Assembly: GCF_018138715.1 (NCBI RefSeq)
Contig: NZ_JAGSHX010000001.1
Location: forward strand, 1 to 64,000
DNA: 64,000 bases
Reading direction: 5' to 3'
From: Streptomyces asiaticus
Lineage (GTDB): Bacteria > Actinomycetota > Actinomycetes > Streptomycetales > Streptomycetaceae
The translations under genes were made by a program, and so were the position numbers. Of the stretch, positions 1 through 64,000 are shown in pieces. A model generated the notes under the pieces. That model saw nothing but the letters and a program-made list of their open reading frames with translations. It had not been told where the DNA came from and searched no databases. How positions within the stretch are numbered: the stretch's first letter is position 1; each line of letters begins with the position of its first letter.

Positions 1-2
1 TC

Positions 3-1028
3 GGCACCGCCGTGCCGCCGGCCTCCTACACGCAAAGGGAAATCCTCGACACCTTCGGTATCACCGACCGGCGGATCCGCTCCGTCTTCCTCGGCGGTGC
101 CATCGAACGCCGCAACCTCACCCTGCCCCCGACCGGCCCCGACGGGCTCCCCGCCGTCGAGTCCCAGGGCGACCTGCTGAGCAAACACACCGCGAGCGGG
201 CTGAAGATGGGCCGGGAGGCCGTCGGACACTGCCTGAAGGACGCGGGCGCCGCGCTCGGCGACGTCCGATACCTGTGCTGCGTCACCTCCACCGGATTGC
301 TCACCCCCGGATTCTCCGCGCTGCTCATCAAGGACCTGGGCATCGAACAGTCCTGCCAGCGCCTGGACGTCGTCGGCATGGGCTGTAACGCCGGGCTGAA
401 CGCCCTCAACGCCGTCGTCGGCTGGGCCGCCGGCCACCCCGGCGAGCTCGCCCTGATGGTGTGCGTCGAGGTCTGCTCCGCCGCCTACGTCTTCGACGGC
501 ACCATGCGCTCCTCCGTGGTCAACAGCCTGTTCGGCGACGGCGCGGCGGCTGTCGCGGTCCGCGCCACTCCACAGGAGCCCCCGCCGGAGTCGGCTCTGC
601 TGAGGTTCACCAGCCACATCATCCCCGAGGCGGTCGACGCGATGCGCTACGACTGGGACGACGGGCACGGCAAGTTCAGCTTCTACCTCGACCCCGAGGT
701 CCCCTACGTCGTCGGGGCCAACGCGGAGACGGCCGTGGCCCGGCTCCTGGAGGGCACCGGACTGCGCATCGGCGACATCGCCCACTGGGTGGTGCACTCC
801 GGCGGCAAGAAGGTCATCGACTCGGTCCGTGTGAACCTCGGACTGTCCCGGTACGACGTGCGGCACACCACCGGGGTCCTGCGCGACCACGGCAACCTCT
901 CCAGCGGCTCGTTCCTGTTCTCCTACAAGCGGCTGCGTGACGAGAGGGTCGCGGTACCCGGTGACCTCGGGGTGCTGATGACGATGGGGCCCGGGTCGAC
1001 CATCGAGACGGCCCTGGTGGGCTGGTGA
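3..1028 (+). CDS. dpgA: 3,5-dihydroxyphenylacetyl-CoA synthase (type III PKS), 5' end outside window
   Basis: DpgA condenses four malonyl-CoA units and cyclises the chain to 3,5-dihydroxyphenylacetyl-CoA, the first step to 3,5-dihydroxyphenylglycine. The chalcone-synthase fold is clear. The nucleophilic Cys sits in GMGCNAG (Cys codon at 384), followed by VNSLFGDGAAA, a His in WVVHSGGKK, the GNLSSGSF Asn motif and the terminal GPGSTIE. The opening residues (GTAVPPASYTQ) match an internal stretch of known DpgA proteins of about 370 aa, so roughly 30 residues lie left of the window. The GTG at 12 is unlikely to be the start. The stop is 20 nt before the dpgB ATG, so the two genes are co-transcribed with dpgC. 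The identification rests on remembered glycopeptide-cluster sequences plus the dpgB-dpgC context. Confidence 0.93.
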   Translation, partial: GTAVPPASYTQREILDTFGITDRRIRSVFLGGAIERRNLTLPPTGPDGLPAVESQGDLLSKHTASGLKMGREAVGHCLKDAGAALGDVRYLCCVTSTGLLTPGFSALLIKDLGIEQSCQRLDVVGMGCNAGLNALNAVVGWAAGHPGELALMVCVEVCSAAYVFDGTMRSSVVNSLFGDGAAAVAVRATPQEPPPESALLRFTSHIIPEAVDAMRYDWDDGHGKFSFYLDPEVPYVVGANAETAVARLLEGTGLRIGDIAHWVVHSGGKKVIDSVRVNLGLSRYDVRHTTGVLRDHGNLSSGSFLFSYKRLRDERVAVPGDLGVLMTMGPGSTIETALVGW

Positions 1029-1048
1029 CGGAAGGAAGGTTTGCCGAC

Positions 1049-1789
1049 ATGAAGACCGAGCCCGACCGGACCCCGCTGCCCGACGGCCTGGGCATCCTGG
1101 CCCGGCTGGACGGCGGCAGCCCGCTGCCCGAGCTGACCGCGGCGGTGAACGCCGTGTGTGAGGAGGCGGAGGAACAGAGCGAACGGACGGTCGTCATCCT
1201 CCGGTTCGCGCCGCCACCGCCCGGGGCCCGCGAATGGCCCGGCGATGTCTCCATCCATGAGGTCAACCGCTGGGAACGGACCATCCGTCGCCTGGAACGC
1301 CTCGACAACATCACCATCACCGTGGCCCAGGGCACATGTGGCGGCCCCGTCCTCGACGTGCTGCTGGCCGCCGCCTACCGGATCGGCACCCCCGACCTGA
1401 AGCTGCTGCTGCCGGTCAACGATGGGCAGTTCTGGCCCGGTATGGCCCTCTACCGACTCGTCCAGCACATCGGTCCGGCCCGTGCCCGTCGCATTGTGCT
1501 GTGGGACTCCGACATCCCCCTCCCCGACGCCGTCGAACTCGGAATCGTCGACGAGGTCAGCAACGATGTGACCGAAGCCGTCCGTCACGCGGCCGTGCTG
1601 CGCGGACGGCTCTCCGGCCGTGAGGCCGGGATCCGCCGCCGGTTGCTGACGGAGGCCGCGTCCGCCGAGTACCAGGACGCCCTCGGCGCGCATCTCGCCG
1701 CCTGCGACCGCGAGCTGCGCCGCCTGCGGAACAGTGGACCCGGCACCCCGGCCGGGACGGCGGCGGGCCACGTCGAAGCGGCCGGATGA
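1049..1789 (+). CDS. dpgB: DpgB, crotonase-fold partner of DpgA
   Basis: This enoyl-CoA hydratase/isomerase-fold protein of about 246 aa assists DpgA in dehydrating and aromatising the polyketide intermediate. The ATG at 1049 is chosen because GGAAGGAAGG at 1030-1039 sits about 9 nt ahead. An in-frame GTG at 1025 overlaps the dpgA stop but has no ribosome site of its own. The crotonase core is visible as ITITVAQGTCGGPVLDVLLAAAYRIG followed, after a short gap, by the helical stretch with GMALYRLVQHIG; the usual second oxyanion glycines are weak, as in other DpgB proteins. The last 60 residues are charged and Ala-rich. The stop overlaps the dpgC start (ATGA), which implies translational coupling. 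Position between dpgA and dpgC is the strongest argument; alone it would only be called a crotonase-like protein. Confidence 0.85.
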   Translation: MKTEPDRTPLPDGLGILARLDGGSPLPELTAAVNAVCEEAEEQSERTVVILRFAPPPPGAREWPGDVSIHEVNRWERTIRRLERLDNITITVAQGTCGGPVLDVLLAAAYRIGTPDLKLLLPVNDGQFWPGMALYRLVQHIGPARARRIVLWDSDIPLPDAVELGIVDEVSNDVTEAVRHAAVLRGRLSGREAGIRRRLLTEAASAEYQDALGAHLAACDRELRRLRNSGPGTPAGTAAGHVEAAG

Positions 1790-3156
1790 GCGCCGGTGCG
1801 CCCGGCGGCGGCTCCCTCGATCCCGTACCCGAGCCGACCGGCGGCATCGAGGCAGACGTCCGCCGCCTGGCCGAGTACATCGGCGGCACCGAGCGGCGGC
1901 TCGCGGCGCTGCCGCCCGTTCCCGACCGGGCCCCCCACGACCGGGACCGCGCCGTCGCGGTCCACGTGCGCGCCCGCCGGGCCCGCCGGGCCTTCCTCGC
2001 CCGGCACACCGAGACCGTCTACGGGGTGCTCACCGACGGGCTGACCCGTTCCGTACGCCTGGCGGACCTCGTGTACGAGGCCGCCGACCGGTTCCCGGGC
2101 CTGGTGCCGACCCGTGCCCAGATGGCGGCCGAGCGCCGCTTCGTCCAGGCGGAGAAGGAGGGCCGGGAGATCGACCAGGGCATTTTCTGCGGCGCGGTGC
2201 TGCGCTCGCACACCGCCGGCCGGCACCTCGTCGAGACGATGCTCAGACCCACCCCACGCGCCCGCACGCTCCTCGATGGCTTCCGCACCGAGGGCCGGAT
2301 CGAGCTGGACACCGTGTACCTCGAACGCCGGGGTGTCGCCGGTCATATCGAGTTCCGCAACGCCGCCCGGCTGAACGCGGAGGACGACCGGCTGATCGCC
2401 GACTTGGAAACCGCCGTCGACCTCGTCCTGCTCGACGACGTGATCAAGGTCGGTGTGCTGCGCGGCGGCACCGTCGACCATCCCAAGTACCGGGGACGCC
2501 GTGTCTTCAGCGCCGGAGTCAACCTGACCGACCTGCGCGACGGGCGGATCTCCTTCGTCGAGTTCCTCCTCGGCCGCGAGCTCGGCTACGTCAACAAGAT
2601 GCTTCGCGGTCTGCTCACCGCCCCGTCGCCTGGTGACGGGCGCGAACGGAGTGTGGGCAAGCCATGGATCGGCGCCGTCGACACCTTCGCCATCGGGGGC
2701 GGTATGCAACTCCTGCTGGTCCTCGACCACGTCATCGCCGAGGAGAACGCCTACCTCAGCCTGCCCGCCGCCGAGGAGGGCATCGTGCCCGGGCTCGGCA
2801 ACCTCCGGCTCACCCGGCTCACCGGAGCCCGGCTGGCCCGTCAGGTGGTGCTCGGCGGACGCCGGATCGCCGCGACCGAACCGGAGGCCCGTTATGTGTG
2901 CGACACCGTGGTGCCTGCCGAGGATATGGACGGCGCCGTCGACAGGGCTGTCGAAGCGCTCCGCGCGCCCGCCGTCTCAGCCAACCGCCACATGCTCACC
3001 GTCGCCGAGGAACCTCTCGACCTGTACCGCGCCTACCTCGCCGAGTTCGCCGTCGTACAGGCCGAACGCACCTACGCCCCGGACGTTCTGGCCAAGGTCG
3101 AAAGGCGTTGGCAGGAACGCGAGCGGCGGCGCGCGGCACGGGGCAGCGTGCGGTGA
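1786..3156 (+). CDS. dpgC: DpgC, cofactor-free 3,5-dihydroxyphenylacetyl-CoA 1,2-dioxygenase
   Basis: DpgC oxidises 3,5-dihydroxyphenylacetyl-CoA with O2 to 3,5-dihydroxyphenylglyoxylate and CoA without metal or organic cofactor. At 456 aa it is close to known DpgC. It has an N-terminal helical region (to about residue 190) followed by a crotonase core. The core shows the first oxyanion segment around GVNLTDLRDGRISF and the second in KPWIGAVDTFAIGGGMQLLLV, then the loop LPAAEEGIVPGLGNLRLTRL typical of this branch. The gene starts in the dpgB stop (ATGA overlap) and is followed by a GC hairpin at 3163-3187. In glycopeptide clusters dpgD normally follows; here the next gene is a convergent, broken regulator, so dpgD is absent from this position. 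Confidence 0.92.
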   Translation: MSAGAPGGGSLDPVPEPTGGIEADVRRLAEYIGGTERRLAALPPVPDRAPHDRDRAVAVHVRARRARRAFLARHTETVYGVLTDGLTRSVRLADLVYEAADRFPGLVPTRAQMAAERRFVQAEKEGREIDQGIFCGAVLRSHTAGRHLVETMLRPTPRARTLLDGFRTEGRIELDTVYLERRGVAGHIEFRNAARLNAEDDRLIADLETAVDLVLLDDVIKVGVLRGGTVDHPKYRGRRVFSAGVNLTDLRDGRISFVEFLLGRELGYVNKMLRGLLTAPSPGDGRERSVGKPWIGAVDTFAIGGGMQLLLVLDHVIAEENAYLSLPAAEEGIVPGLGNLRLTRLTGARLARQVVLGGRRIAATEPEARYVCDTVVPAEDMDGAVDRAVEALRAPAVSANRHMLTVAEEPLDLYRAYLAEFAVVQAERTYAPDVLAKVERRWQERERRRAARGSVR

Positions 3157-3162
3157 GCACCG

Positions 3163-3187
3163 CACCCGGCCTGCGCCGGCCGGGGTG
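3163..3187. terminator. bidirectional GC hairpin between dpgC and the convergent regulator remnant
   Basis: CACC-CGGCC, loop TGCGCC, GGCCG-(G)-GGTG: a nine-pair stem with one bulged G. It lies 7 nt after the dpgC stop and 13 nt from the likely stop of the reverse-strand regulator, and has no U-tract, as is usual in Streptomyces. Confidence 0.6.
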
Positions 3188-3199
3188 ATGGCATACCGC

Positions 3200-5028
3200 T
3201 CAGCGGTCGCGATGCGTGATGATCCGGGCGAGCGAGCTGAGTGCCCGTGCGCCCTCCTCCGCCGGAGCAGCGGCGCCAGCGCCTCCTGAAGATCGGCGAG
3301 AGAGGCGTTTCGCTCGTCCCGCGGGTGCTGGATGGTGCCGCGTAGCAGACGCGGCCGGGCGAGCAGTTGCGGGTGGTCCCGGCCGTGTTCCAGTTCCACC
3401 GCCTCGTCGATGTAGCGGAGTGCGGAGTCGTCGTCGGCGTTCCGGGCCGCCAGTGAGGCGGCCGCCGCCGGGGCGACGGGGCGGTAGTCCGAGTCCGGCG
3501 CGGCGCGGTCGCGGGCCTGTGCCACCAGGCCGGCGGTGCCGGCGGTCCGCCCGTCGGCCGTCTCGACCGCGGCGAGCGCGCCGGCCAGCAGCAGTTGGCG
3601 TTCGTCCGTACCGGTGTGGAGACGGTGCAGCGCATGCGTCAGGTGGGTGCGCTCTTTCGCCGGCGGTTCCAGCGTGGCGGAGGGGACCACGGCCTCAGCA
3701 TGCAGTGGCAGGCACATCGCGGTCAGCCAGCTGACCAGCCGTTCGTACGCTTCGGTTTCCTCGTCCTCGGCGATGAGCCTGTCGTGTCCGAAGCAGCGTA
3801 TGGACTCCAGGAGCCGGAAGCGGGTGGGGCCGCTGGTGTCGGTGAGCGCAGTGATGACGGATTTGGCTTCCAGGCCGATGAGGAGCCGCGGTATCGCGGT
3901 GGCCGGGGCGGGCAGGTCGGAGGCGACCGCCGCGGCGGCGTCCGGGCCGAAGTCGCCGGACAGCACCGACAGCCTGCGCAGCAGCGCCTGTTCCTGCGGG
4001 TTCAGCAGGGCGTAGCTCCACTCCAGGGAGGCACGCAGGCTCTGGTGGCGGTCGTCGGCGAGCCGCCGGCCGCTGGTCAGCAGGGCGAGCCGGTCCTCGA
4101 GCCGGGTCACGATCTCGGCCGGTGGGAAGACCCGGATCAGCCGGGCGGCCATCTCGATGGGGAGGGGCAGCCCGTCCAGCCGGGCGCAGATCCCGCCCAC
4201 GTGGACCGCGTTGTCGTGGGTGAGCTGGAAGCCGGGCACGACAACGCGGGTCCGGTCCACGAAGAGGGTGACCGCGTCGGAGCGCAGGCACGCGTTGAGC
4301 ACGGTGTCGGACTCGGCATCGGACCCGGCATCGGACCCGGTGTCGGGCAGGGCCAGACCGGCCACCGAGAAGACGGTCTCACCGGGGAGTTGGAGCGACT
4401 CGCGGTTGGTGGCCAGCACCCGCAGCCGTGGCCGGGCCGGGAGCAACTCGGTCAGCGGCTTCCCGCAGCCGTCCAGCACGTGTTCGCAGTCGTCGAGCAG
4501 GAGGAGCTGGTCCCGGCCGGTGCTCTCGGGGCCGTCGGATGTGGTGTCGGAGGCGGCGGCGACGGAGGGCGGCGTGGCGCCGGGCGGCTCGCCGAGCGCG
4601 GCCAGCACCTGCCGCCGGATCTCGTCGGGCTCGGTGCAGGTGCCGAGCCGCACCACCGATACGTCGCGGCGTTTTCTGCGGAGCTCCTGACCGACCAGTT
4701 CGCGCCAGCCGGCTCTTGCCGACCCCGGCGGGGCCGGTCAGTGTCAGCAGTCGTACGCCGTCCAGCAGCCGGGCCGGCTCCACCAGCTCGTCGGTGCGGC
4801 CCACGAGGCTGCTCAGCTGGGTCAGCGGCCCACCGCCCAGCGCGGTGTCCATGCCGCCCGCCTTCTGCCTCGACCGATAGGCGCGCTGTCGGCAGGCGTT
4901 GGAACAGTAGCGTGCCCGGGGAAGGGACCTGCCGGACCGGGTGGGTCCGGACAGCGGTTCACCGCAGGTGCCGCATCTGACAGTGGACGGAGACGGCGTC
5001 CAGGGTCTTGTGCGAGGCGGGGGCTCAT
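3200..5028 (-). pseudogene. AfsR/NB-ARC-type ATPase regulator, disrupted by frameshifts
   Basis: The reading is split between frames. An ATG at 5028 opens a short frame. A second frame, with no start codon of its own, carries a zinc-ribbon-like start (RCGTCGEP ... RYCSNACRQRAYRSRQ) and the P-loop GPAGVGKSRLA near 4720. A third segment, from about 4710 down, resumes as WRELVGQELRRKRRDVSVVRLG with Walker B LLLLDDCEHVLDG, the GLPLPIEMAARL helix and the winged-helix/TPR region. At the far end a frame closing at 3200 (EEGARALSSLARIITHRDR) suggests the original stop; the main frame otherwise runs on antisense into dpgC. The P-loop break is explained by a 2-nt loss or 1-nt gain at GGCGCGAAC near 4705-4712. 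The gene lies convergent to dpgABC and was probably its local regulator. Sequencing error is possible, but two or three independent shifts favour decay. Confidence 0.72.
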
Positions 5029-5087
5029 GTCCTCACAGTCGGCATGGCGGAACGGTCTCCTCTCTGAACACAGCTGTGACGTGGTAG

Positions 5088-5354
5088 GACGGAGGCCCGC
5101 ACCCGGCGTCCGTGGCCGTGACGATGAACCCGGCGCCGGCCACCGATGTGGCCGAGGTGTTGCTGCTCGCGTACGGACTCACCCCACGCGAGCGGGACGT
5201 GCTGGCGCGGGTCGTCGCCGGACTGCCGTCGCGGGCCATTGCCACCGAACTGCACATCACCGTGGCGACCGTGCAGGACCACCTGAAGAGCGTCTTCGCG
5301 AAGACCGGCGTCCGCAGCCGCAGCGCACTGGTGGCGACGATCCTGGGCCTGTGA
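5088..5354 (+). pseudogene. C-terminal remnant of a LuxR-family regulator
   Basis: An open frame of about 88 codons follows a TAG at 5085 and reads PGVRASVAVTMNPAP, then AYGLTPRERDVLARVVAGL, IATELHITVATVQDHLKSVF, KTGVRSRSALVATILGL. This is the last quarter of a LuxR regulator class whose full members are about 350-400 aa: a domain-linking strand (VAVTxxPA) and then the complete HTH. Everything N-terminal is missing and no good ribosome site precedes the possible GTG at 5112. It could be expressed as a free DNA-binding domain, but the retained linker strand argues for truncation. It lies between the broken ATPase regulator and hpgT, reading towards hpgT. Confidence 0.7.
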
Positions 5355-5412
5355 CCGAGTGATCAGGCGGGCACCGGGCAGACGCATGGTGCCGCGGTTC
5401 AGCTGATGGATC

Positions 5413-5441
5413 TTCACGGCAGGACGGCGAGCGCGTAGAGT
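5413..5441 (+). promoter_or_regulatory. putative promoter of hpgT
   Basis: TTCACG (5413-5418), a 17-nt spacer and TAGAGT (5436-5441), about 70 nt before the hpgT ATG. Both boxes match the vegetative sigma consensus at four of six positions. The gene's ribosome site GGAGG follows near 5500. Confidence 0.4.
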
Positions 5442-5514
5442 GACGATGCGTTGGCCAGGGTGGGAACGACGCTGGCAGCGCTCACAATCTCGCGGGTAGG
5501 AGGACGTCAGGCGG

Positions 5515-6825
5515 ATGAGACTGCATTCCTCCTCGTTGCACAGCTCGTTGCGGGATCCGGTCCTCGGTTCGATCGGATTTCTGAACGAGGTGATGAGCCG
5601 CTATCCGGAAGCGATATCCTTCGCGCCCGGCGCGCCGCATCCGGACACGTTCGAGGATATCGACACCGAACGGTACGTTGACAGATTCATCGATTATCTC
5701 GTCCAAACCGGACGGAGCCCGGAGCAGGCACGCCGACTGCTTCTCGAGTACGGGCCGAGCCGGGGCATCATCAACGGCATTGTCGCTGATGCCTTGCGCC
5801 GGGACCACGGGATCGACGCCCCCGAGAACACGCTCGTCATGACCGTCGGTGCCCAGGAAGCGATGCTGCTCGTGCTGCGTGCGCTGTTCCGCTCGGCCGA
5901 GGGCGTGCTCGCGGTGGCCAATCCGTGCTTCGTGGGCATCATCGGGGCAGCCCGGCTCCTGGACATCGATGTGATTCCGGTCGACGAGACGGACGCCGGG
6001 ATCGATCTCGACGGTTTGGAGCGGACGTGCCGTTCCTCTCGGGAAAACGGCCGGCCGGTTCGTGCGCTGTACGTGGCACCGGACTTCTCCAATCCCGGCG
6101 CGGCACATATGTCGCTTGGCGGTCGTCGGAAACTTCTCGACCTTGCGGAGCGCGAGGGCTTCCTCGTCATAGAGGACAACGCTTACGGGTTCACGGCGGC
6201 AGCCGGAGCCGAACTGCCTCCGCTCAAAGCGCTTGACACCGCTCGCAGTGTGATTCATATCGGTACCTTTGCCAAGGTTGCCTTCCCGGGAGCCAGAGTC
6301 GGCTATGTGATCGCTGATCAGCCGATCGGCTCGTCTTCTGGCGGCACGCTGCTGGCGGACGAGTTGGCCGCCGTGAAGAGCATGGTCACCGTGAACACAT
6401 CCCCGCTGTGCCAGGCCGTGATCGGCGGGATGTTGCTGGAGCACGGAGGCTCCGTGATCGAGTTGAGCCGTCGCAAGTCCGAGATCTACCAACGGAACCT
6501 GACCTGCCTGGTCGACGCATTGGACCGGCATCTGGGAGACGGATCGCACCCCGGAATCCGCTGGAACCGCCCTTGCGGTGGGTTCTTCGTCCGCATACAT
6601 CTGCCCGTCCCCGTGGATACCGCTCTGCTGGAGGTGTCCGCGGCCAAATACGGCGTGCTGTGGACTCCGATGCGGCAGTTCTACCTGGATCAAGCAGGTG
6701 ATCACCAACTTCGGCTCTCATGCAGCTACCTCGATCCCGAACGGATCGAGGAGGGGGTGCGGCGCCTGACCGCCTTCCTGTCGGAGGAGGTCGAACGCCG
6801 GTGGGACAGCGGCGGTATTGGCTGA
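5515..6825 (+). CDS. hpgT: HpgT-like PLP aminotransferase (3,5-dihydroxyphenylglycine/4-hydroxyphenylglycine transaminase)
   Basis: Fold-type I aminotransferase of 436 aa. In glycopeptide pathways HpgT converts arylglyoxylates to the arylglycines Dpg and Hpg. The N-terminal block VLGSIGFLNEVMSRYPEAISFAPGAP (two adjacent short motifs) is typical of HpgT. PLP-site features follow: TVGAQEAML, YVAPDFSNPGAAH, the Asp in VIEDNAYGF, the Schiff-base Lys in HIGTFAKVAFPGARVGY, and the carboxylate-binding Arg in LRLSCSYL. The ATG follows GTAGGAGG by about 12 nt. Codon use is less GC3-biased than in neighbours (many ATA, GAT, ATC/ATT, CTT, TTT codons), which may mean separate acquisition. With dpgABC upstream it would complete Dpg supply. 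A MocR-like aminoadipate aminotransferase is the main alternative, made less likely by the context. Confidence 0.8.
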   Translation: MRLHSSSLHSSLRDPVLGSIGFLNEVMSRYPEAISFAPGAPHPDTFEDIDTERYVDRFIDYLVQTGRSPEQARRLLLEYGPSRGIINGIVADALRRDHGIDAPENTLVMTVGAQEAMLLVLRALFRSAEGVLAVANPCFVGIIGAARLLDIDVIPVDETDAGIDLDGLERTCRSSRENGRPVRALYVAPDFSNPGAAHMSLGGRRKLLDLAEREGFLVIEDNAYGFTAAAGAELPPLKALDTARSVIHIGTFAKVAFPGARVGYVIADQPIGSSSGGTLLADELAAVKSMVTVNTSPLCQAVIGGMLLEHGGSVIELSRRKSEIYQRNLTCLVDALDRHLGDGSHPGIRWNRPCGGFFVRIHLPVPVDTALLEVSAAKYGVLWTPMRQFYLDQAGDHQLRLSCSYLDPERIEEGVRRLTAFLSEEVERRWDSGGIG

Positions 6826-6850
6826 CGTAGACGTTGGCGGTGGTGGAGAG

Positions 6851-7897
6851 CTACGTGGCCCTGGGGCGTCGCTTGGCGTGGCGGGGTATCAGGAGGGAGA
6901 CGTGGGTTCCCTCACCGGGGGTGGAACCCACGGTGAGGTGTCCGTTCAGCAGGTGGCCGCGCTCGCGCATGGCCGACAGTCCGGTGCCCGTGGAGACCAC
7001 CGTGCGGGGCGCGGATCGGTTGACCGGGGTGGAAGGCCGATGGGCCATTCCGCGGCCGTTGTCCCGCACCGCCACGGTGATCGCGTGATCGTCGCTGTCG
7101 AGTTGCACGAGAAGACGGCTCGCCTCGGCGTGCTTGACCGCGTTGTTCACCGCTTCCTGCACGATGCGGTAGACATGGGCCTGGGCCTCTGGCGACAGTT
7201 CGTCCCCGAGCCGGCTCCACTCCGCTCCGACGCGCAGTTCCGCCTCCAGCCCGAAGGTCTCCCCGGTGCGCCGGCACAGCGTCTCGAGGGCGGGCGCGAG
7301 GCCGAGCTGGTCGAGGGCGAAGGGCCGCATTTCCACGATCAGGTGCCGTAGTGAGGTGATCTGGTTCGTGATCAGGCCGCGCGCCTGGTCGATGGCGTCC
7401 TTCATGGCGGCGGGCTCGCCACTGACGGCGGCGGTGGACAGCACGATCTGGACGGCGACCAGTTCTTGAAGCGTCTCGTCGTGCAACTCACGTGCCCAGC
7501 GCCGCCGTTCTCGTTCCTCCCCGTCGCTGCGGGCCTGCGCCCGCTCCCGGGCGAGACTACGGCGGCGCGCCACCGCGCCGCGGCCCAGCATGGCGGCGCA
7601 GCCGATCAGCAGGAGAGGCACGATGTTCAAGCCGTTGAAAAGCGGCTCCTTGGTCATGCGGACCAGTTGTGACACCGCGAGGATGAGGGCGAGCCCGCAC
7701 AGGGCCGCCAGCCACGCCCGCCGGACGGCGGTGTTCAGCGCCGCCGCGATGATGAGGACGACGGCCGCACCGAGGGAGAGCCGCATCACCCAGCGAGGCT
7801 GCTGCTGGAGGACCTCGATCGCGAAGGCGAGGACGAGCAGCGCCGCACCGGCGGCCTCGGTGATCGGGCCGGCCTTGGCCCGTGGCGAGCCGTTCAT
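6851..7897 (-). CDS. NarL-family sensor histidine kinase
   Basis: Membrane sensor kinase of 348 aa. Hydrophobic segments fill roughly residues 13-30, 38-56, 60-78 and 88-105, with almost no extracytoplasmic loop, so the signal is probably sensed in or at the membrane. The dimerisation/phosphoacceptor box is RRWARELHDETLQEL with His139, the HisKA_3 type. The HATPase domain follows with VQEAVNNAVKHA (N box), VRDNGRGM (G1) and GTGLSAMRERG (G2). Its start overlaps the regulator stop (ATGA at 7894-7897), so the pair is translated together and the kinase acts on the adjacent regulator. It ends 25 nt from convergent hpgT. The signal and target genes are not evident. Confidence 0.92.
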   Translation of the reverse strand: MNGSPRAKAGPITEAAGAALLVLAFAIEVLQQQPRWVMRLSLGAAVVLIIAAALNTAVRRAWLAALCGLALILAVSQLVRMTKEPLFNGLNIVPLLLIGCAAMLGRGAVARRRSLARERAQARSDGEERERRRWARELHDETLQELVAVQIVLSTAAVSGEPAAMKDAIDQARGLITNQITSLRHLIVEMRPFALDQLGLAPALETLCRRTGETFGLEAELRVGAEWSRLGDELSPEAQAHVYRIVQEAVNNAVKHAEASRLLVQLDSDDHAITVAVRDNGRGMAHRPSTPVNRSAPRTVVSTGTGLSAMRERGHLLNGHLTVGSTPGEGTHVSLLIPRHAKRRPRAT

Positions 7898-8532
7898 CCC
7901 AGCAGTCCGCGCTCGCGAGCCGCGGCGATGAGCTCCGCCCGGGTCTCGGTCTTGAGCTTGTCCCGAATCCTGGCGCGGTGCGTCTCCACCGTCCGAACGG
8001 AAACGTGGAGACGTCGCGCGATCTCCTGGTTGGTGTGGCCCAGGGCGAGCAGTGAGAGAATCTGAAGCTCGCGCGCTGTCAAAGAGGCCTCGCCACCGGT
8101 GCCGGGAGCGCCGGTGTCCGCGATGGCCAGCCGGGCGCCCATGGCGGGCTGGAGGTAGGTGGCTCCCTTCGCGACCTGGCGTGCCGCACCGACCAGTTCT
8201 TCCGCCGCCGCTTCCTTGAGCAGATATCCGGCCGCCCCGATCCGCAGGGCCGCGCGGGCGAACGCGGGATCCTCCTGCATCGTGAGGATCAGAATCCGGG
8301 TGCCGGGGGACGCCGCGAGCAGGTCGGGTATCGAGGGCAGGCTGGATTGACCGGCCATGGTGAGATCCAGGATCAGCACGGACGGTCGGTGCTCGGTCAC
8401 GGTCTCCACGGTCTCCGGGACCGTGGAGCTCTCGGCGACGACTTCCAGGGAATCGTCCTGCGACAACAGCACGCGCATGCCCGCACGGACCACAGGATGA
8501 TCGTCGGCGATCACCACGCTGAGGCGCGACAC
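7894..8532 (-). CDS. NarL/LuxR-type response regulator
   Basis: Receiver domain plus LuxR HTH, about 212 aa. The acidic pocket is VVIADDHPVVRAG (Asp10, Asp11), the phosphoacceptor is Asp56 in VLILDLTMAG, and the switch residues include the Thr in ILTMQE and Lys in YLLKEAA. The HTH reads LTARELQILSLLALG, NQEIARRLHVSVRTVETH. The start is taken as GTG at 8532 because AGGGAGTGG precedes it; a longer frame to 8568 adds twelve residues unlike the family. It is the first gene of the two-gene operon with the kinase. It is divergent from the exported hydrolase at 8791, which makes that gene a reasonable but unproven target. Confidence 0.92.
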   Translation of the reverse strand: MSRLSVVIADDHPVVRAGMRVLLSQDDSLEVVAESSTVPETVETVTEHRPSVLILDLTMAGQSSLPSIPDLLAASPGTRILILTMQEDPAFARAALRIGAAGYLLKEAAAEELVGAARQVAKGATYLQPAMGARLAIADTGAPGTGGEASLTARELQILSLLALGHTNQEIARRLHVSVRTVETHRARIRDKLKTETRAELIAAARERGLLG

Positions 8533-8790
8533 GGCATCCACTCCCTGTTCAGCGCGGTCGGCAGGCACGGGAGTAAAGGTACTCGGCGAGTCCGGCGGGT
8601 CAGCGCCCCAGGGCGGCGGTGGAGCGATCGGGCGAGCTCCTCAAGCGGCGGCTGCGGGAAACCCGCAGGATGTCTGCGGACGGACACCGAGGTCCCGAAG
8701 GCGCCGGAGCACCACGATGGCTGCTCGGAGCACTCAGTCGGGCGCGATGCCCGCTCTGCCGAGACGGACAGAAACGGTTCAGGTTCACAG

Positions 8791-9858
8791 ATGATCGACA
8801 GGCGTACCTTCGGCAAGGCCATCGGCGCGGGGGCGGCGGGAACGGCCGCCGTATCACTGACCGGCCTGAGCCACCCCTCGTCGGCAGCGGCCTCGTCGTC
8901 ATCCGGGCCGGGCGGCGCCGACAGGGCGGCCACGGCGCCGACGTCGCACCCCGGCGGCGGCTCCTTCCCGGCGCTGAAGCGGGTCGAGGCCGGCGAGCTC
9001 ACCATCGGCTACGCCGAGGCCGGCCCGGCCCATGGACCGGCCGTCGTCCTCCTGCACGGATGGCCGTACGACATCCACAGCTACGCGGAGGTCGCGCCCC
9101 TGCTGGCGGCCCGGGGCCACCGGGTCATCGTCCCCCATCTGCGCGGCCACGGCACCACGAGCTTCCGCTCGCCCAAGACCTTCCGCAACGCGCAGCAATC
9201 GGTGATCGCCCTCGACATCATCGCCCTGCTGAACGCCTTGAAGATCGAGAAGGCCGTGTTCGGAGGCTTCGACTGGGGCTCCCGGACCGCCGGCATCATC
9301 GCCGCACTCTGGCCGGAGCGGTGCAAGGCCCTGGTCTCCGTGACCGGTTACCTGATCACCAGCCGGGAGAAGAACAAGCAGCCGCTGCCGCCGTCGGCCG
9401 AGTGGGCATGGTGGTACCAGTACTACTTCGCGACCGAACGTGGTGCGGTGGGCTTCGAGACGTACCGACACGATTTCGCGAAGCTCATCTGGCGCAATGT
9501 CTCCCCGACGTGGAACTTCGACGACGCCACCTTCGATCGCACGGCGGCGGCGTTCGGCAACCCCGACTACGTCCCCATCGTGGTGCACAACTACCGCTGG
9601 CGGCTCGGCCTGGCCAAGGGCGACCCCCGCTATGACGGGCTCGAGGCGCGCCTGGCGGCCGCGCCCGACATCGCGGTGCCCACGATCACCCTCGACGGTG
9701 AGCTGGATCCCTTCACCCCGGCCGGTGACGGCGCGGCGTACCGGTCCAAGTTCACCGGCCCCTATGACCACCGAACGCTCGAGGGCATCGGCCACAACGT
9801 GCCGCAGGAAGCGCCCGAGGCGTTCGCCGAGGCCGTCCTCGACGTCGACCGATGCTGA
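8791..9858 (+). CDS. Tat-exported alpha/beta hydrolase, epoxide-hydrolase-like
   Basis: A 355-aa secreted hydrolase. The N-terminus MIDRRTFGKAIGAGAAGTAA is a twin-arginine signal (Arg4-Arg5) followed by a hydrophobic stretch and Ala-Ser rich linker. The fold shows the oxyanion motif LLHGWPYDIHSY, nucleophile elbow GGFDWGSRTAG with Asp161, acid Asp in TLDGELDPFTP and base His in EGIGHNVPQEAP. An Asp nucleophile after a GFD elbow points to epoxide hydrolase or haloalkane dehalogenase chemistry rather than esterase. WAWWYQYYF resembles the cap helices of such enzymes. The substrate is unknown. The 3' end lies in a triplicated 18-19 bp repeat that contains the stop codon. An upstream in-frame extension lacks coding character; the ATG at 8791 fits the Tat signal. 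Confidence 0.85.
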   Translation: MIDRRTFGKAIGAGAAGTAAVSLTGLSHPSSAAASSSSGPGGADRAATAPTSHPGGGSFPALKRVEAGELTIGYAEAGPAHGPAVVLLHGWPYDIHSYAEVAPLLAARGHRVIVPHLRGHGTTSFRSPKTFRNAQQSVIALDIIALLNALKIEKAVFGGFDWGSRTAGIIAALWPERCKALVSVTGYLITSREKNKQPLPPSAEWAWWYQYYFATERGAVGFETYRHDFAKLIWRNVSPTWNFDDATFDRTAAAFGNPDYVPIVVHNYRWRLGLAKGDPRYDGLEARLAAAPDIAVPTITLDGELDPFTPAGDGAAYRSKFTGPYDHRTLEGIGHNVPQEAPEAFAEAVLDVDRC

Positions 9859-9896
9859 GGACGTCGCCGATGCTGAGGACGTCGAACGATGCTGAG
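9841..9896. repeat. three tandem 18-19 bp copies spanning the hydrolase stop
   Basis: GACGTCGACCGATGCTGAG, GACGTCGCCGATGCTGAG and GACGTCGAACGATGCTGAG follow one another without gaps. Each copy contains TGA after GATGC. The first copy ends the hydrolase; the last runs into the ribosome site (GAGGAGG) of the next small gene. Confidence 0.9.
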
Positions 9897-9905
9897 GAGG
9901 ATGAC

Positions 9906-10085
9906 ATGACACCCGGAGAGCCCAGGCCCGCCGATGCCGCCGAGGCCAGGCGGCGTGCCAGGTTCGGCACGCTGCCGGAGCGCGTTCGTGCGGAGGACAT
10001 GGTCGAGGAAAGGCCCGCTACGGCACCGGATTCGGCGAGAGACGCGTACGACTCCGACGAGTGGCTCGTTCGTACGTGTCTGTGA
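9906..10085 (+). CDS. small acidic/basic hypothetical protein, 59 aa
   Basis: ATG at 9906 sits just after GAGGAGGATGAC, a strong ribosome site. The product has no signal or membrane segment. It contains an Arg-rich helix (AEARRRARFGTLPERVRAED) and ends DSDEWLVRTCL. The first half is probably helical and the rest Pro/Ala-rich. It follows the hydrolase by 47 nt and probably shares its transcript. I recognise no domain; similar short proteins of this look occur in Streptomyces, but no function is claimed. Confidence rests on ribosome site, codon use and the hairpin immediately downstream. Confidence 0.6.
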   Translation: MTPGEPRPADAAEARRRARFGTLPERVRAEDMVEERPATAPDSARDAYDSDEWLVRTCL

Positions 10086-10148
10086 AGGGCCCCGCGCATA
10101 CGAGGGCGCCGTCCGGATGGGGACGGCATCCTCGTGTCCGCGGCCTTT
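10085..10148. terminator. long imperfect hairpin between convergent genes
   Basis: AAGGGCC...GCGCATACGAGG-GCGCCGTCC, loop GGATGG, GGACGGC-ATCCTCGTG...GCGGCCTTT: about 26 paired positions with a few mismatches. It starts at the stop of the 59-aa gene and lies 30 nt before the convergent gene's stop at 10179. Confidence 0.7.
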
Positions 10149-10178
10149 CCAGCCGTTTCCCGACACCGGGACCCGGTG

Positions 10179-10673
10179 TTATCTCGGCATCTCCGTCGCG
10201 GTGCCGTTCACCGTTCCGGTGGCACGCGTCGGGCGTTCCAGGATGCCCCGGGCATCGGGCGGGGCCGGATCAGGTGCGCTGGTGGTGTGCTGCGGGCCCG
10301 TGGACTCGGCGGAGCCGTTCGCGGCGCCGTTGTGCGGATGCGCCGAGCCGCCGTTGATCTTCTCGATCGCCTGCCGGGCCTGCTCACCGGGGGAGCGGGC
10401 CGCCAGCGGGGGTGAGGTGTGGGACGCGGTGGGCGTGGGCTGGTTCCGCTCCCGCTCGGGTTTGGCGTGGACGCCTATGGTCTGGGCCGTCCCGTGGCGC
10501 AGGCGGTGGCTGACCGCCTCGTCGAGGCTCACCGGCCGCTGTGTCTGGGCCGCCAGCCGGCCGGCCTCCTGGCCCAGGGCGGCGACCACGTCCCAGGGCA
10601 GATGGAGCACCAGGCGGACTTCGGCGTCGCCATCCGGCAGCGCCTGGATGGGAGGGATGAACCGGTCATTCAT
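10179..10673 (-). CDS. hypothetical protein with short conserved N-terminal segment
   Basis: About 164 aa. The ATG at 10673 is preceded by GGAGGCCCC, a good ribosome site; the longer frame to 10742 lacks one. Residues 15-60 (VRLVLHLPWDVVAALGQEAGRLAAQTQRP, given here as two adjacent stretches, then VSLDEAVSHRLRHG) look like a beta strand plus two helices, reminiscent of ribbon-helix-helix DNA-binding proteins. The remaining 100 residues are low-complexity (Pro, Ala, Asn, Ser), probably disordered. There is no signal peptide. The gene is single and convergent to the 59-aa gene. RHH identity is only a resemblance and cannot be settled by eye. Confidence 0.6.
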   Translation of the reverse strand: MNDRFIPPIQALPDGDAEVRLVLHLPWDVVAALGQEAGRLAAQTQRPVSLDEAVSHRLRHGTAQTIGVHAKPERERNQPTPTASHTSPPLAARSPGEQARQAIEKINGGSAHPHNGAANGSAESTGPQHTTSAPDPAPPDARGILERPTRATGTVNGTATEMPR

Positions 10674-10794
10674 GGAACGGGGCCTCCGGTCTCGGTATCG
10701 GCCTGTGCGGGCGACGCGCGTCCCAGTGGGCAGGACGCACACAGAGCCATACGGGGAACCGGCCCCGCGCGTTCACCTGACCGCCGGAGGGCTG

Positions 10795-11370
10795 TCAGTT
10801 CTTGCTGAGCAGGATCGTCACCGTCGCCAGGATCGCCGCCAGCACCAGCAGGGCGATGCCGTAGATCAGCCGCTGCGACCGCAGGACCGGGAGGAACGCG
10901 TCGAGGGAGATCCGGCCGGCGCCGGACAGTGCGAGCCCGGCCGCGCCGACGCCCACGAGCAGCGGAAACTCGAAGCCGCCGAAATAGCCGAGCGGTGTGG
11001 AGGCGGCCACCGCGTTGGCCATCGTGCCCGCGACGGCCGCACCGGCGAGCGGGGTGAGCAGCCCCACGGCGAGGCCGAGGCCCCCGAAGGTCTCGGCGAT
11101 CCCGGCGATCACGGCCATGGCCTTGGGCGCCGGATAGCCGAACTGCGCGAACGCCACCGCCGTCTTGTCGATGCCCAGGCCGCCCCACCAGCCGAAGAGG
11201 TGCTGTGCGCCGCGCGCCGCGACGATCAGCCCGACGCCGAGCCGGATGACCAGCAGGCCGACGTCATGGGCGAGGAGTACGTGCGCCGCGGACCTGAGCG
11301 AGTGCGGGGCGGGGGCGGAGGCGTTCTCCGGTGCGTGCTCCGGGCCGTTCTCGTAGGGGGAATAAGACAT
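10795..11370 (-). CDS. DoxX-family membrane protein
   Basis: A 191-aa integral membrane protein with four predicted helices: about residues 36-52, 80-105, 110-130 and 170-188. The DoxX signature is present as LLVIRLGVGLIVAARGAQHLFGWWGG (two adjacent short motifs) and FGYPAPKAMAVIAGIAETFG. The N-terminal 30 residues are polar and disordered. The start is ATG at 11370; an upstream ATG at 11427 adds residues unlike the family. DoxX proteins are linked to membrane redox or respiratory functions, but no specific reaction is established here. The 236 bp upstream (11371-11606) hold an AT-richer patch (CTTAAGTACTCTTTATTCC) that probably contains the promoter. Confidence 0.88.
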   Translation of the reverse strand: MSYSPYENGPEHAPENASAPAPHSLRSAAHVLLAHDVGLLVIRLGVGLIVAARGAQHLFGWWGGLGIDKTAVAFAQFGYPAPKAMAVIAGIAETFGGLGLAVGLLTPLAGAAVAGTMANAVAASTPLGYFGGFEFPLLVGVGAAGLALSGAGRISLDAFLPVLRSQRLIYGIALLVLAAILATVTILLSKN

Positions 11371-11606
11371 GGCGCCCTCGTGTGGTCGGGCTCGGCGCGG
11401 ATCGCCGAGCCGATATCCGATATGCACCTTAAGTACTCTTTATTCCACCGGGGTGCCGGGTTCAATCCGGACGCCCGTCAGCGCCGGAGCGGCATCCCCG
11501 GGCAGGACCCCCGAACCCCGCCGCGGTGGTGTCGCGCGACTCCCCGGCGCGTGCCGCGCACGCGGTGCCGGGCGGCTCGGCGATACGCCCGGGGAGCGGC
11601 GATCGG

Positions 11607-12110
11607 TCAGCGGCGGGGCGGCAGCCGGTGCAGCTCCACGGCGGTCAGCCGCCCGGCCTCGATCGCGGCCGTCAGATACGTACAGTACGGCTGCCGGCGC
11701 CGGTCGGTGGGAGAGCCGGGGTTGAGCAGCCGCAGCCGCCCCTCGGCCGTGGTGTCCCACGGGATGTGGCTGTGGCCGAACACCAGCACATCGAGGTCGG
11801 GGAACCGCTCGGCGCAGCGCCGCTCCCGCCCCTTCGACTGGCCGGTCTCGTGCACCACGCCCAGCCGCACCCCCGCCAGCTCGGCCCGGGCCACCTCGGG
11901 CAGCCGCGCCCGCAGCTCGGGCCCGTCGTTGTTGCCGTACACCCCGATCAGCCGCCGCGAGCGCTCCTCGAGCAGATCGAGGGTGGCGAGGTCGACCCAG
12001 TCGCCCGCGTGGATCACCACATCGGCGTCCGGCAGCCGCTCCAGCAGCTCCCCGGGGAGCGCCTTGGCGCGCCGGGGCAGATGGGTGTCGGACATCAGCA
12101 GAAGGCGCAC
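11607..12110 (-). CDS. YfcE-type metallophosphoesterase
   Basis: A 167-aa single-domain calcineurin-like phosphodiesterase. All metal-binding blocks are visible: LLMSDTHLP (DxH), IHAGDWVD (GDxxD-like), GVYGNNDG (GNxD), VVHETGQ and VFGHSHIP (GHxH). The length matches the YfcE/MJ0936 group, which hydrolyse phosphodiesters such as bis-p-nitrophenyl phosphate in vitro; the biological substrate is usually unknown. The start is set at GTG 12110 (VRVRLLLMSDTH), since residues further upstream have no coding character. It is divergent from the recombinase-like gene at 12202. Confidence 0.9.
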   Translation of the reverse strand: MRLLLMSDTHLPRRAKALPGELLERLPDADVVIHAGDWVDLATLDLLEERSRRLIGVYGNNDGPELRARLPEVARAELAGVRLGVVHETGQSKGRERRCAERFPDLDVLVFGHSHIPWDTTAEGRLRLLNPGSPTDRRRQPYCTYLTAAIEAGRLTAVELHRLPPRR

Positions 12111-12201
12111 ACGGACGACCGTACCGCCGTGCGTCCCTTGACGAGGACATCGGGGGGAGAAATAGTGTGCCAAGCGACTCGATCGGGAGGCTCCCAGGGG
12201 G

Positions 12202-12762
12202 GTGGACGTGGCGGCGCGCACGGCGAAGGACACGGCGCGGGACCGCTATCCGCGGCCGGTGGTCACGACGGCGGAGGCGGAGTGGATCTGGCGCCGGCTG
12301 TCGGTGGAGGCGATGGAGGACGGCGCGAAGCCGGAGACCGTACGGCTCGCCGTGGTGGTGGGCCTGGCGCGGGCCAGCGGCGCCCGGTACGGCGGGCTGC
12401 TGCGCTGCACCGTGTCGGCGCTGGACCTGGACTCCGGATGGGTGACCATCGAGCACGGCAAACACCGCGTCCCGCGCCGGCACGGCCTGGACCGCGGCAC
12501 CGTGCTGGTGCTGCGCCGCTGGCTGCGGGTGCGTCAGGAGCTCTGCGCCGAGCTGGAGGGGTCGGTGCCGGAAGCGCTGCTGCTGACGGTGCACCACACC
12601 CATGACAACGGGGTGACCGTGGTCGCCGGGCTGCCCATCACCCGGCAGGGCCTGGTGCTCTCCTGGCGCCGGTTCGTCCACCGTACGAACGCCCGGTACG
12701 CCGGTCGCCGCCCTCCGCTGCCCACCCGCTTCGAGCAGGTACGCCGCGTCTGGGACACCTGA
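12202..12762 (+). CDS. tyrosine-recombinase-like protein, catalytic residues incomplete
   Basis: About 186 aa. The segment LARASGARYGGLLRCTVSAL, DLDSGWVTIEHGKHR, VPRRHGLDRGTVLVLRRWL follows the pattern of the phage-integrase catalytic domain: the first Arg region (here Arg62), a beta hairpin with Lys and then a helix. The second box HxxR and the terminal Tyr nucleophile are not recognisable in PLPTRFEQVRRVWDT. It may be an inactive relative used for DNA binding, or unrelated with a chance resemblance. Start GTG at 12202 follows GGGAGG by 11 nt; GTG at 12208 is also possible. The gene stands alone and is convergent to the large secreted phosphoesterase. No att-like repeat was seen. Confidence 0.55.
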   Translation: MDVAARTAKDTARDRYPRPVVTTAEAEWIWRRLSVEAMEDGAKPETVRLAVVVGLARASGARYGGLLRCTVSALDLDSGWVTIEHGKHRVPRRHGLDRGTVLVLRRWLRVRQELCAELEGSVPEALLLTVHHTHDNGVTVVAGLPITRQGLVLSWRRFVHRTNARYAGRRPPLPTRFEQVRRVWDT

Positions 12763-12767
12763 GCGCG

Positions 12768-12865
12768 GCGGGGCGCCTGGGTCCGGTGGGGCGCCTGGGC
12801 CTGCCGGGGGCTTCTGGGGCCGGTGGGGCGCCTGGGTCCGGTGGGGCGCCTGGGTCCGGTGGGGG
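12768..12865. repeat. tandem GC repeat, about 18-bp unit
   Basis: GGTGGGGCGCCTGGGTCC and close variants recur four times between the stop of the recombinase-like gene and the following hairpin, with one diverged unit (GCCTGCCGGGGGCTTCTGG) in the middle. It looks like slippage-generated low-complexity DNA. Confidence 0.85.
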
Positions 12866-12896
12866 CGGGGCGCTCAGGCCGCCCCGCCCCCACCGG
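12856..12896. terminator. perfect 17-bp hairpin between convergent genes
   Basis: Arm CCGGTGGGGGCGGGGCG (12856-12872), loop CTCAGGC, and its exact complement at 12880-12896. It ends 6 nt from the stop of the reverse-strand phosphoesterase gene and can serve both directions. Confidence 0.85.
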
Positions 12897-12901
12897 CCCG
12901 G

Positions 12902-15900
12902 CTAGGCCGCGGGTGCCGCGGCCGCCGCGGTGACGGTGAACCGCGCCTGTGCGATGGCGCCGTTCACGCTCACCGCGAGGGTGGCCGTTCCCGGGCGCAG
13001 CGCGGTCAGCTTGCCGCTGGCCGGGTCGTACGCCGCCACATCACGGCGCCCGGCGTCGTCCGGATCGCCGATGTGGAGGGTGGGCGAGCCGGTCCAGTCC
13101 GCGCTGAGCGGGAAGCCGACCGGCACCCGCCGGGCAGCGGTCCCCTCGCCCTGGAGGACGGTCGCGGTGACATCGGCGTCCTGTCCGGTGCGCAGTTCGG
13201 CCGGGGCGGTGACGGTCAGCCCGTCCACATGGGCGCGGGTCTGTACGGACACCCAGTCCGGGCCGCCCTGCCACGGTGCGTGGCGCGCGGCGGCCTGGTC
13301 CCGCGCCGAGACGTGGTCCACGCCGACCATCGACCAGCCGGTGAAGCCGCCGTGGCCGGGCGGGGTGGCGGGGTTCTTGCCCGAGTTGCCGTTGATCAGG
13401 TACGGGACGCCGTCCACCCGGGAGGCGTGGAAGGTGCCGACGTGGCTGCCGATGAAGCCCGCGCCCTTGCCCGTGGTGCGGCGGAAGTCGGCCAGCCAGC
13501 CCTCCAGCAGCGCCGCCTCCTTGCGGTCGCCGAGCTGGCTGCCCTGCTGCGGGGTGGGGTCACGCGGCGGTACGTGCTCGATCACCATGACCGAGCCGAT
13601 GTCCGGGTCCTTGGCGGCCGCGTCCAGCTGGGCGCGCAACTCCTTGATCTGGTCGAAGCCGCCGGCGCGCAGCCCCAGGCGTGAGGTGTCCAGGGTGAGG
13701 AAGCGGGTGCCCCGGTGGTCGAACGTGCGGTGGGCGGGCCCGAATTCGGCGGTGAAGTTGTCGATGGAGCCGCCCATCACCTCGTGGTTGCCGGGGACGT
13801 AAGTCCAGGGCAGCTCATCGCCCAGCTCCTCCTTCAGCACGGTGCGGGCGAAGGAGAGATCGGCGGGGGAGCCCTCGTCCACCAGGTCCCCGTTGATCAC
13901 CAGGAAGTCGGGGTTGGCCGCCTTGATCTCGCGCAGGGTGCGGCGGGCCTGGGAGACGATCGGGCTGTTCGGATCGCGGGCCACGAACTGCGCGTCGGAC
14001 ATCACCGCGAACCGCCAGTCGCGTCCCCGTACCTGGGCGGCGGTGGAGATCAGCGGATCGGGGCGCACGCTCTCCGTGGGCAGTTCGACGGAGGGCGGCA
14101 CCCGTGCGGTGAGGTCGTCGATGACCACACTGCCGGTGTACTGGCGGGTGGCGGAGGTCTCGGCGAGGTAGAAGCGGTTGACCTTCAGCGGATAGGCGAC
14201 TCCGGCCGGTACGGCGAAGTCGACATGTCGCCATCCGGTCCAGGTGACATACGGCCCGCGCAGCAACTGGTCCGAGCCCGCCGCGTCCTTGAGGTGCAGG
14301 GTGGGCCAGGCCCCCTTGCCATCGCCCTTGATCCACAGGCCGAAGGACTGCGGCTGTCCGTCCACCGCGATCTGCTGGGGCGGGGTGACATAGGCGGCGC
14401 GGGTGGCCGTGGACTGGGTGAAGTCGTAGTCCAGCGCGAGCCCGGTGCCGGTGTGGCCGTCGGGGGTGGCCTCGGCCGAACCGGAGGCGCGGGCCTGGCT
14501 GAAGGTCCAGCGGTCGGCGTCGTCGAAGGACGCCTCCTGCCGCTCGGTCAGGCCGACGGTGACGGCGAGCACCGTGGTGGTGGTGCCGACGGCGACCTTG
14601 ACCTGCCCCGCGGCCTGGTCGTGGCGCGCCTTGACGGTGAAGGTGCCGGTCCGGGGGTCCGGGGCGATGTCGAACAGCGCTTGGTCGTACGACAGTCGCA
14701 CATCGGACGGTTCGACGGGGGCGCTGGTGCCGTGCGCGTCCAGGCCGACGATGCCGAACCGGCCCGTGGCCTCGGCGTCGGCCAGGCCGACCAGCCGGCT
14801 GGTGGACTGGATCCGGTCCAGCCGGTCCAGGACGGTGAGGCCGAGGTCGCCGTGGGCGGCGCCGCGCCGGGCGGTCACGGTGGTGTCGCCGCCGTGGCGG
14901 GCGGTGAAGGTGCCGTCGGCATCGACCCGGCCGATGTGGGAATCGTCCGTCCGCCACTGCGGCGCGCCCTCGGCGGGGCCGTAGGTCTCGTCGTAACCGG
15001 CGGCGGTGAGGCGGCGGGTGAGCCCGGGGAAGACCCGCTCGGGGTGGCCGCCCCGGACCGGGTCGGCGGTGGGCGCGGACGCGCGGTCCACAGCGGTGTC
15101 CACCCAGAAGCCCTTGAGGCGGCCGCTGCCGTCGGGGGCGGTGAGGGCCAGGCCGTTGGGGACGGTGCGCTCGGCCCCGTCGGACGGGCTGTTCTCCACC
15201 CGGGTGGTGTCGCTGCCGGGCTCGCGGGCGACGAGCGTGGAGGAGCCGCCGCCGTCGAGGTTGAGGGCGCTGTAGGCGCCCGCGTCCTTCATCATCAGGC
15301 CCAGTTCGGTGAGGGTGACGCCGCCGCTGTCGGCCTGCCGCCCGTCCACGCTGAGGATCCGCATGGTGCGGCCGTCGCGGGAGAAGCCGACCGCGGTGCG
15401 CGGCGCGGTGGCGTTGTTGCCCTCGCCCTCGTGGCCGACCGCCTTGCCGTCCACGACCAGCAGCTCGCGGCCGCCGACGGCGGTGCGGGGCAGGTCGCCG
15501 CCGTCGGTGCGGGGCCGGTACTCCATCGACACCGCGTCGCCGACGGCCAGTTCGGACAGCGTGTCGGCCCCGGCGTCCCGGCCGACCAGTACGGTCGCAC
15601 CGGCCGGGATCGGGCCCTTGCCGGGCGCGCCGGCCGCCTGGGTGACCTTGCCGTCCACGACCGTGACCTCGGCGGTGCGCCGTGCGCCGTCCACGGTCTG
15701 GGCGCGGTCCGCCTCGCCCCACTGGGCGGTGTACGCCCCGATGCCGGTGGCCGGGACGTTGGCGGCGTTGAGCGCCGCGAGCGGGTGGGGGCCGTCGGGG
15801 AGGGTCAGGGTGCCGTCGAAGTAGAGCTGGAGGACGCGGCCGGCGTCGGCCGGGCCGATGCCGACGGCCCGGGCGGGCCCGGTGGCGGAGGCGGAGTTGA

Positions 15901-16408
15901 CGAGGCGGCCGTCGCCGATGCCGTTGCCCTCGGGGGCGCCGGTCTGGTTGATGTCGAAGAAGTCACCGTTGATGGCCGCGACCGTGCGGCGCCCCGGCCC
16001 GGGGTCGTGCTCGGCGGCCAGTTGGGAGACGCTTCGGCGCTCCGCGACCTTGTCGGGGTGGAGATAGTCGACCTTGGTGCCGCCGGCCAGGTCCACCGAC
16101 AGCGAGTCGACCCGCAGCCATTTGTCCGACTCCAGCCGGTCGTACGAGGTCAGCCGCACCCCCGGGGCGACCGGCCGGGAGGTGCGGGCGGTCTCCACCC
16201 CGTCCCCGTCGGCCACGGACCGGGTGCCGGTCGCACCGCTGGCGGCGGGGGGCGCGACCGGGCGCAGCATCTCCGAGGACGACCTGGGGACGGGTTCGGG
16301 CGCCGGGGCGGGGGTGTTGTCGGCGGTGGCCTGGCCGGCGGCGCCCAGCACGAGGGCGGACACCGCGGCCAGGGCCGCCAGTGGTCTGGCGAGCGCGACA
16401 GGAGGCAC
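12902..16408 (-). CDS. secreted multidomain phosphodiester glycosidase / metallophosphoesterase
   Basis: A 1168-aa exported protein. The signal peptide spans residues 1-30 (ALAAVSALVLGAAGQATA). Residues about 95-430 form a NAGPA-type phosphodiester glycosidase domain with INGDFFDI, NGIGDGRLV, VGFSRDGRTMRIL and ALNLDGGGSSTLVAR. Beta-sandwich (BIG-like) segments follow to about 620, then a carbohydrate-binding-like region (about 630-760). Residues about 780-1060 are a calcineurin-like phosphoesterase: VMSDAQF, VINGDLVDEG, YVPGNHEVMGG, VIEHVPPRD and FIGSHVGTFHASRVDG. A final Ig-like domain ends the protein. Two different phosphodiester-cleaving modules in one polypeptide suggest extracellular attack on glycosyl-phosphate polymers such as teichoic acids or phosphoglycans (inference). 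Start GTG at 16408 follows GGAG. Confidence 0.88.
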   Translation of the reverse strand: MPPVALARPLAALAAVSALVLGAAGQATADNTPAPAPEPVPRSSSEMLRPVAPPAASGATGTRSVADGDGVETARTSRPVAPGVRLTSYDRLESDKWLRVDSLSVDLAGGTKVDYLHPDKVAERRSVSQLAAEHDPGPGRRTVAAINGDFFDINQTGAPEGNGIGDGRLVNSASATGPARAVGIGPADAGRVLQLYFDGTLTLPDGPHPLAALNAANVPATGIGAYTAQWGEADRAQTVDGARRTAEVTVVDGKVTQAAGAPGKGPIPAGATVLVGRDAGADTLSELAVGDAVSMEYRPRTDGGDLPRTAVGGRELLVVDGKAVGHEGEGNNATAPRTAVGFSRDGRTMRILSVDGRQADSGGVTLTELGLMMKDAGAYSALNLDGGGSSTLVAREPGSDTTRVENSPSDGAERTVPNGLALTAPDGSGRLKGFWVDTAVDRASAPTADPVRGGHPERVFPGLTRRLTAAGYDETYGPAEGAPQWRTDDSHIGRVDADGTFTARHGGDTTVTARRGAAHGDLGLTVLDRLDRIQSTSRLVGLADAEATGRFGIVGLDAHGTSAPVEPSDVRLSYDQALFDIAPDPRTGTFTVKARHDQAAGQVKVAVGTTTTVLAVTVGLTERQEASFDDADRWTFSQARASGSAEATPDGHTGTGLALDYDFTQSTATRAAYVTPPQQIAVDGQPQSFGLWIKGDGKGAWPTLHLKDAAGSDQLLRGPYVTWTGWRHVDFAVPAGVAYPLKVNRFYLAETSATRQYTGSVVIDDLTARVPPSVELPTESVRPDPLISTAAQVRGRDWRFAVMSDAQFVARDPNSPIVSQARRTLREIKAANPDFLVINGDLVDEGSPADLSFARTVLKEELGDELPWTYVPGNHEVMGGSIDNFTAEFGPAHRTFDHRGTRFLTLDTSRLGLRAGGFDQIKELRAQLDAAAKDPDIGSVMVIEHVPPRDPTPQQGSQLGDRKEAALLEGWLADFRRTTGKGAGFIGSHVGTFHASRVDGVPYLINGNSGKNPATPPGHGGFTGWSMVGVDHVSARDQAAARHAPWQGGPDWVSVQTRAHVDGLTVTAPAELRTGQDADVTATVLQGEGTAARRVPVGFPLSADWTGSPTLHIGDPDDAGRRDVAAYDPASGKLTALRPGTATLAVSVNGAIAQARFTVTAAAAAPAA

Positions 16409-16561
16409 GGCAACTCCATGGGGCCAGGGGACACGCGTGGTTCACACGCACAGCGCCCCAGCATCGCCCCGGAGTTGACCGGGCACCAGAAGGCGTCGGC
16501 GACGACACGGGAAACAAATGACCAAGTCGGTGCGGACCGTGATCGCTGACGCGGGGTGGGG

Positions 16562-16984
16562 TCAGTCTTCGGTCAGACCGTCGAGGTAGACCCAGGCACC
16601 GTCGTGGCGTACGAAGCGGCTGTTCTCGTGGAGCGAGCCCGTGCGGCCGCCCTGGGTGTAGTGGGCGCGGAACTCGACGCTGCCGGTGGTGTGGAACGCG
16701 CTGCCCTCGGTGGTGCCCAGGATCTCCAGGCGCACCCAGCGCAGCCCCGGGTCGAGGTCCGCGCCGGGCGGCCGGGTGGTGGGGTGCCAACTGCGCAGCA
16801 GATACGCCTCGTCCCCGACGGCGAAGGCGCTGTAGCGCGAGCGCATCAGCTGCTCGGCGGTGGTCGCCTGGGCCTGGCCGCGGTGCAGTCGGCCGCAGCA
16901 GTCGTCGTAGGCCGCGGACAGCCCGCAGGGGCAGGTGGCCGGGGTGGGGCGGGCCGGCCGCGGGCGTCGGGTACGTCGGGACAT
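16562..16984 (-). CDS. YchJ/UPF0225 family SEC-C motif protein
   Basis: A 140-aa protein of the YchJ family. The N-terminal SEC-C zinc motif reads CPCGLSAAYDDCCGRLH (CxCx8-9CC), followed by AEQLMRSRYSAFAVGDEAYL, LLRSWHPTTRP and an NTF2-like half: FRAHYTQGG, LHENSRFVRHDGAWVYLDG. The function is unknown; the zinc motif is shared with SecA tails. The ATG at 16984 is used; an ATG three codons upstream (16993) is equally possible and neither has a strong ribosome site. It starts 53 nt after the Zn-dehydrogenase gene on the same strand, so it may be read through from that operon, but no functional link is evident. Confidence 0.88.
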   Translation of the reverse strand: MSRRTRRPRPARPTPATCPCGLSAAYDDCCGRLHRGQAQATTAEQLMRSRYSAFAVGDEAYLLRSWHPTTRPPGADLDPGLRWVRLEILGTTEGSAFHTTGSVEFRAHYTQGGRTGSLHENSRFVRHDGAWVYLDGLTED

Positions 16985-17037
16985 GGTGCCCATTTTGACG
17001 GGTGGGACGGACGGGATGCCGCCCGGTCCACTCCTGC

Positions 17038-18072
17038 TCAGGACCCGATGGGCCCGATGGGTTCGTTGGGTTCGATGACGACCTTCAGCTGTGTCGGGTC
17101 GGTGAGCGCCGTGTGGAGGGCGTCCGCCGAACGTTCCAGCGGGAAGCGTGTGGTGATCAGCGACTCCAGCTCGACCCGCCCGGTGGCGGCCAGGGACACC
17201 GCGGCCGGGAACTCCCCGGCGTAGCGGAAGGCGGTGACCAGGCTGAGCTCCTGGCGCTGCATCCAGGCCAGCGGGAGCGTGGTCCGGGGCTGGGGCGGGT
17301 TGCCGACGGCGACCAGGGTGCCGCCGGGGCGTACCGCGTGGGCGGCGGCGGCCAGGGCGGCCTCGATGCCGGAGCAGTCGAGCGCGATGTCGAACAGCGG
17401 CTCCTGGGAGAGGGGTTCGCGGGAGGTGTCCAGGGTCCGGTCGGCGCCCAGGCGGTGGGCGTGGGCGAGCCGGCCGGGGTTGATGTCGGTCACCACGGTC
17501 TCGCCCGCCCCCACCGCGCGGGCGGCCTGGAGGACGAGCAGGCCGATCGGCCCGGCGCCGGTGACCAGCACCCGGTCCCCGGCCGCGACGCCGCCGCGGC
17601 GCACCGCGTGCAGGGCCACCGCGAGGGGTTCGACGCGCGCGCCGGAGGTGAGGGGGAAGTCGTCGGGGAGGGGGTGGGCGAACTCCGCGGGTACGGCCAG
17701 GTGTCCGGTCAGGGCGCCATGGGTGGGCGGGGAGCCGAAGCAGCGGCCGTGCGGGCACTGGTTGTAGCGGCCCGCGCGGCAGGCGCGGCAGTGTCCGCAG
17801 GGGATGGCGGGCTCGATGGCGACCCGGGTGCCCGCGGGCAGCGGGCCGTGGCCCGCCACGACCGTTCCGGCGGCCTCGTGGCCGAGCGCGGTGGGGGAGC
17901 GGAGCACATGGGGGCCGTTCTCGCCGTGGGCGTAGTAGTGCAGATCGGAGCCGCACAGCCCGACCGCGCCGATGTCCACGAGGACCTCGCCGGGGGCGGG
18001 CCCGGGAATCGGGTGCCGCTCGATGCGCACATCCTTAGGGCCGTGCAGGATCGCGGCGGTGGCGTCGTTCAT
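17038..18072 (-). CDS. zinc-dependent medium-chain dehydrogenase (L-gulonate/L-idonate/sorbitol dehydrogenase type)
   Basis: A 344-aa medium-chain dehydrogenase. The catalytic zinc ligands are in VGLCGSDLHYYAHG and LGHEAAGTV, the structural-zinc cysteines in PCGHCRACRAGRYNQCPH, and the third ligand region is GARVEPLAVALHA (Glu). The Rossmann motif is VTGAGPIGLLVLQAA, with TDINPGRLAHA downstream of strand two. The L-idonate 5-dehydrogenase/sorbitol dehydrogenase branch is favoured by YYAHGENGPH and the Glu ligand. As the last gene of an operon with mannonate dehydratase and a mannonate oxidoreductase, oxidation of L-gulonate (or D-idonate) to fructuronate is the most economical role. That role is inferred from context, by analogy with known L-gulonate pathways. 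Confidence 0.85.
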   Translation of the reverse strand: MNDATAAILHGPKDVRIERHPIPGPAPGEVLVDIGAVGLCGSDLHYYAHGENGPHVLRSPTALGHEAAGTVVAGHGPLPAGTRVAIEPAIPCGHCRACRAGRYNQCPHGRCFGSPPTHGALTGHLAVPAEFAHPLPDDFPLTSGARVEPLAVALHAVRRGGVAAGDRVLVTGAGPIGLLVLQAARAVGAGETVVTDINPGRLAHAHRLGADRTLDTSREPLSQEPLFDIALDCSGIEAALAAAAHAVRPGGTLVAVGNPPQPRTTLPLAWMQRQELSLVTAFRYAGEFPAAVSLAATGRVELESLITTRFPLERSADALHTALTDPTQLKVVIEPNEPIGPIGS

Positions 18073-18109
18073 CGGATGGTTCTCCTGGTACGCGAAGACA
18101 CGAAGGGGC

Positions 18110-19489
18110 TCAGGCGGCGGTCAGCCGCAGTGGTTCGACGCGCTTGACGACCAGGCCGTAGGTGAGGGCGCCGACGATGCACAGCGCGCCGGACAGCATC
18201 AGCGGGGCGACGAAGGAGTGGTGGAAGAACCCCAGCAGCAGACCGGTGGTGGTCGAGCCGAGCACTCCGGCGAGGTTGGAGGCGAAGTTCTGGATGCCGC
18301 CGAGCGAGGCGACATGGCGCGGGGTGGGCGCGACGTCGGCGGGCAGGCTGGCCACCGATGCGGCGGAGAAGGCCAGGCTGGCGTAGCTGACGGACAGCAG
18401 GGCCAGGGCCCACATGGCGCTGGGGACGAGCACGGCGAAGGCGATGACGGAGGAGAAGAGCATCCCGCACACCAGACAGGTTTTGCGGGCCCGGGTCACC
18501 GACCAGCCGCGGCGCAGCAGGGTGTCGCTGGTCCAGCCGCCGAGCAGGCTGCCGCCGATGGCGACGATGCCGGGCAGGGCGCCGTAGAAGCCCAGTTTGA
18601 GCAGGTCGAAACCGCGGGCGTCGACGAGGTAGCTGGGGAACCAGGTGATGAAGAAGTAGATGACGTAGTTGAGGCAGAAGAAGCCGATCATCATGCCCCA
18701 GACCGTGCGGTGGCGGAACAGGTCGCGCCAGCGGACGGCGGGCTCCTCCGGCGCCGTCGTCTTCTGGGCGGGGTTCTCCTCGAGCCGGGCGCCGCCCGCC
18801 GTGACGTAGGCGCGTTCCTCGGCGCTGAGTCCGTCGCGGGCCGAGGGTTCGCGGTACGCCTTGAGCCACAGCGCCACCCACAGCAGGGCCACGGCGCCGG
18901 TGACCCAGAACGCCATCCGCCAGCCCTGCCAGGCGATCAGCGCGGTCACGACGGGGGCGGCGACGGCGGTGCCGGCGCGGGCGCCGTTGTCCCAGACGCT
19001 GTTGGCCAGGGCGCGTTCGCGGACCGGGAACCAGCGGGAGACGGACTTGGCGCACGAGGGGTACGCGGGGGCCTCGCCCGCGCCGAGGGCGAGACGGGCG
19101 AAGAGCAGGCTGCCGATGCCCCGGACGAATCCGGTGCCGACGGTGACCAGCGACCAGATCAGCCCGCCGATGGCGAACATGCGCTTCTCGCCGTAGCGGT
19201 CGATCAGCGCCCCGGCGGGCAGTTGGCCCAGCGCGTAGGTCACGAAGAACATGCTGAGGATGACGCCCTGCCACTCGGGGCCGATGTGCAGGTCATCGGT
19301 CATATAGGGCAGGGAGATGGAGATGGTGGCGCGGTCGACGTAGTTGACGGTCATGCCCAGGAAGCAGAGGAAGACCATCAGCCAGCGGGTGTTGTGGCGC
19401 AGCCCGCGGGGGCGCGGTGGCCCGGTGGCGGCCTCGTCCTGGGCCGGGGAGGGCTGGTCGGTGGCGGGGACGGCTCTGGGGGTCTTCAA
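18110..19489 (-). CDS. MFS transporter, anion:cation symporter type (sugar acid uptake)
   Basis: A 459-aa carrier with about 12 membrane helices. The family pattern is strong: WLMVFLCFLGMTVNYVDR near residue 40, LPAGALIDRYGEKRMF (loop 2-3 motif), APAYPSCAKSVSRWFPVRER, and a central hydrophilic loop (about 225-260). These are hallmarks of the ACS group that includes hexuronate, galactonate and glucarate permeases. The start is TTG at 19489, with AAAGGAGAG 6-7 nt upstream; no ATG or GTG fits before the first helix. The gene lies 32 nt after the oxidoreductase gene and 37 nt before the Zn-dehydrogenase gene, so its substrate is probably the operon's sugar acid. Confidence 0.9.
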   Translation of the reverse strand: MKTPRAVPATDQPSPAQDEAATGPPRPRGLRHNTRWLMVFLCFLGMTVNYVDRATISISLPYMTDDLHIGPEWQGVILSMFFVTYALGQLPAGALIDRYGEKRMFAIGGLIWSLVTVGTGFVRGIGSLLFARLALGAGEAPAYPSCAKSVSRWFPVRERALANSVWDNGARAGTAVAAPVVTALIAWQGWRMAFWVTGAVALLWVALWLKAYREPSARDGLSAEERAYVTAGGARLEENPAQKTTAPEEPAVRWRDLFRHRTVWGMMIGFFCLNYVIYFFITWFPSYLVDARGFDLLKLGFYGALPGIVAIGGSLLGGWTSDTLLRRGWSVTRARKTCLVCGMLFSSVIAFAVLVPSAMWALALLSVSYASLAFSAASVASLPADVAPTPRHVASLGGIQNFASNLAGVLGSTTTGLLLGFFHHSFVAPLMLSGALCIVGALTYGLVVKRVEPLRLTAA

Positions 19490-19521
19490 GGCGGCTCTCC
19501 TTTGAAGGGGCGGTGCGTGGG

Positions 19522-20955
19522 TCAGCGCGGTGGCCGGGCGCGGGGGTCCAGCTCCGCCCGTACGGACGCGATGAGAGCGGTGTCGTCCGCGAGGTCCTCG
19601 GCGCCCAGCAGCCGCAGCAGCCGGCGCGGGGCCTCGGTGCGCGGGCCGTCCCAGGCGCGGCGCAGCTCCTCGGCCCGGGGATCGTCCAGGGGGTGGTCGC
19701 GGGTGCGGCGGGCCCAGGCGGCGAGGGCGGCGGCCAGGAGCGGGGTGTCCCGTCCGGCGGCGCGCAGTTCGCGCAGCGGGGCGAGCCACCGTTCGGGGAT
19801 CTTCTGGGATCCGTCCATGGCGATCTGCTGGATGCGGTGGTGCATCGCGGGGTTGGCGAAGCGGTCCACCAGGCTGTCGATGTAGGCGGGGAGGTCAAGA
19901 CCCTCGGTGGGCGGCAGGCTCTGCGCGGCCTCGGCGCAGTAGGCGCGTACGGTCTCCTCGCCCCAGGGGGTGGCCAGGACGTCGGCGACGGTCTCGCATC
20001 CGTGCCCGAGCCCGAGATAGGCGATGAGCGAGTGGGAGCCGTTGAGCAGCCGGAGCTTGGCGAGCTGGTAGGGGCTCACATCGGGGACGAAGCGCACCCC
20101 GGCCGCCTCCCAGTGCGGGCGGTCGGCGGCGAAGATGTCCTGGAGCACCCACTGGGTGAACGGTTCGCCGGTGACCGCGCCCGCGTCGTCCACGGTCAGG
20201 GCGCGGGCGGCGGTCCGCCGGTCGGTGTCGGTGGTGGCGGGGACGATGCGGTCGACGACGGTGGCGGGGAAGGCGACCGAGCCGGTGATCCAGTCCAGCA
20301 GGCGGTCGCGGTCGTCCCATGCGGTGGCGGCGATGAACTCCCGTACCAGGCGCCGCAGTACCGCGCCGTTGTCGGCCATGTTGTCGCAGGAGACCAGCGA
20401 CACCGGGGCGCCGCCGGCCCGCAGCCGGGCGCGCAGCCCCGCGGCGAGCTGCCCGGTCACGCTCGCGGGCGCGGGCCGTCCCGCCAGGTCGTCGCGGATC
20501 AGCGGGTCGTCCAGGGCGAGTCCGCCGGTGGCGGGGTCGCGCCGGTAGCCCTTCTCGGTGACGGTGAGGGTGACGACGGTGACCTCGGGGGAGGCGAGGA
20601 GCGCGCCGAGCCGGGCGCCGTCGTCGGTGGCGTGCAGCACCTCGGTCACGGTGCCGACCACGCGGGTGGCCGGGCCGTCGGGGCGCCGTTCGGTGAAGGA
20701 GTACAGCCCGTCCTGTGGGCGCAGCGCGTCCACGACTGACCGGCTGCGCTGGGTGACACCGGCGATGCTCCAGCCGCCGCCGTGCGCGGCCTCGGCGGCT
20801 TCGGTGTAGAGGGCCTGGTGGGCGCGGTGGAAGGCGCCGATGCCCAGGTGCACGATCCGGGGGCGCAAGCCCCGCGGGTCGGTGCGCGGGCGGCTTCCGG
20901 CGGGGACGCGGTCCAGGGTGGCCAGCGACAGGCGCGGCGGGGAGTCGGCGGTCAC
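19522..20955 (-). CDS. mannitol dehydrogenase family, fructuronate reductase / D-mannonate oxidoreductase
   Basis: A 477-aa polyol dehydrogenase of the UxuB type, interconverting D-fructuronate and D-mannonate with NAD(H). The N-terminal nucleotide-binding part shows [18 protein letters not shown] and [10 protein letters not shown], then SCDNMADNG. The catalytic motif is [17 protein letters not shown], with the active Lys and the conserved Asn-x-x-His. The start is GTG at 20955 overlapping the dehydratase stop (GTGA), so it is translationally coupled. Product specificity between mannitol and mannonate is decided mainly by the neighbouring mannonate dehydratase. Confidence 0.9.
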
Positions 20956-22169
20956 CAGTCGTGCACCGACCCGTCGGTGCGGCGGCTCACCGGGAGGTAC
21001 TTCGGGTCGTACGGGAAGCGGGCGGCCGCCTCCTCGTCGAGTTCGATGCCGAGGCCGGGCGCGGCCGAGGGGTGCAGGGCGCCGTCGATCAGCTCGTAGG
21101 CCGGCCGGAACACCTCGTGGGTGAGCGGGTCGTGCGCCATGTACTCCTGGATGCCGAAGTTGGGCACGGTGACATCGAGGTGGACGGCCGCCGACATGCT
21201 CACCGGGGACAGGTCGGTGGCGCCGTGCGAACCGGTGCGCACCTGGTACAGCTCGGCGAGGTGGAAGATCCGCCGCAGGTGGGTGATGCCGCCGGCGTGC
21301 ACGACCGAGGCGCGGATGTAGTCGATGAGCCGCTCGGTGATGAGCTGCTGGCAGTCCCAGATGGAGTTGAAGACCTCGCCGACCGCGATGGGGGTGGTGG
21401 TGGACTGGCGGATCTGGCGGAAGGAGTCCTGGAGTTCGGCGGGGCTGGGGTCTTCCATCCAGAACAGCCGCAGGTCTTCCACGCTGCGGCCGAGCCGTCC
21501 CGCCTCGGTGGGGCTGAGCCGGTGGTGGACGTCGTGCAGCAGGTGGAAGCCGAAGCCGAACCGCTCGCGGACCGCTTCCAGGTAGCGCGGTGCGAAGTCC
21601 AGGTACGCCTCGGTCGACCACGGCTGCTCCTCCGGCAGCGCACCGGTGGCGGGCTCGTAGACCGTGGCCACGGTGCCGTGGCGGATGCCGTACGTCCCGG
21701 GGGAACCGGGGACGGCGGCCTGGGCGCGGATCGCGCGGTAGCCCATCTCCTGGAACTGGGCGACGTCGTCGAGCAGCTCGGGGATGTCGCCGCCGCTGGC
21801 GTGGCCGTAGACCATGGCCCCTTCGCGGGCCTTGCCGCCCAGCAGGTCGTACACCGGCATCCCGGCGACCTTGCCCTTGATGTCCCACAGCGCGGTGTCC
21901 ACGGCCGAGATGGCGGTCATGGTCACCGGGCCGCGGCGCCAGTAGGCCCCCTTGTAGAGATAGTGCCAGGTGTCCTCGATACGGGCGGGGTCGCGCCCGA
22001 TCAGCAGCGGTACGAGGTGGTCCTCCAGATAGGAGGCGACCGCGAGCTCGCGGCCGTTCAGGGTGGCGTCACCGAGACCGGTCACGCCGTCGGAGGTGGT
22101 CACCTTCAGGGTCACGAAATTGCGACCCGGCGAGGTGACGATGACCTTGGCCTCCGTGATCGTGGCCAT
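20952..22169 (-). CDS. manD: D-mannonate dehydratase, enolase superfamily (ManD/RspA type)
   Basis: A 405-aa enolase-superfamily dehydratase that converts D-mannonate to 2-keto-3-deoxygluconate with Mg2+. Hallmarks seen: [45 protein letters not shown] (metal Asp and catalytic His region), WMEDPSPAE (Glu ligand), [12 protein letters not shown] (Glu ligand), and [13 protein letters not shown] with the second His. The C-terminus ends SVHDW, matching the conserved final Trp of ManD. Efficiency varies widely in this family, so some members may serve other acids. It heads a four-gene operon and is divergent from a GntR gene 104 bp away. Confidence 0.92.
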
Positions 22170-22223
22170 GCGTGCTCCTCACTGAAGCGGGCTCCCGGGG
22201 TGGAGTCCGGGCTGTCGGTCGGC

Positions 22224-22236
22224 TACCATACAAGTA
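22224..22236. promoter_or_regulatory. possible GntR operator between manD and its regulator
   Basis: TACCATACAAGTA is a short imperfect palindrome (TAC...GTA) in the only AT-richer part of the 104-bp divergent gap. Its position suits joint control of manD and the GntR gene. The match to any FadR-family consensus is loose. Confidence 0.3.
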
Positions 22237-22273
22237 CGTCAGCGAGCGGAGTCAAGGGTTCGGAAGGGGTCAG

Positions 22274-23044
22274 ATGGCATCGGCGGAGGGATTGCACGCG
22301 GCGCGCTCCCGGGGGCGCAACACCCGGCAACTGGTCCATGAGGTGCTGCGTTCGCGCATCGTCGGCCTGGAGCTGGAGCCCGGCTCCGCCGTATCGGAGA
22401 ACGACCTGGCGGCCGAGCTCGGGGTGAGTCGCACCCCCGTCCGCGAGTCGCTGATCCTGCTCGCCGACGAGGGGCTGGTGGACATCTACCCCCAGATGGG
22501 CACGTTCGTCTCGCGCATCCGGGAGCGCGATGTGGCCTCCGCCCAGTTCATCCGGGAGGCGCTGGAGTGCGCCGCGCTGCGGGACGCCGTCGGCAAGGCC
22601 GGCCCGCGGGACGTGGCGGAGCTGCGGGCGCTGCTCACCGCGCAGGAGGAGGCCGACCGCCGGTCCGACATGGCGGGCTTCTTCCAGCTGGACGAGGACT
22701 TCCACGCCCGGCTGATGGCCGTCAGCGGCCACGCCTCGGCCTGGCCGGTCGTCAGCCAGGCCAAGGCCCAGCTGGACCGGGCCCGCAGGCTGTCACTGCC
22801 GATGACCCAGCAGATGTCCCTGCTCATCGGCCAGCACCGCGAGGTGGTCGACCTGCTGGAGGCGGGCGATCTGGACCGGGCCGACGAGTCGCTCCGCTCC
22901 CATCTGCGGCTGGTCTTCAGCGATGTGGAGAAGATCCGCGCCAAGCACCCCGAGCTCTTCAGCGACGAGGACGCCCCCTTGCGGCCCCGCCGCGACAGCG
23001 CCCGGCGCACCGCCTCCCGCACCGCCTCCCAGGGGGACCGCTAG
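22274..23044 (+). CDS. FadR-type GntR transcriptional regulator
   Basis: A 256-aa regulator. The winged helix occupies residues 15-80: TRQLVHEVLRSRIVGLELEPGS (two adjacent stretches), SENDLAAELGVSRTPVRESL, LLADEGLVDIYPQMGTFV. An all-helical FCD ligand domain follows with the metal-site pattern LDEDFHARLM and LIGQHREVVDLLEAGD plus SLRSHLRLV. The ATG at 22274 follows GGAAGGGG. The tail is basic and disordered. Being divergent from the mannonate operon, it most likely represses it and responds to a sugar acid or to 2-keto-3-deoxygluconate. Its stop codon overlaps, on the other strand, the end of a truncated aminotransferase frame. Confidence 0.92.
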   Translation: MASAEGLHAARSRGRNTRQLVHEVLRSRIVGLELEPGSAVSENDLAAELGVSRTPVRESLILLADEGLVDIYPQMGTFVSRIRERDVASAQFIREALECAALRDAVGKAGPRDVAELRALLTAQEEADRRSDMAGFFQLDEDFHARLMAVSGHASAWPVVSQAKAQLDRARRLSLPMTQQMSLLIGQHREVVDLLEAGDLDRADESLRSHLRLVFSDVEKIRAKHPELFSDEDAPLRPRRDSARRTASRTASQGDR

Positions 23045-23157
23045 CGGCCGCCCCCGGCATCCTCGGATCGCGTCCCACTCCACCGCGTCGGGGGGAGCGC
23101 GGGCATCCGCAGGGTGGCCGCGGTGGCGGGCGATCCGTTGATCTCGATGTGGCTCAT
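23041..23157 (-). pseudogene. N-terminal remnant of a class IV aminotransferase-like protein
   Basis: A 38-codon frame beginning at an ATGA overlap with the VOC gene stop. It reads SHIEINGSPATAATLRMPAL and then loses similarity. The opening resembles the N-terminus of Streptomyces class IV (branched-chain-like) aminotransferases of about 270 aa, where IEINGxPAT leads into a NYGHFTAMQ-type motif; here the match ends after PAL. The coupled start implies an original three-gene operon MerR-VOC-aminotransferase whose last gene was cut. The break near 23060-23105 abuts the end of the GntR gene. Confidence 0.6.
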
Positions 23158-23525
23158 CCGTCCACGTCCCCGGGCTCCCGGCGGTGGGTCAGCACATTGA
23201 TCACCCGGCCGTTGGGGTCGCGGACGAAGAAGCGGCGGACGCCCCACTCCTCGTCCCGCAGGGGGTGGACGATCTCGGCGCCGCTGTCACGCACCGCCGC
23301 GTAGACCGCGTCCACGTCGTCCACCTCGATGCTCAGATCGGGGACCACCGGCCCGGTCCTGTCGTCGGTCATCACGCCGATCTGGGCCGTGGGGTTGGTG
23401 GGGGAGGCGAGGGTCATGACCCAGCCGAGGTTCATCACCTCCTCGAGCCCCAGGAGACCGTAGAACTCCCGGTTCTCCCGCATCGCTGCGGACCGGACGT
23501 TGGGCACGACACGGCGGACGGTCAT
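23154..23525 (-). CDS. VOC-family (glyoxalase/bleomycin-resistance fold) protein
   Basis: A 123-aa protein with two beta-alpha-beta-beta-beta repeats. The first has RRVVPNVRSAAMRENREFYG then LLGLEEVMNLGWVMTLAS; the second has DLSIEVDDVDAVYAAVRDSG and FFVRDPNGRVINVLTHR. RDPNGRxINVL is the typical VOC C-terminal motif. Such proteins may be lyases, dioxygenases or ligand binders; the usual His/Glu metal set is incomplete by eye, so no reaction is assigned. It lies 18 nt after the MerR gene on the same strand and is coupled (ATGA) to the aminotransferase remnant, which suggests a small detoxification or ligand-response operon. Confidence 0.87.
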   Translation of the reverse strand: MTVRRVVPNVRSAAMRENREFYGLLGLEEVMNLGWVMTLASPTNPTAQIGVMTDDRTGPVVPDLSIEVDDVDAVYAAVRDSGAEIVHPLRDEEWGVRRFFVRDPNGRVINVLTHRREPGDVDG

Positions 23526-23543
23526 CGCGGGCTCCCCGGTGGT

Positions 23544-23915
23544 TCAGCTGGTGGTGTGGTTACCGATCACGGCGTCAAGATACTCGGAGATCGCGTCCCG
23601 GTTGCGGGTCAGGCAGTCGATGCGCCGGGTCATGCGGTCCCGCTCGTCCTCCAGGGTGGTGATCATCTCCGGTGTGGCATCGGAGAAGTGAATGAGCCGG
23701 GGCTTGTCGAGACACGGCAGGATCTGCTTGATGATGCGAGTGGGCAGCCCGGCGTCGAGCAGGCCCCTGATCTGGAGCACCCGGTCGACGAGCCGCTCGT
23801 CGTACGAGCGGTAGCCGTTCGCGCAGCGGTCCGGCAGGATCAGCCCCTGCTCCTCGTAGTAGCGCAGCAGCCGGCGCGGTGTGCCGGTGCGCTCCGACAG
23901 TTCTCCGATGCGCAT
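23544..23915 (-). CDS. MerR-family transcriptional regulator
   Basis: A 123-aa MerR regulator. The HTH and wing read MRIGELSERTGTPRRLLRYY, EEQGLILPDRCANGYRSYDE, then RVLQIRGLLDAGLPTRIIKQ and a dimerisation coiled coil (about residues 82-115: LEDERDRMTRRIDCLTRNRD). The short C-terminus has Cys only in LPCLDKP and IDCL, so a metal-sensing site is not obvious and a small organic ligand is more likely. It heads the operon with the VOC gene. A perfect 7-bp inverted repeat lies 10-35 nt upstream and fits autoregulation. Confidence 0.92.
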   Translation of the reverse strand: MRIGELSERTGTPRRLLRYYEEQGLILPDRCANGYRSYDERLVDRVLQIRGLLDAGLPTRIIKQILPCLDKPRLIHFSDATPEMITTLEDERDRMTRRIDCLTRNRDAISEYLDAVIGNHTTS

Positions 23916-23924
23916 GTGCGGGTC

Positions 23925-23950
23925 CCCTCACCTTCACATCCATGTGAGGG
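23925..23950. promoter_or_regulatory. MerR-type operator upstream of the MerR gene
   Basis: CCCTCAC (23925-23931) and GTGAGGG (23944-23950) are exact inverted repeats separated by 12 nt, giving a 26-bp dyad typical of MerR sites that lie within a stretched promoter spacer. It starts only 9 nt before the MerR ATG, so the leader must be very short. Confidence 0.6.
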
Positions 23951-24119
23951 ACGCAGCGTAACGTCGGGGCGGGCGCACTCGCGAGGGGAGGAGGCGCCGG
24001 GAAAAGTGCCAGGTGATTGAACGCGGACCCCCGGCACGCCGTACGGATAACGACGGGCCCGGCCACCCGAGCCGGGTCCGCCGTGCCACCACCGGGCTTC
24101 GCAGGGAAGGACCTTCGGG

Positions 24120-26165
24120 TTGTCGCGCCAATCGAGCTCTCGTCAGCGGTCGGAAACGGACAAGGGAACCACGGAGGAGGGTCTGACGGAGGGCCCGTCA
24201 CCGGAGGGGCCACCTGAGCGCACGCCGGATGTCCCCGCCCAGGCGGCGGACACCGCCGCGGACGCGGACACCTCAGCGGATGCGGACACCTCGGCGGACG
24301 TCGACGCCGCCGCGGACGCCGCCGCGGACGCGTCCGTGGGACACGACGCGTCCCCCGAGCCGTCCGGCGCATCGGAGGAGGTGGCGGACCCGGAGGAGAC
24401 CACCGTGACCGGCCCGCTGGTCGGCACCGCCCCCGACGCGGCCCCCGTCCGCAAGGGCTGGCGGGCCAAGTACCCCGTCGCGGCACGGACGGTGGCGTGG
24501 ACGGTCACCGGGCTGTCCCTCGCCCTCGTCTTCCTCGCCCTCCTCCTGCCGACCAAACTCGCCCTCGTCGAACCCAGCGCCTTCATGCGCATCCCGGTGG
24601 AGGGGATCTTCGGCGCCACGCTGCTGCTCATGCTGCCGACGATGGCGCGGCGGGTGGTGGCGGTGCTCGCCGGGGCGGCCCTCGGGGCGCTGACCATCCT
24701 GAACCTCCTCGACATCGGCTTCAACGAGTTCCTCGGCCGTGGGTTCAATGTGGTGCTCGACTGGATACTGCTGGACGACGCCGAGTCGTACCTCAAGGAC
24801 TCGGTCGGCGATACGGCCGCCACCGCCGCCGTGATCGGGGTCGTGGTCCTCGCCGTCGCCCTGCTCGTCCTGATGGCGCTCGCCGTTCTGCGGGTCAGCA
24901 ATGTCATGGCGCGGAACACCGCCGTGGCCACCCGCACCACCCTGGTGCTCGGCACCGTCTGGGTGATGTGCGCGGCGCTCGGGGTGCAGGTGGCCGGGGT
25001 GCCGTTCGCGTCCAGGAGCACCACCGCGCTGGTGCAGGACCGGGCGGAGCGGGTGCGCAAGACCCTCAAGGACGAGCGGGAGTTCGCCAAGGTGGCCGCC
25101 GTGGACACCTATGGCGACACCCCCGGCGACCAGCTGCTGACCGGGTTGCGCGGCAAGGACATGATGATCACCTTCATCGAGAGCTACGGCCGCTCGGCCA
25201 TCGAGGACCCGGCGATCGCGCCCGGTGTCGACAAGACGCTCAAGAACGCCACCAAGCGGCTGAACAAGGCCGGGTTCGCCTCCAAGAGCGGCTGGCTCAC
25301 CTCGGCCACGTACGGCGGCAGCAGCTGGCTGGGCCACTCCACCTTCCTCACCGGCCTGTGGATCGACAACCAGAACCGCTACCGCACCGTCACCGCGGGC
25401 GACCACATGTCCATCACCCGCGCCTTCCAGCGCACCGGCGCCTGGCGGACCGTCGGCATCATGCCCGGGGTGCAGAAGGCTTGGCCGGAGGGCAAGTTCT
25501 ACGGCCTCGACCACGTCTACGACTCCCGGGAACTCGGCTACAAGGGCCCGAAGTTCAGCTGGTCGACCATGCCCGACCAGTACGCCCTGAAGGCGTTCCA
25601 GCGCCTGGAGCACGGCAAGAAGCACGACAAGCCGCTGATGTCGGAGATCATCCTGACCTCCAGCCACCAGCCCTGGGCGCCCATCCCCAAGACGATCCCC
25701 TGGAGTCAGGTCGGCGACGGCTCGGTCTACAAGGCCATCCAGAAGGCGGGCAAGAAGCCCGCGGACGTGTTCACCGATTCCACGAAGGTGAAGACCGAGT
25801 ACGGAAGGTCCATCCAGTACTCGGTCAACAGCCTCATCGACTATGTGCTGAAGTACGGCAACAAGAACACGGTGCTGGTCTTCCTCGGCGACCACCAGCC
25901 CCTCGCCCGGGTCAGCGGCGACAACGCCAGCCGGGACGTGCCGGTGGCGATCGTCGCGCACGACAAGGCGGTGCTGGACCGGATCTCCCACTGGGGCTGG
26001 GACGACGGTCTGATGCCGGGCGCGAAGGCCCCGGTGTGGAAGATGAGCTCCTTCCGCGACCGCTTCCTGGACGCCTACGGGCCGAACCCCGGCGGTGGCA
26101 CGGCGCCCGCCTCCCCGTCGGCCTCGCCGAAGGCGACTTCGCCATCGCCTTCGGCCAAGCGATAG
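24120..26165 (+). CDS. membrane sulfatase-fold protein (LTA synthase-like phosphatidylglycerol/phosphoglycerol transferase family)
   Basis: About 681 aa. Residues 1-110 are cytosolic and low complexity, with ADADTSADADTSADVDAAAD repeats. Four to five membrane helices lie between residues about 120 and 300. The extracytoplasmic alkaline-phosphatase-superfamily domain (about 340-650) shows MMITFIESYGRSA (metal Glu), the nucleophile region TYGGSSWLGHSTFLTGLW, ILTSSHQPWAP and VFLGDHQPLARVSG (metal Asp-His). Related proteins polymerise glycerol phosphate or modify cell-wall polymers; the actinobacterial substrate is unknown. A Pro/Ser/Ala tail ends the protein. The start is TTG at 24120 after GGGAAGGA; a start further in cannot be excluded. 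It is convergent to the NrfD gene. Confidence 0.85.
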   Translation: MSRQSSSRQRSETDKGTTEEGLTEGPSPEGPPERTPDVPAQAADTAADADTSADADTSADVDAAADAAADASVGHDASPEPSGASEEVADPEETTVTGPLVGTAPDAAPVRKGWRAKYPVAARTVAWTVTGLSLALVFLALLLPTKLALVEPSAFMRIPVEGIFGATLLLMLPTMARRVVAVLAGAALGALTILNLLDIGFNEFLGRGFNVVLDWILLDDAESYLKDSVGDTAATAAVIGVVVLAVALLVLMALAVLRVSNVMARNTAVATRTTLVLGTVWVMCAALGVQVAGVPFASRSTTALVQDRAERVRKTLKDEREFAKVAAVDTYGDTPGDQLLTGLRGKDMMITFIESYGRSAIEDPAIAPGVDKTLKNATKRLNKAGFASKSGWLTSATYGGSSWLGHSTFLTGLWIDNQNRYRTVTAGDHMSITRAFQRTGAWRTVGIMPGVQKAWPEGKFYGLDHVYDSRELGYKGPKFSWSTMPDQYALKAFQRLEHGKKHDKPLMSEIILTSSHQPWAPIPKTIPWSQVGDGSVYKAIQKAGKKPADVFTDSTKVKTEYGRSIQYSVNSLIDYVLKYGNKNTVLVFLGDHQPLARVSGDNASRDVPVAIVAHDKAVLDRISHWGWDDGLMPGAKAPVWKMSSFRDRFLDAYGPNPGGGTAPASPSASPKATSPSPSAKR

Positions 26166-26189
26166 CCGCTCGACGCTCCTGGCGGCGGG

Positions 26190-27239
26190 TCAGTCGTCCT
26201 CCGACTGCTCCCGCCGCGCTTCGAGCCGTTCCCGCTGGGGCAGAACCGTGTACTTCGGGTCCTCCGCCGACCGCATCCCGGCGTGGAACACACCGAAACG
26301 GGTGCACGCTGAGGCCGCCAGCAGGGCGACGCCGCTGAGGGCCGCGGCGGGGCGGCTACGGCGGCCGAGGAGGGCGCCGCCGAGCGCGCCCGCCACCGAA
26401 AGCGCCTCGGCGGCGCGCATCAGCTTGCCCGCCCGGCCCTCGCGGTAGGTCTCGGCGACCACCCCGAGTCGCCGTTCCATGGCCTTGAGAGCGGCGGTCT
26501 CCACCGCCGTGCCGAGCAGCGCCACGCCCCGCGCCGGGGCGTTCTCGGCGACCGGCGAGGCCAGCAGGGCCATACCGCTCGCCGCCATGGCGGCCGAGCC
26601 GACGAAGAGATACGGCAGCTCGCGATGGCCGTCGTGCCATGCCGGGACGGCCGTGTCGGCGGCCAGCACCGCCGTGTACGAGGCCACCGCGGGACCCAGC
26701 AGCGCCGCCCCCACCGTGGCCGCCCGGCCGGCGCGCGGCAGCCGCCCGGTCAGGTCCGAGGCGGCGGCCGCCCCGGCCATCGGGCCGTAGGCCGCCAGCA
26801 GCCATGAGCCCATGCTCATCGGCGAGGTGGGCTTGAAGACCCGCAGCATATTGGCGAATCGCCCGGGGCGCCCGAGGTCATGGATCAGGGCGGCGGTGGA
26901 GCCGGTCAGGGCGGCGATCGAGGACACCTTGAGCGCGCGGGCCATGACCGGACGGCCGGTCAGTTCGGCGCCCGCCGCGAGCACCGACCCGGCGCCCGCG
27001 AGCCCGCCGAGGAAGAAGTAGCCCGCGATGTCCAGGGGCCGCCAGGTGGGCGGATTGAGCACCGGCCGCCCGTAGTAGGAGGTGAACTCCGCCCGGGGGA
27101 CCATCGACTGCTCGCCCCTGCGGCCCCTCCCGCCCTTGCGGCCGCGTCGCTTGCCGTCCCCCATCCCCTTGCCGACCTGCGCGTCCCGGCCCGGCCGGGC
27201 GCCGCGGACGCCGTTCCGGGTGACATCCGACTCGCTCAT
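26190..27239 (-). CDS. NrfD/PsrC-like membrane subunit of formate dehydrogenase
   Basis: A 349-aa membrane anchor and quinone-side subunit. A basic cytosolic N-terminus (GDGKRRGRKGGRGRRG) precedes the NrfD signature SYYGRPVLNPPTWRPLDIAG, YFFLGGLAGAGSVLAAG, LIHDLGRPGRFANMLRVFKP and TSPMSMGSWLLAAYG. About eight helices follow, and the protein ends in a short charged tail. These are the residues seen in Streptomyces NrfD proteins next to formate dehydrogenases. Its ATG overlaps the Fe-S gene stop (ATGA). Together the three subunits would pass electrons from formate to menaquinone. Confidence 0.92.
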   Translation of the reverse strand: MSESDVTRNGVRGARPGRDAQVGKGMGDGKRRGRKGGRGRRGEQSMVPRAEFTSYYGRPVLNPPTWRPLDIAGYFFLGGLAGAGSVLAAGAELTGRPVMARALKVSSIAALTGSTAALIHDLGRPGRFANMLRVFKPTSPMSMGSWLLAAYGPMAGAAAASDLTGRLPRAGRAATVGAALLGPAVASYTAVLAADTAVPAWHDGHRELPYLFVGSAAMAASGMALLASPVAENAPARGVALLGTAVETAALKAMERRLGVVAETYREGRAGKLMRAAEALSVAGALGGALLGRRSRPAAALSGVALLAASACTRFGVFHAGMRSAEDPKYTVLPQRERLEARREQSEDD

Positions 27240-28258
27240 CAGCGCCTCCTTCCGGTACGGCGCCCGCTCACGCCGGCCTGGGCCGCGAACACGGCGGCCA
27301 CGCCGCCGAGCAGGGACAGGGCCGCGGTGCCCGCGTGCCGCCACATCGAGGGCAGATCCCGGGTCGTGACGACCGGGTCCGGCGGCAGCCCGTACACCTC
27401 CGGCTCGTCCAGCAGCAGGAAGAAGGCACCGTCGCCGCCGACGCCGTCCTCCGGATCGTGTCCGTACAGCCGCGCGTCCTCCACCCCCACCCGGTGCAGC
27501 TCCTCGACCCGGGCGGCGGCGCGCTCGCGCAGCTCGTCCAGGGGGCCGAACTGGATGGAGTCGGTCGGGCACGCCTTCGCGCACGCGGGTTCCTGGCCCG
27601 CGCCCAGCCGGTCGTAGCACAGGGTGCACTTATGGGCCCCGCCGTCCTCGGGCCGTACGTCGATGACCCCGTACGGACAGGCGGGGACGCAGTAGCCGCA
27701 GCCGTTGCAGACGTCGTCCTGGACCACCACGGTGCCGAACTCGGTGCGGAACAGCGCACCGGTCGGACACACGTCCAGGCACGCCGCGTGGGTGCAGTGC
27801 TTGCACACGTCCGAGGACATCAGCCACCGCAGCCCGTGCTGCCCGCCGTCGGACGGGGACGCCGGGGAGGTCGGGGTGATCGCCGCCTCCTCGACCGGGG
27901 TCCCGGAGCCCTGCGCCGCGAGGGCCAGCACATCGACATCCCCGTGGTCGACCCCCGTCTCGGCCCGGCCCAGCGGCTTGTTCTGCTCGATGAAGGCCAC
28001 ATGGCGCCAGGTGGAGCCGGAGAGGCCCTGGGTGTTGTCGAACGACATGCCGGTGAAGTCCAGCCCGTCCTCCGGGACGGCGTTCCACTCCTTGCACGCC
28101 ACTTCGCACGCCTTGCAGCCGATGCACACCGAGGTGTCGGTGAAGAAGCCGACCCGGGGCGGATGGTCCTCGTGCCCGGCGTCCCCGGCGACATCCGGTT
28201 CGGCTCCGGCGAGCAGATTGCGGCCGATCAGCGATGAGCGCTTCGAGGTGTCGGTCAT
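27239..28258 (-). CDS. four [4Fe-4S] ferredoxin subunit of formate dehydrogenase
   Basis: A 339-aa electron-transfer subunit (FdnH/HybA type). Cysteine groups: CIGCKACEVACKEWN, CKHCTHAACLDVCPTGAL, CNGCGYCVPACPYGV and CTLCYDRLGAGQEPACAKACPT, enough for four clusters. A C-terminal hydrophobic helix (about residues 305-325, AALSLLGGVAAVFAAQAG) can dock it to the membrane. There is no Tat signal, so the complex probably faces the cytoplasm unless exported with a partner. Both ends overlap neighbours by ATGA, consistent with a tightly coupled fdh operon. Confidence 0.95.
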   Translation of the reverse strand: MTDTSKRSSLIGRNLLAGAEPDVAGDAGHEDHPPRVGFFTDTSVCIGCKACEVACKEWNAVPEDGLDFTGMSFDNTQGLSGSTWRHVAFIEQNKPLGRAETGVDHGDVDVLALAAQGSGTPVEEAAITPTSPASPSDGGQHGLRWLMSSDVCKHCTHAACLDVCPTGALFRTEFGTVVVQDDVCNGCGYCVPACPYGVIDVRPEDGGAHKCTLCYDRLGAGQEPACAKACPTDSIQFGPLDELRERAAARVEELHRVGVEDARLYGHDPEDGVGGDGAFFLLLDEPEVYGLPPDPVVTTRDLPSMWRHAGTAALSLLGGVAAVFAAQAGVSGRRTGRRR

Positions 28259-31200
28259 CCCCGCACCTCCGTTCCGATCCGCACCGTGATGCCGGCGCGC
28301 CGCCGGTAGTCCTCGAGCAGGGCGGTCAGTTCCGGGCCGCGGGGGCGGCGGCCGGGACGGATGTCGGCGCTCAGCGCCTTCACCTCCTGGATGTGGACAT
28401 TCGGATCGAGGGCGATGGCGGTCAGTTCATTGGCGGCGTCCCCGCGGGTGTAGCCATTGGGACCCCAGTGGTACGGCAGCCCGATCTGATGCACCGTGCG
28501 GCCCCCGGCCCTGATCGGGGACATCCGCTCGGTGACCATCACCCGGGCCTCGATCACCCCGCGCGCGCTGATCAGCGTCGCCCAGCCGGTGTGCTCCAGA
28601 TGCCGCTCAGCGGCCAGCTCGGGGGAGACCTCACAGAAGAACTCCGGCTGGAGCTCGGCCAGATACGGCGTCCAGCGGCTCATCCCGCCCGCCGTGAAGT
28701 GCTCGGTGAGCCGATAGGTGGTGATCATGTACGGGAACACCTCGCTGCCCGGCTCGCCCCCGCTGGGGTGGAAGGCGTTGTGCTCATCGGAGATCACTTC
28801 CCGGACCGGGTTGCGCTGCTGCTCCGGATAGAGGGGATTGCGCACCGGCGAGTCCTGCGGCTCGTAGTGCGTCGGCATCGGACCGTCCACCAGCCCGGCC
28901 GGGGCGTACAGCCACCCCTTGCCGTCGGCCTGCATGATGAACGGATCCACTCCGCTGAGCGCGTCCGGGCCCCGGGCGTCCTCGGGCGGCCGGTAGGACG
29001 GCGCCCGGTCGGGGATGAAGTCCGGGATGTCATGGCCGGTCCACCGTTTCTGGTCGGCGTCCCACCACACCAGCGCCTTGCGCTCGCTCCACGGCTTGCC
29101 GTCCGGGTCGGCCGAGGCGCGGTTGTAGAGGATGCGGCGGTTGGCGGGCCAGGCCCAGGCCCATTCGGCGGCGATCCAGTCCTGCTCGGTGTGCGGTGTG
29201 CGGCGGGCGGCCTGGTTGACGCCGTCGGCGTACACCCCGCAGTAGATCCAGCAGCCGCAGGAGGTGGAGCCGTCGTCCTTCAGCTGGGTGTACGCGCTGA
29301 GCGGCTTGCCGCGCGCGTCCCGGCCGTTGATCTCGGCCAGGATCGCCTCGGCGCTGGGCTCGTCCTGCGGGCCCTCGGTGGGATAGGACCAGGCCAGGTC
29401 CTGGACGGCCCGGTCCATCGGGTCGGTGGAGTCCTTCAGCCGCTCCTTGATCCGACGCCCCAGGTGGTACATGAACCACAGATCGCTGCGCGCCTCGCCG
29501 TCCGGCTCCTTGGCGGCGAAATGCCACTGGAGCATCCGGTTGGTGTTGGTGAAGGAGCCGGACTTCTCGGTGTGCGCGGCGGCGGGGAAGAAGAACACCT
29601 CGGTGGCGATGTCCTCGGTGCGCAGCTCGCCGGTCTCGATCTCCGGGCCGTCCTTCCACCAGGTGGCGGACTCGATGAGGGAGAAGTCCCGGACCACCAG
29701 CCAGTCCAGGTTGGCCATGCCCAGCCGCTGCATCTTGGTGTTGGCCGAGCCCACGGCGGGGTTCTCGCCCATCAGGAAGTAGCCCTTGCAGACTCCGTCC
29801 AGCATCTCCCGCACGGTGTGGTAGGTGCTGTGGGAGCCGGTCAGCCGGGGCAGATGGCCGAAGCAGTAGTCGTTGTCGGCGTGCGCGGCGTCGCCGAAGT
29901 ACGCCTTGAGCAGGCTGACGACATAGGAGCGCATCTCGCCCCAGAAGCCCTTCTCGGTCTTCACGGCCTCGACGAAGGTGTCCAGGTCCTCGTGGGCGTG
30001 GGCGTGCGGCATCGGGATGTAGCCGGGGAGCACGTTGAACAGAGTGGGGATGTCGCTGGAGCCCTGGATGCTGGCGTGGCCGCGCAGCGCCTGGATGCCG
30101 CCGCCGGGGCGGCCGATGTTGCCGAGCAGCAGCTGGAGGATGCTCGCGGTGCGGATGTACTGGGCGCCCACGGTGTGCTGGGTCCAGCCCACGGCGTACA
30201 CGAACTCCGAGGTGCGGTCCGGGCCGGAGTTCTCCACCAGCGCGCGGCACACCTCCAGGAAGGTGTCCTGGGGAATCCCGCAGGTCCTCTCGACCATCTC
30301 GGGTGTGTAGCGGGAGAAGTGGCGCTTGAGGATCTGATAGACGCAGCGCGGATGTCGCAGGGTCCGGTCGGTGGGGACATCCGCGGCGGCGGGCGCGCCG
30401 CCGGAGCCGTGGGATTCGGAGAAGGCGGCGGTCGACAGGGACGCGCCGCGCCGGGTGCGGTCCTCGTACAGCTCGTCGGGCGCGCCCTGCGGGGCCTGGA
30501 CCTCGGCGCCCTCGTAGGCCCAGGTGGAAATGTCGTAGTGGCCGGTCTCCGGGTCGAGACCGGAGAAGATCCCGGCCAGGTCCTCGGTGTCCTCGAACTC
30601 CTCGCCGACGATGCTTGCCGCGTTGGTGTACTCCAGGACGTAGTCGCGGAAGTCGTGGCCGCCGGTCAGGACGTGGTTGATGATGCCGCCGAGGAAGGCG
30701 ATGTCGGTGCCGGCCCGGATGGGTACGTACAGATCGGCCAGCGCGCTGGTGCGGCTGAAGCGCGGATCGACATGGATGACCTTCGCGCCGCGCGCCTTGG
30801 CCTCCATCACCCACTGGAAGCCCACGGGATGGGCCTCGGCGAAGTTGGAGCCCTCGATCACGATGCAGTCCGCGTTCTGGAGGTCCTGGAGAAAGGTGGT
30901 GGCGCCACCGCGGCCGAAGGAGGTGCCGAGCCCGGCCACGGTCGAGGAGTGGCAGACCCGGGCCTGGTTCTCCACCTGGATCACCCCGAGCCCGGTCAGC
31001 AACTTCTTGATGAGGTAGTTCTCCTCGTTGTCCAGGGTGGCGCCGCCGAGGCTGGCGATCCCCATGGTGCGGTTGACGTCGACCCCGTCCCGCTTCCACT
31101 GCCAGCCCTCGCGGCGGGTGCGGATCACCCGCTCGACGACCATGTCCATCGCGGTGTCCAGGTCCAGCCGCTCCCAATCGGTGCCGTACGGGCGGCGGTA

Positions 31201-31518
31201 GAGCACCTCGTGGCGCCGGGAATCGCCGGTGGTCAGCTGGAGGGACGCCGAGCCCTTGGGGCACAGCCGGCCGCGGCTGACCGGTGAGTCCGGGTCGCCC
31301 TCGATCTGCACCACCCGGTCGTCCCGCACATAGACGTTCTGGGCGCACCCCACCGCGCAGTACGGGCACACCGACTTGACCACCTTGTCGGCCGTGACGG
31401 TGCGGGGGCGCTGTTCACGGGTGGCGGCCGAGGTGGTGGCGGCGCCGCGGCCGAGCGGGTCGTTCCCGGTCAGCTGGCGGTAGACAGGCCAATCCTGGAT
31501 CCATGTGCGTACGCCCAT
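28255..31518 (-). CDS. formate dehydrogenase catalytic subunit (molybdopterin oxidoreductase), cysteine type
   Basis: A 1087-aa member of the DMSO-reductase superfamily oxidising formate to CO2. An N-terminal [4Fe-4S] site reads CPYCAVGCAQNVYV with LCPKGSA. The active-site ligand is Cys in NQARVCHSSTVAGLGTSFG, read from a normal TGC codon rather than UGA. Further blocks are DCIVIEGSNFAEAHPVGFQW, VDPRFSRTSALADLYVPIR, YAVGWTQHTVGAQYIR, NIGRPGGGIQALRGHASIQG and the C-terminal molybdopterin domain around YMITTYRLTEHFTAGGM. No Tat signal is present. The start is ATG at 31518 with AAAGGACGG. First gene of the three-gene operon; it is divergent from a DUF429 gene 60 bp away. Confidence 0.95.
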   Translation of the reverse strand: MGVRTWIQDWPVYRQLTGNDPLGRGAATTSAATREQRPRTVTADKVVKSVCPYCAVGCAQNVYVRDDRVVQIEGDPDSPVSRGRLCPKGSASLQLTTGDSRRHEVLYRRPYGTDWERLDLDTAMDMVVERVIRTRREGWQWKRDGVDVNRTMGIASLGGATLDNEENYLIKKLLTGLGVIQVENQARVCHSSTVAGLGTSFGRGGATTFLQDLQNADCIVIEGSNFAEAHPVGFQWVMEAKARGAKVIHVDPRFSRTSALADLYVPIRAGTDIAFLGGIINHVLTGGHDFRDYVLEYTNAASIVGEEFEDTEDLAGIFSGLDPETGHYDISTWAYEGAEVQAPQGAPDELYEDRTRRGASLSTAAFSESHGSGGAPAAADVPTDRTLRHPRCVYQILKRHFSRYTPEMVERTCGIPQDTFLEVCRALVENSGPDRTSEFVYAVGWTQHTVGAQYIRTASILQLLLGNIGRPGGGIQALRGHASIQGSSDIPTLFNVLPGYIPMPHAHAHEDLDTFVEAVKTEKGFWGEMRSYVVSLLKAYFGDAAHADNDYCFGHLPRLTGSHSTYHTVREMLDGVCKGYFLMGENPAVGSANTKMQRLGMANLDWLVVRDFSLIESATWWKDGPEIETGELRTEDIATEVFFFPAAAHTEKSGSFTNTNRMLQWHFAAKEPDGEARSDLWFMYHLGRRIKERLKDSTDPMDRAVQDLAWSYPTEGPQDEPSAEAILAEINGRDARGKPLSAYTQLKDDGSTSCGCWIYCGVYADGVNQAARRTPHTEQDWIAAEWAWAWPANRRILYNRASADPDGKPWSERKALVWWDADQKRWTGHDIPDFIPDRAPSYRPPEDARGPDALSGVDPFIMQADGKGWLYAPAGLVDGPMPTHYEPQDSPVRNPLYPEQQRNPVREVISDEHNAFHPSGGEPGSEVFPYMITTYRLTEHFTAGGMSRWTPYLAELQPEFFCEVSPELAAERHLEHTGWATLISARGVIEARVMVTERMSPIRAGGRTVHQIGLPYHWGPNGYTRGDAANELTAIALDPNVHIQEVKALSADIRPGRRPRGPELTALLEDYRRRAGITVRIGTEVRG

Positions 31519-31578
31519 CGCCGTCCTTTCCTGCCGGTCGGCCCCGTACCGGCTCATCCGCGTGGTCGGATACGGCGC

Positions 31579-32313
31579 ATGGGTTCCCGTCGCGATACTT
31601 TTCACACTCCGCCCGCACCCGGATGCGCCGAATCGCCCGTCGTGGGGGTGGACGCCTGCCGCACCGGCTGGGTGGCCGTGACCCTGGACGAGGAGGGCCG
31701 CTTCGCCGGGGCCGACACCGCCGAGGCGCTCGGCGAGCTGCTCGGCCGGGTTCCGGACGCCGCCGTGGTGGCGGTCGACATGCCGCTGGGGCTGCTGGAG
31801 CAGGGCTGGCGCGAGGCCGACGCCCTGGCCACCGCGATGGTGGCCCCGCACCGCTCCCGGGTCTTCTCCGTACCGCCGCGCGAGGTCTGGGAGGCGGACG
31901 GCTACGACGCCGCCAACGAGGTGTGCCGGCGGGTGGTCGAGAAGGGGCTGAGCCGTCAGTCGTGGGGGCTGGCCGCGAAGCTGCGCGAGGCCAACGCCTG
32001 CCGCGACGGGGGCGACCACCGGCTGTACGAGGTCCATCCCGAGGTCTCCTTCGCCGCCCTCGGCGAGGGGCGGCCCGTGCCCTGGAGCAAGAAGAGCTGG
32101 AACGGCCAGGCCGTGCGCCGTCGGCTGCTGGAGGACCAGGGCATCGTCCTGCCCGACGACCTCGGACCGGCCGGGCGGGTGCCGCCCGACGACGTCCTGG
32201 ACGCCGCGGCGGCGGCCTGGAGCGCGCGGCGCATCGCGCTCCGGGCCGCCCGGAGCCTGCCCGATCCGCCTCAGACGACGGAGACCGGGCTCCCCGTCGC
32301 GATCTGGTACTGA
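31579..32313 (+). CDS. DUF429 family protein (RNase H-like fold)
   Basis: Up to 244 aa. The motif VVGVDACRTGWVAVTLDEEG near the start, VVAVDMPLGLLEQG, HRSRVFSVPPREV, YEVHPEVSFAAL, SWNGQAVRRRLLEDQGI and DDVLDAAAAAWSARRIA are the conserved blocks of DUF429, a predicted nuclease-like family with acidic residues in an RNase H-type arrangement. No activity is established. The first 21 residues (from ATG 31579) are weakly coding; GTG at 31642 would start just before the first motif and is a fair alternative. It is divergent from the formate dehydrogenase operon. Confidence 0.85.
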   Translation: MGSRRDTFHTPPAPGCAESPVVGVDACRTGWVAVTLDEEGRFAGADTAEALGELLGRVPDAAVVAVDMPLGLLEQGWREADALATAMVAPHRSRVFSVPPREVWEADGYDAANEVCRRVVEKGLSRQSWGLAAKLREANACRDGGDHRLYEVHPEVSFAALGEGRPVPWSKKSWNGQAVRRRLLEDQGIVLPDDLGPAGRVPPDDVLDAAAAAWSARRIALRAARSLPDPPQTTETGLPVAIWY

Positions 32314-32333
32314 GCGGTCCGCGCGCGGATGGC

Positions 32334-32369
32334 GGGAGGCCGCCCGAGCCGTGCCTCGGGCGGCCTCCC
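32334..32369. terminator. 15-bp perfect hairpin between convergent genes
   Basis: GGGAGGCCGCCCGAG, loop CCGTGC, and the exact complement ending at 32369, followed by CCTTTCCC. It lies 20 nt after the DUF429 stop and serves the convergent cell-wall hydrolase gene as well. Confidence 0.85.
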
Positions 32370-32424
32370 CTTTCCCACCCCTCGGAGATGGACCATGCGG
32401 ACGCGATGCGTCCGGTGTGCGGCG

Positions 32425-33642
<1,218 letters not shown>

Positions 33643-33924
33643 TCACGAGTACCGCAGCCCGGCCCCGCCGGTCACAAGGCGCAGGGGGCCTCATGGACCG
33701 TCGCGCGCCGCCCGGTGCCACCCCGGAATCGGTTGACGCCCCCTCAGTTGTGCGGTGGGAGGCGCATGGAGGGCCGGGGGCGCACGGCCGCCGGCGGGGC
33801 GGGAGCGGCGGGCAGGGGACGGGCGCGGGTGATCACGCGCCGCCGGACGTCCTCGTACGGCGGGAAATGATTCTCCGGGGCGCCGGACGGGCCGGACGCT
33901 ATTCCGTCGGATTGGTTTCCGGGT

Positions 33925-33939
33925 GATCGGTGACCGATC
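33925..33939. promoter_or_regulatory. perfect 15-nt palindrome, operator-like
   Basis: GATCGGTGACCGATC reads identically on both strands around a central G/C. It lies 343 nt upstream of the Rpf/LysM/M23 gene. Adjacent sequence repeats GGGTGAT and GGGTGAA. The binding protein is unknown. Confidence 0.35.
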
Positions 33940-34489
33940 TCGGACGGCGATCCGGGTGAATTGCCGCCGGGGCGCGGGAGGTTGAAGACCGGACGAGCGG
34001 CGGGCGGCTCAATACGGCGTCCGGTGCGGGCCGGACGCACGGCGCGGGATCTTCCCCGGCGCTATTGCCTCACCGCCCGGTCAAGATCGGCCGCTTGGCG
34101 GGCGGGCCCGAGCGGGCGGCCGTAACCGCGCGGCACCGCGCTGGAACCGGCCGTTCCGGTCCCCTCTCCGGCATCCGGGGAATGCCGGGGAGAGGAGGAG
34201 AGGAAGGGGAGAGCGGGAGACGGCGGGAGGGGCGGGAAATAGGACGGCCTTGCGGTGGGGCGGGGAAGTGGGGGACGCGTGAGCGAACGCGCCGGAGGTG
34301 CCCGGCGGAGTTCTCCAGGGTGCGGCGGGAGACTGAAACGTATCGACGGGGCCCGCCGCCGACCGTGGCGTTCAGGCCCGGGGCCGGCCGGGAGCGGACG
34401 CGGCCCGGGCGACGACACGGCGAGGAGGCGGAGGGGAGACGGCTGGGCGACCGCCTCGTCTTGGGTCGCTCGCCTCCGAGCGCTCTGAT

Positions 34490-34559
34490 CCGGTGCCGAC
34501 ACTCCTCGTCGACGGTCGCTCGTTCCTCGCTCCCTGCTCCTCGTCGCTTTCGGCACCGG
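34490..34559. repeat. 10-bp inverted repeat enclosing a pyrimidine-rich loop
   Basis: CCGGTGCCGA (34490-34499) and TCGGCACCGG (34550-34559) are exact complements. The 50-nt interior is rich in CTC/TCG and contains repeated CTCCTCGTCG. It could be a structured transcript or a mobile-element end; no transposase is nearby. Confidence 0.45.
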
Positions 34560-35242
34560 CGCGCCCTACGGCTCGCTCCCGAGGGCACCGGGTGCGGAAC
34601 CCGGGCCCGACTCGTATGCCCGCTCGCCCCCGTATGGCCCGCGGAACAGGAGAAGCCGCTTGCGCGCCTGGCCAACTCATGGGCCATGGAACGGACTTGA
34701 CTCGGCGTTTACCGTATCTCTTGTCGGGCATCGCCTCGCCGACCGGCCGTGCGCCCGGCAGTTCTCCGAAAAGGGCCGGTCGTCATGGCGGTGGGGAACT
34801 GGCGGAGAATCACGCCGCCCGTGTATAGCGGGAACCGCGCCGCCGCGCATATCATTGCCTCACATCGACTTCCTCCCTTCCGGCCGCTCGCGGGAGCGGC
34901 CCCGGAATAATCACCCTTCACCCCGCCTGTCCGGGACCCCGGGCGGCGCCGGGGGCCGCGCTTTTCCCGCGGCCTCGTCCGCCGCTCCCTGGAAACGGTT
35001 CGTTTTGGGTCCCCGCCGACGGGAGGCGCGGCGCGCCTACGGCGCATGCGAGTGGTCACCGGCCGCGCGCGGTGGGTCATTCGGCCTACTCGGCGTTACG
35101 CCCTGCCGCTGGACGCCGGGCCGGGGGCGCATGGCGCAGCCGGGCCGTGCCATGAAACGCCGGTCGGGCACCGGGCGATGCGGAATGAGCGCCTCGATCG
35201 GCCGCTCGAAGACGCCGCCACCTCCTGGGGTAAGGTGCCCAC

Positions 35243-36073
35243 GTGGCCACCGTTGTCGAGCTGACCTGCTATCCCATCAAGGGCTGTGCGGGCGTCTCCC
35301 TGTCCGAGGCGCTGCTGACGGAGGCGGGTCTGCGACACGACCGCAGCTTCATGGTCATCGGCGAGGACGGAGAGTGCCGCACTCAGCGGCGGGATCCCCG
35401 GCTCGCCGTCATCCGCCCCGCCATCGACCCGCACGGCACCCGGCTCACCCTGTCCGCACCCGGCGAGGACGAGGTGGCCATCGACATCGACACCACCTCC
35501 GCCCGGCGCGAGGTCACCGTGTTCGACACGCCCTATCGCGGCATCGACCAGGGCGAGGACGCCGCCACGTGGCTTTCCCGGTTCCTGGGCGCGCCGAGCA
35601 GGCTGGTGCGGGTGCCCCCGGAGCACGACCGGGTGACCGACGGATGGATCCCCGGCACCTGTGGCTACGCCGACAGCGCCGCGGTGCACATCGTCTCCCG
35701 GGCCAGCCTGGACGGGCTGAACGAGCGGATCGCCGAGGCGGGCGGCGCGGAACTGCCGATGAACCGCTTCCGCCCCGGCATCGTGATCGGCGGATGGGAC
35801 GAACCCCATCAGGAGGACCGGGTCCGCAGGATGGCCATCGGCGGAGCCGAGCTGGGCTTCGCCAAACACACCGCCCGGTGCGTCGTGACGACGGTCGATC
35901 AGAGCGAGGGCGTCAAGGCGGGCCCCGAACCGCTGCGCACCATGGCCGGCTACCGGCGCGGCCCCGGCGGCGCCACCCTGTTCGGCTGCCAGTTCTCCGT
36001 GGTCCGCGCCGGAAAACTGGCCGTGGGCGACGAAGTGGACGTCGTCGAGTGGGACGGGCCGCCGGGGGAGTGA
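35243..36073 (+). CDS. MOSC-domain protein (mARC/YcbX-like)
   Basis: A 276-aa protein. The N-terminal beta-barrel domain has VVELTCYPIKGCAGVSLSEA and LRHDRSFMVIGEDGECRTQR (pattern DRxxMV...TxR); the MOSC domain follows (about 125-265) with MNRFRPGIVIGG, a conserved Cys in AKHTARCVVTTVD and FGCQFSVVRAGKLAVGDEVDV. Such proteins carry the molybdenum cofactor on the Cys and reduce N-hydroxylated compounds with a ferredoxin partner. No reductase partner is adjacent. Start GTG at 35243 follows TAAGGTG. Codon bias is normal. The stop is 4 nt from the convergent SRPBCC gene. Confidence 0.9.
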   Translation: MATVVELTCYPIKGCAGVSLSEALLTEAGLRHDRSFMVIGEDGECRTQRRDPRLAVIRPAIDPHGTRLTLSAPGEDEVAIDIDTTSARREVTVFDTPYRGIDQGEDAATWLSRFLGAPSRLVRVPPEHDRVTDGWIPGTCGYADSAAVHIVSRASLDGLNERIAEAGGAELPMNRFRPGIVIGGWDEPHQEDRVRRMAIGGAELGFAKHTARCVVTTVDQSEGVKAGPEPLRTMAGYRRGPGGATLFGCQFSVVRAGKLAVGDEVDVVEWDGPPGE

Positions 36074-36077
36074 CCGG

Positions 36078-36488
36078 TCAGACCGACGCGAGCACCTTGG
36101 CGAAGGCGTCCAGCAGCCGGGCGGCACCCTCCTCGGCCTGGGCGCACTGCTCCTGCGGCGGGGCCGGCTGCCGGAGCACCACCCGGGTCCGGCCGCCGTC
36201 CAGATCGGCGAAGGTGGCGGTCATCTCCATCGCGCCCTGCGGCAGGTCCAGCGTCCACACCAGCCGCTCCCGGCCGACCACCTCGCGGTAGACACCGCGC
36301 ATCGGCATCTCGCCCGCGGGCGTGGCGACGGTCGCCCTCCAGGCACCACCCGGCCGGACGTCGAGGTCGACGGACTCGGGTGCGGCGCCGAACCAGCGGG
36401 CGAAGTACTCCGGCTCGGTCCACACCCGCCACACCGTCTCGCGCGGTGCGTCCAGGTCCCGGCTGATGGTGATCTCGTCGCTGCTCAT
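36078..36488 (-). CDS. SRPBCC/AHSA1-type ligand-binding protein
   Basis: A 136-aa single-domain protein. ITISRDLDAPRETVWRVWTE, PEYFARWFGAAP, VDLDVRPGGAWRATV, GVYREVVGRERLVWTLD and a C-terminal amphipathic helix (EEGAARLLDAFAKVLAS) are the pattern of AHSA1-like START-fold proteins. These often bind hydrophobic ligands, and their genes often sit beside ArsR regulators; none is adjacent here. The start is ATG at 36488 with GGAGACACC upstream. No specific function is assigned. Confidence 0.9.
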   Translation of the reverse strand: MSSDEITISRDLDAPRETVWRVWTEPEYFARWFGAAPESVDLDVRPGGAWRATVATPAGEMPMRGVYREVVGRERLVWTLDLPQGAMEMTATFADLDGGRTRVVLRQPAPPQEQCAQAEEGAARLLDAFAKVLASV

Positions 36489-36563
36489 GGTGTCTCCTCG
36501 GTGAGCGGGGGAGGGAAGGCGCCGCCCCCTGTCTCACCCTCAGACCGGCGCACCGCGCGGAAC

Positions 36564-37577
36564 TCATCGGTCCTGGCCCAGCAGCCTTCCGTCCGCGCGG
36601 CCGATCCAGTACCGGCGCAGCACATCGAGGACCACCGACACCTCGCAGGCGGTGATGCCGGGAAGCGTCGCCAGATCGCGGGTGAGCAGCTCGGCCAGGC
36701 CGTCCTCGTCCCGGAACACCCCGTGGTGGATCACCGAGGAGGTGCCCGCCACGATCGAGACGTAGCGCGCCGAGGGATGCCGGGCCAGCGCGTCGGCCAC
36801 TTCCTGGATGGCCCCGGGCGCGGCATGCAGCTCGATCACGACCTCCAGCGGATGGCCGAGCAGCGCCGGTTCGATCTCCACGCGGGGCCGCACCAGCCCG
36901 CGCTGGAGGAGTGACTGGGTCAGCCGGTAGGCGGTGGACCGGTTGATGCCGAGCCCGCGCGCCACATCGGCGGCGCTCGCCCGGCCGTCCCGGCGCAGCA
37001 GCTCCATGGCCCGCAGCTCGTCGTCGCCGAACCCGGTGACGGCCGTGGGCTCCTCCACCGGATCGGCGACCTCCCGCAACGCCCGCACCTGGGCGTCGTC
37101 CAGCCGCCGCAGCCGCCAGGAGTCGGACTTCGCCGTCGCCCGCAGCACCAGCTCGGTATGGGCGGACCGCACACCGGGGACGGACGGGATCCGTGTCGTC
37201 AGCAGCTCACGCGCCCGGTCGCGCCGGGTGGCGTGCAGGGAGCAGTAGACATCCGCGCGGCCCGTGGTCGTGGCGACGAACGGGATCTCGGGCAGCTCGG
37301 ACAGCTGCCGCGCCACCTCCCACGCCTGCCCCGGGGCCGTGGCCACCCAGATGTGCATCGGGTTGCCCTCGGCCAGCATCGGCCACTCCACCTGCCCGAT
37401 CACCCGCAGCAGCCGCTCCTCCGCGAGCCGGGCCAGTCGGCGGCCGACGGTGCTGGCGGAGCTGCCGAGCACCTCGGCCAGCGCGCTCAGCGGTGCCCTC
37501 GGCGCCACTTGCAGGGCGGCCACCAGATCGAGGTCGGCGTCGTCGAGCACCGGTGGGGTGGGGGGAACGGCTGCCAT
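36564..37577 (-). CDS. Lrp/AsnC regulator with two HTH and two ligand domains
   Basis: A 337-aa duplicated Lrp protein. The first half has LDDADLDLVAALQVAPRAPL, SALAEVLGSSASTVGRRLARL and a ligand-binding (RAM) domain around FVATTTGRADVYCSLHAT. The second half repeats the plan: DDELRAMELLRRDGRASAAD, VARGLGINRSTAYRLTQSL, then ARYVSIVAGTSSVIHHGVF. Ordinary Lrp is about 150-160 aa, so this is a double-length fusion. It is divergent from the AbgT carrier and peptidase genes and probably controls them in response to an amino acid or p-aminobenzoyl-glutamate (inference). The ATG at 37577 lacks a ribosome site but has a -10-like TAGATT 7 nt upstream, so the mRNA may be leaderless. Confidence 0.9.
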   Translation of the reverse strand: MAAVPPTPPVLDDADLDLVAALQVAPRAPLSALAEVLGSSASTVGRRLARLAEERLLRVIGQVEWPMLAEGNPMHIWVATAPGQAWEVARQLSELPEIPFVATTTGRADVYCSLHATRRDRARELLTTRIPSVPGVRSAHTELVLRATAKSDSWRLRRLDDAQVRALREVADPVEEPTAVTGFGDDELRAMELLRRDGRASAADVARGLGINRSTAYRLTQSLLQRGLVRPRVEIEPALLGHPLEVVIELHAAPGAIQEVADALARHPSARYVSIVAGTSSVIHHGVFRDEDGLAELLTRDLATLPGITACEVSVVLDVLRRYWIGRADGRLLGQDR

Positions 37578-37584
37578 GCGTACG

Positions 37585-37590
37585 AATCTA
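37585..37590 (-). promoter_or_regulatory. -10 element for a leaderless Lrp transcript
   Basis: TAGATT on the reverse strand ends 7 nt before the ATG at 37577 and no Shine-Dalgarno sequence is present, the usual picture of actinobacterial leaderless mRNAs. The -35 region is not clear. Confidence 0.5.
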
Positions 37591-37631
37591 TCGTGCGATT
37601 GGTGTTCCAGGCGTGAATCATTCTTGCGTAA

Positions 37632-37672
37632 CAAGTCTTTTACTTGCCTCATTCCGTCATGCCTTCTCTAAT
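37632..37672 (+). promoter_or_regulatory. AbgT promoter with overlapping inverted repeat
   Basis: CAAGT-CTTTT-ACTTG (37632-37646) is an exact 5-bp inverted repeat. It overlaps a possible -35, TTGCCT (37644-37649), which is 17 nt from TCTAAT (37667-37672). The gene's GTG follows at 37713 after GAAGGAG. The repeat is a candidate Lrp site. Confidence 0.45.
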
Positions 37673-37712
37673 GGACGACCACTACTGCGTCGTCGACGAA
37701 GGAGTGCGGACG

Positions 37713-39326
37713 GTGAGTTCCAACGACACCACGACCACACCCGACAACACCCCCGGCAAACCGCCTCCCGACGCGCCCGGGGACTCCTCGGCCGCGCTGT
37801 CCGCACTGCTCCGGGTGCTCGGCGCCGTCGAGCGAGCGGGCAACAGACTTCCCCACCCCTTCTGGCTGTTCGCGATCCTCAGCGCCTTCCTCGCGCTGAT
37901 CAGCTGGGGCCTCGCCACCGCGGACGTCTCCGCGGTCGATCCGGCGGGGGACAAGACCGTGGCGGTGCGCAGCCTGATCTCGGTCGACGGCGTGCGGTCG
38001 ATGATCAACGACGCGATCACCAACTACGCCACCTTCCCACCGCTCGGCACCATCCTGGTCGTCATGCTGGGTGTCGCCGTCGCCGACCGGTCGGGGCTGC
38101 TCGCCGCGATGCTGCGGGCCGGTGTCGCCAAGGTCCCGGCGCGCTGGATGACCTTCGCGCTGGCCTTCACCGCGATGGTCGCCCACATCGCGTCCGACGC
38201 CGCCTATGTGGCGCTGGTCCCCCTCGGCGGGCTGGCCTTCCGGGCCGTCGGACGCAGTCCGCTGCTGGGGATCGTGGTCGCCTTCGTCGGCGTATCGGCC
38301 GGCTATGACGCCAGCCCGCTGATCACCCCGATGGACGCGGTGCTGTCCGGGCTGACCACGGCGGCCGCGCACACCGTGGACCCCGGCTATGTCGTCACCC
38401 CGCTGTCCAACTACTTCTTCTCCCTCGCCTCCTCGGTGGTGCTGGCCGCCGTGATCACCTTCGTCACCGAGAAGGTGCTGGTGAAGCGGGTGGCGGCACT
38501 TCCGCCCGAGCCCGAGGACGAGACCGGGGAGACGGACGGGGAAGCCACCGGGGACGTCGAGCTCGCCCTGGCACCCGAGGAGCGCCGCGGACTGCGCCGC
38601 GCCGCCGTCGCCCTCGTCGTCTACCTCGCGGTGATCGTGGTGGCGATGATCCCCACCGGGTCACCGCTGCGCGGCGAGGGCGGCAGCATCGTCGAATCGC
38701 CCGTGCTCTCCGGAATCGCCGTGGTGCTCGGACTGCTCTTCGCCCTCCTCGGCGCGGTCTACGGGCGGGCGGCCGGCACCGTCCGCGGCGGCCGTGACAT
38801 CCCGGACTTCATGGCACAGGGCATGCGGGAGATGGCCCCCATCCTGGTGCTGTTCTTCGCCATCTCCCAGTTCCTCGCCTACTTCAAGTGGACCGGTGTC
38901 GGCCAGGTGGTCGCCATCCGTGGCGCCGATCTGCTCAAGGACCTCGGGGTCACCGGCCCGGTCGCCTTCCTCGGCATCGTGGTGGTGTGCACGGTGATCA
39001 ATCTGGCGATGACCAGCGGCTCGGCCATGTGGGCGCTGGTGGCCCCGGTCTTCGTGCCGATGCTCATGCTGCTGCACATCCCCCCGGAGGCCACCCAGGC
39101 CGTCTACCGCATCGCCGACTCCTGCACCAACGCCATCACCCCGATGAGCGCCTACTTCGTCATGGCGCTCGGCTTCCTCCAGCGCTACCGCCGGTCCGCC
39201 GGAATCGGCACCCTCGCCTCACTGACCCTGCCGCTGTCCGTGGCCATGCTGGTGGCCTGGACCCTGCTGTTCTACGTCTGGTGGGCGCTGGGCATTCCGC
39301 TCGGCCCCGGCGCGCCCGTCCGCTGA
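37713..39326 (+). CDS. AbgT-family p-aminobenzoyl-glutamate/antimetabolite carrier
   Basis: A 537-aa membrane carrier with about 11-12 helices. AbgT-family landmarks: NRLPHPFWLFAILSAFLALIS, VVMLGVAVADRSGLLAAMLR, GVSAGYDASPLITPMDAVLSG, MAPILVLFFAISQFLAYFKW, MTSGSAMWALVAPVFVPMLM and TNAITPMSAYFVMALGF. Family members import p-aminobenzoyl-glutamate or export sulfonamides by proton motive force. The start is GTG at 37713 after GAAGGAG; GTG at 37704 is possible. The next gene, 49 nt on, encodes a carboxypeptidase-G2-like peptidase. The pair therefore probably takes up and hydrolyses p-aminobenzoyl-glutamate or related folate fragments. Confidence 0.92.
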   Translation: MSSNDTTTTPDNTPGKPPPDAPGDSSAALSALLRVLGAVERAGNRLPHPFWLFAILSAFLALISWGLATADVSAVDPAGDKTVAVRSLISVDGVRSMINDAITNYATFPPLGTILVVMLGVAVADRSGLLAAMLRAGVAKVPARWMTFALAFTAMVAHIASDAAYVALVPLGGLAFRAVGRSPLLGIVVAFVGVSAGYDASPLITPMDAVLSGLTTAAAHTVDPGYVVTPLSNYFFSLASSVVLAAVITFVTEKVLVKRVAALPPEPEDETGETDGEATGDVELALAPEERRGLRRAAVALVVYLAVIVVAMIPTGSPLRGEGGSIVESPVLSGIAVVLGLLFALLGAVYGRAAGTVRGGRDIPDFMAQGMREMAPILVLFFAISQFLAYFKWTGVGQVVAIRGADLLKDLGVTGPVAFLGIVVVCTVINLAMTSGSAMWALVAPVFVPMLMLLHIPPEATQAVYRIADSCTNAITPMSAYFVMALGFLQRYRRSAGIGTLASLTLPLSVAMLVAWTLLFYVWWALGIPLGPGAPVR

Positions 39327-39375
39327 TCCCCAGCCGCTCCCTCACCCCGCCACCCCCGGGAAGGATCCTCATCGC

Positions 39376-40530
39376 ATGACCCCCTCCGACCTCGCCGCCG
39401 CCACCGCCCAGGCGCTGCCCGAGATGATCGAAGACCTACGGACACTGGTGGAGCTGGAGACGCCGAGCAACGACAAGCGGCTGCTGGACGCGGGACTCGC
39501 CACGATCAGCGGCTGGATCGTCGACCGGCTCGGCGAGCCGGACGGAACCGAGCGCCACGACTGCGGACCGCAGGGCGATGTGCTCGCCCTGACCTATCGC
39601 GGCACGGCCCCCGGCACCGTGCTGATGCTGTGCCACTACGACACGGTGTGGCCGGCCGGAACGCTCGCCGAATGGCCCTTCGAGGTCGAGGACGGCCGGG
39701 CGAGCGGCCCCGGTGTCTTCGATATGAAGACGGGCCTGGTGCAGGCCGTGTGGACCCTGCGGCTGCTGCGCGAGCTGGAGCTTCCCCACCCCTCGGTGCG
39801 GCTGCTGCTCAACGGCGACGAGGAGATCGGCAGCCCCGCCTCCCGCCGCCATATCGAGCGGCTCAGCGAGGACGTCCTGGCCACGCTGGTCTTCGAGGCG
39901 TCGCTGGACGGGGCGCTCAAGACCTCCCGCAAGGGCGTCGGGCTGTTCGATGTGACGGCCCACGGCATCGAATCGCATGCGGGTCTCGACCCGTTCGCGG
40001 GCGCGAGCGCCATCCACGCGCTGGCCGAGGTGGTCCCGCAGATCGCCGCGCTCAGCGCCCCGGAGCGGGGGACCACGGTGAACGTGGGGCTGATCAGCGG
40101 GGGCACGGGACGCAATGTGATCGCCGCGCGGGCGAGTTGCGGTATCGACGTCCGGATCGCCGCACCGGAGGAGATGAAGCGGATCGACGCGGCGCTGCAC
40201 GCCCTTACCCCCTCCGACCAGCGGGTGCGGCTGACCGTCACCGGTGAGTGGAACCGTCCCCCGATGGTCCCGGGCGATCCGTCCCGCCGACTGTTCGAGC
40301 GGGCCCACGCGATCGCCGCGGAACACGGATGGGAGCTGGAGGAGACCGCGGTCGGCGGTGCCAGCGACGGCAACTTCGTCTCCGCGCTCGGCCGTCCGGT
40401 CCTCGACGGGCTCGGTGCCCTCGGCTCCGGCGCCCACGCCCGCCACGAACACACCGTGCTCGCCCCGATCCCGGCCCGTACCGCGCTGACCATCGGTCTG
40501 CTGCGGGCACTGGCGGCCGACGCCACGTAG
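39376..40530 (+). CDS. M20 metallopeptidase, carboxypeptidase G2-like
   Basis: A 384-aa two-zinc peptidase. Metal ligands: His in LMLCHYDTVWPAGTL, bridging Asp in GPGVFDMKTGL, catalytic Glu pair in LLNGDEEIGSPASR, the acidic ligand in TLVFEASLDGAL and the last His in GAHARHEHTV. The dimerisation (lid) domain lies about 175-285 with KGVGLFDVTAHGIESHAGLD, and TVNVGLISGGTGRNVIA. GASDGNFVSALG matches carboxypeptidase G2 and the AbgAB-related group. It would release glutamate from p-aminobenzoyl-glutamate or folates in the cytoplasm; no signal peptide is present. Same operon as the AbgT carrier. Confidence 0.92.
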   Translation: MTPSDLAAATAQALPEMIEDLRTLVELETPSNDKRLLDAGLATISGWIVDRLGEPDGTERHDCGPQGDVLALTYRGTAPGTVLMLCHYDTVWPAGTLAEWPFEVEDGRASGPGVFDMKTGLVQAVWTLRLLRELELPHPSVRLLLNGDEEIGSPASRRHIERLSEDVLATLVFEASLDGALKTSRKGVGLFDVTAHGIESHAGLDPFAGASAIHALAEVVPQIAALSAPERGTTVNVGLISGGTGRNVIAARASCGIDVRIAAPEEMKRIDAALHALTPSDQRVRLTVTGEWNRPPMVPGDPSRRLFERAHAIAAEHGWELEETAVGGASDGNFVSALGRPVLDGLGALGSGAHARHEHTVLAPIPARTALTIGLLRALAADAT

Positions 40531-40552
40531 CGGCACACCGACGCCACGCCGA

Positions 40553-40577
40553 CGCCGACGGCCACCGGCCGTCGGCG
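40553..40577. terminator. perfect 11-bp hairpin between convergent genes
   Basis: CGCCGACGGCC, loop ACC, GGCCGTCGGCG. It lies 22 nt after the peptidase stop and 13 nt from the end of the convergent DUF397 gene. Confidence 0.75.
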
Positions 40578-40590
40578 CACGGGGGCCGCG

Positions 40591-40827
40591 TCAGCAGACG
40601 AGGAAGTCCGCCTCGCCCGCCTTGGCGCCCTGGATGAACGCGATGATCTCGCTGCGGGTGTAGATCAGCGCCGGACCGTCCGGATCGGTCGACTGACGGA
40701 TCGCGACCCGGCCGTCGTCCAGCTTCATGGCTTCGACGCAGTTGCCGCCGTTGCCACCGCTCCACGGCTTCTGCCAGCCCTCACCGCCGAGGTCGCTCGC
40801 GCGCATGCCGTTGTGAATGCGATCCAT
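40591..40827 (-). CDS. DUF397 protein
   Basis: A 78-aa protein with the DUF397 pattern: ASDLGGEGWQKPWSGGNGGN, CVEAMKLDDGRVAIRQSTDP, DGPALIYTRSEIIAFIQGAK. In Streptomyces these small proteins pair with XRE/DUF5753 regulators (as in the BldB/WhiJ type of developmental switches) and are thought to oppose or modify their partner. The gene starts 5 nt after the stop of the XRE gene, so they form one operon. No catalytic role is known. Confidence 0.93.
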   Translation of the reverse strand: MDRIHNGMRASDLGGEGWQKPWSGGNGGNCVEAMKLDDGRVAIRQSTDPDGPALIYTRSEIIAFIQGAKAGEADFLVC

Positions 40828-40832
40828 TCCGA

Positions 40833-41693
40833 TCAGAGCTCCTTGCGGAAATCCTGGAGGATTTCCTTTGTGCGTCGTGCGGTTGCCGCCTGGGCCGCCA
40901 TGCGGTCCATGGCCTCCAGATGGGAGGCCACCTCGATGCGCTCATCCAGGTAGACGGCGCCGGTCAGGTACTCGACGTAGACCATGTCCGGCAGTTCGGG
41001 TACAGCGAAGCGGAAGAGGACGAAGGGCCCATAGGTGCCCGGATGGTGCCCGGAGGTGAACTCCGAGATCTGTAGCGTGATGTGCGGCATCTCCACGGCC
41101 TCCAGCAGCCGGTCGACCTGCTGCCGCATCACCGCCGCCGAACCCACCTGCCGGCGCAGCACCGTCTCGTCCATCACCACCCACAGCCGGGGCGGATCCC
41201 GCCGGGTGAGCAGGGACTGCCGCTCCATGCGCAGTGCCACATGGCGCTCCGCCTGCCGGGGACCGGCCTGGCCGACGGCACCGGTCTGCATGACCGCGCG
41301 GGCGTAGTCCTCGGTCTGGAGCAGCCCGGGCACGAAGTGCGGCTCGTACGCCCGGATCATCTCGGCCGCGCCCTCCAGGCTGACGTGGACGCTGAACCAG
41401 TCCGGCAGGATGTCGTGGAACCGCTGCCACCAGCCCGGCTTGTTGGCCTCCTCGGTCAGGGTGATGAACGAATCGAGCTCCTCACCGGTGACCCCGTAGG
41501 CGTCCAGCAGCAGCTGCACATACGGGACCTTCAGCGCGACCTCGGCGGTCTCCATGCGGCGGATGGTGGCGGGCGCCACCCGCAGCACCCTGGCCGCCTC
41601 GTCCCGCTTGAATCCCGTCTTCTCCCGCAGATCCTGGAGCCTCTTGCCGAGGACGACCTGGCCCACGGTCGGGGCCGACCGCGGTTCGCTCAC
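40833..41693 (-). CDS. XRE-family regulator with DUF5753
   Basis: A 286-aa regulator. The N-terminal HTH_XRE (about residues 12-70) reads LGKRLQDLREKTGFKRDEAA, RVLRVAPATIRRMETAE; DUF5753 follows (about 105-280) with FVPGLLQTEDYARAVMQTG, RQSLLTRRDPPRLWVVMDET, VLRRQVGSAAVMRQQVDRLL, HITLQISEFTSGHHPGTYGP and VYVEYLTGAVYLDE. The start is GTG at 41693 preceded by GGAGGG; the longer frame to 41783 lacks coding character. It is the WhiJ-like partner of the adjacent DUF397 protein. Its targets are unknown. Confidence 0.93.
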   Translation of the reverse strand: MSEPRSAPTVGQVVLGKRLQDLREKTGFKRDEAARVLRVAPATIRRMETAEVALKVPYVQLLLDAYGVTGEELDSFITLTEEANKPGWWQRFHDILPDWFSVHVSLEGAAEMIRAYEPHFVPGLLQTEDYARAVMQTGAVGQAGPRQAERHVALRMERQSLLTRRDPPRLWVVMDETVLRRQVGSAAVMRQQVDRLLEAVEMPHITLQISEFTSGHHPGTYGPFVLFRFAVPELPDMVYVEYLTGAVYLDERIEVASHLEAMDRMAAQAATARRTKEILQDFRKEL

Positions 41694-41906
41694 CTGAATC
41701 CCTCCCTGACCCTCCCCAACGCTGATGTTCGCAGTGTGCCATGGCCAGTGCGGAACGGACACATTGCACTGACGACTCTGCACAATTCAGAGTGAGCCTT
41801 GCCAAGTGTCCCCGGCGGTGCGCATAGTTGCGGCATGATCCCGTTACCGTGCTCCGCCGCGGCGACCGCAGGCACCATCGGCCCGACCTCTGTGAAGTGC
41901 CCCTAG

Positions 41907-42377
41907 ATGACGTACGCCTTCGCCGGTGCGCTGACCGGCCTCGTCCGTGGCCGGTTCGGCCGGCGGGGATTCCGTGCGGTGTCCGGCCGCCACCGCCTTC
42001 AACTGCCCTCGAGGCTGCGGACGGACCGGGCCTACGACGCGGTGGGGATCGCCGAGCGGCACGGCCCCGGGGTGATGGCCCTGCTGCCCCGGGCGGGATG
42101 TGTGCTCACCGGCGCCGGGTGCTGGTGGTGGATCGTGCCGCCCCATTCGGACGTCGGCGTCGACTGGCCCGCACCGGCCGTCTACGCGGTCGGCGCCATG
42201 GTGACCGGCCCGCCCGGGCGGCGGACCGGTCCCACGGGGAGTGCGGAGCCCGATGTGGTGCACTGGCCGGACGACGGGGAGCCGTACACCCATCCCCTGC
42301 TGCTGCATATCGCGGTCTGCGCGGCGGCCGGGGTCTCCCCGGCCTGGCCGTGCGACGACCGGCTGCGCCGGGCATGA
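41907..42377 (+). CDS. hypothetical protein, possible ATP-binding/regulatory partner of the XRE-DUF397 locus
   Basis: A 156-aa soluble protein without signal peptide. A conserved-looking core reads YDAVGIAERHGPGVMALLPR, AGCVLTGAGCWWWIVPPHSD, VGVDWPAPAVYAVGAMVTGP, and ends HIAVCAAAGVSPAWP. The cluster of Trp, Pro and Gly suggests a compact beta-rich fold. Proteins of this look commonly stand divergent to XRE/DUF397 genes in Streptomyces, and this one does too. I do not recognise a domain and assign no function. ATG at 41907 has no strong ribosome site; a start slightly upstream is possible. Confidence 0.65.
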   Translation: MTYAFAGALTGLVRGRFGRRGFRAVSGRHRLQLPSRLRTDRAYDAVGIAERHGPGVMALLPRAGCVLTGAGCWWWIVPPHSDVGVDWPAPAVYAVGAMVTGPPGRRTGPTGSAEPDVVHWPDDGEPYTHPLLLHIAVCAAAGVSPAWPCDDRLRRA

Positions 42378-42396
42378 CCTCGGCGGCGGGGCCCGG

Positions 42397-44397
42397 TCAT
42401 GCGGTCGAGTCGTCCTGGAGGTACGCCGCGGGGCGTGGATAGCGCTTCATCGCCGGGGTCTGGCCGGTCGGGTCGTCCTCCTGCTCGCTGAGGGGAACGA
42501 CCGGGGCCGCTGCCGCCGCGGCCCTCAGCTCGGCGGGGTCGTAGGTCATGGCCTGCGTCCGCTCCATCGGCGACGGCTCGGGTATTCCGGTGTCCTGCTG
42601 CCCGTAGACCGGGATCTGGTCGACCGTCGTCTCCTCGGGCCGGGTCTGGACGTACGCAGCCGTCCCCTGCCCCTGGGCGCCCTGGACCTGGACCATTGCC
42701 ATCTGGGAGGTCTGCGCCTGGACGCCCTGGTACTGCGCGCTCTGCGGCTGGGGCGCCATCTGCATCAACGGCGCCTGGCCCTGCGGCGCCTGGCTCTGGG
42801 CCGGCTGCGACGGCGGGGCCTGGAACTGCTGCGCAGGCACCTGCTGCGGGATCTGCGGCTGCGGGGCCTGGACCATCTGGGGCTGCGGCAGCGCGGCCGG
42901 GGCCTGGTACAGGGGCGGCTGGGCCGGGGGAGTGGCGACATACGCGGGCGACAGCTCCGGGAGCGGCTGCTGCTGGACGTACCCCGGCGCGGCGCCCGCG
43001 CCGGCGCCCGCGAAGGACGCCTGCCCGTACGGATCGCCGGAGACGCCCTGCGGGGCCGGAAGCGCGGCCGCGGAGTACATGGGCTGGGGCTCCTGCGCCA
43101 TCGGCGCCGCGGGCAGCTGGGGCGGCTGCTGGTAGGAGTAGTCCATGAACTGCGCCTGCGAGGTGCTGGATCCCAGGGCCCCCATGGCCCCCGAGGACCC
43201 CGCGTATCCCGAGGGCAGCGACGGCTGCTGGTCCCAGCCGACCTGCGGGGCGTAGAAGGACGTCCCGTACAGCACCGTGCTCAGCCCGGTCAGCAGTCGC
43301 TGCACATCCGGCTGGGAACGCACCACCAACCGCATGAACTGGCTGCTGCTGCCCAGCTTGTTGCCGCATTCGCGCACCAGCACTCCGTGCTGGGACAGCA
43401 GTTGGTCGCGGACCCAGCCGCCGTCCGTCCCGGCCGGCAGCTTGACGAAGACGAAGTTGCCCTGGGAGGGGAAGACCGTCATCCCGGGCAGCCCGGCCAG
43501 CTGGGTGGTCATCTGCTGCCGGTCGCGGCTGATCATGCGCAGGCTCTCCACGTACTCCTGCCGGTACCGCTTCAGCATGAAGACGATGACCTCGGCGAAG
43601 GAGTTGAGGTTCCACTTCGGCAGCCGGGAGCGGATCTGCACGGCGAGCGACGGATTGGCCACCAGATAGCCGAAGCGGACCCCGTGGAGCCCGAAGTTCT
43701 TGCCGAGGCTGCGCAGCACGATCACATTCGGGCGCAGGATGGCCTCGTCCACGACGCTGGGATACGCCTCGGCGTCCGCGAACTCCAGGAAGGACTCGTC
43801 GATCACGATCAGATCGAGGTCGGCCAGGGCGTCCATGATGCCGATGAGGGCCTGGCGGGACACCAGCCCGCCGTCGGGGTTGTTGGGATTGCAGATGACG
43901 GCGACCCGGGAGCCCCGGGAGCGTACGAAGTTGACGAAGGCGTTGGGGTCGAGTGCGAATCCGCTCATTTCCGGGAGCTGGAACATATCGACCCGTTTGC
44001 CGGTCTCCATCGGCTGGTCGGTCCAGCGGCCGAAGGTGGGAATCGGCACCGCCAGGCTTTCCTTCACCAGCAGGTGGTCGATCCAGGTGATGAGCTCGGT
44101 CGAGCCGTTGCCCATCGCCATGGTCTGCGGCTGTAGCCCGAGCACATCGGCCAGTTCGGCGGTGATGGTCTCCGCGGAGCTCGGGTAGTAGGTGAGGATG
44201 TCCCGCAGCCTCACCGCCATCACGGCGAACATCGCGGGGGTGGGGAAGTACGGATTGCAGGGGATGCAGAAGTCCACGAGCTCCTGTCCGCCACCCGTGA
44301 CCCCGGCGCGGTTGAGCGCGAAGAACGACGGGCTGTGGGCGGTGCCACGGAAAAGCTCCATGGCATCACCGGTATTGCCGACTGCGGCAACAGTCAC
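42397..44397 (-). CDS. class I PLP aminotransferase with long Gln/Pro-rich C-terminal tail
   Basis: A 666-aa protein in two parts. Residues 1-380 are a HisC-like aminotransferase: FCIPCNPYFPTPAM, MGNGSTELITWIDHLL, ICNPNNPDGGLVSR, VIDESFLEFAD, the PLP Lys233 in LRSLGKNFGLHGVRFGY, and the Arg in SSQFMRLVVRSQPD. Residues 382-666 are disordered, very rich in Gln, Pro and Ala (VQAPQPQIPQQVPAQQFQAP is typical). The start is GTG at 44397, 8 nt after GGAGG. The amino acid substrate is unknown. The tail has no enzymatic precedent known to me and might mediate condensation, surface or partner binding. The gene is single and convergent to the hypothetical protein. Confidence 0.88.
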   Translation of the reverse strand: MTVAAVGNTGDAMELFRGTAHSPSFFALNRAGVTGGGQELVDFCIPCNPYFPTPAMFAVMAVRLRDILTYYPSSAETITAELADVLGLQPQTMAMGNGSTELITWIDHLLVKESLAVPIPTFGRWTDQPMETGKRVDMFQLPEMSGFALDPNAFVNFVRSRGSRVAVICNPNNPDGGLVSRQALIGIMDALADLDLIVIDESFLEFADAEAYPSVVDEAILRPNVIVLRSLGKNFGLHGVRFGYLVANPSLAVQIRSRLPKWNLNSFAEVIVFMLKRYRQEYVESLRMISRDRQQMTTQLAGLPGMTVFPSQGNFVFVKLPAGTDGGWVRDQLLSQHGVLVRECGNKLGSSSQFMRLVVRSQPDVQRLLTGLSTVLYGTSFYAPQVGWDQQPSLPSGYAGSSGAMGALGSSTSQAQFMDYSYQQPPQLPAAPMAQEPQPMYSAAALPAPQGVSGDPYGQASFAGAGAGAAPGYVQQQPLPELSPAYVATPPAQPPLYQAPAALPQPQMVQAPQPQIPQQVPAQQFQAPPSQPAQSQAPQGQAPLMQMAPQPQSAQYQGVQAQTSQMAMVQVQGAQGQGTAAYVQTRPEETTVDQIPVYGQQDTGIPEPSPMERTQAMTYDPAELRAAAAAAPVVPLSEQEDDPTGQTPAMKRYPRPAAYLQDDSTA

Positions 44398-44595
44398 GGC
44401 GGGACCTCCTCGGTCGCATGAGCCGCGTCGACGCACTGACACGGCCGTTGCGGCTCGTCCCTCGAGCCTGACGCATGATCTCTCGAAGCCGGGGCGGGCG
44501 AGGATTTTCGTGGGGGTTGTGAAAACTTCCGGGACACCTGCTCCGGTCTCGAATAGAATTCCGCCCCTTGCCCCTTGAGAATGTCGGCACGGCCT

Positions 44596-46968
44596 TCAGA
44601 CCGTATCCTCCGGCGGGCGTTCGCCATCGGCCTCGGTGGTGCGGTGCTGTTCCGCTACCCAGACCGCCACCTGCGCACGCGAGGTGAAACCCAGCTTGCT
44701 CAAAATGTGCTCAATATGGCCCTCGGCCGTGCGCTGGGCGATGACCAGGGACGAGGCGATCTCCTTGTTGCTGAGCCCCTGCGCGACCAGCCGCGCGATT
44801 TCGGACTCCCGGGGCGTCAGCGGCGACGGCCGCCCGCCCGCCGCCTCGCCGCTGGGCAGTTCGTCCTCCAGCGCGTACTCCAGCGCCTCGGCGTAGGACA
44901 GCCGGGCGCCCTGTTTGCACGCCGCGTTGAAGGCCGCTTTGCCCAGGGCCCGCCGCACCGCGGCCTCGCACTCCTCGTGGTAGTGGACGAGGTGCCCGTA
45001 GCCGGAGAGCGGGGCGCCGATGGCGTGCCAGAGGGTCCTCAGGGCGCCGAGCAGCCGGGCCGCCCGTGAGTGGTCCTGTTCGGTGGCCGCGATCCAGGCC
45101 AGCACCTCGAGGTTGACCCCGACGCCCAGCGGGTCGTCCAGCGAGCGGTTGAACGTGAGGCTCTCCTTCTCCAGGGCGGCCGCCCTGGCGGTGTCGCCCT
45201 GGCGCCAGACGTCCACGCCGAGCGCCATCATCGTGTAGGCCCGGTGCCAGCCCTCCCCGTACGCGTCGCACACCTCGAGCGACTCCTCGCCCAGGGCGAT
45301 CGCGCGCGGCGAGTCGCCGATGAAGGAGTGGGCGAGCGAGAGCCGGATGAGCGCCAGCGCCAGCCCCACCGGATCGCCGGTCGCGCGATGGCGGGCCACG
45401 GCCTCCTCGTAGAGGGCGATCGCGGACCGGGTCTCGCCCCGGTACATGGCGACCATGCCGGAGTAGAGCGCGGCGTAGGCGAGCACCGGCGCCAGGTCCA
45501 GCCGGGTGCCGAGGGACCGGCTCTCCTCGAGCATGGCCGCGGCGGCGTCGGTGTCGGACTGGATGACGGCCAGCCAGCTGTTGGTCCACAGGGCCCGTGC
45601 CCGTGACCCGTCGGGTTCGGTGCACAGCGCGAGGGCCTGGTCCAGCCAGCGGCGGCCCTCGCCGAGGTAGTAGCTGGTGATCCAGTGGTAGAGCAGATCG
45701 GCGGCCATGTCGAGGCCGCATACGGTCTGCTCGGACTCGGCCAGGCAGCCCTCCAGGGCGGTGCGCAGATTGGCGTGCTCCAGGTGGAGCCGGGTGAACC
45801 ACTGCACCTGGGCCGGTCCGAAGAGCGCCGCCCGCGCGTCCGCGGCGAGCCCGCGGTAGTAGTCGCGGTGGCGCCGCAGCCGTACGGCCTCCTCCCCGGA
45901 GGCGGCCAGCCGCTCACGGCCGTACTGGCGCAGCGTGTCCAGCATCCGGTAGCGCACCGCCGTCGGGTGCTCCTCCCTGAGCAGCACCGACTTGTCCACC
46001 AGCTCGGTCACCAGGTCCAGGATCTCCGCGCGGTCGATGCCCTCGTCCGAGCAGACCGCCTCGGCCGCCTCCAGGTCCAGGCTTCCGGCGAACACCGAGA
46101 CCCGGGCCCACAGCAGCCGCTCCCGCTCGGTGCACAGCTCATAGCTCCAGTCGATCAGCGCCCGCAGCGTCTGGTGGCGGGGGAGGACCGTGCGGGAGCC
46201 GGTGGTGAGCAGCCGGAACCGGTCGTCGAGCCGGTCCAGCAGCTGCTGGACGGACAGGGCACGCAGCCGTACGACCGCGAGCTCGATGCCCAGCGGGATG
46301 CCGTCGAGCCGGCGGCAGATCAGCTCCACCTCGTCCCGGTTGTCCTCGCTGAGCTCGAACCCGGGCACGATGGCCGCGGCCCGCTCGACGAACAGCCGTA
46401 CCGCGTCCCACCGGGCGAGCGTCGCCAGCGACGGCCGCGGCCCCCCGGGGTCCGGCAGCCCCAGGGTGGGCACGGCCAGGCTCTGCTCACCGGCGGTGCC
46501 CAGCGCCTGACGGCTGGTGGCCAGCAGCCGCAGCCGGGGGGCCGCGCGCAGCAGCCGGTCGGCGAGCCGGGCGCACTCCTCCAGCAGGTGTTCGCAGTTG
46601 TCGAGGACGATCAGGGCCTGCCGGTCCCGCAGATGGTCGACGAGGATATCCATCGCCGGGCGGGAGGAGTGGTCGCGTATCTCCAGCGCCTCGGTGACTC
46701 CCTGGGCGAGCAGCGTGGGGTTGTCCAGATCGGCGAGTTCGGCCAGCCAGACCCCGTCGGGGAAGGCGCGGCGCGCCTCGTCCGCGACCCGCAGCGCCAG
46801 CCGGGTCTTCCCGACCCCGCCGACCCCGATGAGGGTGACCAGGCGGGACGCGGACAGCATCCGCTTGACCTCGGCCGCCTCGTGCCGACGTCCCACGAAA
46901 CTCGTCACCTCGGCCGGCAGCCTCACTGTCTGCCGCCCGGTCGGGGCGCCTGTCGCCACCGCACCCAT
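44596..46968 (-). CDS. LuxR-type transcriptional regulator with NB-ARC ATPase and TPR region
   Basis: About 790 aa. Domains: NB-ARC ATPase with VTSFVGRRHEAAEVKRML, Walker A GVGGVGKTRLAL, Walker B ALIVLDNCEHLLEEC, LLATSRQALG, and RRLDGIPLGIELA (about 20-320); winged helix and TPR-like helices (about 320-710); a C-terminal LuxR HTH PLTPRESEIARLVAQGLSNK, EIASSLVIAQRTAEGHIEHI. This is the common Streptomyces ATPase-LuxR class, here with an intact nucleotide site. The ATG at 46968 is chosen by homology to the family start; residues upstream are not coding-like. It is divergent from the DUF5999 gene; the 294-bp gap presumably holds both promoters, though none stands out. Confidence 0.9.
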   Translation of the reverse strand: MGAVATGAPTGRQTVRLPAEVTSFVGRRHEAAEVKRMLSASRLVTLIGVGGVGKTRLALRVADEARRAFPDGVWLAELADLDNPTLLAQGVTEALEIRDHSSRPAMDILVDHLRDRQALIVLDNCEHLLEECARLADRLLRAAPRLRLLATSRQALGTAGEQSLAVPTLGLPDPGGPRPSLATLARWDAVRLFVERAAAIVPGFELSEDNRDEVELICRRLDGIPLGIELAVVRLRALSVQQLLDRLDDRFRLLTTGSRTVLPRHQTLRALIDWSYELCTERERLLWARVSVFAGSLDLEAAEAVCSDEGIDRAEILDLVTELVDKSVLLREEHPTAVRYRMLDTLRQYGRERLAASGEEAVRLRRHRDYYRGLAADARAALFGPAQVQWFTRLHLEHANLRTALEGCLAESEQTVCGLDMAADLLYHWITSYYLGEGRRWLDQALALCTEPDGSRARALWTNSWLAVIQSDTDAAAAMLEESRSLGTRLDLAPVLAYAALYSGMVAMYRGETRSAIALYEEAVARHRATGDPVGLALALIRLSLAHSFIGDSPRAIALGEESLEVCDAYGEGWHRAYTMMALGVDVWRQGDTARAAALEKESLTFNRSLDDPLGVGVNLEVLAWIAATEQDHSRAARLLGALRTLWHAIGAPLSGYGHLVHYHEECEAAVRRALGKAAFNAACKQGARLSYAEALEYALEDELPSGEAAGGRPSPLTPRESEIARLVAQGLSNKEIASSLVIAQRTAEGHIEHILSKLGFTSRAQVAVWVAEQHRTTEADGERPPEDTV

Positions 46969-47262
46969 CGATGCCTCGCACCGGCCTCGGGCGGGCGGGA
47001 CCTGTGCCCGCGCGGACCCGAAGCCCTGTTTCCAGGCTATGCCCGGGCCGGGGGCCGCCGCATGCACCCCGGGCGGGCGCCGGGCCGGGGTCACCGAGGG
47101 TGAGTGGCGGCCGCCCGGCCGTGACCACCCGGCGGGGGAGGGGAACGGGACGGGTACCGATGCGGGGAGATCTCCCCTCGCCGCGTCCGGCCGCGCAGGA
47201 CCAGGATGGTGGTCTCGGTGAGTTCCGCCGCCTCCTATGGCGGAAGATCGAAGGTTCGGACC

Positions 47263-47457
47263 ATGTGCCTCCATCAACCCCAATGTCCTCCCGCCGACGC
47301 ACCGGATCACGATTCGGCGCGCTCGGTGGCCTCCCACCCCGAGCAGGGATGGAGCCTGCTCTGCAACGGCGTGGTGATCTTCGCGGACACGGGTGAGATC
47401 CTTCCCGACGGGCGTGCCATCCCCGCCCCCCGGACCAGCCCCGACCCGTCAGCATGA
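47263..47457 (+). CDS. DUF5999 small protein
   Basis: A 64-aa protein, MCLHQPQCPPADAPDHDSAR, SVASHPEQGWSLLCNGVVIF, ADTGEILPDGRAIPAP. Cys/His-rich MCxHQPxCP followed by HPEQGWSLLCNGVVxFxDTGELLPDG is characteristic of this Streptomyces family of unknown function, often next to RsbW-like ATP-binding genes. Here its stop overlaps the ATG of such a gene (ATGA). The Cys/His pattern might bind a metal (inference). Confidence 0.85.
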   Translation: MCLHQPQCPPADAPDHDSARSVASHPEQGWSLLCNGVVIFADTGEILPDGRAIPAPRTSPDPSA

Positions 47458-47957
47458 ACGCCGCCACCCTCACCCCCGCGCACGGCTCCCCGATGAGCAC
47501 CGAGCGCCGCCCTGACACGCGGCCCCCGGCCACCAGCGGCGGGACGTCCTGGCTGCTCCCCTCCGAGCCGTCCTCGGTGCCGACGGCCCGGCGGCTGGCG
47601 CTCGCCCAGCTGTCGGCGTGGACGCTGCACGACTTCGCCGACGACGCGGCACTGCTCGTCAGCGAGCTGGTCACCAATGCTTTGCGGCACGCGGGCGGAC
47701 CCATCCGCCTGACGCTCTCGCTGTGCTCCGTCGACCGCGCCTTCCGCTGCGAGGTGGCGGACGAGGACCCCGGGCAGCCCCGGGTGCGCCGGGCGTGCGG
47801 CGATGACGAGAGCGGGCGCGGACTCCACCTGCTGGATCTGCTCTCCCGCTGCTGGGGATCCACCTGCACGGCGGCCGGCAAGGTCGTCTGGTTCGAGCTC
47901 CACCCGCCTGCCGTCGTCCTGGAGGCCGCCCTGGCGGCGGCCCGAACGACCCCGTGA
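47454..47957 (+). CDS. RsbW/SpoIIAB-like HATPase (anti-sigma factor type)
   Basis: A 167-aa ATP-binding protein of the GHKL class. SVPTARRLALAQLSAWTLHD, DAALLVSELVTNALRHAGGP (N box), CEVADEDPGQPRVR (G1-like) and DESGRGLHLLDLLSRCWG (G2) are clear. Streptomyces carries dozens of such kinases, which sequester sigma factors or phosphorylate anti-anti-sigma partners; the partner here is unknown. Start ATG at 47454 overlaps the DUF5999 stop, so the two are co-translated. A strong hairpin terminator follows at 48024. Confidence 0.9.
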   Translation: MNAATLTPAHGSPMSTERRPDTRPPATSGGTSWLLPSEPSSVPTARRLALAQLSAWTLHDFADDAALLVSELVTNALRHAGGPIRLTLSLCSVDRAFRCEVADEDPGQPRVRRACGDDESGRGLHLLDLLSRCWGSTCTAAGKVVWFELHPPAVVLEAALAAARTTP

Positions 47958-48023
47958 TCGTTCGCCGACGAAGGGAGATGCCATAGACGACTTCACGCCT
48001 CGTACCCACACAGTGATACCGAA

Positions 48024-48077
48024 AGGCCCGGAGACGGAATGGTGAAGGCCCTCACCACGCCTTCCGTCTCCGGGCTT
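48024..48077 (+). terminator. two-tier hairpin terminator after the HATPase gene
   Basis: GCCCGGAGACGGAA (48026-48039) pairs exactly with TTCCGTCTCCGGGC (48062-48075). Inside, TGGTGA and TCACCA form a second stem around AGGCCC. It separates the HATPase operon from the LAL regulators. Confidence 0.8.
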
Positions 48078-48195
48078 CTGCTTGACGATTGATCGAGATT
48101 GATCGCCGTCATTGCGCTCGTGTAGCCTGCTGATCGCGGCAGCAGCACACTTTTCCGATAATTCTTCGTATTTTGTGGCTCGAGGAGGCTGCGTG

Positions 48196-51093
48196 GTGGA
48201 CCGGAAAACGGATTCCGGTTTACCCGGCGCGCTGGTCGGGCGCACCGCCGAACTCGCCGCGTTGACCGCCCACGCGGAGGCCGCCCACAGCGCCCGCTCC
48301 GGTCTGGTGGTCCTGTCCGGTCCGGCCGGGATCGGCAAGACGAGCCTGCTGCGCGCCTTCCTCGACAGCGACGCCTGCCGGAAGATGACCGTGCTGCACG
48401 GCGCCTGCGGTGAAGTGGTGGCCGGCGCCGGATACGGCGGGGTGCGCGCACTCTTCGGAAGCCTCGGGCTCTCGGCCGAGGACGCCCAGGACTCCCCGCT
48501 GCTGCGCGGCAGCGCCCGCCGCGCCCTCCCCGCGCTCAGCCCCCGCCCCGGCGAGGAGGGGCCGCCCACGGCCGCCAGCGTCTACCCGGTGCTGCACGGC
48601 CTGTACTGGCTCGCCGCCAACCTGATGACCCAGGGCCCCCTCGTGCTCGTCCTGGACGATGTGCACTGGTGCGACGAGCGCTCCCTGCGCTGGATCGACT
48701 TCCTGCTGCGCCGGGCCGACCAGCTGCCGCTGCTGGTCGTGCTCGCCCAGCGCAGCGAGGTGGAACCGGTCGCCCCCGCGGCCCTTGCGGACATCCTCGC
48801 CCAGCCGCGTTCCGCGGTGATCCGCCTCGACCCGCTGACCGACGCCGAGGTGGCCGAAATGGCCCACCAGGTCTTCGCCGGCCCCGTCGCCCCCTCCTTC
48901 GCCGAGCGCGCCGCCGCCGTCTGCGGCGGCAACCCGCTGACCGTCACCCGGCTGTTGCGCGAGCTGCGGGCCAAGGGCGTGGCGCCCGACGAGAGCGGCA
49001 TCCGCGAGATCGCCGAGGTCGGGAGCTACGTGGTCGCCCTGTCCGTGCGTGCCCTCTTCGACGCCCGGCCCGACTGGGTCCGGGACGTGGCCACCGCCAT
49101 CGCGGTGCTCGGCGAGGAGGACGCGGAGCACATCGGCGCGCTGGCCGGAGTGCCCGCCGCCCGCGTCTCCGAGGCCGTGGAGCAGCTGCGCGAGGCCGAG
49201 GTGATGGCGCCGGACCGGGCGGACCTGGCCCATGACGTGCTGCGCTCCGCGGTGCTGGAGGCCGCGGGGGAGGAGCGGCTGGCCGAACTGCGCGCCAGGG
49301 CGGCCCTGCTGCTGAGCGACGCCGGACGGCCCGCCGAGGAGGTCGCCAACCAGGTGCTGCTGGTGCCCGGCACCCCCCAGCCGTGGATGGGCTGGGTGCT
49401 CCGGGAGGCCGCCGCCCAGGCCGAGCACCGCGGCGCCCCGGAGGCCGCCGCCCGCTATCTCTACCGGGTCCTGGAGGCGGAGCCGGACAGCCTGTCGGCC
49501 CATGTCCCGCTCGCCAAGGCGCTCGCGGAGATCAACCCCGCCGAGGCCGTCCGCCTGCTCAAGCGGGCGCTCACGCTGGCCACCGACATCCGCACCAAGG
49601 CGCCCATCGCCGTGCAGTTCGGCCTCACCTGCCTCACCGTCCAGCAGTCACCGGCCGCCGTACGGGTGCTCAGCGAGGTGCTCGACGAGCTCGAGGCCGA
49701 GCTGGGGCCCGACCCCGATCCGCGCGACCGCGAACTGCGCACCCTCGTCCAATCGACGCTGCTGATCAGCGGATCCGACGAGAAGGCCACGATCCACACG
49801 GTCCGGGAGCGCTTCGCGCGGATTCCCGAACCCGCCGGGGACACCCCCGCCCAGCGCCAGATGCTCGCCATAATGACGGTCCTGTCCGCGATGGAGGGCC
49901 GCTCGGTGCAGCGGGCGGTGGGGCAGGCCCGCCGCGCGCTGAGCTCCGCGGACCGGCTCGACAACTGGTCACTGCTCTTCTCCGCGTTCACCCTCGGCCT
50001 GGCCGACGAGATCGAGGAGTCGATGGAGGCCCTGGAGCACGCGCTGCGCCACGGCCAGGACAACGCCGCGGTGTGGTCGTATGTGATCACCCTGTCCTAC
50101 CGCGCCCAACTGCTGCACGGCGTCGGCGCGATCCCGGACGCCCTCGCCGACGCCCAGACCGCCGTCGAGATCATCGGCGAGGAGCGCTGGAGCGCCAATG
50201 TGACCATGCCGCAGACCGCGCTGGCCACGATCCTGATCGACCGGGGCGAACCGGAGCGGGCCGAGGAGCTGCTGGCCGCCGTCACCCGGCCGAACCTGGA
50301 CGGGTTCGTCATGGAGTACCACTCGTATCTCATGGCCCGCGCCCGGGCCCGCTGGGCGCTCGGCGACAGCGCCACCGCGCTGCGGCTGCTGCTCGACTGC
50401 GGCGCCTCGCTGGAGGAGTCCGGCTTCGCCAACCCGGTGTTCCTGCCCTGGTGGGCCGAGGCGGCCTGCCTGCTCGCGGCGGAGAAGCGGGCGGACGAGG
50501 CGCGGGACCTGGTCGAGCACGGCGCCGAGCTGGCCCGCCGCTGGAGCACCCCGCGCGCGCTCGGACTCGCCGCCCTCGCCCGCGGGGTGACCACCGCCGG
50601 CGAGGAGGGCATCGCCCAGCTCACCGAGGCGGTCGAGCACTTCTCCGGGTCGCCCGCCCGCTCCGAGTACGCCCGGGCCGAGTTTCTGCTCGGCGGGGCG
50701 CTGCTGGACGCGGGGCGGCCGCGCGAGGCCCGGGAGCGGCTGCGCTCGGCCGTCGACCTCGCGCAGGGCTGCGGCGCGCTCGCGCTCGCCAGGGACGCCC
50801 GCAGCCGGCTGGTGGCCGCGGGCGGCCGGATGCGCGAGATCACCGCCTCACCGGTCGATCTGCTCACCGGCACCGAGCGCAAGGTGGCCCAGATGGCCTC
50901 GCGCGGGGCGGGCAACCGCGAGATCGCCGAGTCGCTGTTCGTCACCGTACGGACCGTTGAGACCCATCTCACCAGCGTCTACCGGAAGCTGAGTGTCGGT
51001 CAGCGCGGGGAGCTGGCCTCGGTGCTGAACACGCCGCGACTTCCCGATCCACAGGCCCCCGCCTGGGTCTTCGCCTCACGCGGCCGGCGCTGA
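48196..51093 (+). CDS. LAL-type LuxR regulator, NysRI/AmphRI-like position and size, intact Walker A
   Basis: About 965 aa. The N-terminal AAA-like ATPase has Walker A GPAGIGKTSLL (residues 42-49, Lys48 present) and Walker B LVLVLDDVHWCDERSLRW, then AAVCGGNPLTVTRLL (sensor region). A long TPR-like middle follows, and a C-terminal LuxR HTH: LTGTERKVAQMASRGAGNRE, IAESLFVTVRTVETHLTSVY. It is first of three consecutive LAL genes followed by a PAS-LuxR gene. Length and order match the NysRI-like activators of polyene clusters. GTG at 48196 follows GAGGAGG; GTG at 48193 is equally possible. Target genes are not in the window. Confidence 0.9.
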   Translation: MDRKTDSGLPGALVGRTAELAALTAHAEAAHSARSGLVVLSGPAGIGKTSLLRAFLDSDACRKMTVLHGACGEVVAGAGYGGVRALFGSLGLSAEDAQDSPLLRGSARRALPALSPRPGEEGPPTAASVYPVLHGLYWLAANLMTQGPLVLVLDDVHWCDERSLRWIDFLLRRADQLPLLVVLAQRSEVEPVAPAALADILAQPRSAVIRLDPLTDAEVAEMAHQVFAGPVAPSFAERAAAVCGGNPLTVTRLLRELRAKGVAPDESGIREIAEVGSYVVALSVRALFDARPDWVRDVATAIAVLGEEDAEHIGALAGVPAARVSEAVEQLREAEVMAPDRADLAHDVLRSAVLEAAGEERLAELRARAALLLSDAGRPAEEVANQVLLVPGTPQPWMGWVLREAAAQAEHRGAPEAAARYLYRVLEAEPDSLSAHVPLAKALAEINPAEAVRLLKRALTLATDIRTKAPIAVQFGLTCLTVQQSPAAVRVLSEVLDELEAELGPDPDPRDRELRTLVQSTLLISGSDEKATIHTVRERFARIPEPAGDTPAQRQMLAIMTVLSAMEGRSVQRAVGQARRALSSADRLDNWSLLFSAFTLGLADEIEESMEALEHALRHGQDNAAVWSYVITLSYRAQLLHGVGAIPDALADAQTAVEIIGEERWSANVTMPQTALATILIDRGEPERAEELLAAVTRPNLDGFVMEYHSYLMARARARWALGDSATALRLLLDCGASLEESGFANPVFLPWWAEAACLLAAEKRADEARDLVEHGAELARRWSTPRALGLAALARGVTTAGEEGIAQLTEAVEHFSGSPARSEYARAEFLLGGALLDAGRPREARERLRSAVDLAQGCGALALARDARSRLVAAGGRMREITASPVDLLTGTERKVAQMASRGAGNREIAESLFVTVRTVETHLTSVYRKLSVGQRGELASVLNTPRLPDPQAPAWVFASRGRR

Positions 51094-51139
51094 CGCGCGC
51101 ACGGCGGTTCGATGACAGGGGCACGACCCATCCCAGGCA

Positions 51140-51145
51140 TATAGT
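51140..51145 (+). promoter_or_regulatory. -10 element just before the second LAL gene
   Basis: TATAGT ends 6 nt before the ATG at 51152, and no ribosome-binding sequence is present. This suggests a leaderless transcript and a promoter independent of the first LAL gene. Confidence 0.5.
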
Positions 51146-51151
51146 CACACC

Positions 51152-53908
51152 ATGCAGCTCAACGGGCTCCCGTTCCCCGGCCGTGAACGAGAGCAGGCCA
51201 TGCTTGCCCAGACCGTCGCCGACCTGGGCCGGGGCCGTTCCTCGGTGGTGACACTGATCGGCCGGCCCGGTTACGGACAGAGCCGCCTGCTGAACCTCGC
51301 CGCCAGGCTGGCCGAGGACCAGGGCTTCCGGGTGCTGCGCGCCAAGGCGACCCCCGGCGAGCGCGATGTGCGCTACGGCGTGGTGGGACAGCTGCTGGCC
51401 CCGATGGACGGACTCACCGACGGCTCGATGAAGGCCCTGACCGGGCAGGGGCCCGAGAGCCGCTTACCGGGCCTGACCGAGTTGCTGCGGACCGCCAGAG
51501 AGCGGCCCACACTGCTGGCCGTCGACGATGTGGAATGGCTGGACCCGGCCTCGGTGCGCTGGTTCGGGGCGCTCATCCGGCGGCTGCCCGACGCCCTGAT
51601 CGTCCTCCTGCTGAGCGGCACCGGCCGGCTCCGCCCCGGCGCGTGCCCCCTGTCCACCGCGCCGCAGCAGGTGATCACCCTCGAATGCGAACTGGCCCCG
51701 CTCGCCCCGCGCGACGTGGCCGCCACGGTCGCGCTGATCTGCGGCCGCCCCGGCGACCACGCCTTCATCTCCGCGGCCCTGGAGGCGAGCGCGGGCAACC
51801 CCGAGGTGCTGTCCGAGGCACTGCGCCGCTTCACCAAACACGGCTACCCGCCGGTCGCCGGGCGCGTGCCGGAACTGACCACCATCACCGAGGCCGTGGG
51901 CGGTGAACACGCCCTCCGCGTGCTCGGGGGGCTGTCCGACACGGCCGTCGCGCTCGTCCGCGCGCTCGCCGTCTGCGGCGATCTGCTGGATCTGTCCCTG
52001 CTGTTCGCGCTCGCCGGCCCCCGCGCCGCGAGCGAGCCCGGCCTGCCCGAAGTGCTCCAGGAGAGCGGGCTCGCCATCGCCTCCGGAACCGGGCTCCGGC
52101 TGAGCCGGCCCGAGGCGCGCAGCTGGATCCTCGCCGAGATGCCCGGTGACGAGCGGGCCGAACTCCACGCCCGCGCCGCCGAGCTGGCCTACCGGGCGGC
52201 CGTGGCCGACGAGGACATCGCCCGGCTGCTGCTCGCCGCCCGCCCGGTCGACGAGCCCTGGGTGATCCCCGTGCTGCGCCGCACCTGCGCCGCCGCGCTG
52301 CGCGCGGGCCGGACCGCCCAGGCCATCGCCTGTCTGTCGCGGGCGCTGGAGGAGCCGCTGGACCCGGTGCCGCGCGCGCAACTGGGCATCGAACTCGCCG
52401 CCATCGAAGTGCTCGCCGCCCCCGAGGCCGCCGGCCGCCGGCTGGCGGAGATCATCCGCACCGGCGACGGCGGGCCCGGCCGGACCCGGGCGCGCGCCGC
52501 CGACCTCGGGCTCTCCCGCGGCGACGACAAGGCGCTGCGCCGCGCGATCGTCGACGTGCTGCCCTCGATCGACGGCGAGGAACGGGGGGCGCTGGCCGGG
52601 CTGTTCTGGCTCACCGAGTCCGACGGGCAGGACGACACCGATCTGATCCCGGACGGGATACCGCCGCTGCCCGACGACCCCACCTGCCCGGCGCAGGCCG
52701 CGGCGCGCGCCTGGCGGCTGGCGCTGCGCGGGGCGGACCTGCCCACCGCCCGGGCGCTGGCCCACCGGGTCTTCACCCTGGACGGCGGCGCGGGCGCCCT
52801 GATCCTGCCCCGGCTCGCCGCCGCCCGGACCCTGCTGCTGACCGACGACCTGGACGAGGCCGAGGTCCGGCTGGACATCCTCCACACCGACCTGCGCAGG
52901 CGGCACGCCCGCGCGGCCGCCGCCCAGGCCCTGGCCGTCCGCGGCGAGCTGAACCTGCGGCGCGGCCGGCTCGACATGGCCGAACGGGACGTGGCCGCCG
53001 CCGAGCGGTCGCTGCCCCGCTCCCTCTGGCACCGCCACACCATCCCGTATCTGCTGGCCGTCCGGATCCTCATCGCCCTGGAGAACGGCGATCTCGGCCA
53101 GGCCGGTGTGCTCGCGGCCGCCTCCGCCCCCGCCGAGTCGCGCGAGGGCGCCTCCTGGGGCTACCTGCTCTTCGCCAGGGCGCTGGTCGCCGTCAAGGAC
53201 GACCGGCCGCCCGAGGCGGTGGAGCTGTTCCGGGCCACCGGCAGATGGCAGTTGGGCCGCGGGCGGATCAACCCCGCCCTGATGCCGTGGCGTTCGATGG
53301 CCGCCCGGGTCCACGACGCCCTCGGCGACCACGAGGAGGCACGGCGGCTCGCCGACGAGGAGCTCGCGCTGGCCCGGTTGTGGGGTGCCCCCAACACGCT
53401 CGGCTGGGCCCAGCTGGGCGCCGGACGGGTGGCCCGGGAGGGGCGGGTCGAGCGGCTCCGCGAGGCGGTGGCCACCCTGCGCTCCACCCCGGCCCGGCTC
53501 GCCTACGCGGGGGCCCTGATGGAGCTTGCCACGGCCGAACTCGACACCGGGAACCCGCGCGCCGCGGCCCCCCTGGTGGCCGAGCTGTTCACCTTCGTCA
53601 TCGCCCACCGGCCCTCCAGCAAGCTGGTCGCGAAGGTGCGCGAACTGTCCGAGCGGACGGGGCCCTCCGCCGTCCGCGGACGCGTCCCGCATCCGGCGTG
53701 GGCGACGCTGACCGAGCCGGAGCAGCGCACCGCCTCCCTCGTCGGACTCGGCCATGGCAACCGGGAGATAGCCGAGACCCTCTCCGTTAGCAGACGCACC
53801 GTGGAGCTGAGGCTCAGCGGTGCGTACCGAAAGCTGGGGATCGGCGGTCGCGCGGAGCTGATCGAGTTGCTGCGGGCGGCGCAAGGAGGGGGAATCGATG
53901 TTGCTTGA
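51152..53908 (+). CDS. LAL-type LuxR regulator with degenerate Walker A (Lys to Gln)
   Basis: A 918-aa member of the triplet. The P-loop reads GRPGYGQSRLL (residues 37-44): Gln43 (codon CAG at 51278) replaces the essential Lys. The Walker B region is LLAVDDVEWLDPASVRW, with both Asp retained. The TPR-rich middle is followed by the HTH LTEPEQRTASLVGLGHGNRE, IAETLSVSRRTVELRLSGAY. Nucleotide binding is therefore probably weak or lost while DNA binding is kept. It ends 11 nt inside the next gene. In polyene clusters the equivalent genes (nysRII/amphRII position) act in one cascade; whether their P-loops are also degenerate I cannot verify here. Confidence 0.9.
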   Translation: MQLNGLPFPGREREQAMLAQTVADLGRGRSSVVTLIGRPGYGQSRLLNLAARLAEDQGFRVLRAKATPGERDVRYGVVGQLLAPMDGLTDGSMKALTGQGPESRLPGLTELLRTARERPTLLAVDDVEWLDPASVRWFGALIRRLPDALIVLLLSGTGRLRPGACPLSTAPQQVITLECELAPLAPRDVAATVALICGRPGDHAFISAALEASAGNPEVLSEALRRFTKHGYPPVAGRVPELTTITEAVGGEHALRVLGGLSDTAVALVRALAVCGDLLDLSLLFALAGPRAASEPGLPEVLQESGLAIASGTGLRLSRPEARSWILAEMPGDERAELHARAAELAYRAAVADEDIARLLLAARPVDEPWVIPVLRRTCAAALRAGRTAQAIACLSRALEEPLDPVPRAQLGIELAAIEVLAAPEAAGRRLAEIIRTGDGGPGRTRARAADLGLSRGDDKALRRAIVDVLPSIDGEERGALAGLFWLTESDGQDDTDLIPDGIPPLPDDPTCPAQAAARAWRLALRGADLPTARALAHRVFTLDGGAGALILPRLAAARTLLLTDDLDEAEVRLDILHTDLRRRHARAAAAQALAVRGELNLRRGRLDMAERDVAAAERSLPRSLWHRHTIPYLLAVRILIALENGDLGQAGVLAAASAPAESREGASWGYLLFARALVAVKDDRPPEAVELFRATGRWQLGRGRINPALMPWRSMAARVHDALGDHEEARRLADEELALARLWGAPNTLGWAQLGAGRVAREGRVERLREAVATLRSTPARLAYAGALMELATAELDTGNPRAAAPLVAELFTFVIAHRPSSKLVAKVRELSERTGPSAVRGRVPHPAWATLTEPEQRTASLVGLGHGNREIAETLSVSRRTVELRLSGAYRKLGIGGRAELIELLRAAQGGGIDVA

Positions 53909-56708
53909 ACGGGAGGCCGAGCTGGCGCAGGTCGCGGAGGCCCTGCGGGCCGCGGCGGCGGGGGACTCGTCACTGGTGTTGCTCACCGGCCCCCTGGGCA
54001 CCGGCCGGACCGCGCTGCTGCACCAGCTGCCGATGCTCGCCGAGGGCGAGAAGATCAGGGTCCTGCGCGCCAACGCCGCGCCGATGGAGCAGGACTTCGA
54101 CCTCGGCGTGGTCCGCCAGCTCTTCGACAGTCTGCTCACCGGCGTCCCGGAAGACCTCCGCGGGCAGCGCATCGAGGCAGGGGTCGACCTCTGCCGGACG
54201 GTCTTCTCCGACGACGCCCCGCCGCTCGACGAGAACGGGGCCGTCACCATCCCCGAGGAGGCGCTGTACGGCCTGCGCTCGGTGCTGGCCACCGCCGGTG
54301 CCGAGCGCCCGCTGCTCATCCTCGTGGACGATCTTCAGTGGGTCGACACCCCCTCGCTGCGCTGGCTCGCCTTTCTCGTCAAGCGGCTGCACGGGCTGCG
54401 CGCCGTGCTCGTCTGCTCCCTGCGGGACGGCTACCGGCGCCCCGGGGACCCACTGCTGGGGGAGATCGTCGAGGCGGCGCGGCGGGTGCTGCGCCCCGCG
54501 CCGCTGTCGCTCGGCGCCACCAAGGAAGTGATCCTCGAGCAGTTCGGCGTGCCGGGGGACGAGGAGTTCGCCCGCGCCTGCCACGAGAGCTCCGCGGGCA
54601 ACCCGCTGTTCCTGAAGTCGGTGCTGGCGGACCTGGCCATGCGCGGCCACCGGCCCACCGCCGAGCATGCCGAGACGGCCCGCTCCCTGCGCCCCGCCCA
54701 GCTCCGCGAGCGGCTGGCCAGCTCCCTGCGCGCCCAGCCCCGGCCCCCGCGCGACCTGGCCGCCGCCATCGCGGTCCTCGGCGACCAGGCCGAGCCGGAT
54801 CTGCTGGGCCGGCTGGCCGGGCTGGACCCGATCGGCTTCCTGGCCGCGCTGCGCGACCTCCACCAGCTGGGGCTGGTCGCCGCCGAGCAGGAGCCGCGCT
54901 TTCTCCACCGGGTGGTGCAGGACGCGGTCGAGTCCTCGATGACGGTGGCCGAACGGGAGCGGCTGCACGACGCCGCGGCGGCGCTGATGTACCACAACGG
55001 ACGCCCCGCCGAACTCGTCGCCGCCCAGCTCTTGGCCGTCACCAGCTCCGACCACCCCTGGGCGGTGGAGGTGTTGCGGGCCGCGGCGGACACCGCGCTG
55101 CGCCGCGGCGCGCCCCGCACCGCCGCCCGCTATCTGCGCCGCGCCCTCCTGGACGGCTCGCTGACCGGGGAGGGCCGGGCCCGGCTGCTGATCGATCTGG
55201 CCACCGCGGAGCGCGGCTTCGACCCGGCCGCCTGTGAACGCCATATCTCCCAGGCGATCCCCCTGCTGACCACGGCCAGGCTCCGGGCCGCCGCGGCCCT
55301 GCGGATCTCGCCCACCATCGTGGGCCTGGGGCCCCCGTCGGTCATCGATCTGCTGCACCAGGTCGCCGAGGATCTGGGGCCCGCCGCCTCGCTGGAGGGC
55401 ACGGCGCGCGATGTGGCGCTGCGGCTCGAGGCGCGGCTGCGGCACGCCGGACACGAGGACCCGGCGGAGCTGGCCGCGGCGGTCGAGCGGCTGTCCGTGC
55501 TGGGGGCGGAGCCGCCGCTGCTCACCTCCGCCGAGCGCGAGCTGACGGCGGTGCTGCTCAACGCGGCGGTGCTCACCGCCCGATGGCCCGCGGCCGAGGT
55601 CTCCCGGCTGGCCAATCGCATCCTGGAGCGCGAACCGGCCACCTCCGACCAGGTCCACACCCCGCTGCCGCTGGTGGTGATCGGGCTGGTGGCGGCCGAT
55701 TCGGTACGGGGGATCAGCTCCTGGCTGGCGATGGAGCAGCAGACGCGGCGGCAGGGCGGCACGGTCGTGGACGCGCTCGTCAACGTTCAGCAGGCCATGG
55801 TGCTCAGCGCCCGCGGCCGCGTCGCCCAGGCACGTGAGTACGCCGAGCGCGCCGTGCGGCTGGCCGAGGTGCACTGGCAGGAGGCCGGGATCGTCTCCAC
55901 CCTCGCCCTCACCCGCGTCGCCCTGGACCTCCAGGACTCCGCGCTGATCGAGCGGATTCTGGACGGCCCCGGGCGGCGCCGCTCCTCGAGCCTGGCCCTG
56001 ACCGCGGCGCTGCAATTCGTCAAGGCGGCACAGGACGCCGAGCAGGGTCGCTGGTCCAGCGCCCTGGAAACCCTCCTGGCCTGCGGTCGGCAGCTGGAGG
56101 CTTCGGGCTGGCGCAATCCCGTGCTCTTCTCCTGGCGGCCCTGGGCGGCCGACCTCCACCGGCGGGTCGGCGACCCCCACGCGGCCGGGGCGCTGGCCGA
56201 GGAGGAACTGCTGCGGGCGACCGAATGGGGCGCCCCCGTGGCGCTCGGCCGCGCGCTGCGGGTGAAGGCCCGGTTGATCGACGGTGACCAGGGGATGCGG
56301 CTGCTGCGCGAATCGGTCGATGTGCTGCGTGCCTCGGCCAATGAACTGGAACTCGCCCGCACGCTGCTGCTGCTGGGCAAGCGGCTGAGGCCGGGATGCG
56401 GCGAGGCGGCGGCGGTACTCCGGGAGGCCGCGGCGCTGGCCTCGGCGTGCGGGGTGCCACGGCTGGTCGAGCGGATCCGCGCGGCGGACGGCAGCGGTGC
56501 GGCGGCCGCCCCGCCGGAGGCGACCCTCACCCGTACCGAACGCACCGTGACCTCTCTCGTCGGACGCGGTCTGACCAACCAGGAGGTCGCGGCCGAGTTG
56601 GGGGTGAGCTCCCGCGCCATCGAGAAGCATCTGACGAGTTCCTATCGCAAGCTGGGCGTCTCCGGCCGGCGCGAGCTCATCGAGCTGCTGCCTCGCATGC
56701 ATTCGTGA
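53898..56708 (+). CDS. LAL-type LuxR regulator with degenerate Walker A (Lys to Arg)
   Basis: A 936-aa third member. The P-loop is GPLGTGRTALL (residues 31-38) with Arg37 (codon CGG at 54006) instead of Lys. Walker B LLILVDDLQWVDTPSLRW is canonical, followed by CHESSAGNPLFLKSVLADL. The C-terminal HTH is LTRTERTVTSLVGRGLTNQE, VAAELGVSSRAIEKHLTSSY. It overlaps the second LAL gene by 11 nt behind AAGGAGGGGG, so the two are co-translated. A hairpin terminator at 56783 closes the unit before the PAS-LuxR gene. Corresponds in position and size to NysRIII/AmphRIII. Confidence 0.9.
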   Translation: MLLEREAELAQVAEALRAAAAGDSSLVLLTGPLGTGRTALLHQLPMLAEGEKIRVLRANAAPMEQDFDLGVVRQLFDSLLTGVPEDLRGQRIEAGVDLCRTVFSDDAPPLDENGAVTIPEEALYGLRSVLATAGAERPLLILVDDLQWVDTPSLRWLAFLVKRLHGLRAVLVCSLRDGYRRPGDPLLGEIVEAARRVLRPAPLSLGATKEVILEQFGVPGDEEFARACHESSAGNPLFLKSVLADLAMRGHRPTAEHAETARSLRPAQLRERLASSLRAQPRPPRDLAAAIAVLGDQAEPDLLGRLAGLDPIGFLAALRDLHQLGLVAAEQEPRFLHRVVQDAVESSMTVAERERLHDAAAALMYHNGRPAELVAAQLLAVTSSDHPWAVEVLRAAADTALRRGAPRTAARYLRRALLDGSLTGEGRARLLIDLATAERGFDPAACERHISQAIPLLTTARLRAAAALRISPTIVGLGPPSVIDLLHQVAEDLGPAASLEGTARDVALRLEARLRHAGHEDPAELAAAVERLSVLGAEPPLLTSAERELTAVLLNAAVLTARWPAAEVSRLANRILEREPATSDQVHTPLPLVVIGLVAADSVRGISSWLAMEQQTRRQGGTVVDALVNVQQAMVLSARGRVAQAREYAERAVRLAEVHWQEAGIVSTLALTRVALDLQDSALIERILDGPGRRRSSSLALTAALQFVKAAQDAEQGRWSSALETLLACGRQLEASGWRNPVLFSWRPWAADLHRRVGDPHAAGALAEEELLRATEWGAPVALGRALRVKARLIDGDQGMRLLRESVDVLRASANELELARTLLLLGKRLRPGCGEAAAVLREAAALASACGVPRLVERIRAADGSGAAAAPPEATLTRTERTVTSLVGRGLTNQEVAAELGVSSRAIEKHLTSSYRKLGVSGRRELIELLPRMHS

Positions 56709-56782
56709 ACGGAGCGTTAACGGCGATAATTGGACGCTGTTTGACGAGGATTCGTGAACCGACCGTACCGGCCCACCGAAGG

Positions 56783-56818
56783 GGTGGGGTGCGGACCGAA
56801 CCTTCGGGGCACCCCACC
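56783..56818 (+). terminator. hairpin after the LAL triplet
   Basis: GGTGGGGTGC pairs with GCACCCCACC, with an inner CCGAA-CC-TTCGG stem. It lies 75 nt after the stop of the third LAL gene and before the PAS-LuxR promoter. Confidence 0.65.
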
Positions 56819-56849
56819 ACGGGATTGGGTGGCCCCACCCCTGTTGACG

Positions 56850-56879
56850 TTGACTTCAGTACCCGCAGATCCCTAGTCT
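56850..56879 (+). promoter_or_regulatory. putative promoter of the PAS-LuxR gene
   Basis: TTGACT (56850-56855), an 18-nt spacer and TAGTCT (56874-56879); a second TTGACG precedes directly. ATCCCTAG at 56869-56876 equals the right half of the published PAS-LuxR (PimM-type) binding consensus, a hint of autoregulation. Confidence 0.45.
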
Positions 56880-56895
56880 CAATTCTGAAATGAAC

Positions 56896-56929
56896 ATTCG
56901 GAATTGAATATTGGTATTCAATTCCGAAT
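56896..56929. repeat. perfect 15-bp inverted repeat in an AT-rich island
   Basis: ATTCGGAATTGAATA and TATTCAATTCCGAAT are exact complements around TTGG. The surrounding 70 nt are strikingly AT-rich for this genome. It lies between the -10 and the ribosome site (GGAAGGGA, 56941) of the PAS-LuxR gene, so it is an operator or a leader-RNA hairpin. A smaller inverted repeat AAGGGA/TCCCTT (56943-56960) follows. Confidence 0.85.
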
Positions 56930-56958
56930 ACTGAGAATTAGGAAGGGATGGCAGTCCC

Positions 56959-57645
56959 TTGGCATTGCCTTTACTATCGGATTCGGCTCGGCCAACCCCC
57001 CACGAGCTTGGACACGAGCAGACCGAGTACACGGATCTATTGCGCCAGTTCGATCAGCCAGGGGCGTGTGTCGTCTGTCTCGACCCGTCGCTCATCGTCC
57101 AGCAGGCGAACCGGGAATTCTTCCGGCAGTTCGACGACGCCTCCTCGGACGTATGCGGCCGTGACTTCTGTGACCTTGTCCACCCCAGCGTCCGGCAGGC
57201 GCTGAAGCGGCAGTTCACCCGGCTCCTCGACGGCTCCCGTCACCGGTTCACCACCCATGTGGTGGCCATCGGGGCCGAGGGGGCCGCCTTCACCAGCGGG
57301 CTCACCGCCGTGGCGGTGCGCGAGGGCACCGCCCATGTGGCCTCGATCCTCGTGGTGATGCGTCCCACGGCGGGTGGCGAGGAGGTGGAGATGGTCACCA
57401 ACCGCAAGAAGCTCCTCACCGAGACCGAGGCGCGCATCCTGGAGGGCATCGCCGCGGGGCTCTCCACCATCCCGCTGGCCTCCCGGCTCTACCTCAGCCG
57501 GCAGGGTGTCGAGTACCACGTGACTCGGCTGCTGCGGAAGCTGCGGGTGCCCAACCGTGCGGCCCTCGTCTCCCGCGCCTACTCGATCGGCGTACTCAAC
57601 GTCGGCTGCTGGCCGCCAAAGGTCGTCGACGACTTCATCAAATGA
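56959..57645 (+). CDS. PAS-LuxR regulator, NysRIV/AmphRIV/PimM-like
   Basis: A 228-aa regulator. The N-terminal PAS domain covers about residues 25-130 (LLRQFDQPGACVVCLDPSLI, VQQANREFFRQFDDAS, GRDFCDLVHPSVRQAL). The C-terminal HTH reads LTETEARILEGIAAGLSTIP, LASRLYLSRQGVEYHVTRLL, then RKLRVPNRAALVSRAYSIGV and a Trp-Pro-Pro tail. SRQGVEYHVTRLLRKL-VPNR-ALVSRAY is the pattern of the small PAS-LuxR activators of polyene macrolide clusters. The start is TTG at 56959, 10 nt after GGAAGGGA; another TTG lies at 56965. It follows the LAL triplet as nysRIV follows nysRI-RIII. Confidence 0.85.
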   Translation: MALPLLSDSARPTPHELGHEQTEYTDLLRQFDQPGACVVCLDPSLIVQQANREFFRQFDDASSDVCGRDFCDLVHPSVRQALKRQFTRLLDGSRHRFTTHVVAIGAEGAAFTSGLTAVAVREGTAHVASILVVMRPTAGGEEVEMVTNRKKLLTETEARILEGIAAGLSTIPLASRLYLSRQGVEYHVTRLLRKLRVPNRAALVSRAYSIGVLNVGCWPPKVVDDFIK

Positions 57646-57668
57646 CCCCCGCGCCGCGGAGGTCCACG

Positions 57669-57717
57669 GACGCGCCACGGCCGGCCCGGATTCGATCCGG
57701 GCCGGCCGTGGCGCGTC
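57669..57717. terminator. perfect 23-bp hairpin between convergent genes
   Basis: The arm at 57669-57691 pairs without a mismatch with 57695-57717; the loop is TCG. Key segment CCACGGCCGGCCCGGAT. It lies between the PAS-LuxR stop (57645) and the convergent PucR stop (57724), serving both. Confidence 0.9.
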
Positions 57718-57723
57718 GCCGTC

Positions 57724-59409
57724 TCAGGACGGGGCCGGGCCCCGGGACAGCCGCAGCAGACGGAAGGCGGTGAGCGCCACATGGAGCTGGGTGCGCTGCT
57801 CACCCGACTCCAGATCGCAGCCCAGCACCCGCTCCACCGAGTGCAGCCGCTGGTAGAACGCCTGCCGGGACAGATTCGCGCGCTTGGCGGCCACCGTCTT
57901 GTTGCCCGCCGCGTCCAGGAACGTGTGCAGCACCGGCAGCAGATCGGTGCCGTGCCGCTCGTCGTAGTCCACCAGCCGGCCCAACTGCCGCTCCACGAAC
58001 TCCTGGAGCCGCACATCGCCGCGCAGCGCGTACAGCAACTGCCGCAGCCCGATGTCGGACAGCTCGTGGAACGCCTTGTCCGGCGTCCCCGGAACGGCGG
58101 CGTCCGCGACCCGCGCCGCCTGCTGGAACGACCGGGCGGTCTGCGACAGGTCCGACACCTCGGAGCCGACGCTGATCACGGCGTCCGGCCGGGACTCCCG
58201 CACCGACCGGCTCAGCCGCTCCACCAGCGGCCGCCACGGCGTGGCGGCCGGCAGGGCCAGCAGCACCCCTATGTGGTCACCGGGCACCGCGCCGACCAGT
58301 ACGGCGGCCCCGGCCGCCCCCAGCTCGTCCGTCAGCCGGTCCTCCAGCTCGGTCGTCTCCCCGGCGCCGGGGCCGGGGCTGACCAGCGTCACCATCAGCC
58401 GGCGGCCCGCGACCGGCACGCCCAGCGCCTCGGCCCTGGCCCGGGCCTCGCCCTTGGACCGGCAGCGCTGCTCCACCAGGTCCAGCAGCAGGGTGCGCTG
58501 GGCCCGCCGCTCCCAGCGGGTGTGATGGGTGAGCCGGGCGATGGTCAGGGCCGTGGCGGTGCGCTCCAGGACCATCGCGTCCTCGGGGCCGACCGCCGGG
58601 TCCCGGGCCCCGTCCGGGAGCATCAGCAGCCGCCCCCATCGCTCGCCCCGGTACTCCACCGCGGTCACCAGCCAGTCCTCCGGGCCGCTCAGCCCGGTCC
58701 GGTCGGGCGAGGGCGTGGCGCGCGAGCGCCGCTCCCAGCCGGACAGCGCCCCCTCCACCCCGCGCCCCGGCGACCCGCAGATGACGGCCTGGTGCACCAG
58801 GTTCTCCAGCACCACGGGGTGCCCGCTCATCTCGGCCGCCATGTCCACCACCTCCTCGGGCCCGGCGCCCCGCAGGGTCAGCGCGGTGAAGGTGTCATGG
58901 ACGTCCTGGGCCCGGCGCAGGCTCTCCACCTGGCTGCCGACGATCAGGGAGTGGAGCACCTGGGTGACCTCCACGAAGTTCACCGTCCGCGAGAGCAGGA
59001 CGAGCGGGAAGTCCCGCGCCAGACAGGCCCGTACCAGCTCCGAGGGCGGCCGGTGGTAGCGCCGCACCAGCTCGATGACCAGACCGGCGGCGCCGACGTC
59101 CGCGAGCTCGTCGACATACCGGCGGACCAGCGCCGGGTCCTCGGGCAGCGGCATCCCGGTGGTCAGCACCAGCTCCCCGCCCTTGAGGAAGGACGCCGGG
59201 TCGAGCAGCTCGGTGATGTGGACCCAGCGGACCGGCCGGGCCAGCTGCCCGTGGCCGGAGACCACCTCCGGCGCCCCGGCGGCCAGCACCGGAAGCCGCA
59301 GCACCTCGGCGAGGCTGAGCGGCGGACGCCCCGGGATCCGCGGGGGCTCCGAGGGGCGGGCCGGCGGCCGTCCGGCAGCGTCGTACGCGGTGCCGCCGAA
59401 GCCGTTCAT
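57724..59409 (-). CDS. PucR-family transcriptional regulator
   Basis: About 561 aa. An N-terminal PucR sensing domain (about 30-170: LSLAEVLRLPVLAAGAPEVV, RPVRWVHITELLDPASFLKG, GELVLTTGMPLPEDPALVRR) is followed by a GGDEF-like region (about 330-440) and the C-terminal HTH_30: DLLPVLHTFLDAAGNKTVAA, KRANLSRQAFYQRLHSVERV. Such regulators control purine, amino acid or amine catabolism. It is divergent from the GABA aminotransferase gene with a 202-bp shared control region, so it probably regulates that operon. ATG at 59409 is taken; GTG at 59418 is possible; no strong ribosome site is seen for either. Confidence 0.92.
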   Translation of the reverse strand: MNGFGGTAYDAAGRPPARPSEPPRIPGRPPLSLAEVLRLPVLAAGAPEVVSGHGQLARPVRWVHITELLDPASFLKGGELVLTTGMPLPEDPALVRRYVDELADVGAAGLVIELVRRYHRPPSELVRACLARDFPLVLLSRTVNFVEVTQVLHSLIVGSQVESLRRAQDVHDTFTALTLRGAGPEEVVDMAAEMSGHPVVLENLVHQAVICGSPGRGVEGALSGWERRSRATPSPDRTGLSGPEDWLVTAVEYRGERWGRLLMLPDGARDPAVGPEDAMVLERTATALTIARLTHHTRWERRAQRTLLLDLVEQRCRSKGEARARAEALGVPVAGRRLMVTLVSPGPGAGETTELEDRLTDELGAAGAAVLVGAVPGDHIGVLLALPAATPWRPLVERLSRSVRESRPDAVISVGSEVSDLSQTARSFQQAARVADAAVPGTPDKAFHELSDIGLRQLLYALRGDVRLQEFVERQLGRLVDYDERHGTDLLPVLHTFLDAAGNKTVAAKRANLSRQAFYQRLHSVERVLGCDLESGEQRTQLHVALTAFRLLRLSRGPAPS

Positions 59410-59490
59410 GCCGCTCACTCTGGCAAGCCCGCGCGCCGGGCGCAACCACGATCCCGGTCGGTCTCTTGACAGGACCCGTCCTCGAGGTCG

Positions 59491-59535
59491 TTGACAGATC
59501 GTCCATAGCGATCACCACCCCGCGACACAGTGATC
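59491..59535. promoter_or_regulatory. pucR-gabT control region: TTGACA and GATCAC/GTGATC dyad
   Basis: TTGACA at 59491-59496 is a perfect -35 match on the + strand; its -10 is unclear. GATCAC (59510-59515) and GTGATC (59530-59535) form an inverted repeat and lie where a regulator could act on both genes. A second TTGACA occurs at 59466. Confidence 0.4.
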
Positions 59536-59611
59536 ATTGTCCTGACCGGGTCCGCCCCCTCACCCTCGAAGTGTCCGAGCGCATCGCCGACCCGTGGGTG
59601 TGGGAGAGAAC

Positions 59612-60871
59612 ATGACCAATCTGTCGCCGCAGCTCCGTCAAGCCACTCCGGTGGTCGCCGTCCGCGGAGAGGGCGCCTACATCGACGGCGAGGACGGGCG
59701 GCGATACCTCGACTTCACCGCGGGCATCGGCGTCACCAGCACCGGGCACTGCCATCCGCGGGTCGTCGCCGCCGCCCAGGAGCAGGTGGGCACCCTCATC
59801 CACGGCCAGTACACGACCGTGATGCACCCGCCGCTGCGGCGGCTGGTCGAGAAGCTGGGCGAGGTGCTTCCCACGGGCCTCGACAGTCTGTTCTTCAGCA
59901 ACTCCGGCAGCGAGGCCGTGGAGTCGGCCCTGCGCCTGGCCCGCCAGGCCACCGGCCGGCCCAACGTCCTGGTCTGCCACGGCGGATTCCACGGCCGCAC
60001 CGTGGCCGCGGCCTCCATGACCACCTCCGGCACCCGCTTCCGCTCCGGCTTCTCGCCCCTGATGAGCGGTGTCGTGGTGACCCCGTTCCCCACGGCCTAC
60101 CGGTACGGCTGGGACGAGGAGACCGCGACCCGGTTCGCCCTGCGGGAGCTGGACTACGTCCTACAGACCATCTCCCCGCCCGACGACACCGCCGCGATCA
60201 TCGTCGAACCGGTGCTCGGCGAGGGCGGCTATGTGCCCGCCACCGAGGGCTTCCTCCAGGGCCTGCGGGAGCGGGCCGACCGCCATGGCTTCCTGCTGAT
60301 CCTGGACGAGGTGCAGACCGGGGTGGGCCGCACCGGACGGTTCTGGGGCCATGACCACTTCGGCATCCGCCCCGACATCCTGGTCACCGCCAAGGGGCTG
60401 GCCAGCGGCTTCCCGCTGTCCGGCATCGCCGCCTCCGAGGAGCTGATGAGCAAGGCATGGCCCGGCTCGCAGGGCGGCACCTACGGCGCCAACGCCGTGG
60501 CCTGCGCCGCGGCCGCCGCCACCCTCGACGTGGTCCGCGAGGAGAACCTCGTGGCCAACGCCGAGGCCATGGGGGCACGGCTGCGCAGCGGTCTGGAGGA
60601 CGTGGCCGCCAAGACCCCCGCCATCGGCGATGTGCGCGGCCTCGGCCTCATGCTGGCCAGCGAGTTCGTCACCGCTGACGGCGAGCCGGACCCGGCGACC
60701 GCGGCCCGGGTGCAGCGCGCCGCCGTGGACGAAGGGCTGTTGCTGCTCCTGTGCGGCGCCTGGAACCATGTGGTCCGGATGATCCCCGCCCTCGTCGTCG
60801 ACGAAGCGGCGATCGACGAGGGTCTGCGCGCCTGGTCCGCCGCCGTCAGCGCCGGAACAGCGGACTCCTGA
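59612..60871 (+). CDS. gabT: 4-aminobutyrate aminotransferase (class III PLP)
   Basis: A 419-aa class III aminotransferase. Motifs: FTAGIGVTSTGHCHPRVVAA, FFSNSGSEAVESALRLARQA, HGGFHGRTVAAASMTTSG, the PLP Asp in LLILDEVQTGVGRTGRFWGH and the Schiff-base Lys in DILVTAKGLASGFPLSGIAA. It transfers the amino group of GABA (or a related omega-amino acid) to 2-oxoglutarate. The neighbour succinate-semialdehyde dehydrogenase takes the product, supporting GABA over ornithine or beta-alanine, though broad specificity is usual. ATG at 59612 follows GGGAGAG. It is divergent from the PucR gene. Confidence 0.88.
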   Translation: MTNLSPQLRQATPVVAVRGEGAYIDGEDGRRYLDFTAGIGVTSTGHCHPRVVAAAQEQVGTLIHGQYTTVMHPPLRRLVEKLGEVLPTGLDSLFFSNSGSEAVESALRLARQATGRPNVLVCHGGFHGRTVAAASMTTSGTRFRSGFSPLMSGVVVTPFPTAYRYGWDEETATRFALRELDYVLQTISPPDDTAAIIVEPVLGEGGYVPATEGFLQGLRERADRHGFLLILDEVQTGVGRTGRFWGHDHFGIRPDILVTAKGLASGFPLSGIAASEELMSKAWPGSQGGTYGANAVACAAAAATLDVVREENLVANAEAMGARLRSGLEDVAAKTPAIGDVRGLGLMLASEFVTADGEPDPATAARVQRAAVDEGLLLLLCGAWNHVVRMIPALVVDEAAIDEGLRAWSAAVSAGTADS

Positions 60872-60959
60872 CGCGCACCGCACACCACCCACGGGAGCCC
60901 GATCCGTCCGCCGGTCCGAACCCCTCGGGCCGGCGGCGGTCCGATAGGAGATTGCCCCT

Positions 60960-62432
60960 ATGTCCACCCCCTCGTACCCCTCGGCCGCCGAGGTCCTCGC
61001 CGCGGTGCCCAAGCAGCTCTACATCGCCGGGTCGTGGTCCGACGCGGCGGGCGGCCAGACCATGCCGGTCGACGACCCGGCCACCGGTGAGGTGCTGTGC
61101 GACGTCGCCGACGCCTCCCCCGCCGACGGGCAGCGCGCCCTGGCCGCGGCCGCGGAGGCCCAGGAGAAGTGGGCGGCCACCGCGCCCCGCGCGCGCAGCG
61201 AGATCCTGCGCCGCGCCTATGAGCTGATCATGGAGCGCGCCGACGCGCTCGCCGCGCTGATGACGGCCGAGATGGGCAAGCCGCTGGCCGAGGCGCGCGG
61301 AGAGGCGGCCTACGCCGCGGAGTTCTTCCGCTGGTTCTCCGAGGAAGCGGTGCGCATCGAGGGCGGGTTCTCCACACTGCCGGACGGCAAGAACCGGATG
61401 CTGCTGATGCGCCGCCCGGTCGGGCCGTGTCTGCTCATCACGCCGTGGAACTTCCCGCTGGCCATGGGCACCCGCAAGATCGGCCCGGCAATCGCCGCGG
61501 GCTGCACCATGGTGCTCAAGCCCGCCCCGCAGACCCCGCTGTCCAGCCTGGCGCTCGCCGGGATCCTGGCGGAGGCGGGGCTTCCGGCCGGGGTGCTCAA
61601 TGTGGTCACCACCTCCCGGGCCGGAGAGGTCGTGGAGCCGCTGCTGACCGGTGGACACATCCGCAAGCTCTCCTTCACCGGCTCCACCCAGGTCGGCCGC
61701 ACCCTGCTCGCCCAGAGCGCGCCCGCGGTGGTCCGCACCTCCATGGAACTCGGCGGCAACGCCCCCTTCATCGTCTTCGAGGACGCCGACCTCGACGTCG
61801 CGGTCGAAGGCGCCATGACCGCCAAGATGCGCAACATGGGCGAGGCGTGCACGGCGGCCAACCGGTTCTTCGTCCACTCCTCCGTGGCCGCCGAGTTCGC
61901 CGACCGGCTGGCCCGCCGCATGGGCGCGCTGGAGGTCGGCCCCGGCAGCCGCCCCGGGGTCCAGGTCGGGCCGCTCATCGACCGGGCGGGCCGTACCAAG
62001 GTCGAGGAACTGGTCGCGGACGCCGTGGCACGCGGCGCCGAGGTCCTGGTCGGCGGCAGCACCCCCGAGGGCCCCGGCTGCTTCTACCCGCCCACCGTGC
62101 TCACCGGCGTCTCCCCGGCCAGCCGGCTGATGGAGACCGAGATCTTCGGACCGGTCGCGGCCGTGCTCACCTTCGACGACGAGGACGAGGCCCTCGCCAC
62201 CGCCAACGCCACCGAATGGGGCCTGGTGGGCTATGTGTTCACCCAGGACCTCAACCGCTCGCTGCGGGTGAGCGAGCGGCTCGAGGTCGGCATGGTCGGC
62301 CTCAACACCGGACTGGTCTCCAACCCCGCGGCTCCCTTCGGCGGCGTCAAACAGTCCGGGCTCGGACGTGAGGGCGGCCGCGTCGGCATCGACGAGTTCC
62401 TGGAGTACAAGTACGTCGCGGTGCCGGTCTGA
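60960..62432 (+). CDS. gabD: succinate-semialdehyde dehydrogenase (NAD(P)+), aldehyde dehydrogenase family
   Basis: A 490-aa aldehyde dehydrogenase. The cofactor motif is LITPWNFPLAMGTRKIGPAI with Lys in MVLKPAPQTPLSSL, FTGSTQVGRTLL, general base Glu in TSMELGGNAPFIVFEDADLD, and the nucleophile Cys in NMGEACTAANRFFVHSSV. The SSADH branch is suggested by IFGPVAAVLTFDDEDEAL and by GLNTGLVSNPAAPFGGVKQS near the C-terminus. It oxidises succinate semialdehyde to succinate, linking GABA to the TCA cycle. It starts 88 nt after gabT with TAGGAG upstream and ends at a strong hairpin. Confidence 0.9.
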   Translation: MSTPSYPSAAEVLAAVPKQLYIAGSWSDAAGGQTMPVDDPATGEVLCDVADASPADGQRALAAAAEAQEKWAATAPRARSEILRRAYELIMERADALAALMTAEMGKPLAEARGEAAYAAEFFRWFSEEAVRIEGGFSTLPDGKNRMLLMRRPVGPCLLITPWNFPLAMGTRKIGPAIAAGCTMVLKPAPQTPLSSLALAGILAEAGLPAGVLNVVTTSRAGEVVEPLLTGGHIRKLSFTGSTQVGRTLLAQSAPAVVRTSMELGGNAPFIVFEDADLDVAVEGAMTAKMRNMGEACTAANRFFVHSSVAAEFADRLARRMGALEVGPGSRPGVQVGPLIDRAGRTKVEELVADAVARGAEVLVGGSTPEGPGCFYPPTVLTGVSPASRLMETEIFGPVAAVLTFDDEDEALATANATEWGLVGYVFTQDLNRSLRVSERLEVGMVGLNTGLVSNPAAPFGGVKQSGLGREGGRVGIDEFLEYKYVAVPV

Positions 62433-62448
62433 CGGCTGCCACACTGCT

Positions 62449-62484
62449 GGGCCCTGTCCCGCGACGATTCGCCGGACAGGGCCC
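62449..62484 (+). terminator. 11-bp hairpin after gabD
   Basis: GGGCCCTGTCC pairs exactly with GGACAGGGCCC; an inner GCGA/TCGC stem caps it after one mismatch. It begins 17 nt after the gabD stop. Confidence 0.8.
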
Positions 62485-62570
62485 ACGGCGCTCACCGGAA
62501 CCGCCGGGGGCGCCCGGGCGTTGCCCTCATTGACGCGTTGCCTCCGGATACGCGGCGATGAGGAGCGGAC

Positions 62571-63983
62571 ATGGGCGAGTTGGTGCCCGGCGGGAACCAG
62601 GCGCTGCCCGACGGCGCGCTGACCATCCGGGTGCCGGGTCCGTTCGACCTGTCCGCGCTGATCACCGGCGAGGACGGAAAGGTCGCGGGCGACGGCGACT
62701 TCGTCTTCTTCAACCAGCCCACCGCGCCCGGCGCCCGGCTGGACGGCGACACCGTCACCCTGCGGCCGCGGGCGCTGCGGCCCGGCGCCGCCCGGGTCAC
62801 CCTCGTCATCAGCCCGGCCGACCCGGGCACCCCGCTGGGGCGGCTCCCGGCGCCCGTGCTGAGCGTCCTGGACGAGCGCGGATCGCCGCTGGCCCGGTTC
62901 GCCCCGCCGCGCCCCTCGCAGGAGACGGTGCTGCTGCTGGCCGAGATCTACCGCCGTGGCGGCGGCTGGAAGGTGCGGGCGATCGGCCAGGGGTACGCCG
63001 ACGGACTGGCCGGTGTGGCCCGGGACTTCGGGGTCGACGTCGCCGACGACGGAGCCACCGCGCCCGCGCCGCCCGCGCCCGCACCCGCGCCTCCCGCGTC
63101 CCCGCCTCCCGTGCCGGTGCCTCGCGTGCCTCCCATGCCTCGCGTGCCTCCCACGCTCGTTGCTCCCGCCCCGGCGTCCGCCGCCCCCGCGCCCGCCGGC
63201 GGGGCCTCGCGGCAGGCCCTCGACGTGGTGAACGCGGCGCGGGCCCGGTCCGGGGCCGCGCCCGTGGCCCTGGACGGACGGCTGACCGCGGCCGCCGAGG
63301 CGCATGCCCGGGCCATGGCCGCCCACGGTGCGCTGGCGCTGGAGAGCCCGGACGGGACCTCGCTCTTCCACCGGATCGCCGCGCACGGATACCGTCCGCT
63401 GACCATCGCCGAGCACATCGTCTCCGGGCCGCGCACCCCACGCGAGTTCGTGGACTACTGCCTCGAAGGTGCCGAGCGCCGGGGCCCGTTCGACGACCCG
63501 GCCGTCGTCCACCTCGGAATCGGCCGCGCCGACGGCTCCACCACCGGAGACGTCTACTGGACGGCGGTATGGGCCCGGCCGTTCACCCCGGACGGGCTGC
63601 TGCGGCTGGCCTCAGAGGTCATCGCCCTCACCAACGCGGAGCGCGCCGCCGCCCGGCTCGCGCCCCTCGCCCCGGACCCGCGGCTGACGGCGGCCGCGCA
63701 GGCGCACAGTGACGACATGGTGGCCCGCGACTTCTACTCCCACACCGGCCCCGAAGGGCATCAGCCCTGGGACCGGGCCAAGGCCGCCGGGGCCACCCAC
63801 CGCGGCATCGGCGAGAACATCGCATGCGGCCAGCGCTCCCCGGAGGAGGTGGTGCGCGGCTGGATGAACAGCCCGGGCCACCGCGCCAACATCCTGAAGC
63901 CCGACTTCACCCACATAGGCGTCGGCCATGCCACCGGCAGCCGCGCGGGCACGTACTGGACCCAGGTCTTCGGCGCCGTCTGA
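62571..63983 (+). CDS. TerD domain fused to two CAP/SCP domains
   Basis: A 470-aa protein of unusual build. Residues 1-150 are a TerD domain: MGELVPGGNQALPDGALTIR, FDLSALITGEDGKVAGDGDF, VFFNQPTAPG, then PSQETVLLLAEIYRRGGGWK and VRAIGQGYADGLAGVARDFG. A Pro/Ala linker (about 160-210) leads to a first CAP domain (about 215-340), whose usual His/Glu residues are only partly kept. A second CAP domain (about 345-470) is canonical: HSDDMVARDFYSHTGPEGHQ, GIGENIACGQRSPEEVVRGW, MNSPGHRANILKPDFTHIGV. TerD proteins are cytosolic calcium-binding stress proteins, whereas CAP proteins are normally secreted; no signal peptide is visible. ATG at 62571 follows GAGGAG. Function unknown. Confidence 0.88.
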   Translation: MGELVPGGNQALPDGALTIRVPGPFDLSALITGEDGKVAGDGDFVFFNQPTAPGARLDGDTVTLRPRALRPGAARVTLVISPADPGTPLGRLPAPVLSVLDERGSPLARFAPPRPSQETVLLLAEIYRRGGGWKVRAIGQGYADGLAGVARDFGVDVADDGATAPAPPAPAPAPPASPPPVPVPRVPPMPRVPPTLVAPAPASAAPAPAGGASRQALDVVNAARARSGAAPVALDGRLTAAAEAHARAMAAHGALALESPDGTSLFHRIAAHGYRPLTIAEHIVSGPRTPREFVDYCLEGAERRGPFDDPAVVHLGIGRADGSTTGDVYWTAVWARPFTPDGLLRLASEVIALTNAERAAARLAPLAPDPRLTAAAQAHSDDMVARDFYSHTGPEGHQPWDRAKAAGATHRGIGENIACGQRSPEEVVRGWMNSPGHRANILKPDFTHIGVGHATGSRAGTYWTQVFGAV

Positions 63984-64000
63984 TGGCACCCCGCCCCTGA

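Follow-up and report, generated by a model that had tools for sequence, protein, structure and literature searches.

The window, i.e., the whole stretch of DNA analyzed, covers the initial 64 kb of the 1.32-Mb contig C1 in a genome belonging to the Streptomyces violaceusniger clade. Positions 48196-57645 host three LAL genes followed by a PAS-LuxR gene, and open reading frames as well as sequence comparison place them in the gene order NysRI-RII-RIII-RIV. LAL1 (NysRI-like, 48196..51093, plus strand like the other three) starts with GTG and encodes 965 aa including the canonical Walker A lysine. In LAL2 (NysRII-like, 51152..53908, 918 aa) this lysine is replaced (GRPGYGQS), which is common to other aligned LAL2 rows, and in LAL3 (NysRIII-like, 53898..56708, 936 aa) it is exchanged for arginine, the same being found in most other aligned LAL3 rows. 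The PAS-LuxR regulator (NysRIV/PimM-like, 56959..57645) starts with TTG and counts 228 aa. According to Pfam, each LAL combines an N-terminal AAA_16 domain with a C-terminal LuxR helix-turn-helix (GerE), and the PAS-LuxR protein carries an N-terminal PAS domain (PAS_4/PAS) and a C-terminal LuxR helix-turn-helix (GerE). Reading frames and domains agree with the composition given for this locus in the original prediction.

Compared with the cassette of S. noursei (L090), identity amounts to 63% for LAL1, 45% for LAL2, 54% for LAL3, and 65% for the PAS-LuxR protein, whereas off-position LAL matches reach only about 28-34%. Each LAL is closest to the same-position LAL of other cassettes, representing a position-specific similarity to the cassettes of polyene clusters. 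The anticipated nysRI-RIV/amphRI-RIV layout was recovered position by position, with best matches keeping their order instead of pointing to unrelated LALs in no shared order (AmphRI-RIV being likened by gene order, with its sequences outside the comparison). All four cassette frames are open in the source genome, and the recognition helix of the PAS-LuxR protein (SRQGVEYHVT) is unchanged.

Neighborhood, distribution, and selection

The cassette is flanked upstream by an RsbW-like HATPase gene (47454..47957, plus strand; HATPase_c_2, 4.6e-11) and downstream by a gene for a PucR-family regulator (57724..59409, minus strand; PucR, 3.9e-35), both of them conserved neighbors, the latter outside the cascade. 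Further downstream, a class-III aminotransferase gene (59594..60871, plus strand; Pfam 7.8e-119), GABA aminotransferase-like by context, and an aldehyde dehydrogenase gene (60960..62432, plus strand; Pfam 5.2e-162) contribute to the synteny. The rsbW-like gene is found upstream in 15 of the 17 orphan-type loci (no match in L029 and L030), and the aminotransferase gene likewise in 15 of 17. Gene calls outside the listed ORFs were made by a simple codon-position GC script.

No KS domain was detected by tblastn within the 64-kb window, as had been predicted, and none in C1:60001-175395, leaving ~118 kb downstream of the cassette KS-free; on this contig, KS domains were found from C1:175396 onward. 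Within the visible flanks (48 kb upstream of LAL1, 118 kb downstream), the cassette is neither embedded in a polyene PKS cluster nor bordering one. An adjacent polyene cluster with these genes as its ordinary border was not found there, and the assignment as orphan stands. Clusters were detected by proxies (KS, NysDIII, single marker genes). At E<=1e-60, 12 of 15 orphan-cassette genomes, the source genome among them, lacked a match to the mycosamine gene product NysDIII; the source genome contains at least 151 KS matches among those listed, with 150 of 208 candidates scored.

Extension of the analysis toward related genomes located the cassette at one single locus in 17 fetched relatives. In a LAL3 tree of 47 rows, all 17 orphan rows (the source genome and 16 loci) fall on one side of a branch with 100/99 support. 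Among the 26 non-orphan cassettes with inspected flanks (omitting L040, L041, L048, L068, L082, L088, and L095, as well as L093, with a KS present and a LAL match of only 34%), 24 had a KS nearby. This compares with none of the eight orphan cassettes with extended flanks, i.e., those of the source genome, G005, G007, G008, G009, G012, G013, and G010 (upstream side plus 10 kb). The remaining orphan loci were KS-free within the fetched locus. Breaks in the LAL matches of L029 correspond to runs of N; those of L073 are fragmented with no run of N at the two junctions checked, so that a gene break is possible.

Median pairwise dN/dS values (Nei-Gojobori) for orphan versus polyene-type cassettes were 0.26/0.28 for LAL1, 0.32/0.39 for LAL2, 0.35/0.30 for LAL3, and 0.18/0.15 for the PAS-LuxR gene, the polyene-type LAL1 median retaining one pair (L059/L082, 1.07) that compares non-matching pieces. 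At the larger distance between the source genome and L033, values were higher (LAL2 0.63, LAL3 0.54, PAS 0.38). The cassette is under ordinary purifying selection and not decaying. Of the fates considered at the outset, retention after loss of the cluster fits these data, given the occurrence in all 17 fetched relatives, the single origin in the LAL3 tree, and the purifying selection; that the cassette now controls other genes is an inference.

Putative promoters and a composite element upstream of the PAS-LuxR gene

Alignment of 17 rows revealed a putative LAL1 promoter, TTGATC-N18-TAGCCT (48099..48128, plus strand), with TTGATC invariant and TAGCCT variable in a few rows. A putative PAS-LuxR promoter, TTGACT-N18-TAGTCT (56850..56879, plus strand), emerged from an 18-row alignment with TTGAC and TAGTCT invariant. 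A strict E. coli-type promoter scanner reported neither of the two. Upstream of the latter, a composite element, ACCGWACC-N8-22-ACCRCRGNNTT (56795..56826, plus strand), is proposed as a LAL-controlled operator. Of 51 cassette loci, 44 carry it ahead of the PAS gene (for the orphan ones 16 of 17, plus that of the source genome), as opposed to three of 26 other PAS-LuxR loci; some of the loci counted had served to build the pattern. Across 22 genomes, 22 of its 29 matches reside at PAS-LuxR promoters, and in the 11.9-Mb source genome the only exact copy is the one at the PAS-LuxR promoter. The element is kept in cassettes with and without PKS. Between it and the start codon, an AT-rich perfect inverted repeat (56896..56929, no strand assigned; 15-bp arms, 4-nt loop) is lineage-specific, its arms measuring 15-17 bp in the source genome, L021, L023, and L044 and being shorter or not found elsewhere.

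The composite element may be the first recognizable operator of the NysRI-RIII-type LAL class. Speaking against the proposed cascade, the LAL RimR2 of S. rimosus showed no binding to the rimR1 promoter in EMSA (PMC9942304). Because dN/dS is ordinary, the composite element is single and shared, and the recognition helix is unchanged, the internal link from the LALs to the PAS-LuxR gene looks retained with the original target gone.

Promoter boxes and composite element are conserved amid diverged intervening DNA, which speaks against a relic that outlived its cluster by chance and does nothing, as do the four open frames and the dN/dS medians equaling those of polyene-type cassettes. We regard such a remnant as unlikely, although the lack of a clear operator target and of NysDIII in the source genome, the higher dN/dS toward L033, and the fragmented LAL matches of L073 would be compatible with it.

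Candidate PimM-type operators and target clusters

The genome-wide search for the PimM consensus, proposed along with the original prediction, yielded no convincing operator at zero or one mismatch and one weaker candidate target cluster. None of the cassette genes in the source genome is preceded by a PimM-type site within three mismatches. Upstream of LAL1, a PimM-like site with two mismatches occurs in six of 33 non-orphan versus none of 17 orphan cassettes; in the orphan locus L029, a two-mismatch site lies 114 bp upstream of the PAS gene. The source genome contains three sites at <=1 mismatch and 35 at <=2 mismatches, 21 of them inside called genes (22 counting C6:3070897). The reversed pattern gave 15 sites, a weak control because hairpins also match a palindrome.

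Several sites were rejected upon inspection, including all three at <=1 mismatch (C1:261255, C6:5343870, and C6:3070897). Two of these, C1:261255 and C6:3070897, look stronger than the dyads of the candidate cluster below but overlap or lie in coding DNA. C1:261255 extends over the 3' terminus of a PKS gene, and G014 has a similar site at a terminus of this kind. C6:5343870 and its homologues are located ~45 bp beyond a putative acyl-CoA dehydrogenase-like gene and appear terminator-like. In G007 and G010, perfect dyads in tandem fall between convergent called genes. C6:551680, upstream of a DeoR-like gene and kept in G005 and G012, is hardly informative because the DNA there is conserved throughout. 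C6:3070897, considered as an operator of a clethramycin-type cluster, is a 16-mer one mismatch from the consensus and represents coding DNA of an amine-oxidase FAD motif; it is identical in six genomes and altered in G005 and G004 (six informative rows, with L193, L196, and L199 excluded).

A methoxymalonyl-type PKS cluster (C1:1032-1052 kb), located about 980 kb from the cassette, is the best candidate for a present target, suggestive only; two of its promoters contain weak PimM-like dyads. The first site shows two mismatches in the source genome and G012, one in G005, and three in G004; the second three in the source genome and two each in G012 and G005. This cluster is found in only four of 15 orphan-cassette genomes and therefore cannot explain the general retention of the cassette. 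A second PAS-LuxR paralogue (42-49%), present in 15 of 15 of these genomes, could be the actual user of the candidate sites.

Two large clusters were considered as alternative clients. Service to an unlinked clethramycin-type linear-polyene cluster (C6:3083-3226 kb) would be in line with its 27 KS among the matches listed, a number agreeing with the modules of the clethramycin/mediomycin PKS (PMC5704753), with its neighbors (AMP ligase, amine oxidase, VinK-like acyltransferase, ABC exporter), and with the amine oxidase (>=85%) in nine of 15 orphan-cassette genomes. However, the amine oxidase was not found at this threshold in the other six, the cluster has its own LAL gene (C6:3067868-3070675), and its 16-mer is the FAD-motif sequence altered in G005 and G004, making this assignment improbable. 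There is an equally small chance that the cassette forms a remote regulatory border of a marginolactone-like PKS cluster with 22 KS (C1:175-285 kb, among the matches listed) and serves it. In three genomes, both were found on one contig, and there their orientation relative to each other is always the same, the PAS gene being about 234 kb (G000), 199 kb (G012), and 206 kb (G003) from the ligase gene. Yet about 118 kb of other genes separate them, the ligase (>=97%) occurs in six of 15 genomes versus 15 of 15 for the cassette, and the single PimM-like site at <=1 mismatch in this cluster coincides in part with a PKS gene at its 3' end.

A probable stand-alone cascade in comparison with known systems

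We consider it reasonably probable that a NysRI-RIV-type cascade became separated from its polyene cluster, either by losing it or by moving away, in a single event in the ancestor shared by the S. violaceusniger clade and its closest relatives. Since then, the cascade would have been passed on at a constant locus as a still-wired, stand-alone, trans-acting switch. One or more LAL proteins would bind at 56795-56826 and turn on the PAS-LuxR gene, the product of which, with its recognition helix unchanged, would act on PimM-type dyads elsewhere. Its likely targets would be lineage-variable biosynthetic clusters, e.g., of the methoxymalonyl type, instead of one fixed pathway common to all. Altogether, this is a real, functional-looking, and probably trans-acting variant of a known cascade. 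The more specific reading, a clade-fixed stand-alone regulator of unrelated lineage-variable clusters with the LAL-to-PAS-LuxR operator kept as the sole copy in the genome, is advanced tentatively.

Pathway-specific regulators are usually viewed as belonging to their clusters. If a species group retains a complete cascade in the absence of its cluster, this would demonstrate the ability of such a module to exist on its own; it also offers a well-defined system for studying which signals the PAS and LAL domains perceive. With the composite element, a specific and testable operator prediction is available that extends to the S. noursei and S. albidoflavus cassettes. As PKS genes abound in genomes of this group, a conserved activator not linked to a cluster offers a practical starting point for activating some of their clusters. 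Within the open-licence PMC literature, no paper was found on an orphan LAL/PAS-LuxR cassette in the S. violaceusniger group.

NysRI-RIV (nystatin), AmphRI-RIV, and FscRII-IV with FscRI (candicidin) share the order of three LALs and a PAS-LuxR gene with our cassette. Our cassette, in contrast, has no adjoining KS, and the source genome contains no NysDIII match. The cassettes of S. noursei (L090) and S. albidoflavus (L094), which we take to belong to the nystatin and candicidin clusters, respectively, show the position-specific similarity and have the composite element at their PAS promoter as well. PimM and PteF possess PAS and LuxR domains as found here, and the recognition helix is identical to that of S. 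natalensis L066, presumably PimM. In contrast to PimM and PteF, which are under a SARP-LAL, the upstream regulators here are three LALs. Within 420 bp ahead of the PAS gene, neither strand contains an exact copy of the CGGCAAG heptamer known from the pimM promoter (PMC5930380). FscRI and PteF are still part of their own polyene clusters, whereas no such cluster was found here. Nevertheless, FscRI is reported to cross-regulate antimycin (PMC5143413) and PteF oligomycin (PMC9394381), both being PAS-LuxR regulators that act on clusters other than their own, as proposed here.

Cassette build and the shared locus

All four open reading frames claimed in the original prediction were present on the forward strand, encoding LAL1 (48196-51093), LAL2 (51152-53908), LAL3 (53898-56708), and a PAS-LuxR protein (56959-57645). 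In Pfam, all three LAL proteins match AAA_16 and a LuxR-type GerE HTH, whereas the fourth protein matches PAS and GerE. The proposed NysRI-RIV-like order was recovered as well: within the cassette of Streptomyces noursei A-2-1, the best match of each protein is its positional counterpart (LAL1 63%, LAL2 45%, LAL3 54%, PAS 65% identity), with off-position matches reaching only ~28-34%. The claimed absence of a PKS held for the window, with zero ketosynthase (KS) domains found there; none was found in C1:60001-175395 of the same contig, the first KS of which lies at C1:175396. According to Pfam, the 5' neighbour of the cassette is an RsbW-like ATPase gene and the 3' neighbour a minus-strand gene for a PucR-family regulator, with class-III aminotransferase and aldehyde dehydrogenase genes also on the 3' side. 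Just 5' of the cassette, the window encodes another LuxR-type regulator, containing AAA and TPR domains (44596-46926, minus strand); its position is conserved in those relatives for which the upstream flank was inspected.

Scanning genome contigs with the PAS-LuxR protein yielded 76 loci. Since those at 93-99% are found in Streptomyces antioxidans, iranensis, sabulosicollis, endocoffeicus, niphimycinicus, samsunensis, rugosispiralis, violaceusniger, sp. S465, and hygroscopicus subsp. hygroscopicus, the host genome (11.88 Mb, 6 contigs) is taken to belong to the S. violaceusniger clade. The orphan-cassette genomes, as the term is used here, comprise our own and 14 relatives (G000-G014), the outermost being S. 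sparsogenes (G010), strain NBS 14/10 (G013), and S. milbemycinicus (G014). The same cassette position was seen in 17 loci (L020-L033, L044, L053, L073). The rsbW-like gene was matched 5' of the cassette in 15 of these, L029 and L030 showing up2, the gene preceding it, instead; the aminotransferase was likewise matched in 15 (exceptions L032 and L053).

KS domains were searched within ~20 kb 5' of LAL1 and 30 kb 3' of the PAS-LuxR gene (more in our own genome; the upstream side plus 10 kb in G010). They were absent near the orphan cassettes of all eight genomes tested (own, G005, G007, G008, G009, G010, G012, G013) but present near 24 out of 26 other cassettes (Fisher p ~2e-6, ignoring relatedness and unequal flanks), the two exceptions, L055 and L074, being viewed over 14-20 kb upstream. 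A NysDIII-like GDP-mannose dehydratase (E<=1e-60), a marker blind to polyenes lacking mycosamine, had no match in 12 of the 15 orphan-cassette genomes including our own. The remaining matches are at 52% (G008) and at 83% each (G013, G014), the latter two adjoining another PAS-LuxR gene, not that of the cassette. When 47 LAL3 proteins were placed in a maximum-likelihood tree, a branch with 100/99 support separated all 17 orphan rows (our own and 16 loci, with L073 left out) from the rest; thus, the orphan state needs one change.

Integrity of the switch and its promoter element

Judged from the sequences, the switch looks intact in the orphan cassettes. Median pairwise dN/dS of orphan cassettes is similar to that of polyene-type ones (LAL1 0.26 vs 0.28, LAL2 0.32 vs 0.39, LAL3 0.35 vs 0.30, PAS 0.18 vs 0.15), based on 6 orphan pairs and on 9, 6, 9, and 9 polyene-type pairs, respectively; values are higher at greater distance (own vs L033: 0.40, 0.63, 0.54, and 0.38 in the same order). 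In the alignment, the helix SRQGVEYHVT, which we take to be the recognition helix of the PAS-LuxR protein, is identical in orphan rows and nearly all others, followed by R in orphan rows and L081 and mostly by G or C elsewhere. The Walker A lysine of orphan rows is kept in LAL1 only, LAL2 carrying Q (one row R) and LAL3 R. Polyene-type rows mostly share this pattern, with exceptions and a mostly canonical LAL1, so it gives no sign of decay. Counting against intactness, LAL matches of L073 are in pieces; those of L029 are broken by runs of N. The -35/-10-like boxes of LAL1 and the PAS-LuxR gene are kept across orphan loci, and a strict E. coli-type promoter scan reported neither.

Upstream of the PAS-LuxR gene, 23 bp before its -35 box, lies a composite element (ACCGWACC-N8-22-ACCRCRGNNTT, 56795-56826), found in 44 of 51 cassette loci, among them our own (L001) and all but one of the 17 orphan loci, and in three of 26 other PAS-LuxR loci (L039, L049, and L057, whose contig starts ~430 bp before its match). 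Some of the cassette loci had served to define the motif, so the first count is partly circular. Not circular is its absence from the rest of our own genome, where the single copy sits at the PAS-LuxR promoter. Across 22 whole genomes, 22 of 29 matches fall at PAS-LuxR promoters (21 cassettes and a second PAS-LuxR gene in G020) and seven elsewhere, compared with one match for the reversed control pattern; the G009 cassette promoter carries a one-letter variant in place of an exact match. The element is a candidate operator of the LAL step at this promoter. In place of it, the pimM promoter is reported to use CGGCAAG heptamers (PMC5930380); for S. rimosus, RimR2 is described as not binding the rimR1 promoter (PMC9942304). 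Between promoter and PAS-LuxR start, an AT-rich perfect inverted repeat with 15-bp arms (56896-56929) occurs in our own genome and three near relatives and is shorter or not found further away.

Search for present targets

The proposed genome-wide search for the PAS-LuxR consensus CTVGGGAWWTCCCBAG returned 35 sites with <=2 mismatches in our own genome; all three with <=1 failed on inspection as operators, leaving a weaker candidate. Upstream of the cassette genes no site with <=3 mismatches was found. Each of the six comparison genomes (G015-G020) has a site of 0-1 mismatch at a distance of 141-143 bp from its NysDIII match, so the search does detect operators in genomes that have a target.

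Of the sites left, the best is C1:1037637 (2 mismatches), flanked by a CMD-family gene and, divergently oriented, a PKS gene of 4598 codons. Like sequence occupies the equivalent place in G012 (2 mismatches), G005 (1), and G004 (3, still a dyad), the DNA beyond it having diverged in G005 and G004. A second dyad (3 mismatches; 2 in G012 and G005) precedes an operon of 3-hydroxyacyl-CoA dehydrogenase, acyl-CoA dehydrogenase, HAD hydrolase, and O-methyltransferase genes, presumably for methoxymalonyl-ACP synthesis as judged from the FkbG-K gene set. Among 16 neighbouring proteins, Pfam detected no LuxR- or SARP-type regulator; an IclR-family gene lies ~10 kb beyond the PKS gene. The cluster may be one target, though not the reason for cassette retention, because its marker (>=83%) occurs in only 4 of 15 orphan-cassette genomes. 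Weaker alternatives would place the target in a clethramycin-type cluster, present in 9 of the 15, or in the 22-KS cluster 118 kb 3' of the cassette, present in 6. The latter (C1:175-291 kb), perhaps a guanidino-starter (marginolactone-like) pathway, encodes a ligase with 63% similarity to its clethramycin-type counterpart; G003 and G012 also have this cluster on that side of the cassette.

Apart from the C1:1037637 cluster, an identical one-mismatch site at G011:C1:218259 (locus L275) and G003:C145:173110 possibly marks a further target. Its flanking genes in G011, named from their sequences, are ABC-transporter-like, adjoining a very large gene (2695 aa), and, divergently oriented, secreted-protein-like. 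Tandem perfect consensus dyads occur between two convergent called genes in G007 (C2:10688815-10688853) and G010 (C107:11467-11521), which are distant members of the group. A second PAS-LuxR gene (C6:331929-332501, locus L002, 48% identity) adjoins a P-type ATPase gene in our own genome, and such paralogues (42-49%) occur in all 15 orphan-cassette genomes searched. A consensus-like site lies ~400 bp 5' of the paralogue in G007; none with <=3 mismatches was found 5' of L002.

Comparison with known cascades

In the literature searched, no cluster-free cascade fixed in a species group was found. There is precedent for the proposed mode of action, since PAS-LuxR proteins are reported to act outside their own clusters, FscRI on antimycin (PMC5143413) and PteF on oligomycin (PMC9394381). 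The S. asiaticus cascade is NysRI-RIV-like in its build and differs in a single defining feature: NysRI-RIV resides in a polyene cluster, whereas this cassette does not.
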